Part shown: one piece after another, positions 1 through 64,000 of the stretch
Layout: every line of letters begins with the position of its first letter
Position numbering within the stretch: position 1 is the stretch's first letter
Assembly (NCBI GenBank): GCA_027064585.1
Contig: JAMOPI010000028.1
Coordinates: 142,501-206,500 of the forward strand
Length of the DNA stretch: 64,000 bases
DNA from: Candidatus Desulfofervidaceae bacterium
GTDB lineage: Bacteria; Desulfobacterota; Desulfofervidia; Desulfofervidales; Desulfofervidaceae
Direction of reading: 5' to 3'
Notes under the pieces: model-generated
What the model was told of the DNA's origin: nothing
Databases searched by the model: none
Seen by the model: only the letters and a program-made list of their open reading frames with translations
Made by a program: the position numbers and the translations under genes

Positions 1-2513
<2,513 letters not shown>

Positions 2514-2567
2514 CAAGAAACTAAAACCGTGTCTTCCATATTCTCAAGTTTATAAATTTCCGTTCAT

Positions 2568-2687
2568 GTCCCGGTGGCTATAGCGGAGGGGCCACACCCG
2601 ATCCCATTCCGAACTCGGAAGTTAAGCCCTCCAGCGCCGATGGTACTGCGGGGTTACCCCCGTGGGAGAGTAGGTCGCTGCCGGGAC
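2568..2687 (+). rRNA. rrf: 5S ribosomal RNA
   Basis: A complete 120-nt 5S rRNA about 55 nt after the 23S gene, in the usual rrn order. The ends pair as helix I (GTCCCGG at the 5' end with CCGGGAC at the 3' end). The conserved loop CCGATCCCATTCCGAACTCG is present near 2608. No tRNA lies between 23S and 5S. Confidence 0.96.
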
Positions 2688-2700
2688 TTTTTTATTTTTT
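2688..2700 (+). terminator. Probable rrn terminator (T-run directly after 5S)
   Basis: A run of T6-A-T6 follows the closing helix of 5S without a gap. The 5S structure itself could serve as the stem. The stop codon of lptG, which converges from the other strand, lies at the end of this run. No separate terminator for the lptFG transcript is visible, so that message may run into the rRNA as antisense. Confidence 0.45.
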
Positions 2701-3784
2701 ACTCTCCAGAGTATTTCAAAAGTAACATTCCCCAAAGGCCAAACAACACATTCGGGATCCAAGCAGCGAGGGCAGGGTGGAGGTGTCCTCCCTTTCCTAA
2801 AGCTAGAAAGAGAGCCTGGATGACCCAGAAGAGAAAGGCAATGAAGATACCTAAGGCAATGGTGTGGGTAATCTTGACTTCTTTCTCCTTAAAAATCAGT
2901 CCTAGACCTAAGAGGATCAAGATAAAAGGAGTTAGTGGCATGGCAGTGCGTTGCCATAGATCCACTTGATAAGGCGTGGCATCATAGCCCTGCCTCTTAA
3001 GTTGATCTACATACCGTTTTAGCTTCCATATGTTCAATTCTTGATAATTCATCTGTAGAAAACAAAAGTCTTTTGGCGTTTCTTTGAAATGTAAGACCTT
3101 TTGGTGAAAATATGTAGTCTTGATTTTCCCCTGTGAGCCCACAGTTTCTTCCACGCCCTGATAGAAAATCCAGGTACTTCTTTTTTCATCCCAAACGGCC
3201 TTTTGAGCGTCTATGCGCCTTTCTAGCCGAAAATCTGGCGAGAAGAAATAGATGGTTACGCCGCGTAAGACATTATGTTTTAAGTCTACCATGTCAATCT
3301 GATAAATACTGTTCTTTCCTCTTAACCAAATCCTTTCTTGAATGTATCCCCCTCTTGTTTCCTTTTTTTCTACCTTTACATTCCATATCTCTGAACTTAT
3401 GGCCTGGGTTTTGGGAACAATAAATTCATTAAAGGAAAAGAGGCCTACAGAAATTAAAATACCCAAGACAAGATAGGGTAGACCAAGGCGATAAGGGCTT
3501 AGACCCGAGGCCTGCAGGGCAATAAGCTCGTTGTGTTTTTTAAGGATACTTAGACTGATAAGGCCGGCTAGAAAGAAGGCAGCAGGCAACATCTGACTAA
3601 TAATGCCAGGTAGGGCGCAGAGAAAATAGGTAAGGATGAGGGTTCCCTTAACATGGGCTTCCGAGAAGTTGTCTATTTTTTCAAAGAAATCAAAGATAAG
3701 ATAAATACATACAAAGGCCGTAAGCAATAGGAAAAACGCAAATAAAAGGTGTTTGGCCAGATAGCGGTCTATTAGTTTACCCAT
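2699..3784 (-). CDS. lptG: LPS export permease LptG
   Basis: Inner-membrane permease of the LptB2FG ABC transporter that extracts lipopolysaccharide and passes it to the LptC-LptA bridge (known role of the YjgP/YjgQ family). The protein has 361 residues. An N-terminal membrane segment lies at about 10-35 and ends in an LIFDFFEKIDNF-like motif typical of LptG. More segments follow to about residue 120, then a beta-rich periplasmic region at about 125-265, then C-terminal helices at about 270-355. It is the second gene of a pair and overlaps the upstream lptF by 8 bp, which implies translational coupling. Assignment as G rather than F rests on gene order and the N-terminal motif. It converges on the rRNA operon. 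Confidence 0.88.
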   Translation of the reverse strand: MGKLIDRYLAKHLLFAFFLLLTAFVCIYLIFDFFEKIDNFSEAHVKGTLILTYFLCALPGIISQMLPAAFFLAGLISLSILKKHNELIALQASGLSPYRLGLPYLVLGILISVGLFSFNEFIVPKTQAISSEIWNVKVEKKETRGGYIQERIWLRGKNSIYQIDMVDLKHNVLRGVTIYFFSPDFRLERRIDAQKAVWDEKRSTWIFYQGVEETVGSQGKIKTTYFHQKVLHFKETPKDFCFLQMNYQELNIWKLKRYVDQLKRQGYDATPYQVDLWQRTAMPLTPFILILLGLGLIFKEKEVKITHTIALGIFIAFLFWVIQALFLALGKGGHLHPALAAWIPNVLFGLWGMLLLKYSGE

Positions 3785-4889
3785 TGATCACTCTCCGCCA
3801 AAGGTAAATGGTCAAAACGGCCATGACTAGGTTGGGGAGCCATAGGCTTAAATGAGGGGGCAGGGTATGGGTTTCGCCAAGGCTACTCGCGGCCGAAAAG
3901 AGCAATTGATATAGAACAAAACAGCCTAGGCCAAGGGTGATTCCACCCAAACGCCTTTTTCCCTCTTCTTTTAATCCTAACACCGCGCCTAAGAAAACAA
4001 AGATGAAGGCACTTGCCGGTAAACTTAATTTACGGTGAAAGGCCAGGATAAAGGTAGTAGGATCTTTTTTCTGCCTTTGGAATTGCTTGATCCTTTGCCA
4101 TAGTTGCCAAGGGGTGTATTCCTTTGGGTTTTTGTGACGGTGTTTGAGGGTGGAAGGGAGGTCTAGCGTAAAGTTATAGTCTTGATAACTTAAGAAATGG
4201 GTTTCCACCTGACCGTTTTTGTTCTTCTCTGTCTTTAAGATGCAGCCGTCTTGCAAGTGAAAAATGATCTTGTTTCCTTCCTTCTTAAGCGTGGCCAGCC
4301 GGGCAATAATGGTCTGACCCGTATGAAAACCCTTTTCCTTTTTTCTTTCGTCATAAATGAAGATATTCTGAAAATGTCTATTTTTAAGGGCACCGACATA
4401 AATGATGATTCCGGGAAGGCGATCATTAAATACCCCCGGTCTTATTGTAATTTCAGCCTGCTGTTGCGTAATTTTAAAGACTAAATCCCTTGCCGCCCCG
4501 CTACCCCAGGGAATGCCAAGGCTGGTGATAAAGAGGGTGGAAAAGAGACAAAAAAAGGCAAAGGGGATTAAAGGCCTTAAGAGTATTTTGGGACTAATGC
4601 CAGTGGTTTTTAAAGCAATGTATTCTTTATCTTGAGTCAGACGCAGAAAGGTAAGTAAGGTACTTAAGAGGGCAGAAATAGGGATAATGTAGGAGAAAAA
4701 GTAAGGGAGAGTATAAAAGAGCAGCTTTAAGATAATGTCCACCTTTACATGGTGAACGATAATGAGCCGAGTAAGATCAAAAATTTTACCCATCAAAAAG
4801 AGAAAGGAGAAGACCAGACAACTGAGGGAAAAATAAGTAATGATTTCCTTTAAAATATGATATGAAATGAGCCTATATTTTCCAAACAT
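3777..4889 (-). CDS. lptF: LPS export permease LptF
   Basis: Partner permease of LptG in the LPS exporter. The protein has 370 residues, with six predicted membrane helices in two groups (about 15-115 and 275-365) flanking a periplasmic beta-jellyroll region, the standard YjgP/YjgQ layout. It is the first gene of the lptFG operon. ATG at 4889 is the natural start: a promoter (4905-4933) ends 15 bases upstream and the N-terminus MFGKYRLISYHILKEI matches family starts. The lptB, lptC and lptA genes are not in the window. Confidence 0.9.
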   Translation of the reverse strand: MFGKYRLISYHILKEIITYFSLSCLVFSFLFLMGKIFDLTRLIIVHHVKVDIILKLLFYTLPYFFSYIIPISALLSTLLTFLRLTQDKEYIALKTTGISPKILLRPLIPFAFFCLFSTLFITSLGIPWGSGAARDLVFKITQQQAEITIRPGVFNDRLPGIIIYVGALKNRHFQNIFIYDERKKEKGFHTGQTIIARLATLKKEGNKIIFHLQDGCILKTEKNKNGQVETHFLSYQDYNFTLDLPSTLKHRHKNPKEYTPWQLWQRIKQFQRQKKDPTTFILAFHRKLSLPASAFIFVFLGAVLGLKEEGKRRLGGITLGLGCFVLYQLLFSAASSLGETHTLPPHLSLWLPNLVMAVLTIYLWRRVING

Positions 4890-4904
4890 AACTTTATGTT
4901 TTAC

Positions 4905-4933
4905 CTGATAATGCCAGGATGTGCAATTGACAA
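4905..4933 (-). promoter_or_regulatory. Promoter of lptFG
   Basis: On the minus strand TTGTCA, a 17-bp spacer and TATCAG, 15 bases from the lptF start codon. Its -35 box shares five bases with the -35 box of the divergent thiDN promoter, so the two promoters cannot easily be occupied at once. Confidence 0.6.
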
Positions 4934-4955
4934 CTTTAAGAGGGCAGGGTAAGCT
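4927..4955 (+). promoter_or_regulatory. Promoter of thiDN-thiC
   Basis: TTGACA, a 17-bp spacer and TAAGCT, only 6 bases before the ATG of thiDN. The -35 is perfect and the -10 is weak. The expected transcript start falls at or next to the ATG, so the mRNA would be leaderless. This leaves no room for a thiamine pyrophosphate riboswitch. Confidence 0.5.
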
Positions 4956-4961
4956 TTATTT

Positions 4962-6293
4962 ATGAATATCTTGATCATTGCTGGTTTTGATCCTACCGGT
5001 GGGGCAGGGCTGCAGGCCGATCTAAAAACGGTTACGCTCTTAGGTGAGACAGGTCTAACAGTGGCTACAGCCTTAACAGTGCAGGATACGACGGGAGTGA
5101 AAAACTGGGTGGCCGTAGATAAGTCTGTCTTGAGTGCCCAACTAGAGGCCTTAGTTGAGGATATAAGGATTGATGCAGTTAAGATTGGAATGATTCCTGA
5201 TAGTGAAACAGTGGAAATCATTGCCCAGCAATTGGAACGGATTAAACCTAAGTATGTGGTCATTGATCCGGTAATCAAGGCCAAAAATGCATTTGTCCTT
5301 ACGCCTGCCTGGGAAGAAATTAGCAAAAGGCTTTTCCCTTTGGCCAGTTTAATTACCCCAAACCGAGAAGAAGCAGGCGTGTTTTGGGGGAAGGTACCTA
5401 GAGATGAGGCTGAGATGAAAGAGGCAGCTAAAGAGTTGTTCAATTTAGGGTCAAAGGCTGTTCTTATTACAGGTGGAGATTTAGATAAACCTGTAGATGT
5501 ACTTTTTGATGGCCAGGATTTTTATTTCTGGAAAGTAGAGAAAAAACAGACCAAGCCAGTTCATGGCACGGGCTGCGTGTATAGCAGTGCGATTACGACC
5601 TTTTTGGCAAAAGGGTATTCTTTGACAGAGGCCATTACGCAGGCCAAAAGGTTTATTACCCTGGCCGTAGATGGAGCAATCGGAGTAGGAAAGGGCAGTC
5701 TTTTATCTAACCCTTGTGCCCATATTAAACAGCAGCTGGCCAGATATGAGGTCATAGAGGCTTTAAAGGGGGCCTTAAAACGATTGCAGGCGGTTAAAGA
5801 AGTGGCCAAACTTATTCCTGAAGTGCGCAGTAATTTGGTCTATGCCTTGCCTTACGCTAGGGATTATCAAGAAGTAGCTGGTTTTCCTGGCCGCCTAACG
5901 GTAGTGGAAGATAGAGTTTGTGCCTGTGCTCTACCTGCCTTTGGTGTGTCTAGGCACATGGCCAGCGTGGTCTTAAAGGCAATGGAATATGACCAAAACA
6001 TGCGGGCGGCGATGAATATAAAATATTTGCCGGTGGTGATAGAAAAGGGGCAAAATTTGGGTTATAAAATAAAGGAGGTCTCCCGCACAGAGGAGGCACC
6101 CGAAACAAAACAAATAGAAGGCAAAACTCTTCCCTGGCTGACCGAACAGGCGGTAAGGGAAGATATACCGGATCTTATTTATGATAAGGGGGATATAGGT
6201 AAAGAACCGATGATCAGGGTGCTTGGGAAAAATCCAGCAGATGTGATAGATAAAGTTATTTCCTTGGCAAAGGAGGTCTTTAAAGATGGCTGA
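4962..6293 (+). CDS. thiDN: Bifunctional HMP(-P) kinase / thiamine-phosphate synthase (ThiD-ThiN)
   Basis: Fusion of two thiamine-synthesis enzymes in 443 residues. Residues 1 to about 255 are ThiD: a ribokinase-like fold with an [14 protein letters not shown] motif near the N-terminus and the catalytic GTGC motif near 200, phosphorylating hydroxymethylpyrimidine and its phosphate. From about 258 to the end is a ThiN domain, the thiamine-phosphate synthase that replaces ThiE in archaea and some thermophilic bacteria. The ThiN part shows the [13 protein letters not shown] and GFPGRLT stretches. It is first in an operon with thiC (8-bp overlap). No Shine-Dalgarno precedes the ATG. No ThiE, ThiG or ThiS is in the window. 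Confidence 0.88.
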
Positions 6294-7584
6294 AACCCAA
6301 ATTGCTTTAGCTAAAAAGGGGATTGTAAGTCCCCAAATGCAGGCCGTGGCTGCTGAAGAAGGAGTAGCCGTTGAGGACTTGTTAGAAAGGGTGGCCACCG
6401 GTAAAGTAGTCATCCCGGCTAATAAAAACCGGGAGCTAAAACGTCCAGTAGGTATTGGAGAGGGTTTAAGCGTAAAGGTTAACGCCAATATCGGCACCTC
6501 TTCTGATCACATAGATGTAGAAGAAGAGTTAGCCAAGTTAAAAGCGGCCCTAGAGGTAGGGGCCGATGCCATCATGGATTTAAGCACCGGTGGAGACTTA
6601 GACACCATTCGCAGGCGGTTATTAAAAGAAACACCTGTGCCCTTTGGCACGGTCCCTATTTATCAGGCCGCCATTGAAATTGCCCAACAAAAAGGCGGCA
6701 TTGTCAAGATGCGCGTGGATGATATCTTTGCCGTAATTGAAAAGCAGGCTAAAGACGGCGTAGACTTTATGACCGTGCATTGTGGGGTAACCTTGCAGTC
6801 TTTAGAACGCCTACGCAGACAGGGGCGTTTGACCAATATTGTCAGTCGTGGAGGTGCCTTTTTGGCTACCTGGATGATTTACAATGAGAGAGAGAACCCT
6901 CTTTATGAACATTATGATCGTTTATTGGAAATTGCTGCCAAGCACGATGTAACCTTAAGTCTGGGAGATGGATTAAGACCAGGTTCTTTGCCTGATGCCA
7001 CGGATAGGGCGCAAGTGCAGGAGTTAATTCTTTTGGGTGAATTGGCCGAGCAGGCCTGGAAGGCGGGAGTGCAGGTAATGATAGAAGGACCTGGGCATGT
7101 GCCTTTAAACCAGATTGAGGCTAATATCCTTTTGGAAAAGAAGTTATGCAAGGGAGCGCCTTTTTATGTCCTTGGGCCCTTGGTGACCGACATTGCTGCT
7201 GGTTACGACCACATTGCCGCTGCCATTGGCGGGGCCCTAGCTGCCTGGGCAGGGGCAGACTTTTTGTGTTATGTTACCCCGGCTGAGCACTTGCGTTTGC
7301 CTACAGTAGAGGACGTAAGAGAGGGAGTAATTGGAGCCAAAATAGCAGCTCATGCAGCCGACCTGGCTAAAGGCAATCCTAAAGCCTGGGAGAGGGATAC
7401 CCAAATGGCCAAGGCAAGAGGAAAACTAGACTGGGAGACCCAGATAAAACTTTCTATAGATCCCCAAAAGGCCGCCTATTACCGCCAAACAAGCGTGCCT
7501 AAAGTAACAGATGTGTGCACCATGTGTGGTAAGTATTGTGCTATCAAGCTTGTAAGAGAATATCTCCGTCAAGAGAAAAAATAA
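6286..7584 (+). CDS. thiC: Phosphomethylpyrimidine synthase ThiC
   Basis: Radical-SAM enzyme that rearranges aminoimidazole ribotide (a purine intermediate) to HMP-phosphate, the pyrimidine half of thiamine. The protein has 432 residues, the shorter form without the N-terminal extension of proteobacterial ThiC. The atypical C-terminal iron-sulfur motif is seen as CTMCGKYC. Other family blocks are [19 protein letters not shown] and [12 protein letters not shown]. It overlaps thiDN by 8 bp and its product is the substrate of the ThiD half. A strong hairpin terminator follows. Confidence 0.96.
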
Positions 7585-7589
7585 CCCGT

Positions 7590-7626
7590 TTTCTCCCCCT
7601 CAACCTTAGAGGGGGAGAAATTTTTT
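7590..7626 (+). terminator. Rho-independent terminator of thiDN-thiC
   Basis: A perfect 11-bp stem (TTTCTCCCCCT with its complement, 7590-7600 and 7610-7620), a 9-nt loop, then six T residues. It ends at the stop codon of the convergent hup gene and may also limit transcription from that side. Confidence 0.85.
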
Positions 7627-7897
7627 AGCCAAAAAGATTTTTTAAATCTTTACCAGGTTTGAAACGAACAACTTTAGTGGCAGGAATCTTAATTGGTTCA
7701 CCTGTTTGCGGATTACGTCCTTCTCTGGCTGCCCTTTCTACCACCCGAAAAGTGCCAAATCCCGTTAAGGTAAGCTTGCCTTCTTCTTTTAGGATTTCTT
7801 TAGCTTCTTCCAAAAAAGCACTTACTACTTTGTCTACATCTACCTTTTTCAACCCTGTTCTATGAGCCAATCTTGAGACCAATTCCGCCTTTGTCAT
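7625..7897 (-). CDS. hup: HU-family DNA-binding protein
   Basis: Histone-like protein of 90 residues that binds and bends DNA as a dimer. It opens with MTKAELVSRLAHRTGLKK, carries the GFGTFRVVERAAREGRNPQTG arm motif as GRNPQTGE, and ends in the VVRFKPGKDLK signature. The length is normal for HU. A GGAGG Shine-Dalgarno lies 6-10 bases before the ATG. It has its own promoter and converges with thiC. Whether it is HU or a specialised paralog cannot be told from one copy. Confidence 0.94.
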   Translation of the reverse strand: MTKAELVSRLAHRTGLKKVDVDKVVSAFLEEAKEILKEEGKLTLTGFGTFRVVERAAREGRNPQTGEPIKIPATKVVRFKPGKDLKNLFG

Positions 7898-7928
7898 GAT
7901 TTTTCCTCCTTTTTTAAATTCAGCCCTA

Positions 7929-7957
7929 TTATTAAGGATTCAAAACAGTCTTGTCAA
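7929..7957 (-). promoter_or_regulatory. Promoter of hup
   Basis: On the minus strand TTGACA, a 17-bp spacer and TAATAA, followed by a leader of about 25 bases that carries the GGAGG ribosome site of hup. This contrasts with the apparently leaderless neighbours. Confidence 0.6.
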
Positions 7958-8018
7958 TTCCCTAGCACAAAAAATTTTTTTTGGCAAGAGAAAAGTTATC
8001 ATTTTTAGCACATTCCCC

Positions 8019-8047
8019 TTGTCAGCCCCAGAGGGATAGAGTATCAT
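8019..8047 (+). promoter_or_regulatory. Promoter before the unknown gene and purSL
   Basis: TTGTCA, a 17-bp spacer and TATCAT, ending 7 bases before the ATG at 8055. No Shine-Dalgarno is present, so the transcript is probably leaderless. Confidence 0.55.
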
Positions 8048-8054
8048 AATTGCC

Positions 8055-9011
8055 ATGCAAGTCCTTTATTATCCATATCTTACGCTAGATACACCGCAAC
8101 TTAATAAAATAGCCTCCTGTTTTACGAAGTTGTATTTATTTGCACCCCGCGGGATAAGACCTCGTTTTGTCGTATCCCAAGCTAAATTTTGGGATCCTTT
8201 ACCTGAGGATTGGCAAGATAAGTTTAGGGCCTTATTAAGTCAGTATCAAATCTTTCAGCAAATGTACACGGACAAAAGCTTTTTGGAGTATATTAAACAT
8301 GCTCCTCCACCTAGTCCAGACGAAGAAAAGGTAACCCTTTTGATCCGCATGTTGCGTGGAGGAATGGTAGAAAAAGAGGATGAGAAATTGCCGCCAGAGG
8401 TTATAAGCGCCCTCTTTTTATACCTGGCTCAGGAATATAGCAGTGCCATTCGTACCCTTTATCAGAGCTTGCAAAAAGTGAAGGAGCAGGAAGAGAGTTT
8501 AAAGGAAATTCTTGATGCGCCCTCTGAGATAAAAGTTCCTCCTTTGCCAGAATTTAACCTTGATTATGTCCATCCTGATGAAGGTCTACGGCAGTTTGTG
8601 GACAAGATCCTGTTTGCCTTTTCTCTTTTATTAAAAAAGGCAGAAATGAATTTCCCCATCTGCATAACCGACGATGAAGTGATCCATCACTATGTGAAGA
8701 AGCTTTTAAAGGAAGTGCCTTTTAAGGTTTATACCCTTTATTTTTCCTATCCTTGCTCAGAGTTGGCTGATTTTTGGCAGGTTTTGACAGAAATTTATTG
8801 CGACGGTAAGGATTATACCGCCGTTTCTGATCTAATTACTCCCTATTTAGAGAAAAAAGAAGGGGAAATAATAGAGGTAGAAATGATGCTTGTGCCGGGT
8901 CGGCCGGCAAGCAGTATTTTGTTAAATGATTTTCATCCTAAGCATCACAATGGCATATTTTGTTTATGGAAGGGAGAGGAAGATGCCGTCACGCATAGAG
9001 GTCGGTTTTAA
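8055..9011 (+). CDS. Unknown protein upstream of purSL
   Basis: I do not recognise this 318-residue protein. It has no signal peptide or membrane segment. It is acidic, probably mostly helical with a charged middle (about 135-160), and has a loop rich in proline around residues 77-82 (HAPPPSPDE). The C-terminal half contains LVPGRPASSILLNDFHPKHH. The real purSL start lies inside its 3' end (29-bp overlap), so the two are almost certainly co-transcribed and translationally coupled. Good length, a promoter and conserved-looking composition support a real gene. A role linked to purine synthesis is possible only from context. Confidence 0.75.
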   Translation: MQVLYYPYLTLDTPQLNKIASCFTKLYLFAPRGIRPRFVVSQAKFWDPLPEDWQDKFRALLSQYQIFQQMYTDKSFLEYIKHAPPPSPDEEKVTLLIRMLRGGMVEKEDEKLPPEVISALFLYLAQEYSSAIRTLYQSLQKVKEQEESLKEILDAPSEIKVPPLPEFNLDYVHPDEGLRQFVDKILFAFSLLLKKAEMNFPICITDDEVIHHYVKKLLKEVPFKVYTLYFSYPCSELADFWQVLTEIYCDGKDYTAVSDLITPYLEKKEGEIIEVEMMLVPGRPASSILLNDFHPKHHNGIFCLWKGEEDAVTHRGRF

Positions 9012-11967
9012 ACCCAATATAAGGGATGCCCAGGGCGAGAAGATTACTAAAAAAATCCGTAATTTTTTGGACATTCCGGTAGAACGGGTGAGGACGGTCT
9101 TTGTCTATACCATAGATGCCGAGCTTACCAAGGAAGAAATAGAGCTCATTGCCAGCGGGCCCTTTAGCGATCCTGTTATTCAGGACTATGCCATTGATCG
9201 GCCCCTTTATACTGATTTTGACTGGATGATAGAGGTAGGTTTTAAACCAGGGGTAACTGACAATGTGGGTAAAACGGCTAAAGAAGCAATAGAATGGCGC
9301 CTAGGCAAGACCTTAAAACCAGAAGAAAAGGTTTATACTTCTACTCTTTATCTCCTAAATGGTAGAAATCTTGATAAAGACGCTGTAGAACGCATTGCCA
9401 CCGAACTTCTGGCCAATACCCTTATTCATCGCTACCACATCACCGAACGGGCCAAGTGGGATGGTAGTGTGCTCTATTATGTGCCCAAGGTAAAGCTGGT
9501 TAAGGAGCCGATGGTAGAGCGTTATAATTTGAGCCTGATGAGTGATGAGGAGCTTTTGGCCCTTAGTAAAGAACGGCTTTTGGCCTTGGATTTAAAGGAA
9601 ATGAAGACCATCCAACGCTATTTTGCCGATCCGGCCGTCATTGCCGAGCGGGAGAGGGTAGGATTGGATGAGCGGGTTACGGATGTGGAGCTAGAGTCCA
9701 TTGCCCAGACCTGGTCTGAGCACTGCAAGCACAAGATCTTTAATGGCGTCATCCAATACACCGATGAAAACGGTCAGACAACGACTATAGACAGTCTGTT
9801 TGATACATACATTCGTGGTTCTACCGAGCGTATACGAAAAGAAAAGGGTAAAGATGACTTTTGTCTTTCGGTATTTAAGGACAATGCCGGCGTGATTAAA
9901 TTTAATGAAAGCTGGAATCTGGTATTTAAGGTAGAGACACATAATTCTCCTTCTGCCCTTGATCCCTATGGTGGCGCCTTGACTGGTATTGTTGGTGTCA
10001 ACCGTGATCCCTTTGGGACAGGTAAGGGAGCAAGACTCATCTTTAACACTGATGTCTTTTGCTTTGCCTCTCCCTTTTATAACAAGACCCTTCCACCAAG
10101 GCTCTTACACCCCCGGCGTATCTTTGAGGGCGTGAGGGAAGGAGTGGAACACGGCGGAAACAAAAGTGGTATTCCCACGGTTAATGGCTGTATTGTTTTT
10201 GATGATCGCTACTTAGGTAAACCTTTAGTTTATTGCGGTACGGGTGGCATTATGCCGGCAGAGATAAACGGGGAGCCCAGTTATAAAAAACAAGCCAAGC
10301 CAGGAGACTACATTGTCATGACTGGTGGACGTATTGGCAAGGATGGTATCCACGGTGCCACCTTTTCTTCTGAAGAACTGCATGAAGGTTCACCGGTAAC
10401 GGCCGTGCAGATTGGTGATCCTATCACGCAAAAGAAGATGTTTGACTTTTTGCTCATTGCTAGAGATAAGGGTTGGTATAACTCCATTACCGACAATGGG
10501 GCCGGAGGCCTTTCCTGTTCGGTGGGAGAGATGGCTAGGGAGTCTGGTGGGGCAGAGCTGTATTTAGACAAGGCACCCTTGAAATACGCCGGCCTAGACC
10601 CTTGGGAGATTCTCATCTCTGAATCCCAAGAGCGGATGACCCTAGCCGTGCCAGAAGAGCATTTAGAGGAATTTTTGGAGCTGGCCAAAAAGATGGATGT
10701 AGAGGCCACGGTTTTGGGTAGATTTACTAATACCGGTAAGTTCCATGTGATTTATGATGGTAAGACCGTACTTTATTTAGACCTAGAATTTTTACATAAT
10801 GGTGTGCCCAAAAAGGAAATGGTGGCCAAGTGGACACCTCCTAAACATCCTGAGCCTGACTTTCCCTGTCCAAAAGATTTGACCGAAACCCTAAAGACCA
10901 TGCTTGGTCGTTTGAATATCTGCAGTAAAGAAGATGTGGTCAGACAATACGATCATGAAGTGCAGGGGGGCAGTGCCTTAAAGCCGCTGGTTGGGGTGTG
11001 GAATCACGGCCCCAGCGATGCCGCTATTGTCAGGCCCCTTTTGGACAGCTATGAAGGCGTTGTGGTGGCCAATGGTATCTGTCCCCGCTACGGTGACATA
11101 GACACCTATCACATGGCCGCCTGTGCCCTAGATGAGGCAGTCCGCAATGCCATCTGCGTGGGGGGGAGCCTTAAACACATGGCCGCGTTAGACAACTTCT
11201 GTTGGTGTGATCCCATTTTGTCGGACAAAAACCCTGATGGGGACTATAAGCTGGCCCAATTGGTGCGGGCCAATCAGGCACTTTATGACTACACGGTGGC
11301 CTATGGTGTACCCTGTATTTCTGGTAAGGATAGTATGAAAAACGACTATCGCATTGGTGACATAAAAATCTCCATTCCGCCTACGCTTTTGTTTTCGGTC
11401 ATTGGCCGTATAGACGATGTGCGTAAGGCCGTAAGCATGGACGCCAAAAGACCCGGAGACTTGGTTTATGTCTTAGGTATGACCTATGATGAGCTTGGGG
11501 CCAGTGAATATTTCTTGGAAATGGGTTTTATCGGCAATAAAGTACCTAAAGTCAATGCCGAGGCGGCTAAGCGGCTCTATGATGATTTGCACGCGGCGAT
11601 GATGCAGGGCCTTGTCGCTAGTTGTCATGACTGTTCAGACGGTGGTCTGGGTGTGGCCTTGGCAGAAACGGCCTTTGCCGGTGGCTTTGGGATGGAGATT
11701 GATTTAAAACAAGTACCTTATGAAGGCATAGAACGGGATGACTATGTCCTCTTTTCTGAATCTCCAAGTCGCTTTGTTGTTACCGTGCATCCTGAAGATA
11801 AAAAAAAGTTTGAAAAAATAATGAAGGGACATATCCTTGCCTGTATTGGCCAAGTAATAGAAGGAAAGGAATTCATAGTAAAGGGACTTAAAGGCGAGAC
11901 CATTATAAGCACGGATATCTTAACCCTTAAAGAGGCCTGGCAGCGGACATTAAAGGCTCTCTTTTAA
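8983..11967 (+). CDS. purL: Phosphoribosylformylglycinamidine synthase, PurS-PurL fusion
   Basis: ATP-dependent FGAM synthase, the fourth step of purine synthesis, using ammonia supplied by PurQ. The ATG at 8983 is chosen because GGGAGAGG lies just upstream and the protein then begins with the PurS-like motif IEVGFKPN. Two PurS-like units follow each other (about residues 4-78 and 82-155, each opening with IEVGFKP). The PurL catalytic part starts near 185, with TWSEHCKH at 243-250 and the metal/ATP-binding block VETHNSPSALDPYGGA. The length of 994 residues lies between small PurL (about 740) and proteobacterial PurL (about 1300). There is no glutaminase domain; a separate purQ lies at 28.5 kb. 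The gene end overlaps convergent rfbD by 18 bp. Confidence 0.93.
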   Translation: MPSRIEVGFKPNIRDAQGEKITKKIRNFLDIPVERVRTVFVYTIDAELTKEEIELIASGPFSDPVIQDYAIDRPLYTDFDWMIEVGFKPGVTDNVGKTAKEAIEWRLGKTLKPEEKVYTSTLYLLNGRNLDKDAVERIATELLANTLIHRYHITERAKWDGSVLYYVPKVKLVKEPMVERYNLSLMSDEELLALSKERLLALDLKEMKTIQRYFADPAVIAERERVGLDERVTDVELESIAQTWSEHCKHKIFNGVIQYTDENGQTTTIDSLFDTYIRGSTERIRKEKGKDDFCLSVFKDNAGVIKFNESWNLVFKVETHNSPSALDPYGGALTGIVGVNRDPFGTGKGARLIFNTDVFCFASPFYNKTLPPRLLHPRRIFEGVREGVEHGGNKSGIPTVNGCIVFDDRYLGKPLVYCGTGGIMPAEINGEPSYKKQAKPGDYIVMTGGRIGKDGIHGATFSSEELHEGSPVTAVQIGDPITQKKMFDFLLIARDKGWYNSITDNGAGGLSCSVGEMARESGGAELYLDKAPLKYAGLDPWEILISESQERMTLAVPEEHLEEFLELAKKMDVEATVLGRFTNTGKFHVIYDGKTVLYLDLEFLHNGVPKKEMVAKWTPPKHPEPDFPCPKDLTETLKTMLGRLNICSKEDVVRQYDHEVQGGSALKPLVGVWNHGPSDAAIVRPLLDSYEGVVVANGICPRYGDIDTYHMAACALDEAVRNAICVGGSLKHMAALDNFCWCDPILSDKNPDGDYKLAQLVRANQALYDYTVAYGVPCISGKDSMKNDYRIGDIKISIPPTLLFSVIGRIDDVRKAVSMDAKRPGDLVYVLGMTYDELGASEYFLEMGFIGNKVPKVNAEAAKRLYDDLHAAMMQGLVASCHDCSDGGLGVALAETAFAGGFGMEIDLKQVPYEGIERDDYVLFSESPSRFVVTVHPEDKKKFEKIMKGHILACIGQVIEGKEFIVKGLKGETIISTDILTLKEAWQRTLKALF

Positions 11968-12801
11968 AAACCTTTCTGTGGCCTCTTGCCAGCTGGGCAG
12001 AAGGTAGCCTAGGATTTCCTTTAAAGGAAAAGGGTCAAGGGCAGAAAAGACCGGACGCCTGGCTGGGCTAGGGAAGTCATCACTTTTAGCAGGCAATAAG
12101 TTTCCCTGCCAGCCTATTTTTTCTAAGACAAACTTGGCCCACTCATAACGCGAACAATAACCACTGTTGCATAGGTGATAAAGACCATACTGTTTAGTTT
12201 GGATAAGGTCTAAGACTGCCTTGGCCAGATCAGGTGTAAAAGAAGGGCTGCTTGTTTGATCGGTAACAATGCGCAATTCTTGATACTTATTTGCCCAAGA
12301 AATGAGCTTTTTGATAAAGTTAACTTCTGTTTTCCCTTTTATCCCAAAGACCCAGCTTATACGGATGAGATAATGATAGGGTGTAAGATGTCTTACTTCT
12401 TGTTCTCCTAAAAGCTTGCTCTGGCCGTATTTGTTCACCGGAGAAGGTGTATCGGCAATGGTATAAGGGCTGCCTTTTTTACCGTCAAAGACAAAGTCGG
12501 TGCTAAAGTGCACCAGGGGAATTTTTAAGCCTCCACAGATACTTGCTAGATTCCTAGGTCCAATGCCGTTAACCAAAAAGGCCGTTTGCCAATCAGATTC
12601 AGCCTTATCTACGGCATTATAGGCTGCACAATTAATAACGACATCAGGCCGAAGAGAAGAGATAGCCTCTTTGAGGCGGTTATAATCAATAATGTCTAAT
12701 TCTTGCCGGCCAAAGCCCCTTACTTCAAACCCTCTTTTTTCGGCCTCAGCTAGTATATCTTGGGCTAGTTGTCCGTTGGCACCAGTAAGAAGGATTTTCA
12801 T
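11950..12801 (-). CDS. rfbD: dTDP-4-dehydrorhamnose reductase
   Basis: Last enzyme of dTDP-L-rhamnose synthesis, reducing the keto sugar with NAD(P)H. The protein has 283 residues and an SDR fold. The N-terminal nucleotide motif is GANGQLAQD. The NAAYNAVDKAE block and the catalytic YxxxK (YGQSK, near residue 128) are present. It is the fourth gene of the rfbBCAD operon. Its ATG overlaps the TAA stop of rfbA by one base (TAATG), implying coupled translation. It converges with purSL. Confidence 0.94.
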   Translation of the reverse strand: MKILLTGANGQLAQDILAEAEKRGFEVRGFGRQELDIIDYNRLKEAISSLRPDVVINCAAYNAVDKAESDWQTAFLVNGIGPRNLASICGGLKIPLVHFSTDFVFDGKKGSPYTIADTPSPVNKYGQSKLLGEQEVRHLTPYHYLIRISWVFGIKGKTEVNFIKKLISWANKYQELRIVTDQTSSPSFTPDLAKAVLDLIQTKQYGLYHLCNSGYCSRYEWAKFVLEKIGWQGNLLPAKSDDFPSPARRPVFSALDPFPLKEILGYLLPSWQEATERFLKESL

Positions 12802-13874
12802 TATGGGATCTCCACGACGCTATCATCACCAATCATCAGCTTTAGTGCTTTAGGTAGGCTATTATTTTTGATTACACGCGAATGTTTACCAATCAATGCG
12901 TCTTCTAGGCGCTCAATGTTTCTTACCTCTACGCCATCTAATAAGACGCAGTGTTCCAAGGAGGAATTGACAATCTTTGAGCCATGTCCGATGCTAGTAA
13001 AGGGACCGATAAAGGCATTTTCTATGATAACATGTTTCCCAATGACTGCAGGTCCTCTGATTTGACTGTTGATTACCTTGGCCGTTTCAGGTAGGACTAC
13101 CCGTCCGCTGATCCTGCTATTAATAACCTCTCCCTTTACTTCTCGCTTAACCCACTCGTCCAAAACAATGGTATTTGCCTTAAGCAGGTCATCCTTTTTC
13201 CCTGTGTCAAGCCACCACTCTTCCAAAATATCGCTTAAGACCAAACAGTTCCAGTCCAAAAGCTTTTGTATGGCATCAGTAATTTCTAATTCTCCCCGCC
13301 AGGAGGGCTTTATCTCAGCGATGGCCTCGTGAATCTTTGGAGAAAACATATAGATACCTACTAAGGCTAGGTTAGACGGCGGCACTTTGGGTTTTTCTAT
13401 TAACCGCTTTACCCGTCCCTTTTCATCCACTTCGGCCACGCCAAAACGTGAAGGATCTTCTACCGGCTTTAAAAGAATTTGGGCATCTGGTGTTTCTGTG
13501 ATAAACCGTTCATAAAAACGTCTTAAATCAGCCCCAATCAGATTATCGCCCAGATACATCAAAAATGGGTCTTCTTGTAAAAAAGGCTTAGCAATCTTAA
13601 CCGCATGGGCCAGACCAGCCGGCTCTGGCTGGAGAATGTAAGTAACGTCTACTCCCCACCTTGTTCCATCTCCTACAGCCTGCTTAACTGCATCTCCGGT
13701 CTCAGGGGCAATAATGATGCCAACGTCCTTTATCCCTAAGTTGACGATGTTTTCTAACACATAAAAAAGAATGGGTTTATTAGCGATGGGGACAAGTTGC
13801 TTGGCACCTGTATAGGTAATGGGCCGCAGTCTTGTACCTTTCCCGCCACTTAAGACCAGGCCTTTTATCTTCAT
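12801..13874 (-). CDS. rfbA: Glucose-1-phosphate thymidylyltransferase, long form
   Basis: Makes dTDP-glucose, the first step of the rhamnose pathway. The start is placed at the ATG that follows GAGGAG by 7 bases (MKIKGLVLSGGKGTRLRP). The N-terminal nucleotidyltransferase domain (1 to about 235) has the GGKGTRLRP signature and YLGDN. The C-terminal part (about 240-357) is a left-handed beta-helix of hexapeptide-like repeats, as in the long RmlA/StrD type common in archaea and some bacteria; classical RmlA is about 290 residues. Context in rfbBCAD supports dTDP-rhamnose synthesis, although long forms can also act as other sugar nucleotidyltransferases. Confidence 0.9.
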   Translation of the reverse strand: MKIKGLVLSGGKGTRLRPITYTGAKQLVPIANKPILFYVLENIVNLGIKDVGIIIAPETGDAVKQAVGDGTRWGVDVTYILQPEPAGLAHAVKIAKPFLQEDPFLMYLGDNLIGADLRRFYERFITETPDAQILLKPVEDPSRFGVAEVDEKGRVKRLIEKPKVPPSNLALVGIYMFSPKIHEAIAEIKPSWRGELEITDAIQKLLDWNCLVLSDILEEWWLDTGKKDDLLKANTIVLDEWVKREVKGEVINSRISGRVVLPETAKVINSQIRGPAVIGKHVIIENAFIGPFTSIGHGSKIVNSSLEHCVLLDGVEVRNIERLEDALIGKHSRVIKNNSLPKALKLMIGDDSVVEIP

Positions 13875-13878
13875 TTGC

Positions 13879-14439
13879 TTACTCCTCATAAACAAAGTTG
13901 TTGTCCGCCTCCTTTAAAGAAGGCCAGGTTTTGTCTCTTTCTGAAAGAATAGGGTTGTCCCAGGGCCACTTTATGCCAATTTCAGGATCATTCCAGATAA
14001 TGCCGGCCTCGTGCTCAGGTGAATAGAGATTGCTCACCTTATAAATCACTTCACTTTCGTCCTCTAAGGCCAAAAAACCGTGGGCAAATCCCACTGGCAC
14101 ATAAAGCATCCTTTTATTTGCGGCCGAAAGAGTAACTCCGACCCACTTGCCATAGGTAGGAGAACCCTTTCTTATATCCACGGCCACATCAAAGATGCTT
14201 CCCCGCACGCAACGAACAAGTTTTGCCTGAGCCATAGGGTGCTTTTGATAGTGCAATCCCCTTAATGTCCCTTTGGCCGAACAGGAGTGGTTATCTTGCA
14301 CAAAGTTATCCTTAATGCCAGATTGGGCAAAGTCACTGGCCTTATATACCTCCATAAAAAAGCCCCGTTCGTCTTGAAAGACCTTAGGTTCTATAAGGAT
14401 AACTTCTGGAATTTCTAGACGGGTGAATTTAAACGGCAT
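13879..14439 (-). CDS. rfbC: dTDP-4-dehydrorhamnose 3,5-epimerase
   Basis: Cupin-fold epimerase acting on the keto sugar made by RfbB. The protein has 186 residues. Family blocks are ERGFFMEVYK, the active-site stretch LRGLHYQ, and YVPVGFAHGFLAL. The gene overlaps rfbB by 11 bp, and its stop lies just before the rfbA start, with the rfbA Shine-Dalgarno inside its last codons. Confidence 0.96.
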   Translation of the reverse strand: MPFKFTRLEIPEVILIEPKVFQDERGFFMEVYKASDFAQSGIKDNFVQDNHSCSAKGTLRGLHYQKHPMAQAKLVRCVRGSIFDVAVDIRKGSPTYGKWVGVTLSAANKRMLYVPVGFAHGFLALEDESEVIYKVSNLYSPEHEAGIIWNDPEIGIKWPWDNPILSERDKTWPSLKEADNNFVYEE

Positions 14440-15520
14440 CTTTAAAGCCTCCGTAAAATTCCTTTACCCAGCGTTGATATTCGCCAGATTTAATGTGTTC
14501 TACCCAACTACGATGCGTAAGATACCAAGTGATGGTTTTCTTTAGACCTTCCTTAAGATTTGTCTTGGGCATCCAGCCAATAGTGGTTTTTATCTTGGTA
14601 ATATCCATGGCATAACGAAAATCATGTCCAGGCCGATCCTTGACAAAAGTAATCAGGTTTTCCCGTGGCCCAAAAGACAAAGGTCCGAGCATTTCATCTA
14701 GCAGGTTACAGATAAGGCGCACGACATCAATATTGCGCATCTCATTAGTTCCACCAATGTTATATTGCTCCCCGGTCTTTCCTCTTTTTAACAAGCACCA
14801 GATGGCCTCACAGTGGTCCTCTACATAAATCCAATCCCGGATGTTTTCTCCCTTACCATAAACCGGAATTGGTTTACCTTCTAAGGCATTTAGAATAGTT
14901 AAGGGAATAAGCTTTTCTGGAAACTGATAGGGGCCATAATTATTTGTGCAGTTTGATATGATGACCGGCAGTCCGTATGTTTTAAAATAGGCCCGTACCA
15001 GATGATCACTAGCTGCCTTAGAAGCAGAATAGGGGCTATTGGGCCGATAGGGGGTATCTTCAGTAAAAAGACCGGTCTTGCCTAGGGAACCATAGACTTC
15101 ATCGGTGCTGATGTGATAAAAGAGACAACCTTCTTTTTTCCCCTCTAACCAGGCATAGCGAGCGACTTCTAGTAAGGAGAAGGTGCCATTTATATTGGTC
15201 TGAATAAAAGGGGTTGGCCCCAGAATAGAGCGATCTACATGAGACTCAGCGGCAAAGTGAACAACCGTGTCAATATCGTAAGTTTGGAATATACCTTTTA
15301 CGAGCTCAAAGTCACAAATATCCCCTTTAATAAAAATATAGCGCTGATTTCCGTATTGTTCTTCTATATCCTTTAAATTTTCAGGATTACCCGCATAAGT
15401 AAGTTTGTCTAAGTTAATGATTTGGCCCTCAAAGTCTGGCTGATTTAAGAGATAATGAATGAAATTACTTCCAATAAAACCACACCCACCAGTAACTAAG
15501 ACATTTTGTAACCGTCGCAC
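14429..15520 (-). CDS. rfbB: dTDP-glucose 4,6-dehydratase
   Basis: NAD-dependent extended SDR that turns dTDP-glucose into the 4-keto-6-deoxy sugar. The protein has 363 residues. The N-terminal motif is GGCGFIGSNF. HFAAESHVDRS and the catalytic YSASKAASDH block are present. The GTG start is used because AGGAG lies about 5-9 bases upstream. First gene of rfbBCAD, whose product probably goes into LPS O-antigen or another surface glycan. The order BCAD differs from the rfbBDAC order of enterobacteria. Confidence 0.95.
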   Translation of the reverse strand: MRRLQNVLVTGGCGFIGSNFIHYLLNQPDFEGQIINLDKLTYAGNPENLKDIEEQYGNQRYIFIKGDICDFELVKGIFQTYDIDTVVHFAAESHVDRSILGPTPFIQTNINGTFSLLEVARYAWLEGKKEGCLFYHISTDEVYGSLGKTGLFTEDTPYRPNSPYSASKAASDHLVRAYFKTYGLPVIISNCTNNYGPYQFPEKLIPLTILNALEGKPIPVYGKGENIRDWIYVEDHCEAIWCLLKRGKTGEQYNIGGTNEMRNIDVVRLICNLLDEMLGPLSFGPRENLITFVKDRPGHDFRYAMDITKIKTTIGWMPKTNLKEGLKKTITWYLTHRSWVEHIKSGEYQRWVKEFYGGFKDAV

Positions 15521-15604
15521 TACCTACTCCTTAAGCACATATAAATTTAACTTTAAGTTTGTTTATTCTGCCAGATTTTATGAGTTTAGGCAACGCTTTT
15601 TCTC

Positions 15605-15633
15605 TTGACACCTTTAAGAAATGGTCGCATAAT
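15605..15633 (+). promoter_or_regulatory. Promoter of the YkuK-like gene
   Basis: TTGACA, a 17-bp spacer and CATAAT, ending 8 bases before the ATG at 15642. No ribosome site is present, so a leaderless transcript is likely. Confidence 0.6.
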
Positions 15634-15641
15634 CTTACGAA

Positions 15642-16142
15642 ATGAGTAGTAAGTTACAAGTAAAAATAAAAGACACATTTTTTAGTCCCACGCGTGGGCC
15701 GGTAAGTCTAAAGGAGATTGTAGGCATTATCGCCGAGGCCCTGCAGCGAGAAAACGGGTGTCGTCTCATTGTAGGGACGGATTCTAAGCGTCATACCGAT
15801 TATCTTACCTATGTAACAGTGATTATCCTTTATCGGGTAGGTAAAGGAGGTATCTATTTTTACCAGCGTCAGCGCAGCGAAGTAGGGCGTTATAGCCTTC
15901 AGGCAGCCATTTATCACGAGACGGCTTTAAGCCTAGCGATAGCTGCCAAGTTGGATGATCTATTGAAGCAGGAAGGACTATCTGAAGTAGAAATAGAAAT
16001 TCATTCTGATGTAGGTAATCACGGCAAGACCAAGGAGCTTATCCAAGAGGTCGTGGCCTGGATCAACTCTTCTGGCTACACTGCCCAAATCAAGCCTGCC
16101 AGCTTTGGTGCCAGTTCGGTAGCAGATAAGTATACGGATTAG
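15642..16142 (+). CDS. DUF458 (YkuK-like) RNase H-fold protein
   Basis: 166-residue protein matching the DUF458/YkuK family, which has a ribonuclease H-like fold and unknown function. Seen here: an acidic strand LIVGTDSKRH near residues 42-51 and a second acidic site EIHSDVGNHGKTK near 121-133, spaced as expected for RNase H-type metal ligands. The C-terminus GASSVADKYT is typical of the family. It stands alone on the plus strand and overlaps the end of truA by 4 bp, tail to tail. Nuclease activity is inferred from the fold only. Confidence 0.8.
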   Translation: MSSKLQVKIKDTFFSPTRGPVSLKEIVGIIAEALQRENGCRLIVGTDSKRHTDYLTYVTVIILYRVGKGGIYFYQRQRSEVGRYSLQAAIYHETALSLAIAAKLDDLLKQEGLSEVEIEIHSDVGNHGKTKELIQEVVAWINSSGYTAQIKPASFGASSVADKYTD

Positions 16143-16951
16143 TACCGTACGGCCTTTAAAAACAATCCTTTGGCCGGGGCTGTAGGGCCAGCGGCATTGC
16201 GGTCGCAGGCCTTAAGGATGTTTTCCATATCTTCAACTGGTCGCTTGTGATGACCAATTTCTACAAGCGTCCCTACGATAATGCGCACCATATGCTTTAA
16301 AAAACCGTTTGCCTCTACTTCAATAAGTACAAAAGGAGGCATGGGGCTAATTTCTAACCGATAGATGCATCTAACCGTTGTCTTTACACTACTGCCAGCG
16401 CCCATAAAGGAGCGGAAGTCATGTTCTCCTTCGAGGATCTGAGCGGCCATTTGCATGGCCTGAATGTCCAGTGCAGGAAAAACGCGCCAGCTATATTCTT
16501 CCCAAAAAGGAGAAGGAATTTCAGAATTAAAAAGAAGATAGGTATAAACCTTACTCTTGGCATTAAAGCGGGCGTGAAACTCATGTGTAACTTCATCTAC
16601 ATAAATGACACTTATATCCTTAGGCAAAAGGCTATTTAATCCCCAAAGCAGGCCCTGGGTGGAGATGGTGCTGTAGGTAAAGAAGTTAATAACCTGCATT
16701 AAGGCATGCACACCAGCATCTGTACGCCCGCTTGCCCTGACCCTGATTCTTTCGGCCGTGATTTTATACAGGCAATTTTCTAATATGCCCTGAACGGTAG
16801 TGGCATTGGGCTGTACCTGCCAACCGCTATAGGCTGTACCTTTATATTGAAGCACACAGCGAATGTTTCGCTGCGCCGTGTTAAAATCTGCCACAGTATA
16901 TTGGTCCGGAAAGGGCAAGTTCCGTGGGAAAAGTGAAAATAACTCTAGCAT
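16139..16951 (-). CDS. truA: tRNA pseudouridine(38-40) synthase TruA
   Basis: Isomerises uridines 38-40 in the tRNA anticodon arm. The catalytic aspartate sits in GRTDAGVHA, and the YKGTAYSGWQVQPNATTVQG block precedes it as GTAYSGWQ. The chosen ATG lies one base after the argC stop, giving 270 residues, about the family norm with a slightly long N-terminus. The open frame extends further upstream but would then overlap argC by about 50 bp. There is no clear Shine-Dalgarno, so reinitiation after argC is likely. Confidence 0.92.
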   Translation of the reverse strand: MLELFSLFPRNLPFPDQYTVADFNTAQRNIRCVLQYKGTAYSGWQVQPNATTVQGILENCLYKITAERIRVRASGRTDAGVHALMQVINFFTYSTISTQGLLWGLNSLLPKDISVIYVDEVTHEFHARFNAKSKVYTYLLFNSEIPSPFWEEYSWRVFPALDIQAMQMAAQILEGEHDFRSFMGAGSSVKTTVRCIYRLEISPMPPFVLIEVEANGFLKHMVRIIVGTLVEIGHHKRPVEDMENILKACDRNAAGPTAPAKGLFLKAVRY

Positions 16952-16952
16952 A

Positions 16953-18002
16953 TTAAGGAAATAAAGGCAGATTTTTAAGACCTGTTTCTTCAGATAAGCC
17001 AAGCATTAAATTCATATTTTGCACAGCCTGCGTAGAAGCCCCCTTGGCTAGGTTATCAATGGCGGCCATGATAATTAATCTTCCTGTGCGGTCATCTACC
17101 TTTACGCCTAGATGGCATTCATTTGTTCCCCTTACATAAATAGTTTGGGGAACTTGTGAAGGAGAAAGAACTTTAACAAAAACCTTTTGGGTGTAAAAGT
17201 CTTTGGCTAATTTATAGGCATCCTCTGTACTGAGATCTTGCTTAAGCTGTGCATAGACAGTCGTAAACATGCCCCTAGAGATGGGGATAAGATGAGGTAC
17301 AAAGCTGATTTTTACTTCTCTTCCTGCTAGTTTGCTTAACTCTTGTTCCATTTCCGGTGTGTGCCGGTGTTCAGCTACCTTATAGGCCTTCATGTCCTCA
17401 TTGACCTCGCAAAAATGCGTGGTCAGCTTTACTCCTCTGCCGGCTCCACTTACCCCAGACTTGGCGTCAACAATGATGGTATCTAGATTTACTACCCCTG
17501 CTTTTAAAAAAGGGGCAAGGGCCAAAATGACAGTCGTGGGATAACAACCTGGGTTGGCAACAAGGCGTGCCTTCCTGATTTCTTCAGCATAGAGTTCTGG
17601 TAACCCATAGACGGCCTCTTTTAGATAGGCCGTGGCCTTATGCGGGCCATACCATTTTTCATAAACAGATGCATCCTTTAGCCTGAAATCAGCACTGAGG
17701 TCAATGACTTTTTTCCCTTTTTCTAATAGATTTGGCACCATTTCCATAGAAACCTGATGGGGTAGGGCGGTAAAAAATAGATCGGCCTTTTCAGAAGAGG
17801 ATTCAGGATCAAAGGCTTCAAGAATTAAATCAGTAATTTCCGAAAAAAAAGGAAAAAGCTCACCCAACCGCTTCCCACTAAATTGACGGGAAGTGGCTAC
17901 CGTGACCTTTGCTTCAGGATGAAGTAAAAGCACACGGAGCAACTCAAGCCCTGTATAGCCCGTTGCTCCGATAATGCCAATTCTAACCAAGGTTCTACCC
18001 AA
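16953..18002 (-). CDS. argC: N-acetyl-gamma-glutamyl-phosphate reductase
   Basis: NADPH-dependent third step of arginine synthesis. The protein has about 349 residues. The N-terminal nucleotide motif is GATGYTGLELLR. The active-site cysteine lies in NPGCYPT. The start is uncertain: TTG at 18002 opens the frame 6 bases after the rpsI stop, and another TTG 12 bases inside is possible. Neither has a good ribosome site. It follows rplM-rpsI and precedes truA in one run of genes, an arrangement without an obvious functional link. Confidence 0.93.
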   Translation of the reverse strand: MGRTLVRIGIIGATGYTGLELLRVLLLHPEAKVTVATSRQFSGKRLGELFPFFSEITDLILEAFDPESSSEKADLFFTALPHQVSMEMVPNLLEKGKKVIDLSADFRLKDASVYEKWYGPHKATAYLKEAVYGLPELYAEEIRKARLVANPGCYPTTVILALAPFLKAGVVNLDTIIVDAKSGVSGAGRGVKLTTHFCEVNEDMKAYKVAEHRHTPEMEQELSKLAGREVKISFVPHLIPISRGMFTTVYAQLKQDLSTEDAYKLAKDFYTQKVFVKVLSPSQVPQTIYVRGTNECHLGVKVDDRTGRLIIMAAIDNLAKGASTQAVQNMNLMLGLSEETGLKNLPLFP

Positions 18003-18008
18003 AAAAGA

Positions 18009-18404
18009 TTAACGTTTAGAGAATTGGAAGGCCCTTCTGGCACCAGCCAGACCGTATTTCTTCCTCTCCTTGACCCGGGCATCCCTGGTCAAGAAGCCAG
18101 CCTTCTTTAAGATTGGCCGTAACTCCGGATTATACTCTACCAGGGCTTTGGCGATGCCGTGACGAATGGCCTCCGCTTGTCCGCTTTTACCACCACCTTT
18201 TACCGTGGCCATGACGTCGAACTTACCTAGCATTTGGGTCAATTCCAGGGGCTGACGGATAACCATTAAAGCAGTTTCCCTTTCAAAATATTCTTCATAA
18301 GGTTTTTTATTTACGGTAATTTTTCCTGAACCACCAGGAATTAACCACACTCTCGCGATGGCAGTCTTCCTTTTGCCTGTGGCATAAAATCTTTCTTCAA
18401 CCAT
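18009..18404 (-). CDS. rpsI: 30S ribosomal protein S9
   Basis: Small-subunit protein whose C-terminal tail reaches the P-site tRNA. The [16 protein letters not shown]-terminus and the basic tail ending in FSKR are diagnostic. The start is the ATG after GGGTGAG (6-base spacing), giving 131 residues. The frame could begin at a GTG three codons earlier. Directly downstream of rplM, the conserved L13-S9 pair. Confidence 0.97.
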
Positions 18405-18414
18405 ATTTCTCACC

Positions 18415-18843
18415 CTATATCTCTAATTTTGCTGGCTGTTGGGCCTGATGGGGGTGATTGGGCCCAGCATACACTTTAAGCTTTTTAAACATCTTCCGTC
18501 CCAACCTGTTTTTGGGCAACATTCCCTTTACGGCTAACTGAATGAGGGTTTCAGGTTTTCTTTCCCAGAGCTTTCTTGCCGTAAATACCTTTAAACCGCC
18601 CATGTAGCCAGAATGGCGGTAATAAAGCTTTTTATTCCATTTTTTGCCAGTTAACTTAATTTTCTCTGCATTAACAACAATAATGTAGTCACCGGTGTCT
18701 ACATGTGGGGTGTAAATAGGCTTATGTTTGCCCATAAGCCGCTTGGCAATCTCGGTTGACAACCGTCCTAAGGTTTTTCCAGCGGCGTCCACCACATACC
18801 AATCTCTCTTTACATCCTCTTTTCTGAGCATAAATGTCCGCAT
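18415..18843 (-). CDS. rplM: 50S ribosomal protein L13
   Basis: Large-subunit assembly protein of 142 residues. Recognised by [20 protein letters not shown]-type N-terminus, [12 protein letters not shown] and the MLPKNRLGR block. The ATG is preceded by AGGAGG. A strong promoter lies 28 bases upstream, next to an insertion element. First gene of rplM-rpsI-argC-truA. Confidence 0.97.
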
Positions 18844-18870
18844 TTTTTCTACCTCCTAGACAATGAGGAT

Positions 18871-18899
18871 TTTATAATATAAGAAACATCCATTGTCAA
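18871..18899 (-). promoter_or_regulatory. Promoter of rplM-rpsI-argC-truA
   Basis: On the minus strand TTGACA, a 17-bp spacer and TATAAA, close to the sigma-70 consensus, with a short leader carrying AGGAGG. The end of the insertion element at 18912 is 12 bases beyond the -35 box. Confidence 0.75.
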
Positions 18900-18911
18900 G
18901 GAGCTTAAGGA

Positions 18912-19486
18912 CCCAAAATCCACGCTTGGCCTAAAAATAAACCCGCAAGTGTGATAAAATAGGCTATTTTTTTAAAAAACCCCTTCACCTAAAGGGTGAG
19001 AACCACACTTGCGGGTAAGGACAATGATAAAACAAAAAAGCTCTAAAGTAAAGCAAACTGTTTTACCCTTTATTTTAGGGACTAATCAGGAAATTATCAC
19101 TCCCAGAGCAGGTTTAGTTTTATTTGGGGAGTTTATCTATGGACTAAAGCTTGATCAAAAGGCAGATAAATATACTCCCACATAGCAGCAGAGTGGTATA
19201 TCACAGCCGACAGATTTTTCTTAAAGTTAGAAATTATGCCTATGCTATTTTTGAGGAGATTCGTTATGGGATATGGCAATTTTGCTGTGGACACTTATGA
19301 GGAGAGGTGTGTAGTTTGTGATTGATTTGTAAAACTAAGGCAAAAGTTTGTCTAAAGTAGGTAATTTTTGGTTAATTTAGGTCTGTCTGGTTTTCCTAGC
19401 CTCTTTTTGAGAGCTTTTTCCTTCTTAAATTTTCCTTCATTCCCTCTTAAATACACCTTTCCCTCAACTCAATCGCGGATTTTGGG
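18912..19486. mobile_element. Decayed insertion element with 17-bp terminal inverted repeats (copy A)
   Basis: The ends are inverted copies of one motif: CCCAAAATCCACGCTTG at the left and CAATCGCGGATTTTGGG at the right. Next to the left end is a 12-bp perfect stem (CCCGCAAGTGTG at 18942-18953 with its complement at 19004-19015). Inside is an internally deleted transposase remnant. The first 157 bp recur, inverted, at 52917-53079. It sits between the divergent promoters of rplM and ispG. No clear target-site duplication was seen. About 700 bases here hold no intact gene. Confidence 0.75.
19024..19300 (+). pseudogene. Transposase remnant, IS1380-like, with internal deletion
   Basis: The first frame runs from ATG 19024 to a stop at 19185 (53 residues). 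It contains IITPRAGLVLFGEFIYGLKL, which resembles the N-terminus of IS1380-type DDE transposases. A second frame from about 19188 to 19300 reads RVVYHSRQIFLKVRNYAYA, like the C-terminal tail of such enzymes. The whole catalytic centre between them is missing. Family assignment rests on recall of these motifs and could be a related DDE family. The product cannot be active. Confidence 0.6.
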
Positions 19487-19510
19487 ACGGATGTTAGGTT
19501 GCAAAGTTTG

Positions 19511-19539
19511 TTTACAAACCTTTTTGGTTGTTCTATAAC
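19511..19539 (+). promoter_or_regulatory. Promoter of ispG operon
   Basis: TTTACA, a 17-bp spacer and TATAAC, ending 7 bases before the chosen ispG ATG. No ribosome site lies between. The element end at 19486 is 24 bases upstream of the -35. Confidence 0.6.
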
Positions 19540-19546
19540 AATACAT

Positions 19547-20611
19547 ATGCGCAAGAGTAGAAGTATTTTTGTTGGCAATGTTCAGATTGGGGGAGGGGCA
19601 CCGGTTCGTGTGCAGTCCATGACAACTATCCATCCCGCCAATGTCAAGGCCACGGTTGATCAAATTAGACGGCTGGAGGAGGCTGGATGTGAGCTTGTGC
19701 GTATTGCCGTTCCAGATAAAAGCGCGGCTTCGGCCATTCCTGTTATTAAAAAGGCTATTTCCATTCCTTTAATTGCGGATATTCATTTTGATTATCGGCT
19801 GGCAATAAAGGCAATAGAAAAAGGGGCCGATGGTATTAGGGTCAATCCCGGTAATATCGGGGGAAAAGAAAAAATAAAGGCCGTGGTAAAGGTAGCTAAA
19901 GAACATAACACCGCCATCCGCATCGGGGTCAACAGCGGCTCAGTGGAGAGGGAGTTTTTGCGTCAATATAACGGACCAACACCTGAGGCCATGGTGGCTA
20001 GTGCCCTTAAGACAATTAAATTTTTAGAGGATTTGGATTTCTTTAACTTTAAGATTTCCCTTAAGTCTTCTAGTGTTTTAGATACGATTACCGCTTACCG
20101 CCTTTTGGCCAAGAAAGTAGATTATCCCTTTCATGTAGGGGTTACTGAGGCTGGACCTCCATTGCGGAGTGCGGTTAAGTCGGCCATTGCTATTGGCACC
20201 CTGTTGCAGGAGGGTATTGGAGAGACGATAAGGATTTCTGTGACAGGTGATCCGGTAATAGAAATTAAAATTGCCTATGAGATTCTGCGCGCCTTAGGGC
20301 TACGTCAATATGGCATTGATCTGATTAGCTGTCCTACCTGTGGACGGTGTCAGATTGATTTGATTAAGCTGACAGAAGAGGTTGAGAAGGCCCTTGCTTG
20401 GGTAAAAATGCCTTTAAAAGTGGCTGTTATGGGCTGTGTGGTGAATGGGCCTGGTGAGGCAAAAGAGGCTGATATTGGCATTGCCGGGGGAAAGGGCGTG
20501 GGCATATTGTTCAAAAAAGGAAAGGTGGTAAAAAAGTTTAAAGAAGAAGAACTTTTAAAGGTCTTGCTGGAAGAGATAAAGAAAATGGTTGGAGGAAAAG
20601 ATGCCCATTAA
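19547..20611 (+). CDS. ispG: (E)-4-hydroxy-3-methylbut-2-enyl-diphosphate synthase IspG
   Basis: Iron-sulfur enzyme of the MEP isoprenoid pathway, converting MEcPP to HMBPP. The [4Fe-4S] cysteines are seen in CPTCGRC and GCVVNGPGEA near the C-terminus. The N-terminal TIM-barrel part has VQSMTT and ADIHFDYRLA. The ATG at 19547 (355 residues) matches family starts (RKSRSIFVGNVQIG). An in-frame start 16 codons earlier would lie upstream of the promoter -10 box. First of a likely operon with the Uma2-type gene, proS and rel. Confidence 0.95.
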   Translation: MRKSRSIFVGNVQIGGGAPVRVQSMTTIHPANVKATVDQIRRLEEAGCELVRIAVPDKSAASAIPVIKKAISIPLIADIHFDYRLAIKAIEKGADGIRVNPGNIGGKEKIKAVVKVAKEHNTAIRIGVNSGSVEREFLRQYNGPTPEAMVASALKTIKFLEDLDFFNFKISLKSSSVLDTITAYRLLAKKVDYPFHVGVTEAGPPLRSAVKSAIAIGTLLQEGIGETIRISVTGDPVIEIKIAYEILRALGLRQYGIDLISCPTCGRCQIDLIKLTEEVEKALAWVKMPLKVAVMGCVVNGPGEAKEADIGIAGGKGVGILFKKGKVVKKFKEEELLKVLLEEIKKMVGGKDAH

Positions 20612-21146
20612 ACAGGAGCTTTTGCCTCACTACACTTATGAAGACTACAAACACTGGGAAGGACGTTGGGAATTGATTAAAGGCATACCCTATGCCATGT
20701 CTCCCCAACCGAGTAAACTGCATCAGTTTGTCAGTTTAAAGATTGCTAGATATTTGGATGAGCTTTTAGAAGCATGTCCGCAGTGTTTTGCCCTACTTCC
20801 TGTAGACTGGAAGATTGCTGAAGATACGATAGTGCAGCCAGATAATTTGGTAGTTTGCGGAGAAGAGATAGAGGGGCAGGTGCTTAGCCGGCCACCTGTG
20901 CTTATTTTTGAGGTGCTTTCTTCGTTTACCAAAAGTAAAGATAAAGTCCTTAAATTTAATCTCTATCAAGAGGCAGGGGTTAAATATTATGTCTTGGTGG
21001 AGCCTGAGACGCAAAGAGTGGAGATTTTTGTTCTTAAAGATGGACAATATAAGCTGGCAAAGGGATTTATAAAAAACGGCACGTTTGTCTTTGCGTTAGA
21101 AGGCTGTGAGATAGAATTTGATTTTGCCAAAGTCTTTCCTAAATAA
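20601..21146 (+). CDS. Uma2-family (DUF820) PD-(D/E)XK nuclease-like protein
   Basis: 181 residues. The Uma2/DUF820 family has a restriction-endonuclease-like fold and largely unknown role; members are abundant in cyanobacteria and some thermophiles. Seen: [18 protein letters not shown] at the N-terminus, VQPDNLVV (metal aspartate) and LIFEVLS (glutamate) in the middle, and [18 protein letters not shown]. The ATG follows GGAGG by 5 bases. It overlaps the end of ispG by 11 bp and precedes proS by 10 bp. A second gene of this family begins at 63886. Confidence 0.82.
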
Positions 21147-21156
21147 GGAGGAAAAG

Positions 21157-22860
21157 ATGCGCTATTCCCGTTATTTCTTACCAACGCTAAAGGAAACACC
21201 ATCTGAAGCAGAAATTACTAGTCACAAGTTAATGCTGCGGGCAGGGATGATCCGCAAACTTAGCTCAGGTATTTATTCCTACCTGCCTTTGGGCCTTAAG
21301 GCCATCCGCAAGGTAGAGAACATCATCCGTGAAGAGATGAACCGGGCCGGGGCCCAAGAGTTACTTTTACCGATGGTGCAACCGGCTGAACTCTGGCAGG
21401 AATCAGGGCGCTGGGAACAATATGGTAAAGAACTCTTGCGTTTTAAAGACCGACATAAGCGGGATTTTTGTTTAGGTCCTACCCACGAAGAAGTTATTAC
21501 TGACTTAGTGCGGCGGGAAGTGCGTTCTTATCGGGATTTGCCTTTAAATTTATACCAAATCCAAACCAAATTTCGTGATGAAATTCGCCCCCGTTTTGGT
21601 CTTATGCGGGGCAGAGAATTTATTATGAAAGATGCCTATAGCTTTGATGCTGATGAAAAGGGGGCAGAAAAGAGCTACTGGCAGATGTATGAAACCTATC
21701 ACCGTATTTTTACCCGTTGTGGTCTTAATTTTCGGGCGGTAGAGGCCGATACAGGTACAATTGGCGGTAGCTTTTCGCATGAATTTATGGTGCTGGCCGA
21801 TATAGGTGAGGACACAATTGTTTTTTGTCAAGATTGCGATTATGCTGCTAATATTGAAAAGGCAGAGGTAAAGAGTACTATTTCTCCTCCAGCCGAATCA
21901 CCCAAGTCCAAAGAAGAAGTTCATACCCCTGGTAAACATACTGTAGAAGAAGTAACGGCCTTTTTAGGTGTCCCACCTCAAAAGTTGGTAAAGACCATTA
22001 TTTATCTGGCCGATGGCAAACCTGTAGCCGTATTAGTGCGAGGAGATCACGAAGTAAATGAAGTCAAATTAGGACGTTTGTTAGGTTGTAATGAACTGGA
22101 ACTAGCCCCTCCAGAAATAATAAGGACAGAGACTGGAGCAGAAGTGGGATTTGCTGGTCCTATTGGACTTGACATGCCTATCATTGCTGATTTGGCCCTA
22201 AAGGGAATGGCCAACTTCGTTACCGGTGCAAATAAGACAGATTATCACTATGTTAATGTCAATTTAGACGATTTTTCTGTTACTCAATTTGCTGACATTC
22301 GCCTTATTACACCTGATGATCCCTGTCCACGTTGTGGTGGGCGGTTGGAATTTAAAAAAGGTATAGAAGTAGGCCATATCTTTAAGCTTGGCACCAAATA
22401 CAGTAAGGCCCTTAAGGCTACCTATCTAGACGCTCAAGGCAAAGAGCGGTATATTGTTATGGGGTGCTATGGCATAGGTGTAGGCAGAACGGTAGCAGCG
22501 GCCATTGAGCAAAATCACGATAAAGACGGTATTGTCTTCCCGTATCCCATTGCACCGTATCAGATTTATCTTTTGCCGGTGGATGTAAACAATCCGGACA
22601 TAGCCAGGACAGCCGAAGAACTTTATGTTAAACTTGAACAACACTGGGAAGTACTCTATGACGATCGGGAAGAACGTCCAGGGGTAAAGTTTAAGGACGC
22701 CGATTTGATTGGTATTCCCATCCGGGTGACGCTAGGCAAACATTTAAAAGAGGGAAAAGTAGAAATCAAGGTAAGAAAAACCGGAGAAGTTATCCTTACG
22801 TCTCTAGCCGAGCTAGAAGATACTTTAGAAAAGATAACGATAGATCTTCAGCCTAATTAG
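21157..22860 (+). CDS. proS: Prolyl-tRNA synthetase, bacterial type
   Basis: Class II synthetase of 567 residues. Motif 2 lies in the [17 protein letters not shown] region and motif 3 in [13 protein letters not shown]. The editing domain (INS, YbaK-like) lies at about 225-385 and removes Ala-tRNA(Pro). The ATG at 21157 follows AAGGAGG; the frame extends 13 codons upstream into the Uma2 gene. Three bases separate it from rel. Confidence 0.97.
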
Positions 22861-22862
22861 TT

Positions 22863-24992
22863 ATGGTGCGGATTGAAGATATTATTGAAAGAGTTTTAAG
22901 CTACCATCCTAAAGCCGATATAGGTCTTATCCGTAAGGCCTATATCTATTCGGCCAAGGTGCATAAGGGACAAGTGCGGCGTTCTGGTGAACCCTATCTT
23001 TCGCACCCCTTGGCTGTGGCTGACATCCTTGCCCGGATGCGATTGGATGTTGTCAGTGTAGCATGTGGGCTTTTACATGATACCGTAGAGGATGGGGATG
23101 TTACACTAGAAGACATAAGAGAGCATTTTGGTGATGAAATTGCCGTAATTATTGATGGACTCACCAAATTAAGTAAGCTTTCTTTCAAGTCAAAGGAAGA
23201 GCACCAAGCAGAGAACATGCGCAAGATGATCCTGGCTATGGCCCAAGACATCCGGGTCATCTTGGTTAAGCTGGCAGATAGACTTCATAATATGCGCACC
23301 TTAGGATACATGCCACCAGAAAAGCAAAAACAGATTGCGCAGGAAACCTTGGACATTTATGCCCCTCTAGCAGCGCGGTTGGGTATTGGCTGGCTAAAGA
23401 CTGAACTTCAAGATCTTTGTCTTTACTATCTTGAACCAGAAACATATCGACAAATCGCTCAGGGTATTGCCCGCCATCGGGCAGAGGAAGAAAGGTATAT
23501 CAGTGAAATTAAGGCGATTTTAGAGAAAGAACTACAAGAGTATGGCATTCAAGGCCGAATAGAAGGGCGGATAAAGAGTATTTATAGTATCTATCTAAAA
23601 ATGCAACGGCAACAGGTTGACCTTGATCAGATTTATGACCTGGTGGCCTTTCGGATCATCGTGAAAACCCTAAAGGAGTGTTATGAGGCCCTTGGCATGG
23701 TGCATTCACTATGGCGACCGGTGCCTGGCCGTTTTAAGGATTATATTGGCATGCCTAAGCCTAATGGTTATCAGAGCCTTCACACCACAGTTGTTGGTCC
23801 TTATGGTGGTAGGATTGAAATTCAAATTCGCACCGAGGAAATGCATAAGATTGCCGAAGAAGGTATTGCTGCCCATTGGCGTTATAAAGAAGGTAAGGAG
23901 GGAGACGAAAAAGAGATAGAACGCTTTGCCTGGTTACGACAATTGCTCAACTGGCAGAGGGAGTTAAAGGATCCCCACGAATTTATGAGTGCCATAAAAA
24001 TGGACTTATATCCCAATGAAATTTATGTCTTTACACCTAAAGGTGATGTCAAGGTCTTTCCTGTAGGGGCAACGGTTGTGGATTTTGCCTATAGTATCCA
24101 CACAGAAGTGGGACATCATTGTGCTGGAGCAAAGGTAAATGGCCGTCTAGTTCCTTTGCGGTATAAACTTAAAACAGGAGATGTTGTGGAAATCATTACC
24201 TCTCCTAAGCAGCGTCCGAGTAAGGATTGGCTTCATTTTGTTAAAACCCCCCGTGCCCGCAGCCGGATCAAAAGGTTCCTTCGTGATCAGGAAAGAGAGC
24301 AAGGGTTGGCTTTAGGTAAAGAGATTTGCGAAAAGGAGTTTAAAAAGCATGGACTTAACTTTCAGGTCTATTTTAATAGTCCTAAATTTTTAGAAGTGGC
24401 CAAGGAGTTTTCCTTTAAGAATCCTGAAGACCTCATTTTGGCTGTCAGCTACGGTAGAATTTCGGCCAGACAAATCATTCACCGTTTATTGCCACGGCCG
24501 GAAAAGGAGGAACCGTTAGAAATATCTAAAGAGATAACATCTGTTAAGTCTTCTTCAACCATTAAAGTTAAAGGAATAGATGAGGTATTGGTGAAAATTG
24601 CCAAATGTTGTGCGCCTGTGCCTGGCGATAAAATTGTTGGTTATATCACCAGAGGTCAAGGAGTTAGTATTCATCGGGCTGATTGTCCCAATATTGCCCA
24701 TGCTGATCCAGAAAGATTAATAGAAGTAAGTTGGGATATGACCGAAGAACAGGTTTACCCGGTAAAAATTCAGGTAAGATGTAAAGATAAAGTTGGCCTT
24801 CTAGCCGAAATTAGCACGGCCATTGCTAAGGCTAAAGCAAACATCATTCAGGCCGAAACAAAGACAACCGTAGATCACCACGCCCTTTGTTGCTTTACCC
24901 TGGAGGTGAAAAATAGCCAACACCTCCAGGAAATTACTAAGGCATTATGGCAAATTGACTCGGTAGAAGAAGTAAAACGCATGGGGGCTTAG
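22863..24992 (+). CDS. rel: Bifunctional (p)ppGpp synthetase/hydrolase
   Basis: RelA/SpoT homolog of 709 residues controlling the stringent response. The HD hydrolase domain (about 20-200) has an intact HDTVED (72-77), so it can degrade (p)ppGpp. The synthetase domain (about 235-350) shows [22 protein letters not shown] domain (about 385-450) and a C-terminal ACT domain (about 635-705) follow. This is the single long Rel type usual outside gamma- and betaproteobacteria. Its last 4 bp overlap the convergent rpmB. Confidence 0.95.
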
Positions 24993-25201
24993 AGATTAGA
25001 AAAAGTTCTTATTCCAGGTTTGACAATCTTTCCGGCCTTTAAGCACTTGGTGCAAACCTTCATACGCTTTACCTGCCCATTTACCAACACCCGAATCTTC
25101 TGCAAGTTGGGTTTCCATCTTCTTTTGGTTCGGTTATTAGCGTGACTGACGTTGTGTCCAACCGATGGCCTTTTGCCACAAATTTCACATTTCCAGCTCA
25201 T
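24989..25201 (-). CDS. rpmB: 50S ribosomal protein L28
   Basis: 70 residues. Two CxxC pairs (CEICGKRP and CTKCLK) make it a zinc-binding L28. [15 protein letters not shown] is the family signature. It is the last gene of the minus-strand run and starts inside the end of the DUF523 gene (17-bp overlap); the GGAGG lies within that gene. It converges with rel. Confidence 0.96.
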
Positions 25202-25688
25202 CTTTACCTCCTTTAACCTGTTTTATCAGATCTTTCAATTTGTGTATATCTGTTTCTCCTGGCTGAATGCCTATTACTTTATATCCATTTTTTAAAAGCA
25301 TGGCCGTCGTAACACCGACCCCTGACTGTAATCCCTTGTCGGTATAAACAAAGTTTACTCCGCAAGAGGGACTTTTTTCTTTCAAAAAACACACTTTAAC
25401 CCCAAAACTCTGGGCCATTTCTAACGCCTTTTTTGCTCCTTTTAAAAAATTAAAGGTTACATCCTTTCCTTTCTCATTCACCACTCGTGCCTTAAGCCGT
25501 AATACCTCATGACCATCTCCACCTACAAGAATGGACGGAGGACGAGGGGTAGGTAAATTTCCCAGCTCTTCTGGACATACAGGTAAATATTGCCTGTCCC
25601 GCAAAAGTTCTACTAATTCCCGACAGAAGGCATTTTGTCCATCATATCTACATCTCAGTCCTATTAAACACGCACTTACCAGGATCAT
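25185..25688 (-). CDS. DUF523 protein
   Basis: 167 residues, DUF523 (YbbK-type) family, function unknown. Conserved cysteines are visible in [17 protein letters not shown] and KSPSCG, and the pattern suggests metal or iron-sulfur binding. It overlaps purM by 4 bp and rpmB by 17 bp. The tight packing suggests one transcript from the tRNA end down to rpmB. No clear functional tie to histidine or purine synthesis. Confidence 0.8.
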
Positions 25689-26728
25689 ACAAAGATCACC
25701 TTAGGTTCATTTTTCTCCCTTTTTCCTATTTCTCCTAAAACAAATGCCTTTTCTTGAAGGGCTTGCAACCGATTCAGCACTTCATCGGTATAATCGGGAT
25801 CTACCACCAAGATGAGGCCAATGCCGCAGTTAAAGGTGCGAAACATCTCTGCCTCTTCTATCTTACCCGTCCTCTGGATGATCTGAAAAATACCTGGTCT
25901 TTCCCAAGCCTCTTTTTTAATTATTGCCTTACAAGCTTGGGGTAAGATCCGGCTCAAATTTTCAGGAATTCCTCCACCGGTAATATGAGCCATACCAGCA
26001 ATAGGAAAGTCCCGAATAAGGTTCAAAATAGTTGGTACATAAATACGAGTTGGTTTTAAAAGTTCTTCTCCTAACGTGCATTCACACTCATCCAAATGTC
26101 TATCCAAGGACCATTTAAGGACTTCAAAAAAGAGCTTACGTACTAAAGAATAGCCATTGCTATGTAATCCATTAGAAGCTAAGCCAATAATTTGGTGACC
26201 AACCGAAATATCAGAACCGTCTATAATTTTCCTTCGGTCTACAATGCCAACAACAAAGCCTGCTAAATCGTATTCTCCTGGGGCGTAAAAATCAGGCATT
26301 TCTGCTGTTTCTCCTCCAATCAAGGCACAACCGGCCTGACAACAACCTTCTACAATTCCTTTGATAACCATTTCTACCTTTTCTGGCGCAAGGTAACCAG
26401 TAGAAATATAGTCTAGAAAAAAAAGGGGTTTTGCTCCATGCACGGCGATGTCATTTACGCACATCGCCACAAGGTCAATACCGACGGTATCGTGTTTGTC
26501 TAGCATAAAAGCAATTTTTAACTTTGTTCCCACACCATCAGTAGAAGAAACCAACACAGGTTCTTTATATTTATCAGGAGATAAAGCGAAAAAGGCACCA
26601 AATTGACCTATGTCGTATAACACTCCACTTTGATAGGTACGTTTGACCAATGCCTTTATCCGTTCAACCGACTTACTTGCCCGTTCTAAACTAACACCGG
26701 CCTTGTCATAAGTGAGGGTTTCTCCCAT
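25685..26728 (-). CDS. purM: Phosphoribosylformylglycinamidine cyclo-ligase
   Basis: AIR synthetase, step five of purine synthesis, directly after PurSL/PurQ. 347 residues. Family blocks: VSSTDGVGTKLKIA, CVNDIAVHGAKPLFFLDY and ALIGGETAEMPDFY. The product AIR is also the substrate of ThiC at 6.3 kb. Two bases separate it from hisA. Confidence 0.97.
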   Translation of the reverse strand: MGETLTYDKAGVSLERASKSVERIKALVKRTYQSGVLYDIGQFGAFFALSPDKYKEPVLVSSTDGVGTKLKIAFMLDKHDTVGIDLVAMCVNDIAVHGAKPLFFLDYISTGYLAPEKVEMVIKGIVEGCCQAGCALIGGETAEMPDFYAPGEYDLAGFVVGIVDRRKIIDGSDISVGHQIIGLASNGLHSNGYSLVRKLFFEVLKWSLDRHLDECECTLGEELLKPTRIYVPTILNLIRDFPIAGMAHITGGGIPENLSRILPQACKAIIKKEAWERPGIFQIIQRTGKIEEAEMFRTFNCGIGLILVVDPDYTDEVLNRLQALQEKAFVLGEIGKREKNEPKVIFV

Positions 26729-26730
26729 TC

Positions 26731-27459
26731 TTAATTGCCCCCTACTATAGCCATAGCTTCCTTTAAATCAATCTTACCTGTGTAAAGAGCACGGCCGATA
26801 ATTACTCCTGCTAACCCCTTTTCCTTTAAACGCAAAAGTCGCTTTATATCTTCTAACGTAGCTACTCCTCCCGCTACATACACTGGTAACCTTACTTTAT
26901 CCAACATAAGACTTAAGGCTCCAATATTAGGTCCTGTTTCCATACCATCCCGGGCAATGTCAGTATAATTGATTCCTGCTACTCCTAACGCCTCTGCTTC
27001 TTGAGCTAATATAAAGGCATCTTTATCCGTGATTTTTTTCCATCCCTGGGTAGCTACTTTTCCATCCTTAGCATCTATGGCCAAAAGAATATGACCAGGA
27101 AACTTGCGGCAAAGGGCGGAAAATTCTTTCTTTGCTTCTAAGGCGAGGGTCCCTAAAATCACCCACTGCACTCCGGCCTTTAGATAACATTCAATATCAG
27201 CAGCCGTTCTGATGCCTCCACCTACTTGGACAGGGATGGAAACAGCCTTAACCATCTCCGTAATTAAATCTACATGATATGGTCTCTTTAAGAAGGCTCC
27301 GTCTAAATCAATAATGTGTAGGCGTTTAGCTCCTTTTTCTTCCCAAAGACGAGCGACGGCTACGGGATCATTATGAAAAACTGTTTCTGTTCCTTCCTCT
27401 CCCTGAAGCAAACGCACGCACTTGCCACCTTTAAGATCAATCGCCGGAATAATAACCAC
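26731..27459 (-). CDS. hisA: Phosphoribosylformimino-5-aminoimidazole carboxamide ribotide isomerase HisA
   Basis: TIM-barrel isomerase of histidine synthesis, 242 residues. The N-terminal catalytic aspartate is in IIPAIDLKGGKCVRL. The phosphate-binding repeats VGGGIRT and VAGGVAT mark the two half-barrels. Two bases downstream of hisB. The other his genes are not in this window. Confidence 0.95.
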   Translation of the reverse strand: MVIIPAIDLKGGKCVRLLQGEEGTETVFHNDPVAVARLWEEKGAKRLHIIDLDGAFLKRPYHVDLITEMVKAVSIPVQVGGGIRTAADIECYLKAGVQWVILGTLALEAKKEFSALCRKFPGHILLAIDAKDGKVATQGWKKITDKDAFILAQEAEALGVAGINYTDIARDGMETGPNIGALSLMLDKVRLPVYVAGGVATLEDIKRLLRLKEKGLAGVIIGRALYTGKIDLKEAMAIVGGN

Positions 27460-27461
27460 CT

Positions 27462-28046
27462 TTATAAAGCTCCTTTAGAAGAAGGAATATCTGTCCGCCG
27501 CGGGTCAATACTAACGGCTTGTCTAAGGGCCTGTCCTAGGGCCTTAAAAATGGCCTCAGCACAGTGGTGTTTATTTTCGCCGTAAAGAAGATGGACATGT
27601 AAATTCATCTCTGCGGCATTCGCCATAGCACGCAGAAACTCAGGTATTAGCTCTAAATCAAAACTGCCCACCTGCCCCTGCCATTTTTCGCCCTGGCAAT
27701 AAAAAAAAGGCCGCCCAGAAAGATCAAGAAAGACCTCGGCCAAGGCCTCATCCATGGGTACAGCTGCCTGGCCATAGCGGTATATACCCTTTTTGTTGCC
27801 CAAGGCCTCTTTAAGGGCATACCCCAGACAGATACCAATATCTTCGGTTGTGTGATGAGCATCTATTTCTAAATCGCCTTTTGCCTTTATTTCTAAATCA
27901 AAAAGACCGTGAACAGTAAAAAGAGTTAGCATATGTTCTAAAAAGGGAATACCCGTTTGTAAAGACACCTTGCCCGTTCCGTCTAGGTTCAATTTAAGTA
28001 AGATGTCTGTCTCCTGCGTTTTCCTTTTAATCTCAGCTATACGCAT
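27462..28046 (-). CDS. hisB: Imidazoleglycerol-phosphate dehydratase HisB
   Basis: Monofunctional IGPD, 194 residues, without the phosphatase domain of the enteric fusion. Manganese-binding motifs DAHHTTED and KHHCAEAIFKA are intact, and FLEHML is present. The first protein gene after two tRNA genes on the same strand. The tRNA promoters may drive the operon, since no separate promoter was identified between tRNA-Ala and hisB. Confidence 0.96.
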   Translation of the reverse strand: MRIAEIKRKTQETDILLKLNLDGTGKVSLQTGIPFLEHMLTLFTVHGLFDLEIKAKGDLEIDAHHTTEDIGICLGYALKEALGNKKGIYRYGQAAVPMDEALAEVFLDLSGRPFFYCQGEKWQGQVGSFDLELIPEFLRAMANAAEMNLHVHLLYGENKHHCAEAIFKALGQALRQAVSIDPRRTDIPSSKGAL

Positions 28047-28071
28047 TTTAAAAAGTCAAAATATAAAAAAA

Positions 28072-28147
28072 TGGTGGAGATGAGGGGAATTGAACCCCTG
28101 ACCTCCTGCATGCGAAGCAGGCGCTCTCCCAACTGAGCTACATCCCC
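28072..28147 (-). tRNA. tRNA-Ala (anticodon CGC)
   Basis: 76 nt with encoded CCA. Acceptor GGGGATG pairs with CATCTCC and contains the G3-U70 pair that identifies alanine tRNA. The anticodon loop TTCGCAT gives CGC. The T arm has GGTTCAATTCC. It lies 25 bp upstream of hisB on the same strand. Confidence 0.96.
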
Positions 28148-28204
28148 ACGCTATCTATTTCACCAAAAATTGGTTGTTTATAACAGCTTCTAACATCCTT
28201 GCTA

Positions 28205-28233
28205 ATTCTACATTGTGTTTATTAGTTTGTAAA
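28205..28233 (-). promoter_or_regulatory. Promoter of tRNA-Ala and perhaps hisB-hisA-purM operon
   Basis: On the minus strand TTTACA, a 17-bp spacer and TAGAAT in the 128-bp spacer between the two tRNA genes. The transcript would start about 50 bases before tRNA-Ala. Confidence 0.5.
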
Positions 28234-28275
28234 GCCTTTAAGGGAATATAAAAAACTAGCTATTTCCGAAAACAC

Positions 28276-28350
28276 TGGAGCCAGCGAGGGGATTTGAACC
28301 CCTGACCTGCTGATTACGAATCAGCTGCTCTACCACTGAGCTACGCTGGC
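28276..28350 (-). tRNA. tRNA-Thr (anticodon CGT)
   Basis: 75 nt with encoded CCA. Acceptor GCCAGCG pairs with CGCTGGC. The anticodon arm GCTGA-TTCGTAA-TCAGC gives CGT. The T arm GGTTCAAATCC is standard. Upstream of tRNA-Ala on the same strand. Confidence 0.96.
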
Positions 28351-28359
28351 TCAATGGTA

Positions 28360-28388
28360 ATAATAAAAGATTAGATTAAGATGGTCAA
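28360..28388 (-). promoter_or_regulatory. Promoter of tRNA-Thr
   Basis: On the minus strand TTGACC, a 17-bp spacer and TATTAT. The expected start is only 2-4 bases before the mature 5' end of the tRNA. Confidence 0.6.
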
Positions 28389-28434
28389 GGTGAGGGAGGT
28401 GAAATTTTCCATTATCTTTGTTTTAAAATACCTC

Positions 28435-28463
28435 TTGCTTTTTTTGGGAAAAATGTGTAAATG
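28435..28463 (+). promoter_or_regulatory. Promoter of purQ
   Basis: TTGCTT, a 17-bp spacer and TAAATG, ending 6 bases before the ATG at 28470. The first in-frame ATG (28461) overlaps the -10 box, which argues against it as the start. Confidence 0.45.
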
Positions 28464-28469
28464 GCTTTT

Positions 28470-29291
28470 ATGCGGCCAGTTAAATGTATCGTCATTGCTG
28501 GGTATGGGACCAATTGTGAAATAGAGACGGCGTATGCTTGCAAGCGGGCAGGCGGAGAGGCCGATATTGTGCACATAAGTGAGCTATTATACGGTGAAAA
28601 ACGCCTTGATGACTATCATTTACTCTGTTTCCCTGGTGGCTTCTTAGATGGGGATGATTTGGGAGCGGCTAAGGCAGCGGCTACACGCTGGCGTTATGCC
28701 CGCGTAAGAAACACAGGTGAGTTGCTTTTTGACCAGTTAATGCGGTTTATTCAAGAAGGAAAGCTTATTATTGGTATTTGTAATGGCTTTCAGTTAATGG
28801 TAAAATTAGGGCTGTTGCCTGCCTTGAATCGTTCTTACGAAAATCAAGTAGTTACTTTAACTTATAATGATTCAGGTCGTTTTGAAGACCGGTGGGTTTA
28901 TTTATACATAGATCAAGATAGCCCTTGTGTATTCACAAAAGGAATAGACAGGCTTTACCTTCCTGTAAGGCACGGAGAGGGAAAGTTTATTCCAAAGGAT
29001 AAGGCTTTATTAGAGGCAATAGAAGAATTGCACTTAGGGGTTGTGAAATATATGCATCCAGAAACCAAGTGTCCTACCCTTGATTATCCTTTTAATCCCA
29101 ATGGTTCGGTAAATGCCATTGCTGGGTTATGCGATCCAACTGGTCGCATTTTTGGACTCATGCCCCATCCAGAAGGATTTCTTCATTTTACGCATCATCC
29201 CCGCTGGACACGCGAAAACTTGCCCGAAGAGGGGATGGGACTGGCTGTATTTGTGAACGCCATTGATCATATCAGACAGAATGTGCTTTAA
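28470..29291 (+). CDS. purQ: Phosphoribosylformylglycinamidine synthase glutaminase subunit PurQ
   Basis: Class I glutamine amidotransferase that feeds ammonia to PurSL. 273 residues from the chosen ATG, which gives RPVKCIVIAGYGTNCE, a normal PurQ start. The nucleophile cysteine is in GICNGFQLM, and the His/Glu pair is in GLMPHPEGF. It is longer than small PurQ (about 225), a form often paired with mid-sized PurL. It lies about 16 kb from purSL. Confidence 0.94.
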   Translation: MRPVKCIVIAGYGTNCEIETAYACKRAGGEADIVHISELLYGEKRLDDYHLLCFPGGFLDGDDLGAAKAAATRWRYARVRNTGELLFDQLMRFIQEGKLIIGICNGFQLMVKLGLLPALNRSYENQVVTLTYNDSGRFEDRWVYLYIDQDSPCVFTKGIDRLYLPVRHGEGKFIPKDKALLEAIEELHLGVVKYMHPETKCPTLDYPFNPNGSVNAIAGLCDPTGRIFGLMPHPEGFLHFTHHPRWTRENLPEEGMGLAVFVNAIDHIRQNVL

Positions 29292-29345
29292 CAATCGGAC
29301 TATTTCTATAAAAAGGCCGATTTCAGATATTGAGAGGTGTTATGG

Positions 29346-29507
29346 ATGATCTTAAAGCGGATGGTTATAAAAAGTGCCTTACAGCATCGCTTTAACGAGT
29401 TACATTTATATTGTCGGTTACGGAATATAGGTATGCCTCACCGTTTAGCCAAAGGAATTGCCCAAACTATTAGTCCTAAAAGTCTTCTCTATAGTAAGAA
29501 AAAGTGA
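29346..29507 (+). CDS. Small basic protein, unknown (53 aa)
   Basis: Short frame from ATG 29346 to TGA, rich in Lys, Arg, His and Leu, with FNELHLYCRLRNIGMPHRLA in the middle. GAGAGG lies about 10 bases upstream. The stop overlaps the GTG that opens the hemW frame, which looks like translational coupling. No similarity that I can name. Evidence for a real gene is composition, ribosome site and fit between purQ and hemW. Confidence 0.5.
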   Translation: MILKRMVIKSALQHRFNELHLYCRLRNIGMPHRLAKGIAQTISPKSLLYSKKK

Positions 29508-30649
29508 TATTTCATATTTCTATGAAATTCCATTTTATTCATGGGATTTACATCCATATCCCTTTTTGTCTTAAAAAATGTCCGTATTGTGATTTTTATT
29601 CTGAGCCTTTTCACCCCAAGGCAAAAATTTATGATCAATTTGTCTTAAAAGAACTACAAGCCTACTCCCATCTTTTTTGGAACAGCCCTACCGTTTATTT
29701 TGGGGGTGGGACTCCTTCTTTGATGGAGCCATCATTTTTTGAAAAAGTCCTATCTCAAATAGGAAAATATACCGAAGTTACTATGGAGGCCAATCCGGCT
29801 ACTGTTGACCGCCAATATCTCCAAACACTTAAAGAAGTTGGCATCACTCGGTTTAATTTAGGCATCCAGAGCTTACAACCAGATTTGTTGAAGGTGTTAG
29901 AAAGACCTTATTCCCGCAAAGAAGCCCTCTTAGTCCTTTCGTGGGCAACACAGATATTTGAAAATGGAGGGGTAGATATTATATTTGCCATTCCAGGCCA
30001 AACCCTTACGGATTTAGAAGAAGATCTAAAGATATTAATTAACTTCCCTGTTAAACACATCTCAACCTATCTTTTAACTTTTTATCCCCATACTCCCTTT
30101 TATGAGTATATTAAAACAAAAAGATTGAACCCGATAAGTCTTGAAACACAAAGGAAGATGTATTTTTTTATTAAGTATTTTTTAGAAGCACACGGATTTA
30201 TCCATTATGAAATTTCTAATTTTGCTCAACCTGGGTATATTTGTCAGCATAATCAACAATATTGGGAGTTAAAAAATTATCTTGGCTTAGGGGCAGGAGC
30301 AGTTTCTTTTTACGATGGGCATTGGCATAAGAATATAGAGAACGTAGACCAATATTACATTCTTCTTAAGGCAAAGCAAAAACCCATAGCCGAGGCCGAG
30401 AATATAGGAGGTAAAGATTTATTAGCCCTTAAAATAAGCATGGGGTTACGAATGCTTAAGGGCATTAATCTAGAAAAATTAGGTCTTTTAAACAAATGGG
30501 AAGAAAAACAAAATACCCATTATATGTCTGCCCTGGTAGAAGAGGGATTTTTAATATATGAATCTCCTTTTTTACGCTTGGGCAAAAAGGGGCTTTTTTT
30601 AGCTGACTCTGTTACAAGGGAGGTTATTACTGCCCTTGTTTTTGAATAG
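29504..30649 (+). CDS. hemW: HemW-like radical SAM protein
   Basis: 381 residues. The radical SAM cluster motif CLKKCPYCDFY (CxxxCxxC) lies near the N-terminus. YFGGGTPSLM and the NLGIQSLQPDLLK block place it with HemN/HemW. The cysteine pattern and short length fit HemW, a heme chaperone-like protein, rather than true coproporphyrinogen dehydrogenase HemN; the two are often confused. The start is GTG 29504 or ATG 29522; neither has a clear ribosome site. A role in heme insertion would suit the SDH and respiratory proteins. Confidence 0.85.
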   Translation: MIFHISMKFHFIHGIYIHIPFCLKKCPYCDFYSEPFHPKAKIYDQFVLKELQAYSHLFWNSPTVYFGGGTPSLMEPSFFEKVLSQIGKYTEVTMEANPATVDRQYLQTLKEVGITRFNLGIQSLQPDLLKVLERPYSRKEALLVLSWATQIFENGGVDIIFAIPGQTLTDLEEDLKILINFPVKHISTYLLTFYPHTPFYEYIKTKRLNPISLETQRKMYFFIKYFLEAHGFIHYEISNFAQPGYICQHNQQYWELKNYLGLGAGAVSFYDGHWHKNIENVDQYYILLKAKQKPIAEAENIGGKDLLALKISMGLRMLKGINLEKLGLLNKWEEKQNTHYMSALVEEGFLIYESPFLRLGKKGLFLADSVTREVITALVFE

Positions 30650-30659
30650 ACGAAAATAT

Positions 30660-30688
30660 TTGAAATTTGTATAATAAAATATTATAAT
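30660..30688 (+). promoter_or_regulatory. Promoter of the PilZ-cheX-cheY-cheA cluster
   Basis: TTGAAA, a 17-bp spacer and TATAAT, followed by a leader of about 30 bases with GGGTGG before the ATG at 30724. All five genes follow in one direction with short gaps. Confidence 0.65.
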
Positions 30689-30723
30689 GTTAAACAATAT
30701 TATCATTTTAATGGGTGGAAATA

Positions 30724-31332
30724 ATGACGACACAAGAAAGAAGGTCTTCTATTAGAATAGAAGATTTTTTGGTTTTTGAGTATAAGATTTTAACTCCAGA
30801 GGAGTATGAAGAGGAAAAAAAGGTATTTTTCCAGCAACCCAGTGGAGTAGAAAAGATTAAGTTGAAATATCCGTTTTTATCTTTAACTTTCTCCGGTGAG
30901 AAAGGACAAGATAATATCAAAGGTTCAGTGACTAACCAGATTTTTTTAGGATTATTAGTTTCTATTAATGAAAAACTAGAAGAGTTAATAAGATTTGTGA
31001 CCGAAAAGGAGGGTAAAAGGGAAGGCTTTTTATATTGCAAAAAGCCAGTTCCTGTAAATATCAGTGGGGTAGGAATAAAATTTACAGCCAGAGAGACAAT
31101 TGCTCCAGGGACCTTTTTAAAAATTCGGTTTTTACTCCCTATTTTCCCATGTTTTGAGATTAATGTTTTGGGAAAGGTTGTATGGAGTAAAAAGAAAGAG
31201 GAACAAAAATGTGAAGTAGGAGTAAGCTTTCTAGATATTCACGAGGATGATAGAGAAGCCCTTATTCATTATATTTTTAAAAGACAACGCAAACTAATAA
31301 GGACAGAAAAACAAGAAAATGGACAATTTTAA
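30724..31332 (+). CDS. PilZ-domain protein
   Basis: 202 residues. The C-terminal half contains the split c-di-GMP-binding signature of PilZ: an RxxxR-type motif (ERRSSIRIEDF, here at the very N-terminus) and VNISGVGIKF (N-x-S-x-x-G), with a beta-barrel-like stretch to the end. This order suggests an extended YcgR-like protein in which an extra region (about 20-105) precedes the barrel. It is first in the chemosensory-type cluster, so it may link c-di-GMP to that pathway. Ligand binding is inferred. Confidence 0.75.
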   Translation: MTTQERRSSIRIEDFLVFEYKILTPEEYEEEKKVFFQQPSGVEKIKLKYPFLSLTFSGEKGQDNIKGSVTNQIFLGLLVSINEKLEELIRFVTEKEGKREGFLYCKKPVPVNISGVGIKFTARETIAPGTFLKIRFLLPIFPCFEINVLGKVVWSKKKEEQKCEVGVSFLDIHEDDREALIHYIFKRQRKLIRTEKQENGQF

Positions 31333-31368
31333 TATTTTATCCGATCAAGTTAATACGGAGGGGTAGAA

Positions 31369-32130
31369 ATGCAAACAGTTTGTCTTGTTAGCTTCCCGGA
31401 AAAAATAGGAGGTGAATGGATTTCAAAGTTAAAAGATAAATTTTCTTGTATTAGTGAATCTCATCTATTTAATTTATTTGACAAGAAAGATAATATAGAC
31501 TGGGTATTAATTTATGTATCTCCTTTAGAAGGATCATCAAATCCTATAGTAATGGGATATGGAAAAAACGGTAGCTGTTTCGTTGTTCCCTTTGATTTAA
31601 AGGCCGTTTGGGCTAAATTAAGTGTTGGTATAGGTAGGGGAGAAATTATTGACTGGGCCTTAGTTAATGCCTTTATTGATGCAACAAAAGAAGTGCTTAG
31701 TATGATGGCTGGCGTTGAGGTAGAAAAGAGAGAAGTGTTTACCCAAAAAGATTCTAAAAAGGTGTATGGTGATGTCTCTGGTGTGATTGGCTTTACAGGT
31801 ACACAAGAATTGGCAGGAGAGATAAATGGCTCTGTAGCTATAACCTTACCTCTTAATTCTGCCCAAAAAATTGTGGCGAGTATGCTTATGCTTGAACCTA
31901 GCGAGATTAAGGAAGGAGAGATTACCGATGGAGTAGGTGAACTTATTAACATGATTGCTGGCGATGCTAAAGCCAAATATAACGACAACTTCAAGATTTC
32001 CTTACCTACAGTTGTTACTGGTCATAATCATACTATTGGAGGGGCTAGTGAGATTGCAAGGGTAGCTGTGAAGTTTGAAGATCAAGATGGTGAAGAACTT
32101 TTTCTCCAAATTTGTTTAGAAGAAAAATAA
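31369..32130 (+). CDS. cheX: CheX-like phosphatase with extra N-terminal domain
   Basis: 253 residues. From about residue 95 it matches CheX-type CheY-P phosphatases. The catalytic ExxN motif is seen in DGVGELINMIAGDAK, and SVAITLPLNSAQ is a family block. The N-terminal 90 residues are not recognised; SFPEKIGGEWISKLKDKF and a WVLIYVSP strand suggest a small alpha/beta domain, perhaps a degenerate receiver. GGAGG precedes the ATG. It lies just before cheY, its likely substrate. Confidence 0.75.
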   Translation: MQTVCLVSFPEKIGGEWISKLKDKFSCISESHLFNLFDKKDNIDWVLIYVSPLEGSSNPIVMGYGKNGSCFVVPFDLKAVWAKLSVGIGRGEIIDWALVNAFIDATKEVLSMMAGVEVEKREVFTQKDSKKVYGDVSGVIGFTGTQELAGEINGSVAITLPLNSAQKIVASMLMLEPSEIKEGEITDGVGELINMIAGDAKAKYNDNFKISLPTVVTGHNHTIGGASEIARVAVKFEDQDGEELFLQICLEEK

Positions 32131-32145
32131 AACAGGAGGGAAATA

Positions 32146-32514
32146 ATGAATATTTTAATAGTGGATGATTCTGCCACTATGCGGAAAATTATTTTACGTA
32201 CCATTAGGCAATCTGGCTATGAGGTGGATAACGTATTAGAAGCGGGTAATGGAAAAGAGGCCTTAGAGGTATTAAAAAACAATCAAGTAGATCTGGTTAT
32301 GACAGATATAAACATGCCGGAAATGAACGGTTTGGAATTAATTGAAGCACTTAAATCTAATCCAGAAACTAAAAAAATTCCGGTAATTGTAATCAGTACC
32401 GAAGGTGCAGAGGATATTGTAGGTAGAGCGCAAGTGTTAGGAGTAAAAGGATTTATCCGTAAACCCTTCACTCCACAAAAAATTGGAGAGGCCTTAAAGA
32501 AGGTATTGGGTTAG
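32146..32514 (+). CDS. cheY: CheY-like response regulator
   Basis: Single receiver domain of 122 residues with an intact acidic pocket (D7, D8), phosphorylation site D54 in VMTDINMPEMNG, the switch Ser/Thr in VISTEG, and Lys in IRKPF. Close to flagellar-type CheY. It lies between two CheX/CheC-like genes and upstream of cheA, so it is very likely their phosphorylation partner. No flagellar genes are in the window. Confidence 0.88.
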   Translation: MNILIVDDSATMRKIILRTIRQSGYEVDNVLEAGNGKEALEVLKNNQVDLVMTDINMPEMNGLELIEALKSNPETKKIPVIVISTEGAEDIVGRAQVLGVKGFIRKPFTPQKIGEALKKVLG

Positions 32515-32518
32515 AAAC

Positions 32519-33682
32519 ATGCCGGTTAAAATAGGTGTTCTTATCAAAGAAATTTTTAAAGCCGGGAGAAATCTTTTAAAAGATCTGACAGGGGCAGAGT
32601 TTTCGTTGGAGCATACAAACGGCCCTCAAGGGACGAGAGAAGACATTCAAGAGATATTATTGCCTGAGGCATTTGTAACAGAAGTTAAGGTAGACAATAT
32701 TGCTGAGGAAGATTTTTGGATTCTCGTAGAAAAACGAGGAGCCATTTATTTAGCTGGAAAGATGCTTCTTTTGCCTCAAAAAAGTATAGAAGAATCTATT
32801 AAAAAAGGAGAAGTCAATGAAGCCATAGAAGATGCCCAACGTGAAATATTTAACATGCTTGTTGGAATAATTGATGATCTTTTTAGACAACGTGTAGATA
32901 GCTCTTGGCACTTGACCCAAGGTAATACCTTTTTGCTTGAAACCGAAGAGTTCCTTCCTCCAAAAGAATATTCTACTTTTATAGGAGAAATAAGCACAGA
33001 GGATAACCTTAAATTCAAGTTGACCCTTATTTTTAGCCAAGATTTGATTAGAAAAATAGAAGGAGAAGAAGAAAAGATTGAGGAAGAAAAACAAGTCCAA
33101 ACAGAAGAAGTTGTGTCCCAAAAGGTGATAGAAGAAACTCCACCACCTCCAGAGTATGATATCTTTCAGGAATTGGTATTAAAAGACTCTCATGGACTTA
33201 CGGCTGAAGATATTGCCGAAAAGGACTTTCCGGCCATCTATCCAGAGGCAACATTAGAAGAAGCCTTAGAAAAAATGCGAGCGAATAAAACAGAATACCT
33301 CTTTGTGGTAGATGGACTTAAGCTTTTAGGTGTAATTACGATGAAGGACGTAAGAATGGGGCTTAGTCCCTTTTTAGAAGAGCCCTTTAGGGAATATGCA
33401 CGACCTCAAGATGAGGCAACCAAGAAGTTTAAGGTTTCTTGGTTTATGGAGACTGAGGTCCTTTGGGTGCCACCTGAAGCAAGCGTTTTAGAAGTTGCTA
33501 AAACAGCCGCCAGAAGGCCAATGTTTTCTATTCCCGTTTGTCTAAGGGGTAGGATTATCGGAGAAATTCCTATTACTAAATTGATTATCGTTTTAGCTAA
33601 ATTAGCCTTTAGCGCTGAAGAAAATGCAGCTTTGAAGGCAGAACAGACACAAGAGGGTATTGCTCAGCAAACACCAATGTAA
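32519..33682 (+). CDS. CheX/CheC-like domain fused to a CBS pair
   Basis: 387 residues. Residues 1 to about 190 resemble the CheC/CheX/FliY fold: REIFNMLVGIIDD carries an ExxN motif and there is a duplicated alpha/beta pattern. A charged linker rich in Glu (about 180-210) follows. The C-terminal part (about 220-365) is a tandem CBS pair, with YLFVVDGLKLLGVITMKD in the first and GRIIGEIPITKLI in the second. CBS pairs usually bind adenine nucleotides. It could be an energy-sensing phosphatase acting on CheY. The fusion is unfamiliar to me. Confidence 0.65.
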   Translation: MPVKIGVLIKEIFKAGRNLLKDLTGAEFSLEHTNGPQGTREDIQEILLPEAFVTEVKVDNIAEEDFWILVEKRGAIYLAGKMLLLPQKSIEESIKKGEVNEAIEDAQREIFNMLVGIIDDLFRQRVDSSWHLTQGNTFLLETEEFLPPKEYSTFIGEISTEDNLKFKLTLIFSQDLIRKIEGEEEKIEEEKQVQTEEVVSQKVIEETPPPPEYDIFQELVLKDSHGLTAEDIAEKDFPAIYPEATLEEALEKMRANKTEYLFVVDGLKLLGVITMKDVRMGLSPFLEEPFREYARPQDEATKKFKVSWFMETEVLWVPPEASVLEVAKTAARRPMFSIPVCLRGRIIGEIPITKLIIVLAKLAFSAEENAALKAEQTQEGIAQQTPM

Positions 33683-33720
33683 TAAAATTCTAAAAAATTT
33701 TCAGTAAAAGAGGGTAGAAA

Positions 33721-36420
33721 ATGATTAGTGAAATATTGGATGAAATTGCTATTGATATGCTAAATTTAGGAACAGAAATTTCCAAGCAAGAGTTAACGGC
33801 CCTTAAAGAAAAGGTTAAAAAACTTATTGAAATATTAAAAGAACAAAAACAAAGTAACGCCCTCTTTATTGCAGGAGCCGTAGACGCTATTATAGAGCGT
33901 TTAATAGAAGGAAATATTTCTGAAAATAAGGCCCTTAAGATTATTAGTGAAGAAATTACTTTACTCCAAAAGCTATTACAAGGTAAAGAACCAGATCCTG
34001 AGAAAATTCTTCAAGAGCATGAAAGGCTTATGGAATGGTTAAACTCTGATGAAGAAGAGCTCCCATCGGTAGAGAAACAGACACAGCCTTCTTCAGAAGA
34101 GTCAGCAATACCCGAAGAAGAGCCAAAAATGACTTTAGGGGAAGTAGAGATTAAGATCAATCCAGAGGAAGACCCTGATCTTTATTGGGACTTTGTCAAC
34201 GAGGGGAAAGAACACTTGGATACCATTGAAGTTAACATTATTAATCTTGAGCAAAACCCTGAAGACAAAGAGGTTATCAACACTATTTTCCGTCCTTTTC
34301 ATACAATTAAAGGAATTGCTGGTTTCTTAGGGCTAGAGCCAATTAATAAACTGGCCCATGCCGCTGAGAATATGCTTGATGCAGCACGCAGTGATGAGTT
34401 TAAGATTACTTCTAAAGCTATTGATGTTATTTTGGAAGCAGTAGACATGCTTAAAAATATGATAGAGGATGTAGAAGAACAGCTGAATTCTGGACAACCA
34501 ACTGGGCGGACATTTCCTGTAGAGGGCTTAATAAAAAAGATTGAGGCTATACGGACAGGTACAACTGTAGAAGAAAAAACAAAAGAAGAGGTTATAGAGA
34601 AGTCCGAAATTTCTTCTGAAAAGGCACCGAGTGAAGGAGAAGAGTTAAAAGTGAATTTTGAAGAAGATGTTGCCCTTTATCGTGATTTTATAAGTGAAGC
34701 CAGGGAACATCTAAGTTCTATTGAATTAAACATTATCAACCTAGAGCAAAATCCTACTGATATAGAGGTTATCAATAGTATTTTCCGTCCCTTCCATACT
34801 ATAAAAGGAGTTTCTGGCTTTTTAGGTTTAGATATTATCAATAAACTTTCACACGCAGCAGAAAACATGCTTGATGCTGCTAGAAATGATGAATTTACCA
34901 TTAATGAGCAAGCCGTTGATGTAATTTTAGAAATTGTAGATGTACTAAAAAACATGATTGATGACCTAGAAGAACAAATTTCTACTGGGAAACCGACAGG
35001 AAAGCGTTTTCCTGTCCAAGAATTAATTAAGAAGATTGAAGCTGTGTATATGAAACAACAATTACAATCTTCTACTCCTGAAAAGAAAGAAACATCTAAA
35101 AAGGAAGTTGTCTCTAAAGAAGTTTCTCCAAAGGCACTAGAACAACAAGAGAGAAGGAAAGAGGAACCAGTAAAGATAAAGAAAGCTTTACCTAAAGATC
35201 AAAAAACACCAGCCAAAGCGGTAGCTAAGGCACCAAAAGAACAAAAAAGAGCCAAGATTTCTCAAACAATTAAGATTGACACCCAAAAGCTTGATAATCT
35301 AATTGATATGATCGGCGAATTACTTATTACTCAATCCATGATTAGGCAAAATCCTGTTTTAAATGAGATAAAAGACCAAAAGCTTGTCCGTGATCTTTCC
35401 CAGCTGGCCCGCATCACTACAGAATTGCAAAAAATCAGTATGTCCTTACGTATGGTGCCGATAAAAGAAACTTTTCAGAAAATGATTCGTCTTGTGCGCG
35501 ATCTTTCAAAGAAATCAGGTAAAAAGGTGCAGTTGGTTATGCAGGGAGAAGAGACAGAAATTGACCGTAATATGGTAGAAGAGCTTTATGATCCACTAGT
35601 ACATATGATTAGAAACGCCGTGGATCATGGTATAGAAATGCCAGAGGAAAGAAGGGCTAAAGGAAAACCTGAAGTTGGGACTATTGAGCTATTAGCTTAT
35701 CACAAAGGAGGAAATATTGTCATTGAAATTAAAGATGACGGAAAGGGTTTAGACAAAGAAAAGATTTTAAAAAAGGCTATAGAGAGAGGACTGGTCTTAG
35801 AAGGAGAAGAGCTTTCTGATGCAGAAATTTACCAGTTGATCTTTAAACCTGGTTTTTCCACGGCCGAAAAAATTACGGATGTTTCTGGTCGTGGGGTAGG
35901 GATGGATGTAGTGAAAAAGACCCTAGAAAAGTTAAGGGGAAAAATAGAAATCAAAAGCGAAAAAGGCAAAGGCACAACTTTTATCATTAAATTACCTCTC
36001 ACCTTAGCTATTATTGATGGTATTATTGTCAAGGTAGGTAATGAACGGTATATTTTGCCTACCATTGCGGTGCAAGAAGTTTTTCGTCCAACGAAAGACC
36101 AATATAACACCTACGCCGAAAAAGGAGAAATGATAAACATCAGAAACAACCTTTTTCCTATTGTTAGGCTCCACAGACTTTTCAACGTAGAAGCAAAATA
36201 TACTAAACCATGGGAAGCCCTGATGGTGCTGGTGGAAAGCGAAGATGAACGCAGGTGTCTCATGGTAGACGAAGTCCTTGGTAAACAGGAAGTAGTAATA
36301 AAAAGCTTAGGAGAGGCATTAGGCAGGATAAAAGGAATTGCTGGTGGTGCCATTATGGGAGATGGGAGAGTTGGTTTGATCCTAGATGTTACCGGTATTT
36401 TTGAAATGAGTGAAGAATAG
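33721..36420 (+). CDS. cheA: CheA-type histidine kinase with two HPt domains
   Basis: 899 residues. An N-terminal helical region (1-135) of unknown kind comes first. Then two very similar HPt domains follow, with phosphorylatable histidines at 194 and 359 (both FRPFHTIKG). Next are a Lys/Pro-rich linker (450-510), the dimerisation domain from about 518 (LDNLIDMIGELLITQSM), the ATPase domain (HMIRNAVDHG, DDGKGLD, GRGVGMDVV) and a C-terminal CheW-like domain. No CheY-binding P2 domain was seen. There is no cheW, cheR, cheB or receptor gene in the cluster, so the sensory input must come from elsewhere. Confidence 0.9.
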   Translation: MISEILDEIAIDMLNLGTEISKQELTALKEKVKKLIEILKEQKQSNALFIAGAVDAIIERLIEGNISENKALKIISEEITLLQKLLQGKEPDPEKILQEHERLMEWLNSDEEELPSVEKQTQPSSEESAIPEEEPKMTLGEVEIKINPEEDPDLYWDFVNEGKEHLDTIEVNIINLEQNPEDKEVINTIFRPFHTIKGIAGFLGLEPINKLAHAAENMLDAARSDEFKITSKAIDVILEAVDMLKNMIEDVEEQLNSGQPTGRTFPVEGLIKKIEAIRTGTTVEEKTKEEVIEKSEISSEKAPSEGEELKVNFEEDVALYRDFISEAREHLSSIELNIINLEQNPTDIEVINSIFRPFHTIKGVSGFLGLDIINKLSHAAENMLDAARNDEFTINEQAVDVILEIVDVLKNMIDDLEEQISTGKPTGKRFPVQELIKKIEAVYMKQQLQSSTPEKKETSKKEVVSKEVSPKALEQQERRKEEPVKIKKALPKDQKTPAKAVAKAPKEQKRAKISQTIKIDTQKLDNLIDMIGELLITQSMIRQNPVLNEIKDQKLVRDLSQLARITTELQKISMSLRMVPIKETFQKMIRLVRDLSKKSGKKVQLVMQGEETEIDRNMVEELYDPLVHMIRNAVDHGIEMPEERRAKGKPEVGTIELLAYHKGGNIVIEIKDDGKGLDKEKILKKAIERGLVLEGEELSDAEIYQLIFKPGFSTAEKITDVSGRGVGMDVVKKTLEKLRGKIEIKSEKGKGTTFIIKLPLTLAIIDGIIVKVGNERYILPTIAVQEVFRPTKDQYNTYAEKGEMINIRNNLFPIVRLHRLFNVEAKYTKPWEALMVLVESEDERRCLMVDEVLGKQEVVIKSLGEALGRIKGIAGGAIMGDGRVGLILDVTGIFEMSEE

Positions 36421-36470
36421 TTAAAAACCACTTCAAGTGTCTTTAAAAGGATAATCTTTTTTCCTTCCCC

Positions 36471-36626
36471 TTGCCAAATTGATAGCAATATGATATGTCT
36501 TGCGTGGTTTGTCCCGTATCCGCAGGGGACATTAAATATACTTGCGGAAATTCAGCCTTGACTGAGGGCGGGGAAACTCAGTCATGCTTGCCTGCTTTAA
36601 GGCAAGTACACAACGAGGGAGGTAAG
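36471..36626 (+). promoter_or_regulatory. Structured leader of rpsB-tsf operon, with weak promoter candidate
   Basis: TTGCCA (36471), a 17-bp spacer and TATGTC is a weak promoter candidate. After it come three hairpins in about 100 bases: GTCCC/GGGAC (36511-36530), TGACTGAG/CTCAGTCA (36559-36584) and a TGCTTGCC/GGCAAGTA stem (36585-36608, one G-U). TCCGCA in the first loop can also pair with TGCGGA at 36543-36548, giving an alternative or pseudoknotted fold. GGGAGG then precedes the rpsB ATG. Known rpsB leaders bind S2 for autoregulation in several bacteria; that role here is inferred. Confidence 0.5.
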
Positions 36627-37433
36627 ATGGCGTATGTAACCATGAAGGAGCTCTTGGAAGCAGGAGTGCATTTTGGACACCAGACAAGACGTTGGAATCC
36701 TAAGATGAAGCCCTATATCTTTGGGGCACGTAATGGTATCTACATCATTGATCTCCAAAAGACTGTTCAGCTTTTTAAGGTTGCCTATGATTTTGTGGCT
36801 GATCAGGTAGCCCAGGGGAAAAAGGTATTATTTGTCGGGACAAAACGTCAGGCCAAAGAATCCATTGAAGAAGAGGCTAAGCGGTGTGGAATGTTTTATG
36901 TTAACAACCGCTGGCTTGGTGGCACCTTGACTAACTTTCAAACTATTAAAAAGAGTATTGAGAAGTTGAAGGCCCTGGAGGCGATGGTAGAGGACGGGAC
37001 GATTGAAAACTTTACCAAAAAAGAGGCCTTAAAGATTCAGAGAAAAATTGCCAAATTGAACAAAAACCTGGCTGGCATTAAAGACATGGAAGAATTGCCA
37101 GATATTATCTATATCGTTGATCCTCATAAAGAAAGAATAGCCGTGCACGAAGCGAGAAAGTTAGGGATTCCCATTGTGGCCATTGTAGATACCAACTGCG
37201 ATCCAGATGAGATTGATTATGTCATTCCAGGTAACGATGATGCTATCCGGGCTATTCGGTTGATTACCTCGCGTATTGCTGATGCCTGTATTGAGGGCAG
37301 AGAAAGGTATGAAAAAGAAATGGCCACCCTAGAAGAGGAAATGATGGAGGCGGCGGAAGGAGATACAGAAAAGGCCGCAGCCATAGCTGAGAAAGTTAAG
37401 GAAGAAATTACTGAACAAGTGAGTGCAGAATAA
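36627..37433 (+). CDS. rpsB: 30S ribosomal protein S2
   Basis: 268 residues. The [20 protein letters not shown] start, GTKRQAKE and [14 protein letters not shown] are diagnostic. The ATG at 36627 follows GGGAGG; the frame is open 44 codons upstream through the leader but with no family match there. First of rpsB-tsf-pyrH-frr, a conserved bacterial order. Confidence 0.97.
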
Positions 37434-37443
37434 GGAGGAGAAA

Positions 37444-38076
37444 ATGGCAATAACAACCGCTCAAATCAAGGAGTTGAGGGAAAGAACTGGTGCTGGAATG
37501 ATGGACTGTAAAAAGGCATTAGAAGAATGCCAAGGAGATATGGAAAAGGCCATTGCCTGGTTGCGAAAAAAGGGCATGGCTAAAGCCGCCAAAAGGGCTG
37601 GTCGTACGGCCTCAGAAGGGTTGGTCCACGCATATATTCATGCCGGTGGCAAGATTGGTGTGTTGGTAGAAATCAACTGTGAGACCGATTTTGTTGCCAG
37701 AACAGATGATTTCCAAAAATTTGCCAAAGAAATTGCTATGCAGATTGCTGCTACTAATCCTATCGCTATAAGTAAGGAAGATCTGCCTACGGAGGTAATA
37801 GAAAGAGAAAAAGAAATTTATAGACAGCAAGCCTTAGAATCAGGTAAGCCAGAAAAGGTTATTGAACGAATTGTAGAAGGAAAGCTTAACAAGTTTTATG
37901 AACAGGCTTGTCTGTTAGAACAGCCTTATATTAGAGACGACAAGCTTAAGGTAAAGGACTTACTCAACGAACTTGTGGCCAAAACAGGTGAAAAAATTGT
38001 CATCCGGCGGTTTGTGCGTTTTCAATTAGGAGAAAAATCTGGCAATGACACCGAGATATCAGAGGGTGCTGCTTAA
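37444..38076 (+). CDS. tsf: Elongation factor Ts
   Basis: Nucleotide exchange factor for EF-Tu. 210 residues, the shorter form found in thermophiles and many non-enteric bacteria. It opens with the N-terminal EF-Tu-binding motif [16 protein letters not shown], and NCETDFVAR is present. ATG follows GGAGG. The end overlaps pyrH by 33 bp. Confidence 0.96.
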
Positions 38077-38755
38077 AATAAGCGGCGAGGCCCTTTTAGG
38101 AGAGCAACCTTTTGGCATTGACCCAAAGGTATTAAACCGCTTAGCTACTGAGCTCAGCGAAGTAGCCAAGGCGGGTGTACAGTTAGCCGTGGTTGTTGGT
38201 GGTGGTAATATCTTTCGGGGGAAACAGGCAAAAGATTTGAACATTGACCAGGCCACTGGTGATTATATGGGAATGTTAGCTACCTTGATGAATGCCCTTG
38301 CCTTACAGGTGGCTTTAGAGAAACAGGATGTAGAGGTTAGGGTAATGTCTGGTCTTAATATCAGGGCGATAGCAGAGCCCTATATTCGGCGGCGGGCAGT
38401 TAGACATCTTGAAAAAGGGCGTATTGTTATCTTTGCGGCAGGCACAGGTAATCCATACTTTACCACGGATACGGCCGCGGCCTTAAGGGCGGCTGAAATT
38501 GGGGCAGAGATAATTCTTAAGGCCACAAAGGTAGATGGGGTGTATGAAAAGGATCCTGTGAAATTCAAGGATGCCAAAAGGTATGAACGCCTCTCCTATA
38601 TTGAAATTTTGCAAAAACAGCTTAAGGTTATGGACGCTACGGCCGTTTCCCTTTGTATGGACAATCATTTACCCATTATTGTATTTAATATTATGACGCC
38701 TGGGAATATTAAAAAAGTCATTTGGGGGGAACCGGTAGGAACGATGGTTTGTTAA
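38045..38755 (+). CDS. pyrH: UMP kinase
   Basis: Amino-acid-kinase-family enzyme phosphorylating UMP to UDP. 236 residues. [11 protein letters not shown] at the N-terminus, [11 protein letters not shown], and [17 protein letters not shown] are diagnostic. The ATG lies inside tsf (33-bp overlap), with GGAG about 12 bases upstream. Confidence 0.96.
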
Positions 38756-38768
38756 AAAGGAGGCAGTG

Positions 38769-39329
38769 ATGCTTGAGGATGTATATAAAGATACAAAAAA
38801 GAGGATGCAAAAGACAATAAAGGTGTTAGAGCACGATCTGCTTAAGATTCGCACTGGGAGAGCTTCGGCCTCTTTAGTAGAAGAAATTGTGGTAGATTAT
38901 TATGGTACATCTACTCCTCTTAACCAATTGGCGTCCATTTCCATTCCTGAGAGTCGTCTGATTGTCATTCAACCGTGGGATCCTTCGGCCTTAGGGGCCA
39001 TTGAAAAGGCCATTTTGAAGTCGGCTGAATTGGGATTGACACCCACGAATGACGGAAAGGTAATTCGCCTTTCCATTCCGCCGTTGACGGAAGAAAGAAG
39101 GAAAGAATTAGTCAAAGTTGTAAGAAAGACAGGTGAGGAAGCTAAGGTTGCAATTAGGCAAATCCGACGCGATGCAAACGAAAGATTGAAGAAGATGAAG
39201 AAAGATAAGGAGATTAGTGAAGATGATTTTCACCGTGGCCAAGAGGAGGTTCAAAAGATCACTGATGATTTTATCAAAAAGGTTGATGAGCTTCTGCATG
39301 AAAAAGAAGAAGAAATTATGAGGTTTTGA
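38769..39329 (+). CDS. frr: Ribosome recycling factor
   Basis: 186 residues, the normal length. [19 protein letters not shown] and [14 protein letters not shown] are family blocks. GGAGG lies 4 bases before GTG 38766 and 9 bases apart counting from its start to ATG 38769; the ATG is preferred. Followed within 2 bases by a universal stress gene. Confidence 0.96.
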
Positions 39330-39331
39330 TT

Positions 39332-39781
39332 ATGGACATTAAAAGTATTTTAGTGCCGGTAGATTTTTCTAAATGTTCTGCTTCGGCTTTAAAATATGCC
39401 CTTTTTCTGGCCGATAAATTTGGAGCATCTGTAGTTGTTCTCCATGTGATCAATAAAAGTCATTTGGCAAGCATTTTACGTATTTCTCCCCTTTCACGAG
39501 ATGAAACTAAAAAACAAATCTGGCTACAGCACAAACAGGAGTTAAAAAAGTTTTTACAGCAAAACGAAGGAACGGATAGGGTAGAAAGTATTATTTGTGA
39601 AGGTCTTCCTTTTCAAGAAATTGCCAAGAAGGCAAAGGAGTTGGCGGTAGATCTCATTGTGATGGGAGGCTATGGTCGTATGGGACAAGAAGATTTAGAA
39701 AGAATCTTTTTTGGAAGTACGGCAGAGAAGGTTATTCGTCTCCTACCTTGCCCTGTTCTGTGTGTGCCAGAAAAGGTATGA
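39332..39781 (+). CDS. Universal stress protein, single domain
   Basis: 149 residues. It starts with the Usp strand ILVPVDFSKCSASAL and has the nucleotide-binding pattern GGYGRMG followed by FFGSTAEKV (G-x2-G then GS), so ATP binding is likely. It follows frr by 2 bases with no good ribosome site, suggesting coupling to the translation operon. Related Usp proteins occur in the cluster just beyond it on the other strand. Confidence 0.88.
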   Translation: MDIKSILVPVDFSKCSASALKYALFLADKFGASVVVLHVINKSHLASILRISPLSRDETKKQIWLQHKQELKKFLQQNEGTDRVESIICEGLPFQEIAKKAKELAVDLIVMGGYGRMGQEDLERIFFGSTAEKVIRLLPCPVLCVPEKV

Positions 39782-39788
39782 AAATGAA

Positions 39789-39820
39789 TACCTGGACAGA
39801 AATTTTAATCTGTCCAGGTA
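39789..39820. terminator. Hairpin between convergent usp genes
   Basis: Perfect 12-bp stem TACCTGGACAGA with its complement, with an 8-nt AT loop. There is no T-run on the plus side and a moderately T-rich tract on the minus side. It probably ends transcription from both directions. Confidence 0.65.
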
Positions 39821-39827
39821 AACAGCT

Positions 39828-40571
39828 TTATCTAAATAAGATTACCGTGCCCAACATTTCGGGAATAACCTCCCGACACAAATAGATCAATAGCTCCACA
39901 TTGCCGCTTGCGATAAGAAGGGTATCTATATTAGCAAGTTCTGCCTTAAGGGTATCTAAAACATCTTCCTTTTTCACCACTTTACTTTTTCCTATATCCT
40001 TTGTCTTTTCCGCTGCTAGCTCAAAGTCAGTTATTATGTTTATATCCTTACTTTCAAAGAAGCGCTTAATAAAATCCTTTGTTTTTTCTATAGCAATTGT
40101 CCCATCTAAATATAACAATACCTTTTCTGGGATCTTAAAAGATGTAATCATGGCTAAAGGATAGGGAGATTGATCTATTAAATCGGTATGAAGTGTGCCC
40201 AAATATGGTTTTTGGGAGATTTGGGAATAATGCACACCCGTTACGACTAAATCGTAAGACTCTCGTTTTAGTTGATCTACAACTTCTCCCTTTACACTTC
40301 CAATCTTTACTATAGGGGTAATGGTTACATTTTGACATCTAGGTTCGCTCTCTACCATTCTCTTTATTTCGTTTCCCATCCTTTCAATTTGTTCCTTTTC
40401 CCAATGCTTTCTGGCATAACCCATCCCCCAACGCAATACAAAAGGCAATGTTTGGATAACATGCATAGCATGCACATCTGCCCCCCTTTCCTTACCTAAC
40501 ATACACGCAAATCTGAGGGCATAACTAGATTCCAGACTGTGGTCAATAAGACACAATACCTTTGCTCCCAT
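39828..40571 (-). CDS. Universal stress protein with C-terminal extension
   Basis: 247 residues. The N-terminal Usp domain (1 to about 140) opens with KVLCLIDHSLESSYALRFA. The ATP-binding glycine pattern is degenerate (TGVHYSQISQKP). The second part (about 145-247) has YLDGTIAIEKT and looks like a second, diverged Usp-like half. The start is set by AGGAGG and lies 29 bp inside the upstream PEP-synthase-like gene. Last gene of the 12.7-kb minus-strand cluster. Confidence 0.78.
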   Translation of the reverse strand: MGAKVLCLIDHSLESSYALRFACMLGKERGADVHAMHVIQTLPFVLRWGMGYARKHWEKEQIERMGNEIKRMVESEPRCQNVTITPIVKIGSVKGEVVDQLKRESYDLVVTGVHYSQISQKPYLGTLHTDLIDQSPYPLAMITSFKIPEKVLLYLDGTIAIEKTKDFIKRFFESKDINIITDFELAAEKTKDIGKSKVVKKEDVLDTLKAELANIDTLLIASGNVELLIYLCREVIPEMLGTVILFR

Positions 40572-43134
40572 TTTCTGCCTCCTTTAAAATTTTTTCCAAA
40601 AAATCTTTTTTATAAATCAAGTCGTATTCACCTTTCTTAAAAATATCCGCATAAATAGCGCAAATCTTTTCATTTTCCATAAGCATATCTAACTGGCGGG
40701 TAAAACCCATTAGTCTGCCAAGCATGTCTAGTTTTTCTTCTGTAATTTCTCTAGGATATTTTCTAAACCAAGCGTTTATCAAGTCTGCCTCTCTAATGAC
40801 AGAAAAACCCAAATATTTTAACATCTCTTCAATACATTTTGCCCGTAAACATCGGCGATCAGCACTAGCACCTCCCCCAAAAAAGCGAAAATTAATATAA
40901 TTATTGGCCGTAACATCACTGCAAAAGGAGTCTATTAATGAGTAGTGATAGGCCAATCGTATATTGAAATTTAAATATTCTTTAGAAATTATCGCATAGC
41001 TTGGTTCTCCTAAATTTCCCTCTGCCCCGGTCATACTTCGCATTAAAACGCTCATAAATCCCTGAATGTTTACACCTACCGGTCCGCTCCAACGCACCTT
41101 TGGATGAGCCATTCCCCGCCACAAGGCCCGAAAGGGTATTGAAGTTATCTGTTCAGGTTTTACTACCTTAGCGTCTTTCGCCTCTTCTGCCAGACCACCT
41201 CCCAAATCAATGATGAATACAGGTACAGGTAAAAGAGAAATAAGACGTACTACTCTTACCTTTTTACTAGAGACAGCCTTATCACTTAGGTCAAACATTT
41301 CTCGTATAGAAACTTCGTGAATAAACCTAATTATGTCATGAATAGTTTTACAGTTTTTAGGATGAAAATAAGGGCTCCTGGGGTCTAAAAGTGTTAACGG
41401 CAATATTAAGTCTAAAATTCCTTTTAATTTTTGGGATTTTAAATGTTTAACTACTCTTGTTTTTTCATTCTCTTTAGCTTTCAAGACCTCCTCTACCCTT
41501 CCTTCATAAACCAAACCACTATCTGCATCTATGGTAACAATCTGGCCATTTTTTAATACAGAAGTGGCATTAAGAGTGCTCAATACTGTAGGAATCCCTT
41601 CCTCTCTGGCTACCGTAGCCATGTGTCCACTTGGATTACCTAAGTCGGCAATAAGACCTAAGATCTTAGGAATTACGGCAGCCAATTCAGGCGAGCTGTG
41701 TTTTGCAACCAAAATAACTCCTTCAGGCACTTCGGTAAGAGGCTTATTATCTAACACGAACACAGGACCCGAAATAACTCCTGGACTAACTCCCAACCCT
41801 TTTAAAATTGGTTTTACTTGAGGAACAACCTTCTTTTTGGAAATTCTTACCGTCACATTTAGTGGTCTTGTTTGTAAAATGTAAATTTTACCTTTTTTGT
41901 CTATTGCATATTCTATGTCTTGGGGTTCCTCAAAATGTTTTTCAATAATTAAGGCATATTGTTTTAAGATTTTTATCTCATCTTCTTCTAAGGAAGGTTT
42001 GTCTTGCAAATCCTTAGGCACGTTTTTTTCTTTTATTCCATCCTTTTCTAGGATCAGCATTACTTCTTTATGGGCAATATTACTTTCTATCTTGTCCTCT
42101 GTTCTTGAAACCCAGAAATAATCTGTAGATACCCTACCTTGCACTACATACTCTCCCAGTCCCCAGTTACTGGTAATAATCATTCTTTCTACTTCTGGAT
42201 GTCCAGGATCGCAGGTATAAATCACTCCTGCTGCCTTGGCATCTACCATTTCTAATACCAAAACGGCAATGGGCATCTCTTCATCTTTAATCTTTTTTCG
42301 CAGACGATAAATAATTGCTTGGGGAGTATATTTACTTGCTACTACCTGCTTATAGGCCTCTATAAGGTTATCTTTTCTAACTCCTAGCACAGTTTTAAAT
42401 TGTCCAGCAAAGGAAAAATGGGAATCTTCTCCATAGGCACTACTTCTTACAGCTACTAGTCCTGAAAAGTTAGGTTTATTTTCTAGATCTTTCCATAACT
42501 TTTCTATAATTCCAATCACGTCTTCTGGAATCTTTCCTAACTGAATCAAGGTAATTAATTCTTCACTTATTTTGTTTATCTTATTTAAATCTTCTTCTGT
42601 TATTTGTTTGAGTTTATCCTTAATAATTTCTTTAAGCTGATTATATTCAATAAATTTCTTGTAAGCAGCTGTAGTAATAACAAAACCCTTAGGGACAGGC
42701 AAATTAAGAAAGGAGTATACCTCTCCCAAATGACCTGCTTTTCCCCCTACAAGGCTAGTAAGTTCCCAATTTACTTCTCCAAGAGGCATAGCCAGTTCAA
42801 GATCTTTAGGGACAACTAAAAATCGCCCAGCTGCTTCTCTAATTTTCTTATCCAATTCAATAAAGACGTCATATAGGACGCTATATTTGTTATCTGTAAA
42901 CTCATTTAAATTCTGAATAAGAGAAAAGGTAGTATCCAAAATCTTTATAATTAAGGAATGAATTAATAGTAAATTTAAATAAACGCTGTTTAGTTCTTTT
43001 TGTAATTTGCTAAAAAGATCAAGTAATTCATTATTTGTCAGTAAAAGATTTTTGAAACTGTAATATCTTTGAGTGGGATCAAAAGCAGTTTCTTTTTTCT
43101 TCTTTGCTAAAAACTTTTTTAAAAAATTAAACAT
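40543..43134 (-). CDS. PEP-synthase-like protein, TIM barrel replaced (paralog 2)
   Basis: 863 residues. A helical region (1-120) comes first. A PPDK/PEP-synthase ATP-grasp domain (about 125-425) has AVRSSAYGEDSHFSFAGQ and PQDIEYAIDKKGKIYILQ. The swivelling phosphohistidine domain (about 445-545) keeps the histidine (H504, in NPSGHMATVARE). In normal PEP synthase a PEP/pyruvate-binding barrel would follow. Here about 300 residues of unknown fold follow, with CKTIHDIIRFIHE, IDLGGGLAE and SKEYLNFNIRLAYHY. The start ATG overlaps the stop of the receiver gene by 8 bp. It may carry phosphate from ATP to an unknown acceptor. Alternative: a diverged dikinase with an unrecognised substrate. Confidence 0.75.
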   Translation of the reverse strand: MFNFLKKFLAKKKKETAFDPTQRYYSFKNLLLTNNELLDLFSKLQKELNSVYLNLLLIHSLIIKILDTTFSLIQNLNEFTDNKYSVLYDVFIELDKKIREAAGRFLVVPKDLELAMPLGEVNWELTSLVGGKAGHLGEVYSFLNLPVPKGFVITTAAYKKFIEYNQLKEIIKDKLKQITEEDLNKINKISEELITLIQLGKIPEDVIGIIEKLWKDLENKPNFSGLVAVRSSAYGEDSHFSFAGQFKTVLGVRKDNLIEAYKQVVASKYTPQAIIYRLRKKIKDEEMPIAVLVLEMVDAKAAGVIYTCDPGHPEVERMIITSNWGLGEYVVQGRVSTDYFWVSRTEDKIESNIAHKEVMLILEKDGIKEKNVPKDLQDKPSLEEDEIKILKQYALIIEKHFEEPQDIEYAIDKKGKIYILQTRPLNVTVRISKKKVVPQVKPILKGLGVSPGVISGPVFVLDNKPLTEVPEGVILVAKHSSPELAAVIPKILGLIADLGNPSGHMATVAREEGIPTVLSTLNATSVLKNGQIVTIDADSGLVYEGRVEEVLKAKENEKTRVVKHLKSQKLKGILDLILPLTLLDPRSPYFHPKNCKTIHDIIRFIHEVSIREMFDLSDKAVSSKKVRVVRLISLLPVPVFIIDLGGGLAEEAKDAKVVKPEQITSIPFRALWRGMAHPKVRWSGPVGVNIQGFMSVLMRSMTGAEGNLGEPSYAIISKEYLNFNIRLAYHYSLIDSFCSDVTANNYINFRFFGGGASADRRCLRAKCIEEMLKYLGFSVIREADLINAWFRKYPREITEEKLDMLGRLMGFTRQLDMLMENEKICAIYADIFKKGEYDLIYKKDFLEKILKEAENGSKGIVSY

Positions 43135-43516
43135 CTTTTTGCTTTTGTAATTTTTCTGTGGCTTGGATAATAACATTTCTTAAATCTTCTAAACGAAAAG
43201 GTTTAGCAATAAAGTCAAAGGCACCCTTTTTTAAAGCTTCCTTAGCTGCTTCGCTTGTAGCAAAACCAGTGATAATGATTACTTCAGTGTTTGGGTTTTT
43301 CTTCTTAGCTGCCTCCAGAATTTGGATACCGTCTACATTCTCCATCTTTAAATCGGTTACGACAATATCAAAATCCTTCTCTTCTAGTCTCTGTAGGGCA
43401 GCCACGCTATCTGTATAAGTCTCCACCTCATAGCCCATCTTTTGTAGGGCTACTTTCAATCGATTGCATACAATGGGTTCATCGTCTAATATAAGAATAC
43501 TGATTCCCTCGTCCAC
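43127..43516 (-). CDS. Stand-alone receiver (response regulator) between the PEP-synthase-like genes
   Basis: 129 residues, receiver domain only. Acidic pair in ILILDDEPIV, phosphorylation site about D55 in VVTDLKMENVDG, Thr in ITGFATSEAA and Lys in IAKPF are intact. GTG start chosen because AGGAGG lies 8-13 bases upstream; an upstream in-frame ATG would overlap the previous gene. The 3' end overlaps the next gene by 8 bp. Its partner kinase could be the histidine kinase at 50 kb, or the phosphohistidine domains on either side. Confidence 0.82.
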   Translation of the reverse strand: MDEGISILILDDEPIVCNRLKVALQKMGYEVETYTDSVAALQRLEEKDFDIVVTDLKMENVDGIQILEAAKKKNPNTEVIIITGFATSEAAKEALKKGAFDFIAKPFRLEDLRNVIIQATEKLQKQKDV

Positions 43517-43526
43517 TTTTCTCCTC

Positions 43527-46088
43527 CTAATGCTGTTGCCATTTGTCACTTAAAAACTGCTCAACGTAATAATCTACTGCCTTATCGCTTTTAAGCATTA
43601 CATCTAACTGGCGGGTAAAGCCAATTAGACGGCCAATTTTCTCTAATCGTTCTTGTACATCTTTTTTACTAATCTCTCTAATGCGTCCTACTACTAAATC
43701 TCCTTTAGTTATAACCCTAAAATCATATCTTTCTAAGATTTTCCTAAGAAGTTGGGCTCGTCTTGTTCTACGTGTAATTTCAGTTACACCTCCAACAAAA
43801 CGAAAATAAATGTAATTATCCAACATGTTATCGGTCATGTAAGTATCAACCATGTTAAAATGATAACCTAACCGCAAACTAAGATTTAAGTACTCCTTAG
43901 ATACAACGGCTAAATTGACTCCTAAATACTTAGGCGATCCACTAATTTCTTGGAATGAGGCAGTAATACTAGACATAATGGCCTTAAAGTCTACCGCTAC
44001 TGGTTCTGTCCGCCACACCCCTGGTGCAGAAAGCCCTTTCCAAAGGGCCAACATAGGTTCAGATGTAATTTCCTCTGGGCTAATACTCGTTTTTGCATTT
44101 GCCTCAGGATTAATTCCGCCTCCTAAATCAATGATGACTAAGTCAATTGGGATTCTTGTTTTTAACTTCTTTGCTGGAACATTTTCCCAAATGGTTTTAT
44201 CCATGTGGATATCAATCAATTCGGCCACAGCCTTTTCATGGGCAAAACGCAAAATGTCGTGAAAGGTCTTACATCCTTCAGGCCGAAAGTTTGGAGCACT
44301 GGGATCAGTAAGATTTAGGGGTGATACCCTAGTCAAAATTTGTTTTAATAACCGATATTCACGCGTTTCCTCAAAGGGAGTTTCCTTAAAAAGATAAAAA
44401 TTTAGTAATTCTTTTACAATACCTTCATAAACGACATTTTCCTCTGCATCAACAGTAACTCCCATACCTGTTTTCAGCACTTGTGTAGCTATACCTGTAT
44501 CCACAATTGCTGGCACTCTAAACTCTCTGGCCAAAGAAGCCATATGTCCAGTGGGACTACCAATATCTGTCACAATGGCTGCTACTTTATACATAATCCG
44601 CCCAAAACGGGGTGAAGTTTTGCGGGCAACTAAAACCCCTCCCTGAGGGAAATTGGTAATGTCCTCATCACGCTTTACCACAAAGACCTTACCTGCTCCT
44701 ATTCCTCTTTGAGCAATTACCCCCTTTTTCTCTAAAAGGACACGATACTTATTCCGTAAGACAGAAAGACCTACAGAGATCTCAGCTGGCCCAGTAACGC
44801 CCATTAATGGACGAGCTTGGAGGATATACAAATTGCCTTGCTGATCATAACTCCATTCAATGTCCTGGGGTTTTTTAAAATACCGTTCTATGTTTAAAGC
44901 TACCTCTGCCAATTCAGTGATTTGTTCTTTGAGCAAACAGGATTTTGACGGGGCCTCTGTTTCTCGTAATCCACCTCCTGGCTTGGCCAAAATCATCTTT
45001 TTTTCAGTACTAATCCTTTTTTCTACTATTTCATACGGATATGTCCGAGATACCTTAAATTGATCTAAACTTACACTTCCCTCTACCACTGTTTTACCCA
45101 ACCCCCAGTTGGCATTAATTAACATTATGTTAGCCGAGGGATTAGTAGGATCTATAGTATAGATCACACCGCTTACACTGGCTGGTATCATCTCCACGTA
45201 CAACACGGCCATGGGTATTTCTAAAGGTGAATATCCCTTCTGCTTAGCATATATAATTGCCCTTGGACTAAAAAGACTGGCCAAAACCTTTTTATAAGCA
45301 TTAACAAGTTCATCACTTGGCACATTCAACTCTGTTTCAAACTGGCCGGCAAAAGTATGTTCAGAATCTTCCCCTACTGCACTACTCCTTACGGCAAAAA
45401 ATACATTTTTATGCGTTGCGACCTTATTTACTGCCCTTTCTATTTCGCTTTTAAGATCAGGAGGAAGCTCTCCTTTAAGAAAAAGAGATTGAATTTCTTT
45501 GCTGATTTTTTCGGTACTTTTTTCCCCTTCTTTCTCCCAAGTACTCAAAAAATTTGTAATTTTTTCTGTCAGTTCGTTATAATCTAAAAACCGTTTATAA
45601 GCGGCTGTTGTAATCACAAAACCATTTGGAGTGTTGTATTTTAATTTGTTCCTTATCTCTCCTAAGCGTGCGGCCTTACTGCCCACCACATCGGTCAAAG
45701 ATTCATCTAATTTATCAAGAAGGATAGTTAAGTCTTCAATAAGAACATAAATTTTGCCCTCTATTAATGCCTTTAGGTAAGCATTTATATCCTCAAAGAC
45801 GTCATAGAGTTTGATGTATTTATTGGAACAAATCATGTTTAGGTTATATATAACCTTGTAAACTGTATCTGCTAGTTCATTATAGGAGTTTATAATATAG
45901 GTTTTGTCAAAGATGTAATCTCCACTTAACTTTTCGCCCATATCAGTAACAATCTCTAAAGCACGATTATTATTGTCAAGGAGTTCCCGAAAGCGGGTGA
46001 AAATGCTCCGGAAGGCAATTTCACCCGCTATTCTGGAACTTTTTTTGTTAAATAACTTTTCCTTAAAGTGTCTTAAGAAGGAAAACAT
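43527..46088 (-). CDS. PEP-synthase-like protein, TIM barrel replaced (paralog 1)
   Basis: 853 residues with the same layout as paralog 2: a helical N-terminus (1-125), ATP-grasp (about 130-430; FAVRSSAVGEDSEHTFAGQ, PQDIEWSYDQQGNLYILQ), a phosphohistidine domain with H515 in SPTGHMASLARE, and the same C-terminal region (about 560-853; CKTFHDILRFAHE, IDLGGGINPE, SKEYLNLSLRLGYHF). No PEP/pyruvate barrel. The two proteins are clearly homologous over their full length but well diverged, suggesting an old duplication with separate roles. It starts 9 bp after the membrane-anchored protein gene, with AGGAGG about 14 bases before the ATG. Confidence 0.75.
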   Translation of the reverse strand: MFSFLRHFKEKLFNKKSSRIAGEIAFRSIFTRFRELLDNNNRALEIVTDMGEKLSGDYIFDKTYIINSYNELADTVYKVIYNLNMICSNKYIKLYDVFEDINAYLKALIEGKIYVLIEDLTILLDKLDESLTDVVGSKAARLGEIRNKLKYNTPNGFVITTAAYKRFLDYNELTEKITNFLSTWEKEGEKSTEKISKEIQSLFLKGELPPDLKSEIERAVNKVATHKNVFFAVRSSAVGEDSEHTFAGQFETELNVPSDELVNAYKKVLASLFSPRAIIYAKQKGYSPLEIPMAVLYVEMIPASVSGVIYTIDPTNPSANIMLINANWGLGKTVVEGSVSLDQFKVSRTYPYEIVEKRISTEKKMILAKPGGGLRETEAPSKSCLLKEQITELAEVALNIERYFKKPQDIEWSYDQQGNLYILQARPLMGVTGPAEISVGLSVLRNKYRVLLEKKGVIAQRGIGAGKVFVVKRDEDITNFPQGGVLVARKTSPRFGRIMYKVAAIVTDIGSPTGHMASLAREFRVPAIVDTGIATQVLKTGMGVTVDAEENVVYEGIVKELLNFYLFKETPFEETREYRLLKQILTRVSPLNLTDPSAPNFRPEGCKTFHDILRFAHEKAVAELIDIHMDKTIWENVPAKKLKTRIPIDLVIIDLGGGINPEANAKTSISPEEITSEPMLALWKGLSAPGVWRTEPVAVDFKAIMSSITASFQEISGSPKYLGVNLAVVSKEYLNLSLRLGYHFNMVDTYMTDNMLDNYIYFRFVGGVTEITRRTRRAQLLRKILERYDFRVITKGDLVVGRIREISKKDVQERLEKIGRLIGFTRQLDVMLKSDKAVDYYVEQFLSDKWQQH

Positions 46089-46097
46089 CTAATTCTA

Positions 46098-46877
46098 TCA
46101 ATGGCCTCCTTTAGAACCAAATAAAAACCCCATAAAGAACCCAACAACAATAGCTAATATTACTGCTAGAATACCATAAAGCAAAGAATGTTTAAAGGCT
46201 AGATTACGACAAAAGGCTGGGAAACCAACAAGATCCACATGGAAAAAACTTTCTAAGTGACCTACTAACTGTCCGTTATTAAATCCATATAAATCTACAG
46301 TATATTTCCCTAAAGGTATCTTAGCCGGGACATTAATGGTAGTGGAAAAAGACTTTAATCCGTTATTTACCCCTTCAAAGACTACAGTTTTGGGATGAAT
46401 GCTATACAACTTTTCTTTTTTCTTCAACATCACGAATTGCTTAAAGAGAAAATCCGGTTTATCTCCAGGTACGGTAGATTCAAATTTTATCTTGTCCTTT
46501 AAGGCATCATATCCAATTTCTGCCTTTTTTAACACATCAGGTGAGGCAAGTTTGTCTATATCAGTAGAGGTGGCAATAAGATAGAAATTAGGAGCATTCT
46601 TTACTTTAACCGTGCCTACATTCATCCAGAGGATACCAACCTTCCCCTTGCGTTTAAGGGTTACTTCCTCTCTAGAGCCACATATTTTAATGGCCACATC
46701 CCAATTTTTAGGAACATATCCAAAAATTTTTATCTTTTGCCCTTTAAAAAAGGCATTGATGTGTATCTTGTTAGGTTGAACATGTAAAATTGGTTTCCTT
46801 TCCGCAGCAAAGAGGTGAAAACTAAGACTTAAAACAAGGCTTAAGACAAAACCAATAATAATTCCTTTTTTCATCAT
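46098..46877 (-). CDS. Membrane-anchored extracytoplasmic protein (TIGR02186/Alph_Pro_TM-like)
   Basis: 259 residues. A signal peptide (about 1-24, ending near HLFAAE) is followed by a beta-rich region with two halves and a C-terminal membrane helix (about 232-252, ILAVILAIVVGFFMGFLFG). This layout and the AIKICGSREEVTLKRKGKVG stretch fit the TIGR02186 family, known mainly next to TauE/SafE permeases in alphaproteobacteria. The assignment is from memory of that context. The start codon overlaps the end of the permease gene, so the two are likely made together and may form a complex. Confidence 0.65.
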   Translation of the reverse strand: MMKKGIIIGFVLSLVLSLSFHLFAAERKPILHVQPNKIHINAFFKGQKIKIFGYVPKNWDVAIKICGSREEVTLKRKGKVGILWMNVGTVKVKNAPNFYLIATSTDIDKLASPDVLKKAEIGYDALKDKIKFESTVPGDKPDFLFKQFVMLKKKEKLYSIHPKTVVFEGVNNGLKSFSTTINVPAKIPLGKYTVDLYGFNNGQLVGHLESFFHVDLVGFPAFCRNLAFKHSLLYGILAVILAIVVGFFMGFLFGSKGGH

Positions 46878-47809
46878 TAGTGCCCTCCTTTATATGAGAG
46901 TAAAAGATGCGGTGTAACCAAAAGCCCAACTAACATTTTTACCATTACCAAAAGGACAATACAGGCCAAAAGGAGCTTTAGTTGATCGCCTTTTAGTAAC
47001 TTACATAGGCGTGCACCTATTTGCGCTCCAATGGTAGAACCTAATAGAAGAATTAAAGCGAGAATAAAATCTACCGTATGGTTCATGTAAGACTGCATAA
47101 TGGTGACATTGATGCAAGTAAATAGGATTTGAAACAGGCTGGTTCCTACAACTACATGCATGGGCATCCGCAAAAGATAGACCATGACCGGCACCATGAT
47201 AAAGCCACCACCCACACCCATGATAGCGGCCAGGATACCGACGAAGGTTCCTAGAATTAAAGGTAAAAATAGAGAATGACGTACACCAGATTTAGGAAAG
47301 TCCATTTGCAAAGGCAAACTAGCCAAAAACCGACTAAAACCAGATGGCTTAGTATTTACTTCTACTTCCCTTTGGGGTGCCTTTGCCTTTTTGAGGCTAT
47401 TTAAACTTTCAAAAAACATGTAACCACCGATGCCACCAAGCATAATGACATAGGTAACCTTAATCACAAAGTCAGCGTTACCCAGTGCCCGCAAGATCTG
47501 GATAAATTTTACGCCTACCGTTCCGCCAGTAATACCACCAATAAGAAGAAGCGTGCCCATCTTAAAGTCCACATTGCCTAGTTTGTAGTGGGCATAACAT
47601 CCGGAAGTAGAAGCAGCCACAATCTGGTTGGAATCAGAGGCAGCAGCCACTGTAGGTGGAATTCCAATCATGATTAAAAGTGGGGTCATGAGAAAACCAC
47701 CACCAACTCCAAATAAACCCGATAAAAGACCAACCAATCCACCTAACCCAAACAGTAAAAAAATGTTAATGCTTGTTCCAGCAATGGGTAAATAAAGCCA
47801 CCAACTCAT
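46877..47809 (-). CDS. TSUP (TauE/SafE) family permease 1
   Basis: 310 residues with about eight membrane helices in two homologous halves. Each half has a family signature: GLFGVGGGFLMTPLL near the N-terminus and IMGVGGGFIMVPVMVYL after the middle. A cytoplasmic loop with KKAKAPQREVEV separates them. TSUP proteins move sulfite, sulfonates, thiosulfate or other organic anions; the substrate here is unknown. Start and stop codons overlap the neighbours by one base on both sides, so usp, permease and anchored protein are one translational unit. Confidence 0.88.
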   Translation of the reverse strand: MSWWLYLPIAGTSINIFLLFGLGGLVGLLSGLFGVGGGFLMTPLLIMIGIPPTVAAASDSNQIVAASTSGCYAHYKLGNVDFKMGTLLLIGGITGGTVGVKFIQILRALGNADFVIKVTYVIMLGGIGGYMFFESLNSLKKAKAPQREVEVNTKPSGFSRFLASLPLQMDFPKSGVRHSLFLPLILGTFVGILAAIMGVGGGFIMVPVMVYLLRMPMHVVVGTSLFQILFTCINVTIMQSYMNHTVDFILALILLLGSTIGAQIGARLCKLLKGDQLKLLLACIVLLVMVKMLVGLLVTPHLLLSYKGGH

Positions 47810-48273
47810 TATTTGCCCTCCTTTTGTTTTGTTTTAATTGAAACTTGTGCAAGCTTTCCTTTTCTAACTGGCATCCCCCCTTTCTTTAGTTTTTTATTGA
47901 CTAGAATTACAGACCGCTGCAATTTTTTTTGAAGCTCTTTAATTTGGTTGCTATAAGACTTCCGTTTTTTTTCATCTTCTGCTGACGGTATCACCACAAT
48001 GTCCACTCGGTGTTGCTGGCAGAACTTAAAAACTTCGTCTATAAATTCCCCCTTAGTAAAAAAACATTCAATTTCTAGTCCTCTTGTCTTAGACTTTTCA
48101 ACAAACGGCACAATGAGTCTGAAAATTTCTCTTTGTTTACTCGGACTGGTTTTAGTAAACACAAACAGTATCTGTAATCTAGCATTTAATCTTTCAGCAA
48201 GACCTTGGGCATAGGTTAGCGGTGCAAAAATAGAATCCTGATCGTTAAGGGCTACTAAAATAAATGCCAACAT
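47809..48273 (-). CDS. Universal-stress-like protein, first gene of the sigma-54 operon
   Basis: 154 residues. ATG 48273 is chosen because it gives the Usp start LAFILVALNDQDSIFAPL; the open frame extends 30 codons upstream through the promoter. The nucleotide motif is degenerate (VVIPSAEDEKKRKS), so ATP binding is doubtful. The basic C-terminus (KKLKKGGMPVRKGKL) is unusual. A sigma-54-like promoter ends about 13 bases upstream, giving almost no leader. Confidence 0.7.
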   Translation of the reverse strand: MLAFILVALNDQDSIFAPLTYAQGLAERLNARLQILFVFTKTSPSKQREIFRLIVPFVEKSKTRGLEIECFFTKGEFIDEVFKFCQQHRVDIVVIPSAEDEKKRKSYSNQIKELQKKLQRSVILVNKKLKKGGMPVRKGKLAQVSIKTKQKEGK

Positions 48274-48286
48274 GAAAGAGATAAAT

Positions 48287-48303
48287 TGCAAATTATAGAC
48301 CAA
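48287..48303 (-). promoter_or_regulatory. Sigma-54-type promoter of the usp-tsup-PEP-synthase-like operon
   Basis: The minus-strand sequence TTGGTCTATAATTTGCA has GG and GC exactly 10 bases apart and a good TTTGCA -12 element. The same bases also contain TATAAT, but no -35 box is found at the right distance. A sigma-54-dependent activator gene lies immediately upstream, which supports the call. Confidence 0.6.
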
Positions 48304-48354
48304 TAAAAAGTCTGTGAATATATATGAAAAATACAAAGAAAGGAAACTTAAGGG

Positions 48355-48402
48355 GTGTTTCAAAAGTGTTTCAATCTTATTTATACCGTTTCATATTAAA
48401 AC
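48355..48402. promoter_or_regulatory. Activator-binding repeats upstream of the sigma-54 promoter
   Basis: Two direct copies of GTGTTTCA (48355-48362 and 48366-48373), 11 bases apart, one helical turn. An imperfect palindrome GTTTCATATTAAAAC follows at 48388-48402. The palindrome and the next 10 bases closely match 52567-52591 in front of the other half of the cluster. They are the natural binding sites for the NtrC-type regulator encoded next door. Confidence 0.55.
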
Positions 48403-48405
48403 AAA

Positions 48406-49758
48406 TTACAATAGCCCATATTTTTTTAATTTGCGCCATAAGGTAGTCCGAGAAAACCCCAAAAGCTTGGCGGCAGCAGTTTTATTATATCCTGTCACTT
48501 CTAATGCCCTTTGGATATGTTGTTTTTCTTGCTCGGCCATAGAAAAAGGGGTGGTTTCTCCTTCTGCCATAATTTCAAACTCTGAAATATCTTGGGGCAA
48601 ATCTTCTATAGTAATTTCGTGGCCCTCTGATAATGCTACTGCTCTCTCTATGATATTTTCTAGTTCTCTTACATTGCCTGGAAAGGGGTATTTTAAAAGA
48701 CACTGTAATGCCTTTTTGCTAATTCCTTTTATCTTTTTACCGAAGAAATCATTGTATTTTTTTAAGAAATATTGAATCAAAAGAGGGATATCTTCCTTTC
48801 TTTCGCGCAAAGGTGGTAAACAAATGGATACAACATTAAGGCGATAAAATAAGTCTTCTCTAAATTTTCCTTCAGCTACAAGCTTGCGTAGATCCTGATT
48901 GGTAGCGGCAATGATCCTGATGTCAAGTTTTATTGGTTGTACTCCCCCAACTCTCATAATCTTTTTTCCCTCTATTGCTCGCAAAAGTTTTACTTGCATA
49001 GAAAGAGGCATTTCTCCTATTTCATCTAGAAATACCGTGCCCTTATTTGCTGCTTCTAGAAGGCCTATTTTGGTACGAAAGGCCCCTGTAAAAGCCCCTT
49101 TTTCGTATCCAAAAAGCTCACTTGCAATAAGTTCTTCAGTAAACGCCCCACAGTTGAAAGGAACAAAAGGATTCTCTCGCCGCTTGCTATAGTAGTGAAT
49201 GGCCCGGGCTACCAATTCTTTGCCTGTTCCTGTTTCCCCGTGGATAAGCACATTACAATCTACCTGCGCAACTTTCATGATTGTGCGATAAATCTTTTGC
49301 ATTTTCAGACTTTTTCCTACCAAGTCTGCAAATGTATATCGGGCGATAGCTTCTTTAAGGCGGCGGTTTTCTTCTTTAAGGCTAATTTTGTCCTCTATTT
49401 TTTTAATAAGGGATTTTAATTCTTCCAGCTTTACAGGTTTGCTTAAATAGTGAAAGGCACCCTTTTTAATGGCCTCTATGGCTGTTTCAATCGAGGCATA
49501 ACCGGTTATAATAATAACTTCTGTATTGGGAGAAAATGCCTTGACCTGCTCTAAGATCTTCATGCCATTTATATCTGGCAATTTCAAGTCTAGTAATACG
49601 ATAGAAAAAGTTTGTTTGGGAAGGATTTCTAAGGCCTCTTTACCCGAATAAAATACAGCTACTTCGTAACCTTCTTTTTCCAAAAAACGAGAAAGGTACT
49701 TGCAGACTACCTTTTCGTCTTCTACAATGGCAATACTAAGTTTTTCGGGCAACATCAT
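48406..49758 (-). CDS. Sigma-54-dependent response regulator (NtrC family)
   Basis: 450 residues. The receiver domain (1-125) has D57 in VLLDLKLPDING. The AAA+ domain (about 145-380) has Walker A GETGTGKE, the sigma-54 contact loop GAFTGA and Walker B LDEIGEMPL. A C-terminal Fis-type helix-turn-helix (about 410-450) reads NKTAAAKLLGFSRTTLWRK. It overlaps the kinase gene by 23 bp, so the two form a pair. Likely activator of the operon that starts at 48.27 kb. Confidence 0.93.
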   Translation of the reverse strand: MMLPEKLSIAIVEDEKVVCKYLSRFLEKEGYEVAVFYSGKEALEILPKQTFSIVLLDLKLPDINGMKILEQVKAFSPNTEVIIITGYASIETAIEAIKKGAFHYLSKPVKLEELKSLIKKIEDKISLKEENRRLKEAIARYTFADLVGKSLKMQKIYRTIMKVAQVDCNVLIHGETGTGKELVARAIHYYSKRRENPFVPFNCGAFTEELIASELFGYEKGAFTGAFRTKIGLLEAANKGTVFLDEIGEMPLSMQVKLLRAIEGKKIMRVGGVQPIKLDIRIIAATNQDLRKLVAEGKFREDLFYRLNVVSICLPPLRERKEDIPLLIQYFLKKYNDFFGKKIKGISKKALQCLLKYPFPGNVRELENIIERAVALSEGHEITIEDLPQDISEFEIMAEGETTPFSMAEQEKQHIQRALEVTGYNKTAAAKLLGFSRTTLWRKLKKYGLL

Positions 49759-51199
49759 GCTTTACCGGCAATAAGATAGTAAAGGTTGTTCCCTTATTAA
49801 GCTCACTTTTAACCTTTATTGTGCCTCCGTGTTGCTTGATAATCCCGTAAGTAACCGCTAATCCTAAACCTGTTCCCTTTTCTTTGGTTGTAAAGAAGGG
49901 CTCAAAAATCCGGGAAAGGTATTCTTTGGGTATGCCCATTCCTGTATCAGATACATCTATTCTTAAATATCCGTCTTCTCCTTGGGCCGTTATTTTTAAT
50001 GATCCACCATGAGGCATGGCCTGAATGGCGTTTTCTATTAAATTGATGAATACCTGTCGTAAGCTGTTCGGATCCCCCTGTAACTTAGGAAGGTTATCAG
50101 GGAGATCTATCTTTAAGCTGATGTTATTCAACTTAATTTGATTTTGAGTTACCTTGATGACATTGTTGATGGTTTCTTTAATATCTACTTCTCCAATCCG
50201 ATATCTTTTGGCCCTTGAGAAATCAAGGAGATTGGCCACAATATCACTTGCCCTTTGAGCTTGCTGGAGGATGTCTTCAATATATTCCCTTTGTTCGGAT
50301 GTAAGCTGGTTACCATATTCTTCTAAGAACATTTCTGCTGTAATATAAATGTTGTTTAAGGGGTTATTGAGTTCATGGGCGATGCCCGCGGTGAATGTGC
50401 CTAAAGAGGCCATTTTCCTTGCTTGAATCAGCTGTTCCTTGCGTAATTCTAGCTCTTGCATCATCCTGTTTAAGGCATCAATCAAAGTACTAATTTCTTC
50501 TAACGATTCTTTTGGTTTAGGGAAAAGGGCAAAATTGCCTTTTACGATTTGTTGGGTTGAATTTTGGATAAAATTTAAGGGTGCAATTACTCTGCGCACA
50601 ATTAGATAAAACAAAAGGCCAATGCTTAGGATTATCACGCAGGTAAAAATAACAGGTATATGCTTCCAGACATTCAGTTCTTTTTGGATCTTTTTTTTTA
50701 CTTGATTATCTATAAGAATGGACGTATTCACAATATCCCGTCCCAATTGGCGCAACTTATTTTCTAAGACTTCTCCTTTGGCTTGCGCGTAATTTTGGTG
50801 ATAAAGATTAGAAAAGAGTTTTTCATATTCTCTTATTTGGGTTGTAAACTGGAGATACGCTTGAAGGCCAATGAGCTTTTTTATTTGCCTTTGATAAGCA
50901 ATTAGATAGGAATTAACCTTCTGTAAATAAACAGAAGCATTGGGATAGCTTTCTTTTTCATGATATAGAAAAAAGTTTTTTTCGTATCTCCTTATTTCAA
51001 GGACATTACTTACAAACTCTTCGCATTTTTGTAAAAAGAGAAAATCGTTTATAATTGTGTTGATATTCCAATAATGTACAAAAACAGCTCCCCAAAGTAA
51101 GATAAAATAAAATCCAAAAATGGCGGCAACCCATCCACGCAAGGATCGCCACCATTTATAAAAATGAGATAATTTCCCTTTCTCTGGTTCCTCTCCCAT
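49736..51199 (-). CDS. Membrane sensor histidine kinase
   Basis: 487 residues. Two membrane helices (about 22-43 and 181-201) enclose a helical periplasmic sensor of about 135 residues, a four-helix-bundle type. A HAMP domain (about 203-255) follows, then HisKA with H275 in GIAHELNNPLNN and the ATPase domain (NLIENAIQAMPHGG, DTGMGIP, KGTGLGLAV). All catalytic motifs are intact. Partner of the NtrC-type regulator. The sensed signal is unknown; the gene lies 34 bp after a TSUP permease. Confidence 0.92.
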   Translation of the reverse strand: MGEEPEKGKLSHFYKWWRSLRGWVAAIFGFYFILLWGAVFVHYWNINTIINDFLFLQKCEEFVSNVLEIRRYEKNFFLYHEKESYPNASVYLQKVNSYLIAYQRQIKKLIGLQAYLQFTTQIREYEKLFSNLYHQNYAQAKGEVLENKLRQLGRDIVNTSILIDNQVKKKIQKELNVWKHIPVIFTCVIILSIGLLFYLIVRRVIAPLNFIQNSTQQIVKGNFALFPKPKESLEEISTLIDALNRMMQELELRKEQLIQARKMASLGTFTAGIAHELNNPLNNIYITAEMFLEEYGNQLTSEQREYIEDILQQAQRASDIVANLLDFSRAKRYRIGEVDIKETINNVIKVTQNQIKLNNISLKIDLPDNLPKLQGDPNSLRQVFINLIENAIQAMPHGGSLKITAQGEDGYLRIDVSDTGMGIPKEYLSRIFEPFFTTKEKGTGLGLAVTYGIIKQHGGTIKVKSELNKGTTFTILLPVKHDVARKT

Positions 51200-51233
51200 T
51201 TATTTCCTTTATATTTTATTTTTCATCATACCT

Positions 51234-52235
51234 TTATCCTTTTTCACTTATAATACCTTTAACCAAATACAAGGTGATAATACCTGAAATAGCTAAGGCC
51301 GAGCTAAGTACCACAATTCCAGCAATATGTGCCATCTTTAACTGCTTTAACAATACAGATATAGCCGCCAATAGTAACATAATACCATAAAGAAAGCGAA
51401 TGCCATATCCCCTTACATACTTTACCGCAGAGGCACCAATTTGAGCTCCGATGCAGGCACCTAACAGCAAGATTATTGCCGCAACAAGTTCTATTCTTCC
51501 CTTCATAGAATAAGTAAACCCACCATAGGCACCAGAGATAATGCAACATAACAAGCTAGAGCCTACCGCTACAGCAGTAGGCACACCTACAAGGTAGATA
51601 AATGCAGGCACCAAGGCAAAACCACCACCAACGCCCATGAAACCGGCCATAATACCGATTAAGATACCAATAATGAGAAGAGTCCAAAGAGAGACCCTTA
51701 CTCCACTAGCTTTGAGATAAATCATCGGAGGGATGTTAATGTGTTGAATCTTTGCCGCTAGACCTGGCTTTGAAGGGCTCTTTTTAGATGAAGAGGCCGC
51801 TGCTGGCACCTTTCTTGTAGCTCTATAGTAATCATAGAGAATATAAAGACCTAATAATGCCAATAAGATCATATAAACATACCGAATAACTGGTCCTGCT
51901 AATCCCTTAGCAGCCAGAAACATCACTATCCTTGCGCCGATCTCTACGCCAATCATCATACCAATAGCAACCAATACGCCCAGAGGAATATCCACATTCC
52001 CCAGTTTAGCATGTTTTTTAACCGCAACAATTGATTTCGCATAAATGTGGAGCAGGTCTGTACCGATAGCAAAAGGCATAGGGAAACCAAAGATGTTCAA
52101 AGCTGGTGTAACAATCCATCCGCCTCCCATGCCAAAGAATCCGCCCATAACTCCTACACAAAAACCAATGGCCAAAAGAACAAGCCAATTAAATTCTATC
52201 CCGGCTATAGGGAGGTATAAGTGAAAAAAATCCAT
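51234..52235 (-). CDS. TSUP (TauE/SafE) family permease 2
   Basis: 333 residues, about nine membrane helices. The half-repeat signatures are GGFFGMGGGWIVTPAL and GFMGVGGGFALVPAFIYL. A cytoplasmic loop rich in Ser, Lys and Pro (AASSSKKSPSKPG) lies between the halves. It is clearly diverged from permease 1. It follows the small membrane protein by 17 bp and precedes the kinase. Substrate unknown; sulfur oxyanions are the family's usual cargo. Confidence 0.88.
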   Translation of the reverse strand: MDFFHLYLPIAGIEFNWLVLLAIGFCVGVMGGFFGMGGGWIVTPALNIFGFPMPFAIGTDLLHIYAKSIVAVKKHAKLGNVDIPLGVLVAIGMMIGVEIGARIVMFLAAKGLAGPVIRYVYMILLALLGLYILYDYYRATRKVPAAASSSKKSPSKPGLAAKIQHINIPPMIYLKASGVRVSLWTLLIIGILIGIMAGFMGVGGGFALVPAFIYLVGVPTAVAVGSSLLCCIISGAYGGFTYSMKGRIELVAAIILLLGACIGAQIGASAVKYVRGYGIRFLYGIMLLLAAISVLLKQLKMAHIAGIVVLSSALAISGIITLYLVKGIISEKG

Positions 52236-52252
52236 TTTCCTCCTCCTAAAAG

Positions 52253-52540
52253 TTATTCTCTATGCTCCATTTTTTCTGCCTTATATCCCAACACCGCCAT
52301 GATCCAGTCTGTGATGTAGGCTAATATGATTCCCATAATTCCCATAATAATAACACAGGCAATAGAATGTAATAACCGGTTGTTATTATAGGTTTCGGCT
52401 AACCATCGTGTAAAAAAGTTTGTCGCTTTACTCACATCTGCCACATGGTGCAACGGTTCTTTTCCTCCTTCTCCTGCTAAAACTGTAGCTGGACACACCA
52501 TCCACATAAAAAAAACAAAGAGCCTTTTTAACCTTCTCAT
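52253..52540 (-). CDS. Small membrane protein before TSUP permease 2
   Basis: 95 residues. ATG 52540 chosen because GGGAGGTGAG lies just upstream and the protein then begins with a signal peptide (RRLKRLFVFFMWMV, cleavage near VLAGEGG). A periplasmic segment of about 30 residues and one membrane helix (about 57-80) follow, with a short charged cytoplasmic tail. Each permease in the cluster therefore has a membrane-anchored partner with an N-terminal signal peptide, though the two partners are unlike in size. No family recognised. Confidence 0.7.
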   Translation of the reverse strand: MRRLKRLFVFFMWMVCPATVLAGEGGKEPLHHVADVSKATNFFTRWLAETYNNNRLLHSIACVIIMGIMGIILAYITDWIMAVLGYKAEKMEHRE

Positions 52541-52566
52541 CTTCTCACCTCCCTTCTTATAATTGT

Positions 52567-52612
52567 GTTTCATTTTGAAACAAATTATAATAGAGACAGG
52601 TGAAGATGTCAA
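52567..52612 (-). promoter_or_regulatory. Consensus sigma-70 promoter with palindromic operator
   Basis: On the minus strand TTGACA (52607-52612), a 17-bp spacer and TATAAT (52584-52589), a perfect consensus promoter. The palindrome GTTTCATTTTGAAAC (52567-52581) begins two bases after the -10 box and covers the expected transcript start. This position suggests repression, probably by the NtrC-type regulator of the same operon or another repressor. Confidence 0.7.
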
Positions 52613-52624
52613 GCTTTTTAAAAA

Positions 52625-52919
52625 ACCAAAATCCGCGATTGATTTATAGTATTCCGCAAAAATTAATAAATTTTCCTTCCCCCTTACTTACAAAAAATAT
52701 ACGCCAAGGCTCCGTTAAGTGGTCAAGGGTCTACGCATGCTCCGACCTGCGCCTTTGGGCTTGGCCTTGACCGCTAAGCGAGCGAAGGCGCTATAATTAT
52801 AATTGGACTTGAGGAAAAGATGAATGTTTTCTCACCTTTTAGGTGAAAGGCATTTTTAAAAAGTTGTTTTATTATGGCATACTTCCGGGGTTTATTGGAG
52901 GGCAATCACGGATTTTGGG
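52625..52919. mobile_element. MITE-like element (copy B)
   Basis: 295 bp bounded by inverted repeats CCAAAATCCGCGATTG and CAATCACGGATTTTGGG. No coding capacity. Inside is a GC-rich palindromic module (GGTCAAGGG paired with CCTTGACC) and the sequence AAGCGAGCGAAGGCGCTATA, which recurs in copy D. A TTGACC/TATAAT pair with a 19-bp spacer points outward to the right but is probably too widely spaced to be a good promoter. It abuts copy C. Confidence 0.7.
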
Positions 52920-53079
52920 TAAAACAGTTTGCTTTACTTTAGAGCTTTTTGTTTTATCATTGTACTTAGTACTTACCTGCAAGTGTGGTTCTTACCCTTT
53001 AGGTGAAGGGGTCTTTTTAAAAATTAACTTATTTTATCACACTTGCGGGTTTCTTTTTAGGCCAATCGCGAATTTTGGG
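52917..53079. mobile_element. Solo left end of the transposase-bearing element (copy C)
   Basis: An inverted copy of 18912-19068, including the terminal repeat CAATCGCGAATTTTGGG at 53063-53079, the CACACTTGCGGG / CCTGCAAGTGTG stem, and the first codons of the transposase. It stops where copy B begins, sharing three bases with B's end. Between 52541 and 53119 there is no gene besides these elements. Confidence 0.7.
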
Positions 53080-53082
53080 TAT

Positions 53083-53111
53083 TTGCCCTCTTTGGTTAAA
53101 GAGATTATAAT
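53083..53111 (+). promoter_or_regulatory. Promoter of uvrB
   Basis: TTGCCC, a 17-bp spacer and TATAAT, ending 8 bases before the uvrB ATG with no ribosome site. The element end (53079) is 3 bases upstream of the -35. Confidence 0.65.
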
Positions 53112-53119
53112 TTATTATC

Positions 53120-55108
53120 ATGTTCAAGCTTGTTTCTACATACAAACCTAAGGGAGACCAACCTAAGGCCATTGCTAGCCTGGTAGAGGGAATTAAAAAG
53201 GGACTTAAACACCAGGTGCTTCTAGGTGTAACGGGTTCTGGTAAGACCTTTACCATGGCCAATGTTATTGCCCAGGTGAATAAACCAACCCTTGTCATTG
53301 CCCCTAATAAGGCCCTTGCCGCCCAACTTTATGGTGAATTTAAGCGCCTTTTTCCAGAAAATGCCGTAGAGTTTTTCATTAGTTATTACGATTATTACCA
53401 GCCAGAGGCCTATTTGCCAGAGACCGATACCTACATTGCTAAGGATGCTTCTATTAACGATACCATTGATCGTCTGCGTCATCGGGCTACCCATGCCCTT
53501 CTTACCCGTCGGGATGTCATCATTGTGGCAAGCGTCTCTTGCATCTATGGCCTTGGTTCTCCCCAGGCCTATCATGCCCATCACCTTATTTTAATGGAAG
53601 GGGAGGAACGGCAGCGAGATGAGGTCATCAGACAACTAGTGGACATGCAGTATGAAAGAAACGACATTGACTTTAAACGCGGTACCTTTCGGGTGCGAGG
53701 AGAACGTTTAGAAATTTTTCCAGCTTATGAAGACGAAGAGGCAGTGCGGATTGAATTCTGGGGAGATGTGATTGATGGCATTTATGTCATTGATCCCTTA
53801 AGAGGTAAGGTAAAACGTCGCCTTCAAGAACTCATTTTGCATCCCGCTACGCACTACCTCGCTGCCTCAGGTAGGATGGAGGATATTATTGAGGCCATAA
53901 AAGAAGAAATGGAAGAGAGGGTCAAGTTTTTTCTTTCCCAAAACCGTCAGATAGAAGCCCAAAGAATTAGGGAAAGAACCCTTTTTGACCTAGAGATGCT
54001 GGCCGAGGTAGGGTATTGTCACGGGATTGAAAACTATGCCCGTTACTTAGACGGCCGGGCACCAGGAGAACCACCTTATACCTTACTTGACTATTTCCCA
54101 GAAGACTTTCTGCTCTTTATTGATGAAAGCCACATCACTGTGCCCCAAATAAGAGGTATGTATTTGGGTGATCGTTCCCGCAAAGAAACCCTCGTAGAAT
54201 ACGGCTGGCGATTACCCTCGGCCCTAGATAATCGTCCTTTAAATTTTAAGGAATTTGAGGAGCGGGTTAACCAGGTAATTTATGTCTCAGCCACACCTGG
54301 ACCTTATGAATTAGAAAAGGCTAAGGGTCGGGTAATAGAACAGATTATTCGGCCAACCGGACTTATGGATCCCAAGATTCACGTCCGTCCAGCGACTAAT
54401 CAGGTGGATGATCTCCTCGCAGAGATAAAAAAGCGCGTAAAAAGGGGTGAGCGTGTCTTGGTAACGACTCTTACCAAGCGCATGGCCGAGGACTTAACTG
54501 AATATTATGCCAATCTAGGGGTGCGTGTAAAATATATGCATTCAGATATTGATTCCTTAGAACGCGTGCGCATTATTAGGGATCTAAGAAGAGGAGAATT
54601 TGATGTTTTAATCGGGATTAACCTCTTAAGGGAAGGGCTTGATCTTCCAGAGGTTTCTTTGGTCGCCATCTTAGATGCTGACAAAGAAGGCTTTTTGCGT
54701 TCAGAGCGGTCTTTAATTCAAACCTGTGGTCGGGCCGCACGGAATGTCCACGGTGAGGTCATTTTTTATGCCAACACCATTACTGATTCTATGCGAAAGG
54801 CTATTGCTGAAACAGAGAGGAGACGAAAAATTCAAGAGGCATATAATAAGACCCATAATATTACACCGGAGACAATTAAAAAAGGAATTGATAATATTCT
54901 TACTTCCATTTATGAAGCCGATTATTGTGAAGTAGGTCTAGTCAAAGAACCAGAGGTAGAATACAAGAGTAAAGAAGAGTTAGAGAAGGAGATTGAACGT
55001 TTACGCAAAGAGATGTTTGCCGCGGCCGAGGCCTTGGAATTTGAACGCGCCGCTGCATTAAGGGATAAAATCAAAGAGTTAGAAGAAGTGGCCCTTAAGT
55101 GGGAGTAA
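53120..55108 (+). CDS. uvrB: Excinuclease ABC subunit B
   Basis: Damage-verification helicase-like subunit of nucleotide excision repair. 662 residues, normal length. Walker [13 protein letters not shown], the beta-hairpin [21 protein letters not shown] (Walker B) and the helicase motif [17 protein letters not shown]-like block near 505 are present. The C-terminal UVR motif (about 620-660) for UvrC contact is intact. A monocistronic gene between repeat elements. Confidence 0.97.
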
Positions 55109-55174
55109 GAATTACTCATTTACCTATCCAGTCGTTCACCTATTTACCCATTTATTTATCCGCTCATTTCTCAA

Positions 55175-55638
55175 CCCAAAATCCGTGATTGATTTTTAAA
55201 AAAGGGCATTTGAGATGAGGAAGGAATTAAGAAAAACGCCAGCATTATCCCTTCTCCTTTTAAAAATTATATGCCAGGGCCTCGCTTATACGGTCAAGGA
55301 TCTACACTCGCTACGCTTGCTCCGACGGGCTTGCCCTTAACCGCCCTCGGCCCTGGCAAAAAAGAAAAAGCAGAAGGAGGAAGGGAAAAAAGAAGTTTTT
55401 CTTTTTCCTTCTGGCCTCAAAAAGAAAAAAAGCGCCGTAGCGAGCGAGGTCAAGGCTGGCCGAAGGCCACCAGTAGGGCTTGGCCTTGACCGCATAAGCG
55501 AGCGAAGGCGCTATAATTATGTTTGGGCTTGAGGAAAAAATGAATGCTTTTTACCTTTTAGTTGAAAGGCGTTTTTTAAAAAATCGCTTTATGACAAGCA
55601 ACTTGTGTGGGTTTTGAAGGGCAATCCCGGATCTTGGG
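55175..55638. mobile_element. MITE-like element with long hairpins (copy D)
   Basis: 464 bp bounded by CCCAAAATCCGTGATTG and CAATCCCGGATCTTGGG. It holds two long imperfect hairpins: 55273-55357 (GCCAGGGCC/GGCCCTGGC at the base) and 55431-55512 (AGCGCC/GGCGCT at the base), both containing GGTCAAGG and its complement. It shares its right 130 bases with copy B. An open frame of 72 codons inside it (55271-55489) is low-complexity and not a gene. Confidence 0.7.
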
Positions 55639-55645
55639 ACAAGGA

Positions 55646-55674
55646 TTGACTTTTTATTCAAAATTTTTTATCAC
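55646..55674 (+). promoter_or_regulatory. Promoter of sdhCDAB
   Basis: TTGACT, a 17-bp spacer and TATCAC, ending 9 bases before the sdhC ATG with no ribosome site. Copy D ends 7 bases before the -35. Confidence 0.55.
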
Positions 55675-55683
55675 GCTAATGTC

Positions 55684-56049
55684 ATGAAGACTTATTTAAA
55701 ACAGCTTTTTTCTTATCAGTGGCATTTAGGGACAGTTGCCTGGTTCTTAATGCGGTTAACAGGTTTAGCCCTGGCCTTTTACCTTTGCCTGCATTTAGTG
55801 GTGATTTTTTATTTTGGCAAATCTCCCCAGATTTTTACTACCTTTTTAGCAGTAAAGGAACATATTTTTATTAAGGTCCTAGAATCATTACTTGTTCTGG
55901 CTGCTTGTTATCATGCAGGCAATGGGTTAAGGCTTATTTTGATTGATTTAGGTATTGGCATCCCTTGGCAAAAGCAATTGTTTGTCGGAGTACTCGTTTT
56001 AACCCTGATTTTGAGTATCATATTCATCTATCCGGTGTGGTATGGTTAG
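55684..56049 (+). CDS. sdhC: Succinate dehydrogenase cytochrome b subunit SdhC
   Basis: Membrane anchor with heme b and quinone site. 121 residues, three membrane helices (about 20-45, 58-85, 97-118). Family features: WFLMRLTGLALAFYL near the N-terminus, and HAGNGLRLILIDLG with the probable heme-ligand histidine. It overlaps sdhD by 8 bp. Confidence 0.85.
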   Translation: MKTYLKQLFSYQWHLGTVAWFLMRLTGLALAFYLCLHLVVIFYFGKSPQIFTTFLAVKEHIFIKVLESLLVLAACYHAGNGLRLILIDLGIGIPWQKQLFVGVLVLTLILSIIFIYPVWYG

Positions 56050-56350
56050 TTGGGTTTGGCAAAGAATTAGTGGACTTGGCTTGGTGGTGGTCTTGTTCAT
56101 TCACCTAGAGGTAGGACACCTTACTCCTCTTTCTTATGAAGCGATAAGCCAGAGACTTTCTGCGCCAGGCTGGAAACTTTTAGATGGAGTTCTTCTACTT
56201 TTAGCCGTCTCTCATGCCTTAAATGGTCTGTGGCAGATTGGGCATGATTATATCGCCAATGAGAAGGCGAAGCATATCTTAAAGGTTTTTTTATGGTGTC
56301 TTGGCCTGGTCCTGATGGGAATAGGACTTGAGGTGCTTTTTAGATGGTAA
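56042..56350 (+). CDS. sdhD: Succinate dehydrogenase membrane anchor SdhD
   Basis: 102 residues, three membrane helices. [17 protein letters not shown] and [16 protein letters not shown] fit the SdhC/SdhD fold. Probable heme or quinone-site histidines are in LFIHLEVGH and SHALNG. It overlaps sdhC by 8 bp and sdhA by 7 bp. Confidence 0.82.
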
Positions 56351-58077
56351 CGCACAGACACGAAATCGTTATCGTTGGCGCGGGCATTGCAGGTTTGGCT
56401 GCTGCCTTAGAGGCAGCCATGGCCGGGCGGGATGTGGCGGTGGTGTCTAAAGTCTTTCCTACCCGCTCACATTCGGTCGCTGCCCAAGGAGGAACAGCTG
56501 CTGCCTTAGGCAACATGGAACCTGATCGCTGGGAGTGGCACTTTTATGACACGGTCAAAGGTAGCGATTTTTTAGGTGACCAAAATGCCCAGGCCCTTTT
56601 TTGCCAGGAAGCCATAGACACAGCCTATTTTTTAGAACACATTGGTGTGCCCTTTAGTCGTACCGAGGATGGTCGTATTCTTCAGCGTTACTTTGGTGGA
56701 CATTACAGCGACTTTGGTCAAGGCCCCCCGGTAAGACGGGCCTGTCTGGCTGCAGATAGAATCGGCCATGTCATGCTTCACACCCTCTTTGGCCAGTGCT
56801 TACGTTATAAAGTGCATTTTTACAGTGAGTTTTTAGTAACCCGCTTATTAATGCATGAAGATGGCTGTGCTGGGGTTTTGGCTTGGGAACTAGTAAAGGG
56901 AGAGTTTCATCTCTTTCAGGCAAAGCTGACCCTTCTTGCCACTGGCGGTTATGCCCGTCTTTTTCAGGTAAGTACTAACGCCGCCATCAATACCGGTGAT
57001 GGCATGGGGATGGTGCTAGAGGCCGGTTTGCCCTTAGAGGACATGGAATTTGTGCAGTTTCATCCTACGGGCCTTTATCCCTGGGGATTCCTCATCAGTG
57101 AAGGGGTAAGGGGAGAGGGAGGACACCTTTTAAACGCTGATGGAGAGCGCTTTATGCAACGTTATGCCCCGGCAAAGATGGAACTTGCTCCTAGAGATGT
57201 TGTTTCTAGGGCCATTCAGTCAGAAATAAATGCTGGTCGGGGAATTGACGGTAAGCCTTATGTCTATTTGGATATTACCCATTTGTCAGAAGAGGTCATT
57301 AAAGAAAAATTACCTCAAATAAGGGAGATGGCTATCAAGTTTGCAGGCATAGATCCTAAAAAAGCGCCTATTCCTGTGGCCCCTTCTGCCCATTACAGCA
57401 TGGGAGGGATTCCAGTCAATGTAGATTGCGAGGTACTGGCTGACGGCAAAAAGGAGGTTGTACCAGGACTCTTTGCAGCAGGTGAATGTGCTTGTGTTTC
57501 TATTCATGGGGCTAATCGTTTAGGAACCAATTCTACGATGGAATGTGCTGTCTTTGGACGTAGGGCTGGTAAACGGATGGCCAAGTTGGCAGAAAAGACC
57601 CGTTTTTTGCCTTTACCTGAAGTCCAAGTGAAAATGGGTCAAGAAGAAATAAAGGCCTTGTTTGAACGTGGTCCCAAGGTAAAAGTAGGTGAGGTGCGAG
57701 AGAAATTACAAGAAAGTATGACCCAGAATTGCGGTATTTTAAGGGGAAAGTCACAGCTTAAACGACAGTTAGACATCTTGCAAGACTTAAAGTCCGCATA
57801 TAAGAATATTGGTCTAAAAGGGTTGCCTGTTGCCTATAATCTGGCCCTTCAAGAGGCCTTGGAATTAAAACACATGCTTAATCTGGCCGAGGCAATTGTG
57901 AGAGGAGCCTTGGCCAGAACCGAAAGTCGGGGTGCCCATTACCGCACAGATTTCCCGAAAAGGGATGATAAAAATTGGCTTAAGCATACCTTGGTCTTTA
58001 TGCAGGAAGAACAGTATCGGCTAGATTATAAACCTGCCGTTATCACTAGCTTTCAGCCAGAGGAGAGGCGGTTTTAA
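56344..58077 (+). CDS. sdhA: Succinate dehydrogenase / fumarate reductase flavoprotein
   Basis: 577 residues with covalent FAD. Dinucleotide fold [14 protein letters not shown]; the flavin-linking histidine is H43 in [11 protein letters not shown]. Catalytic blocks HPTGLYPWG and [10 protein letters not shown], and GANRLGTNS near the C-terminal FAD loop. Two membrane subunits and operon order C-D-A-B favour succinate:quinone oxidoreductase; the direction in the cell (oxidation or fumarate reduction) cannot be decided here. TAATG links it to sdhB. Confidence 0.94.
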
Positions 58078-58763
58078 TGAAGAGGCGGTTTTTCATTCAG
58101 CGTTTTTCTCAAGAAAAAGGATCTTATTGGCAGGAATATGTAATTGATTGTGACCCTACTTGGGTTGTATTGGATGCCTTAGAAGCCATTCACAAGCAAG
58201 ATCCAAGTCTGGCCTATCGTCGCTCGTGTCGGCATGGCATTTGTGGCGCCTGTGCGATAAATATAAATGGAAAAAATAGGCTCGCCTGCGAAACACGCGT
58301 AGCAAACTTACCTGAAAAGATTAGGATTAAACCCTTGCCTGGCTTTCCAGTCATTAGGGATTTAGTGGTAGATTTAAATTTACTTTATCAACATATAGAA
58401 ACAGTCAAACCCTATCTTATTACTCAGACTCCCCCACCAGAAAAAGAGAGATTTCAATCTCCTGAAGACCGCAAAAAACTGGATGGCCTTTATGAGTGCA
58501 TTCTCTGTGGAGCCTGTACTTCTGCCTGTCCTACCTTTTGGGCTAATAGGAATTTTCTTGGTCCTACCGCTTTATTAAAGGCCTGCCTTTTCTTTATGGA
58601 CAGCCGTGATGAGGCTAAGACAGACAGAAAGGCCATTTTAAATTCTCACCCAGGGCTTTGGCAGTGCCATAGTATCTTTAACTGCACTGAGGCCTGTCCC
58701 AAGGGATTAAATCCACTTAGAGCAATTGTAATGCTGCGTAAGAAGATTTTAAGAGGTAAGTAA
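58077..58763 (+). CDS. sdhB: Succinate dehydrogenase iron-sulfur subunit
   Basis: 228 residues. The three cluster motifs are intact: [2Fe-2S] CRHGICGACA plus a later C in RLAC, [4Fe-4S] CILCGACTSACP, and [3Fe-4S] CHSIFNCTEACPKG. It carries electrons from SdhA to the quinone site. Its ATG overlaps the sdhA stop by one base. Converges on the anion transporter gene. Confidence 0.94.
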   Translation: MKRRFFIQRFSQEKGSYWQEYVIDCDPTWVVLDALEAIHKQDPSLAYRRSCRHGICGACAININGKNRLACETRVANLPEKIRIKPLPGFPVIRDLVVDLNLLYQHIETVKPYLITQTPPPEKERFQSPEDRKKLDGLYECILCGACTSACPTFWANRNFLGPTALLKACLFFMDSRDEAKTDRKAILNSHPGLWQCHSIFNCTEACPKGLNPLRAIVMLRKKILRGK

Positions 58764-58766
58764 AAC

Positions 58767-60284
58767 TTATCCTTTTACCCAAGTTGGTAACTCAAACAAG
58801 TTTATCCCCAAGGTCATCTTTCCCCAAATAAAGATGGCACCGGTAATTAGAATAACACCAACGATGTTTAAAATGATGCCGGTCTTGGCCATATCATAGA
58901 CCTTTAAACGCTGTGTGCCAAAAATAATAGCGTTGGGAGGGGTAGCTACAGGTAACATAAAGGCACAAGAGGCGGAAAGGGTTGCCGGAATCATAAGAAG
59001 GAGAGGATTGGCCTTAATCGCTAGACTGACCGAGGCCAAAATTGGTAATATCATCTGGGTAGTGGCCGTATTAGAGGTTAATTCGGTCAAAAAGGTCATC
59101 ATTGTACAGATGGTTGCAACAATAAAAAGCACGCTAAAATGAGAAAGACTATTTAACTGCTGGCCAATCCATACCGAAAGACCTGATTGTTTAAACCCAG
59201 CTGCTAGGGCAAAACCACCACCAAAGAGCAGGACAATACCCCAAGGAAGTCTAGAGGCCGTTTCCCAGTTCATAATCATTTCTTTGGTCTTTCTAGCGGG
59301 AATAAAAAAGAGAGGGATGGCAAAGGCGATGGCTACCGTACCGTCGTCTATAAACTTGGGTTTAGGAAAAAGAGATGACCAACCTTTGATGTGAAAGGAA
59401 CCAAGATTAATATCCTTACGGAAAAGCCAAAGCAAACAGACAATAAGGAAGTCTAAAAATACTACCCATTCCTCAAAACTCATCTTTCCTAATTTTTGAT
59501 ATTCTTGCTTGAAGATATCAAGGTTAGTTGAAAAGCGCACGCCGCGGGCAAACATCGCCGTCAAGAGTAGCCAGGTACAAAGTAGAAAAACAAAAGATAC
59601 AGGTAAGGCAAAAATCATCCAGCGAGCAAAGGAAATTTCTGGAGCCTTGGGGAAGGTAATAGAAAATATCTTGGCCAAGGCCAGGTTAGGAGGAGTACCT
59701 ATAAGAGTGGCCATACCACCAATAGAAGCAGCATAAGCAATGCTTAAAAGCATTCCTGTAGCAAAACGACCAACCAATTCTGGCGTAAAATTTTCTTCTA
59801 GTTTTAAAATGATGGCCATGGCAATAGGGACCATGATCATCGTTGTAGCTGTATTGGAAATCCACATAGAAAGAAAGGCTGTAGCACCCATAAAGCCAAG
59901 GATAATGCGTTTAGGACTCACGCCAATGGCGAGGATGATCTTTAAGGCAATGCGTTTATGCAATTGCCACCGCTGCATAGCCAGGGCGAGGATGAAACCG
60001 CCAATAAAGAGAAAGATGATGTTATTAAAATAATAAGAGGCTACGGCCTTGCCCTTCATGATGCCCAAAAAGGGGAAAAGGGCAACCGGCAAAAGGGCCG
60101 TAACGGCCAAGGGGACAGCCTCTGTGATCCACCATACAGCCATCAAAAAGGCCACGGCCGCCGTGCGGGTAACCTCCGGATGGCCAGGTTTGAGATCAAA
60201 AAAGAGCATGAGGATAAGACTAAATAAAGGCCCTAAAATCAGGGCTAGCACCTGAATAAAATGAAATTTTTTATCAGAAGACAT
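58767..60284 (-). CDS. DASS/SLC13-family sodium:anion symporter
   Basis: 505 residues with 11-12 membrane helices. The two SNT-type substrate/sodium loops are visible (WISNTATTMIMVPIA and ELTSNTATTQMILPI), as is WITEAVPLAVTALLP near the N-terminus. DASS proteins carry succinate, malate, fumarate or sulfate. Position tail-to-tail with sdhCDAB favours C4-dicarboxylates, but sulfate cannot be excluded. Ribosome site AAGGA before the ATG. Confidence 0.88.
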   Translation of the reverse strand: MSSDKKFHFIQVLALILGPLFSLILMLFFDLKPGHPEVTRTAAVAFLMAVWWITEAVPLAVTALLPVALFPFLGIMKGKAVASYYFNNIIFLFIGGFILALAMQRWQLHKRIALKIILAIGVSPKRIILGFMGATAFLSMWISNTATTMIMVPIAMAIILKLEENFTPELVGRFATGMLLSIAYAASIGGMATLIGTPPNLALAKIFSITFPKAPEISFARWMIFALPVSFVFLLCTWLLLTAMFARGVRFSTNLDIFKQEYQKLGKMSFEEWVVFLDFLIVCLLWLFRKDINLGSFHIKGWSSLFPKPKFIDDGTVAIAFAIPLFFIPARKTKEMIMNWETASRLPWGIVLLFGGGFALAAGFKQSGLSVWIGQQLNSLSHFSVLFIVATICTMMTFLTELTSNTATTQMILPILASVSLAIKANPLLLMIPATLSASCAFMLPVATPPNAIIFGTQRLKVYDMAKTGIILNIVGVILITGAIFIWGKMTLGINLFELPTWVKG

Positions 60285-60315
60285 TGTCCTTATTTACCTT
60301 TAAGAATTTACCTAA

Positions 60316-60344
60316 AACTTATAAAAGGGCGAGAAAAAAGTCAA
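60316..60344 (-). promoter_or_regulatory. Promoter of the anion symporter
   Basis: On the minus strand TTGACT, a 17-bp spacer and TAAGTT, with a leader of about 25 bases containing AAGGA before the ATG at 60284. Confidence 0.5.
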
Positions 60345-60368
60345 GTTTTTTCCAATAAATGGTTAAAA

Positions 60369-62228
60369 TCAAGGATTAGCGATTATTTCTTTATCTTTTA
60401 GGCCTGGTTTCTTAAAATTAAAAACAACTTTGCGCCAACCGCCTTTTTTCAAACTATAATAGCTTTGGAAGGATGAAAATTTATATAATTCCCTCTTTAT
60501 TTTTAATGTAGTCGTCTTTTCAAATTTTTCAAACTCTCCAGTTTCTTCATTATAATTAGTAATGGCAAAATCTGTTGGATGCTTATAACTGGCAATATTT
60601 TTTAGACATTGCCTAATTTCTTTATAGATTACTTCATAAATGTTTTCCCAAGAAAACTCTAGGCCCTGCTCTTTGAGGTAGGCTTTAAGAGTTTTAGCAT
60701 GAGGGACGATAAAAGCTACTACCCTTTCTCCTTGATGTTCTTTGTGACCCAAAACAAGAGATTCATAGATGAGGGGACTTTCGTTTAATATTTCCTCTAC
60801 CTCTTCTGGATGGACATTTTTTCCTTCTGGTGTGACAATGACATACTTACTTCTACCAGTAATATAAACATTTCCCTCTGCATCCCTTTTGGCCAAATCA
60901 CCTGTTTTAAACCAGCGTTCGCCGTTAATATAGATAAAGACCTTTTTGTTTGCCTCTTCGTCTTGATAATAGCCAGGCATAAGAATCGGACCAGAAACAA
61001 CCAACTCTCCTTCTTTTGCCCCTAGATTAGCATAAAGCCCCTTTTGCGGTACATCAATTAATTCTACCTTTACCCCCTCTATGGGAGGGCCAATGGAGCC
61101 GGCATACTTTTCATAGTAATGGGTAAAATAAAACCGCCACTTAGAATAGGGTTGGATACAACCTATGGGAGATAACTCGCTCATTCCCCATCCCTGGATG
61201 AGAGGAAAGCCTAAAAGGAAATAGTTAAGGGCAAGTTCTGGCGGAAGATAAGCACCACCGCTGACAAAGAGGCGGATTTTGCCTCCGAATTGTTTATGTA
61301 ACTGCCGAAAAACTAATCGTCCAATATTAACACCTGTTTTTTCTTTAACCTTCTTTACTAGGTTTAAGGCCTTTTGCCGTTTTTCCCATTTGCCTTGTCG
61401 TTTTACCTCATTTTCTATACGTGCAAGAAGGACATGGAATAACCTGGGTACACCAATAAAGACGGTAGGCTTCTTTTCCTGAAAGGCCTTTAAGACACGA
61501 GTTTTATTATTTTCTAATACCACGGGGATACCTTTATACAAAGGAATAAAAAAACCGGCCGTGAGCCCAAAGGTGTGGTGCATAGGAAGGACAAGAAGCA
61601 TTTTGTCTTTAGAAAGGATGTGAATACGTTTACAAGAAGCAATAATATCGCTAACAAAGTTGCCGTGGGTAAGCATCACGGCCTTAGCTGCCCCTGTAGT
61701 ACCAGAAGTAAAGACAATAGAAGCCAAGTCATTCTTGTTTATTTTTGTCTTAAGATAAGTTGCTTGAATTTCTTGATCCGTTTGCCTAAGAGTTGAAAGA
61801 CTATCTTTTTCTTGTAAAAAGGGATCAAAACTATAAATATGGTAGTGCTTTTTCTTTTCTAGCTCCTTAAGTTGAGGAAGGAAGGAAAAAGAGACAAAAA
61901 TATGTTTTGCCTCTACCCGTTTAATCTGCTTGTGTAACTCCTTAGTTTTTAATTCCTTATCTAAAGGGACAACTACCCATCCTCCTAAAACAATGGCCAG
62001 ATAACAAACAATCCAACCAGGTGAATTTTCCCCTAGGAGGATAATTCTCTCCCCTTTCTTTAAACCTAGTCTTATAAGGCCGGCCCCTAACGGGGTAACA
62101 AGGTCAAAAATTTCCTGATAAGTAAAAGATAGATATTTCTGCCCATCCCAAATTTCTACGCAAGTTGCATGGGGCTTTTTGCGAACAGTCTGTTGAAAAA
62201 TATCCTTTAAAGTGTTTAAATGTTTCAT
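60369..62228 (-). CDS. Long-chain acyl-CoA synthetase (AMP-binding)
   Basis: 619 residues. P-loop-like motif FTSGTTGAAKAVMLTHGN; GWGMSELSP; and the C-terminal YITGRSKYVIVTPEGKNVHP hinge block, all typical of FadD-type long-chain synthetases. It activates fatty acids with ATP and CoA for oxidation or lipid synthesis. Divergent from the DUF3419-like gene, with only 37 bases between start codons. No signal or membrane segment. Confidence 0.9.
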   Translation of the reverse strand: MKHLNTLKDIFQQTVRKKPHATCVEIWDGQKYLSFTYQEIFDLVTPLGAGLIRLGLKKGERIILLGENSPGWIVCYLAIVLGGWVVVPLDKELKTKELHKQIKRVEAKHIFVSFSFLPQLKELEKKKHYHIYSFDPFLQEKDSLSTLRQTDQEIQATYLKTKINKNDLASIVFTSGTTGAAKAVMLTHGNFVSDIIASCKRIHILSKDKMLLVLPMHHTFGLTAGFFIPLYKGIPVVLENNKTRVLKAFQEKKPTVFIGVPRLFHVLLARIENEVKRQGKWEKRQKALNLVKKVKEKTGVNIGRLVFRQLHKQFGGKIRLFVSGGAYLPPELALNYFLLGFPLIQGWGMSELSPIGCIQPYSKWRFYFTHYYEKYAGSIGPPIEGVKVELIDVPQKGLYANLGAKEGELVVSGPILMPGYYQDEEANKKVFIYINGERWFKTGDLAKRDAEGNVYITGRSKYVIVTPEGKNVHPEEVEEILNESPLIYESLVLGHKEHQGERVVAFIVPHAKTLKAYLKEQGLEFSWENIYEVIYKEIRQCLKNIASYKHPTDFAITNYNEETGEFEKFEKTTTLKIKRELYKFSSFQSYYSLKKGGWRKVVFNFKKPGLKDKEIIANP

Positions 62229-62265
62229 AAATACTACCTTTACCTAGCGCCCATTTTGACAGAAA

Positions 62266-63186
62266 GTGAAAAATAAGGCAAGTTTATTTACCTGTAAATA
62301 TGGTACGTACTCAGAAAGGTTGTCCTTTAAAAGTAAAAGTGGGTTTGATGTAAATTCTTCCCCTTATGTTCTAGCAACGGATTTTCCTTTTTTGGTGTGG
62401 TCACAATTGCCCTGGCAGGGGAAAAAGGTGTTTATTATTGCTGATTCAGGGGACAACATCTTTACCCTTTGGCCCTTAGGAGTAAAAGAAATCATTGCTG
62501 TAGATATTGCTCAAAAGGCGTGTTTTCTTAATGAACTGAAGGGAGTAGCTTTAAAGGAGCTTGATTTTACAAGCTTTCGGATCCTTTTTGCCCCGACGTT
62601 TAAAAATCCTTTCTTCCCAGAGGTAACCCTAGCAGATAAACAGAGCATTTATTTTAGACTGCGTGATTTCCTTTCAGAAAAGACCCGTCAGTGGCTGGAT
62701 GAAGAAATAAGTAAAGATAGATTTCCCGTCCCTAATTGGCGAGAGGTAAGTTTTGCCCATTTGATTCCCCACTTTACTAATGAAGCAGCCTTTAAGGTAA
62801 CCCAAAAGGCCTTTAAGCCATATCCTGTTTTTAACCTTCCGCTTGAAATGGCTTTGAAGGAACTGAAAGCTGAGTATGACTTTATTTACCTCTCCAATAT
62901 TTCCGAATACATCAAACAGGAGTTAAGGGCTGAAGACAAAGATGAGGAAATTATATCTACCTTAGAAGAACTCTATACCCTTGCCTTTAGGAGATTAAGG
63001 CCTGGGGGATATATTTTGTTCTACAGTTTTGGCAATGCTATTTCCCAACCCAGTTTGATTGTTGAAGAAAAAAAGATTGCTACCAAGCTGGGTTTAAATT
63101 TAAAGACAATTTCCATTGTTTTTTCTACTCCCCTAATCAAAGATTCTCATTTTGTACATACCTTAGGAATAATGACTGAAGAATAA
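62266..63186 (+). CDS. DUF3419 (BtaA-like) SAM-dependent protein
   Basis: 306 residues from a GTG start. The pattern IADSGDNIFTLWPLGVKE-IIAVDI followed by QKACFLNELKGVALKEL is the modified SAM-binding site of DUF3419/BtaA proteins. C-terminal blocks YLSNISEYI and RPGGYILFYSFG are methyltransferase-like. BtaA moves the 3-amino-3-carboxypropyl group of SAM to diacylglycerol, the first step of betaine lipid synthesis; no BtaB is seen next to it. Function as a lipid enzyme is suggested by family and the acyl-CoA synthetase neighbour only. Confidence 0.68.
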   Translation: MKNKASLFTCKYGTYSERLSFKSKSGFDVNSSPYVLATDFPFLVWSQLPWQGKKVFIIADSGDNIFTLWPLGVKEIIAVDIAQKACFLNELKGVALKELDFTSFRILFAPTFKNPFFPEVTLADKQSIYFRLRDFLSEKTRQWLDEEISKDRFPVPNWREVSFAHLIPHFTNEAAFKVTQKAFKPYPVFNLPLEMALKELKAEYDFIYLSNISEYIKQELRAEDKDEEIISTLEELYTLAFRRLRPGGYILFYSFGNAISQPSLIVEEKKIATKLGLNLKTISIVFSTPLIKDSHFVHTLGIMTEE

Positions 63187-63253
63187 AAAATGAGGAAGAA
63201 AAGCCTAGCCTCACTCAGTGCGGTGTTAGGAAGTGGTTCTAAGAAGGAATATT

Positions 63254-63760
63254 CTAAAAATGCGTTAATAAAATCCTTTTTATCCGCTCCTGGAGGGCAA
63301 AAATAACATCCATTTCCTGGCCAGCAATTTGTTGTAAGGTAACGATTTCTTCGTGTGGAATTTTTTTAAGAATACGATCACAAAGGTAGTTGATGCAAAT
63401 AATTTCTCTTGCCCATAACAAACAGCCTTTGGGTCCCAAAAAATAACAGCCTTCTGGATAAAGACGCTTTTGGGGCAAATCTACGCCTAGAAGCTTGTTA
63501 ATTAAAAGTATTACGCCATCAAACTTGCGGTCTATCTTTTTTAAACAACAACTACCCTCTGTTAAGGCACATTCCCGACATATATCTGGGATGCCAAGTT
63601 CTCTCATCTTTTGCCAGGTAGCCTGGTTGGCCTCTTTAAATGCCTCTAACAGCCGTTTGACTGCTTTGTCCGCTAAAAGAATATCTTTGGCCTTTTTAAA
63701 GGCTGCTTCAGCCCAAGCAATTTTGGCCTCGGTTGGAGAATCAATCCTGACAATTTCCAT
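63254..63760 (-). CDS. Cysteine-rich protein, unknown
   Basis: 168 residues from an ATG preceded by GGAGAG (the frame extends 14 codons more). The N-terminal half is helical. The C-terminal half holds seven or more cysteines: CRECALTEGSCCLKK, GCYFLGPKGC and ICINYLC, a spacing that suggests a metal or iron-sulfur site. It resembles YkgJ-type proteins loosely but I cannot place it. It converges with the DUF3419-like gene. Confidence 0.7.
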   Translation of the reverse strand: MEIVRIDSPTEAKIAWAEAAFKKAKDILLADKAVKRLLEAFKEANQATWQKMRELGIPDICRECALTEGSCCLKKIDRKFDGVILLINKLLGVDLPQKRLYPEGCYFLGPKGCLLWAREIICINYLCDRILKKIPHEEIVTLQQIAGQEMDVIFALQERIKRILLTHF

Positions 63761-63822
63761 CTTTCTCTCCTTTGAAGACATTTTAACAAAAAAATTTAGC
63801 AAAGAGCAAGTTAAGGAAACGC

Positions 63823-63851
63823 TTGCAAGCTAATATTCCCTATGTCATAAT
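63823..63851 (+). promoter_or_regulatory. Promoter of the right-edge Uma2 gene
   Basis: TTGCAA, a 17-bp spacer and CATAAT, followed by a leader of about 28 bases with GGGAG before the ATG at 63886. Confidence 0.45.
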
Positions 63852-63885
63852 GTTTTGTACAATAAATTTAAGGGAGATTACATTT

Positions 63886-64000
63886 ATGCCCTTAGCTAAA
63901 AGGCTTGAACAGAAATATACCTACTATGACTACCTCAACTGGTCTGATGATAAAAGGTGGGAAATTATTGACGGTGAAGTTTATTGTATGAGCCCTTCAC
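63886..64000 (+). CDS. Uma2-family protein, truncated by window edge
   Basis: The first 38 residues only. YTYYDYLNWSDDKRWEIIDG followed by VYCMSPS matches the N-terminus of the Uma2-type protein at 20601 ([22 protein letters not shown]). GGGAG lies 9-13 bases before the ATG. The catalytic part lies beyond the window. Confidence 0.75.
   Translation, partial: MPLAKRLEQKYTYYDYLNWSDDKRWEIIDGEVYCMSPS

Follow-up and report, generated by a model that had tools for sequence, protein, structure and literature searches.

The 64,000-nucleotide stretch of DNA analyzed here, which comes from a sulfate-reducing bacterium and is referred to in full as the window, contains an operon in which genes encoding TSUP permeases lie together with genes for a single-domain receiver and two barrel-less PEP-synthase-like (PSL) proteins, PSL1 and PSL2. 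The PSLs are members of a large family with a previously unannotated C-terminal domain, and operons of this type recur in more than 100 sulfite reductase-bearing genomes. It is proposed, at a probability of about one in two, that PSL and receiver together constitute an ATP-driven switch required for TSUP-mediated oxyanion transport, such that the operon would correspond to an anion-transport module under both transcriptional and post-translational control.

Extent and Gene Content of the Unit

The unit comprises 11 genes, all on the minus strand and running from about position 52612 to position 39828 with no strand change (Table 1). All 11 are found in identical order in a sister genome (L035). 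A sequence-only reading of the region had described seven genes (39828-48303) on one strand, with overlaps or gaps of about 10 bases. Each of these was found and spaced as described, but the unit does not start there: a histidine kinase and an NtrC-type regulator, another TSUP permease and a small membrane protein are encoded further upstream. Similar small proteins are encoded 5' of TSUP at other PSL loci.

Table 1. Features of the PSL-encoding unit, by descending position in the window.
Feature	Position	Strand	Basis and remarks
Small membrane protein, first gene of unit	52253..52612	-	True start probably internal; homologue L035:1947-2246, 73%
Second TSUP permease (TauE/SafE, PF01925)	51234..52235	-	Pfam E 1.3e-44
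Membrane histidine kinase (HAMP-HisKA-HATPase)	49736..51199	-	Pfam; 22-nt overlap with NtrC-type regulator gene
NtrC-type sigma-54 activator with receiver domain	48406..49758	-	Pfam Sigma54_activat (PF00158) E 1.3e-71; GAFTGA intact
Two direct repeats TTGAAACAC, 11 nt apart	48355..48374	-	Sequence; identical in sister genome
Sigma-54-like promoter TTGGTCTATAATTTGCA (GG-N10-GC; -24/-12 type)	48287..48303	-	Sequence
Usp-like protein 1	47809..48273	-	Recognized via relatives in same position
TSUP permease (TauE/SafE, PF01925)	46877..47809	-	Pfam E 9.3e-51
Signal peptide, extracytoplasmic domain and C-terminal membrane anchor (PF09608/TIGR02186)	46098..46877	-	Pfam E 7.9e-54
PSL1	43527..46088	-	Pfam, residues, structure models
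Single-domain receiver (CheY-like)	43127..43516	-	Pfam E 6.9e-31; phospho-acceptor site intact
PSL2, PSL1-like architecture	40543..43134	-	Pfam (E values in text); longest frame from 43176
Usp protein 2, N-terminal Usp domain and about 100 extra residues	39828..40571	-	Pfam E 8.5e-11

The two TSUP proteins score 173 and 153 bits against PF01925 (gathering score 32.6). The anchored protein passes the gathering score of PF09608 (183 vs. 24.5 bits) and falls under the cut-off of NCBIfam TIGR02186 (105 vs. 255 bits), a family for which a literature search gave nothing. Usp-like protein 1, which returned no Pfam match of its own, likelier starts at ATG 48273 than at TTG 48303, since the latter overlaps the sigma-54-like -24/-12 element (48303-48287). 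For the receiver, the most probable start is GTG 43516, which follows AGGAGG and lies 10 nt past the PSL1 stop, while the most likely start of PSL2 is ATG 43134, leading to an 8-nt overlap with the receiver gene, as in the sister genome.

As to transcription, the direct repeats upstream of the promoter-like element are, judging from their sequence, possible activator-binding sites, and rpoN is encoded in the same genome. Sigma-54-type promoters precede the same genes at 13 of 48 loci, as compared to about 1% of random windows, in a position-restricted test; only this test was informative. A pattern search across the whole window performed no better than chance.

Architecture of the PSL Proteins

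PSL1 consists of an N-terminal helical domain (residues 1-118), a PPDK_N ATP-grasp domain (133-428), a swiveling phosphohistidine domain (480-550, including His515) and, replacing the PEP barrel, a new C-terminal domain of ~270 residues (about 572-853). The ATP-grasp domain (PF01326) was detected at E 1.8e-84 and 4.9e-92 and the phosphohistidine domain (PF00391) at E 2.3e-19 and 1e-17 in PSL1 and PSL2, respectively, and the C-terminal domains of the two proteins are 38% identical. Residues K138, R234, E411, Q424 and R426, as well as His515, are invariant in all 26 PSLs of one alignment; among 222 aligned PSLs, His515 is kept in 217 and the ATP-grasp K/R/D/E/Q/R residues in 206-213. The residues needed are thus in place for PSLs to put ATP-derived phosphate on histidine, as the sequence-only reading had considered they could.

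The C-terminal domain presents H610, D611, H617, H743, R777 and D829, kept in 220-222 of the 222 sequences, in what looks, from this conservation, like a catalytic or ligand site. A motif H-D-x-x-R-x-x-H-E is characteristic of the domain. No match to this domain was found in Pfam, NCBIfam or the PDB, with a sequence profile yielding only a chance match in the PDB (E 0.065) and a Foldseek search with an AlphaFold model (pLDDT 83, 26 sequences) yielding nothing under E 0.04. Matches to arginine-kinase-like folds were weak and fell short of significance. Matches of the N-terminal helical domain amounted to coiled-coil or helical-bundle noise. None of 239 PSLs is fused to a receiver or kinase. ATP-dead PSL paralogues retain both His515 and the C-terminal site, and a few paralogues with neither ATP site nor histidine still retain the latter, as expected for regulatory partners.

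Distribution of PSL Genes

The surroundings of 239 PSL genes, some of them redundant, were surveyed using a neighbor distance limit of 6 kb. The scan of genome contigs was seeded with a closer PSL subset, which biases the named loci to the PSL1 type. A receiver was encoded within 6 kb of 208 of these genes, a histidine kinase of 167 and a TSUP of 155; in 84 instances, some owing to contig ends, no TSUP lay within this distance. When one PSL locus per genome was considered in 60 Desulfobacterota, TSUP was present at 36, a receiver at 45 and a histidine kinase at 45, as compared to 0, 1 and 2, respectively, of 12 genuine PEP synthase loci. Gene order in Desulfobacterota and PSL-TSUP co-occurrence, the checks earlier suggested for this region, hence revealed that PSLs travel with TSUP and receiver genes, rather than occurring mostly apart from them or as ordinary dikinases. 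PSL surroundings do vary, with many modules containing a CBS protein, a kinase-like protein or a DASS transporter instead, and phosphatase genes (PF00149 or dual-specificity type) adjoin some PSLs. A search for plasmid carriage gave no match.

In two phyla, PSL genes are nearly confined to genomes that encode dissimilatory sulfite reductase. In Desulfobacterota, dsrA is present in 105 of 107 PSL-bearing genomes vs. 39 of 190 genomes without PSL (p 3e-44), and in the second phylum, in 37 of 41 vs. 33 of 107 (p 3e-11). Since dsrA-bearing genomes without PSL exist, including two of the window's own family (G002 and G003), PSL is not essential for sulfite reduction. As a marker, dsrD proved no sharper than dsrA, with several PSL-rich genomes (e.g., family f8) being without dsrD.

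Similar Systems

No characterized function was found for this operon, in agreement with the earlier statement that no such system was known, but a cousin containing TSUP, kinase, receiver and PSL has been described genetically (PMC4001038). This Desulfovibrio "nitrate cluster" (DVU0251-DVU0245 / Dde_0598-Dde_0605) was assigned no function by the authors (PMC4001038). Insertions in DVU0251 (TSUP), DVU0250, DVU0247 (receiver) and DVU0246 (PSL-type) each rendered growth unchanged by 100 mM nitrate, in a strain where the kinase gene of the cluster, DVU0248, is already a pseudogene (PMC4001038). The authors took the resistance to mean that an anion could no longer enter, possibly via a thiosulfate transporter (PMC4001038). 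By analogy, the genetics of the cousin cluster point to uptake, leaving the anion export previously suggested for the window operon unsupported. The insertions fit control of transporter activity, control of transporter expression or polar effects alike.

The two gene sets share TSUP, a histidine kinase, a CheY-like receiver and a protein with PPDK_N and PEP-utilizer domains. The nitrate cluster alone includes a phosphonate-type (PtxB-like, PF12974) periplasmic binding protein and a dual-specificity phosphatase, whereas TIGR02186, Usp, NtrC and a second PSL are found only in the window. DVU0246, annotated at 744 residues and shorter than most PSLs, was assigned to the family from annotated domains and gene order alone. 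Elsewhere (L238), the nitrate-cluster gene order, together with PF12974 and the dual-specificity phosphatase, recurs alongside a genuine PSL, whose C-terminal domain was matched at E 8e-80. In D. vulgaris, the operon DVU2957-DVU2967 around the TSUP DVU2958 belongs to the sigma-54 regulome, with the sigma-54 activator DVU2956 binding upstream of DVU2957 (PMC4641369, PMC5840216). Likened to the window from its published description, this too is a TSUP operon under a sigma-54 activator, although the regulators differ; a usp-TSUP-TIGR02186-PSL-receiver-PSL-PSL order seen at one locus (L241) is comparable.

Among enzymes, PEP synthase (EC 2.7.9.2; PDB 2ols, 8a8e) shares with PSL the ATP-grasp and swiveling phosphohistidine domains, at about 30% identity and with the catalytic residues, whereas PSL is without the PEP/pyruvate TIM barrel and has extra N-terminal helical and new C-terminal domains. 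Rifampin phosphotransferase (PDB 5hv1) is, like PSL, a PEP-synthase-type enzyme with another domain in place of the barrel. In that enzyme, however, the order is ATP domain, substrate domain and His domain, while the PSL order is helical, ATP, His and new domain, and searches revealed no relation between the substrate domain and the PSL C-terminal domain. PSLs score 227-239 bits on the NCBIfam rifampin phosphotransferase equivalog, below its cut-off of 999. Phenylphosphate synthase has PEP-synthase-like N-terminal and His parts and no PEP barrel, is composed of separate subunits and acts on an aromatic substrate. Compared by description only, it is barrel-less like PSL but has neither TSUP nor receiver. 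The CBS proteins near some PSLs represent a likeness to this system.

Proposed Mechanism and Alternatives

The analysis shows which genes make up the unit, that they recur together, which domains they encode and which residues are conserved, and it is the steps of the mechanism that we infer. The histidine kinase and NtrC-type regulator would sense an extracytoplasmic or redox signal, leading to sigma-54 transcription of usp-TSUP-TIGR02186-PSL-receiver-PSL-usp. TSUP and the anchored TIGR02186 protein would then transport one of the sulfur oxyanions connected with dissimilatory sulfite reduction, be it sulfate, sulfite or thiosulfate. PSL would charge its own swiveling histidine from ATP, with the phosphoryl group going to the new C-terminal domain and not to pyruvate, the acceptor of PEP synthase. 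Transporter activity would require a switch made up of the small receiver and of PSL in its charged or uncharged form, with the receiver either being phosphorylated by PSL or else being charged by the kinase and then steering PSL. In favor of this reading are the conserved catalytic residues, the frequent adjacency of PSL to receivers with an intact acceptor site, the grouping of such receivers on a tree, the association with dsrA, the retention of the C-terminal site in dead paralogues, the phenotypes in the cousin cluster and the sigma-54-type promoters. The PSL genes with no TSUP nearby and the dsrA-bearing genomes without PSL weigh against it.

A more far-reaching version, offered tentatively, is that PSLs represent a new class of signaling phosphotransferase, in which an ATP-charged PEP-synthase-type histidine would act on a dedicated receiver and/or be sensed through the C-terminal domain, thereby gating a sulfur-oxyanion permease. 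If so, PSL would play a part like that of the PTS, but fed by ATP, in controlling anion entry in sulfite reductase-bearing bacteria, with the catalytically dead paralogues as regulatory partners.

Alternatively, PSL could be a small-molecule dikinase that, as do rifampin phosphotransferase and phenylphosphate synthase, phosphorylates a compound, here one imported by the permease and bound by the C-terminal domain so as to be trapped or activated. The inclusion of rifampin phosphotransferase among the fold neighbors of PSL, the site-like appearance of the near-invariant C-terminal residues and the phosphatase genes beside some PSLs would all suit this alternative, which is nevertheless unlikely. 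Still, paralogues without ATP site or histidine retain the C-terminal site, the fixed pairing with a receiver is unexpected for a catabolic kinase, and PSL tracks dsrA and no carbon pathway. Moreover, nitrate cannot serve as a cargo for phosphorylation, yet cells that have lost the PSL-type gene are released from its inhibition (PMC4001038).

Unlikely as well is the strict relay of the sequence-only reading, in which PSL self-phosphorylates on histidine from ATP and passes the phosphate directly to the receiver aspartate, replacing the histidine kinase. A receiver is indeed the commonest immediate neighbor of PSL (131/239, vs. 16/239 for a kinase), its acceptor site (acid pair DD, D, T/S and K) is intact in all 122 receivers considered (121 PSL-adjacent and that of the window), and receivers next to PSL group together in a receiver tree (24 changes vs. 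at least 67 in shuffles). In addition, the D. vulgaris receiver matters even though the kinase of that cluster is a pseudogene (PMC4001038). Direct transfer from PSL to receiver is plausible, but the kinase-to-receiver route is equally possible, as the histidine kinases near so many PSLs could charge the receiver. Histidine-less PSL paralogues, moreover, persist, and a strict relay leaves the conserved C-terminal site without a role. No PEP-synthase-type enzyme is known to phosphorylate a receiver.

That the association reflects only a shared sigma-54 or stress regulon, with PSL and receiver functionally unconnected to the permease, is improbable. The modules are sigma-54-linked and their gene content varies (CBS, kinase-like and DASS alternatives), yet their transporter content persists across phyla, and permease, receiver and PSL-type insertions in the cousin cluster share one specific phenotype (PMC4001038). 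Finally, the notion that PSLs are ordinary, diverged PEP synthases of carbon metabolism found by chance in a stress operon is rejected: the NCBIfam models for PEP synthase cover the first two domains, albeit at 357-358 bits vs. a cut-off of 598, no PEP/pyruvate barrel (PF02896) was matched at E up to 0.1, the C-terminal model is barrel-free, and a complete PEP synthase, whose relatives have no TSUP neighbors, is encoded elsewhere in the genome (G000:C35:6194).

Significance

By gene order, the PSL family is linked to a Desulfovibrio cluster whose loss leads to nitrate resistance, with nitrate being the main agent against oil-field souring. Were the switch model true, it would explain why a solitary receiver and a gene resembling that for PEP synthase have a part in nitrate sensitivity, and would show by what means sulfate reducers may regulate anion entry, the step with which their respiration begins. 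PSL would also offer a new phosphohistidine system, the steps of which are directly testable.

Operon structure and regulation

The seven genes recognized in the sequence-only reading all occupy, on the minus strand, the positions given there. Pfam assignments agreed for the TSUP permease, the anchored extracytoplasmic protein (PF09608/TIGR02186), the two PPDK_N and PEP-utilizer proteins, the receiver and one Usp, the first Usp having no Pfam match of its own. The operon start assumed at 48303 was not borne out, given that four further genes on the same strand lie upstream. They encode a small membrane protein, another TSUP permease, a histidine kinase and an NtrC-type sigma-54 activator, the last two genes overlapping by 22 nt. 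The same 11-gene order was found in a sister genome of the same genus, recorded as Candidatus Desulfofervidaceae, with proteins 66-94% identical. Corrected starts and related features are listed in the table.

Start sites and related features in the window and at compared loci (L)
Feature	Location	Strand	Observation
Receiver start	window 43516	-	GTG behind AGGAGG; corrected
PSL2 start	window 43134	-	ATG; corrected
First Usp start	window 48273	-	probable ATG; corrected
Further Usp gene	window 39326-39781	+	Faces operon's last usp; overlaps end of ribosome recycling factor gene
Third PSL locus of the window's genome	L034 (G000 contig C37), 12086-19721		TSUP - 235-aa anchored protein - TSUP fragment - PSL - kinase - receiver; CBS protein and one more TSUP nearby
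TSUP-like fragment	L007 (G000:C20), 63177-63545		In-frame stops; apparent pseudogene
Sigma-54 activators, ~860-870 aa	L240:12106-14730, L049:10915-13503		Adjoin PSL; ~500-residue N-terminal part without Pfam match
Separate ~370-430-aa proteins	L039:5661-6767, L037:10147-11433, L140:661-1920		Within PSL clusters; PSL N-terminal helical domain only, plus unknown remainder
Cytidylate-kinase-like (PF13189)	L140:11724-12560, L039:2931-4442		Examples from 12 PSL-TSUP cluster loci
Calcineurin-like phosphatases	L241:5141-5866, L130:16774-17466		Adjoin PSL in Desulfovibrio-type loci; possible opposing phosphatase

The NtrC-type protein contains GAFTGA, and rpoN is present in the window's genome. A sigma-54-type element at 48303, TTGGTCTATAATTTGCA, is identical in the sister genome and is preceded, ~50 nt upstream, by two TTGAAACAC repeats with 11-nt spacing. 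Of 48 loci, 13 carry such an element (score of at least 11) ahead of the corresponding genes, as compared to ~1% of random windows, the window's own element scoring only 9 of 13 on this scale. Control of the module most likely lies with the kinase/NtrC pair. In D. vulgaris, the TSUP operon DVU2957-DVU2967 is controlled by the sigma-54 activator DVU2956 (PMC4641369), which also affects biofilm (PMC8586430).

PSL architecture

PSL1 and PSL2, PEP-synthase-like proteins without the PEP barrel, comprise N-terminal helical, ATP-grasp and phosphohistidine domains, followed in the barrel's place by a C-terminal domain of ~270 residues. This last domain had no Pfam or NCBIfam match, no significant match among PDB sequences and no confident match in a fold search with an AlphaFold model (pLDDT 83, pTM 0.70) built from only 26 sequences. 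Within it, H610, D611, H617, H743, R777 and D829 are each kept in 220-222 of 222 aligned PSLs, as compared to 217 for the catalytic histidine, such that this site is constrained at least as strongly as the active-site histidine. The front of the PSL model matches PEP synthase, rifampin phosphotransferase and PPDK in Foldseek, and a genuine PEP synthase is encoded elsewhere in the window's genome. That PSLs are themselves small-molecule dikinases is a less likely alternative to the switch reading given below.

Six PSLs (L121, L130, L147, L149, L241 and L249) have lost most ATP-grasp residues, but their histidine and C-terminal site are intact; they lie in operons also encoding intact PSLs. In four others (L245, L246, L247 and L252), the ATP site and the histidine are both gone, and the C-terminal site is again retained. 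The pattern points to the C-terminal domain as the functional output and to PSLs being able to work in sets, like pseudokinase-kinase pairs. Near the latter four, flagellar genes are seen in some cases, and a kinase/receiver pair and second PSL lie close by.

Genomic context and distribution

Across 80 PSL1-type loci in named genomes, the order kinase - NtrC - usp - TSUP - TIGR02186 - PSL - receiver - usp recurs repeatedly. When 60 Desulfobacterota genomes were sampled at one PSL locus apiece, 36 loci had a TSUP, 45 a receiver and 45 a kinase, as opposed to 0, 1 and 2 of 12 true PEP synthase loci. Among 239 PSL genes, some being redundant loci and paralogues, direct neighbours include a receiver (131), TIGR02186 (74) and a kinase (16); within 6 kb, these are receiver (208), kinase (167) and TSUP (155). 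Loci without TIGR02186 often have a different anchored protein, of ~234 residues, at the position separating TSUP from PSL. Other recurrent genes encode cytidylate-kinase-like proteins, CBS proteins, DASS transporters and phosphatases.

All 121 PSL-adjacent receivers, and that of the window, keep the acid pair, acceptor aspartate, Thr/Ser and Lys, and PSL-adjacent receivers cluster in the receiver tree (24 state changes versus at least 67 in shuffles). From these residues and this clustering, it follows that the receiver is phosphorylation-competent and a long-term PSL companion, with either PSL or a kinase as possible phosphate donor. The strict relay of the sequence-only reading is judged about as likely as a dikinase, both being less likely than the switch reading given below.

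PSLs occur in 107 of 297 Desulfobacterota genomes, where dsrA above the curated cut-off accompanies 105 of these 107 but 39 of the 190 others (Fisher p 3e-44); in the phylum of the Thermodesulfovibrio genome G306, the counts are 37/41 and 33/107 (p 3e-11), p-values inflated by shared ancestry, although the pattern recurs in separate phyla. Two more PSL genomes of the G306 phylum hold dsrA fragments, and 13 of 15 further PSL genomes, mostly labelled other phyla, have dsrA over the cut-off. Sulfite reduction does not require PSL, because two dsrA-bearing genomes of the window's own family have none.

Proposed function

A poorly annotated 'nitrate cluster' of D. vulgaris and D. alaskensis, DVU0251-DVU0245, comprises TSUP (DVU0251), a hypothetical protein, a PtxB-like protein, a kinase (a pseudogene in D. 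vulgaris), a receiver (DVU0247), a PPDK_N/PEP-utilizer protein (DVU0246) and a phosphatase. Disruption of the cluster makes cells nitrate-resistant, and its describers proposed that a leaky thiosulfate transporter is involved (Korte et al., 2014; PMC4001038). L238 repeats this order, and its PSL carries the C-terminal domain (E 8e-80). Together with the cluster's genetics, this points to permease, receiver and PSL-type protein of a related module sharing one genetic pathway. Anion export, as earlier proposed, found no support; those genetics instead suggest entry.

The earlier view that no such system had been described holds in part: the component parts are known and the related cluster has a phenotype, while no description was found, in the literature searched, of PSLs as a family or of their new domain, receiver pairing, dsrA tracking and dead paralogues, all of which appear new within that literature. 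In the favoured reading, given roughly even odds (probability about 0.5), PSL would act as an ATP-driven phosphohistidine switch that, together with the receiver, would be required for oxyanion transport by TSUP.
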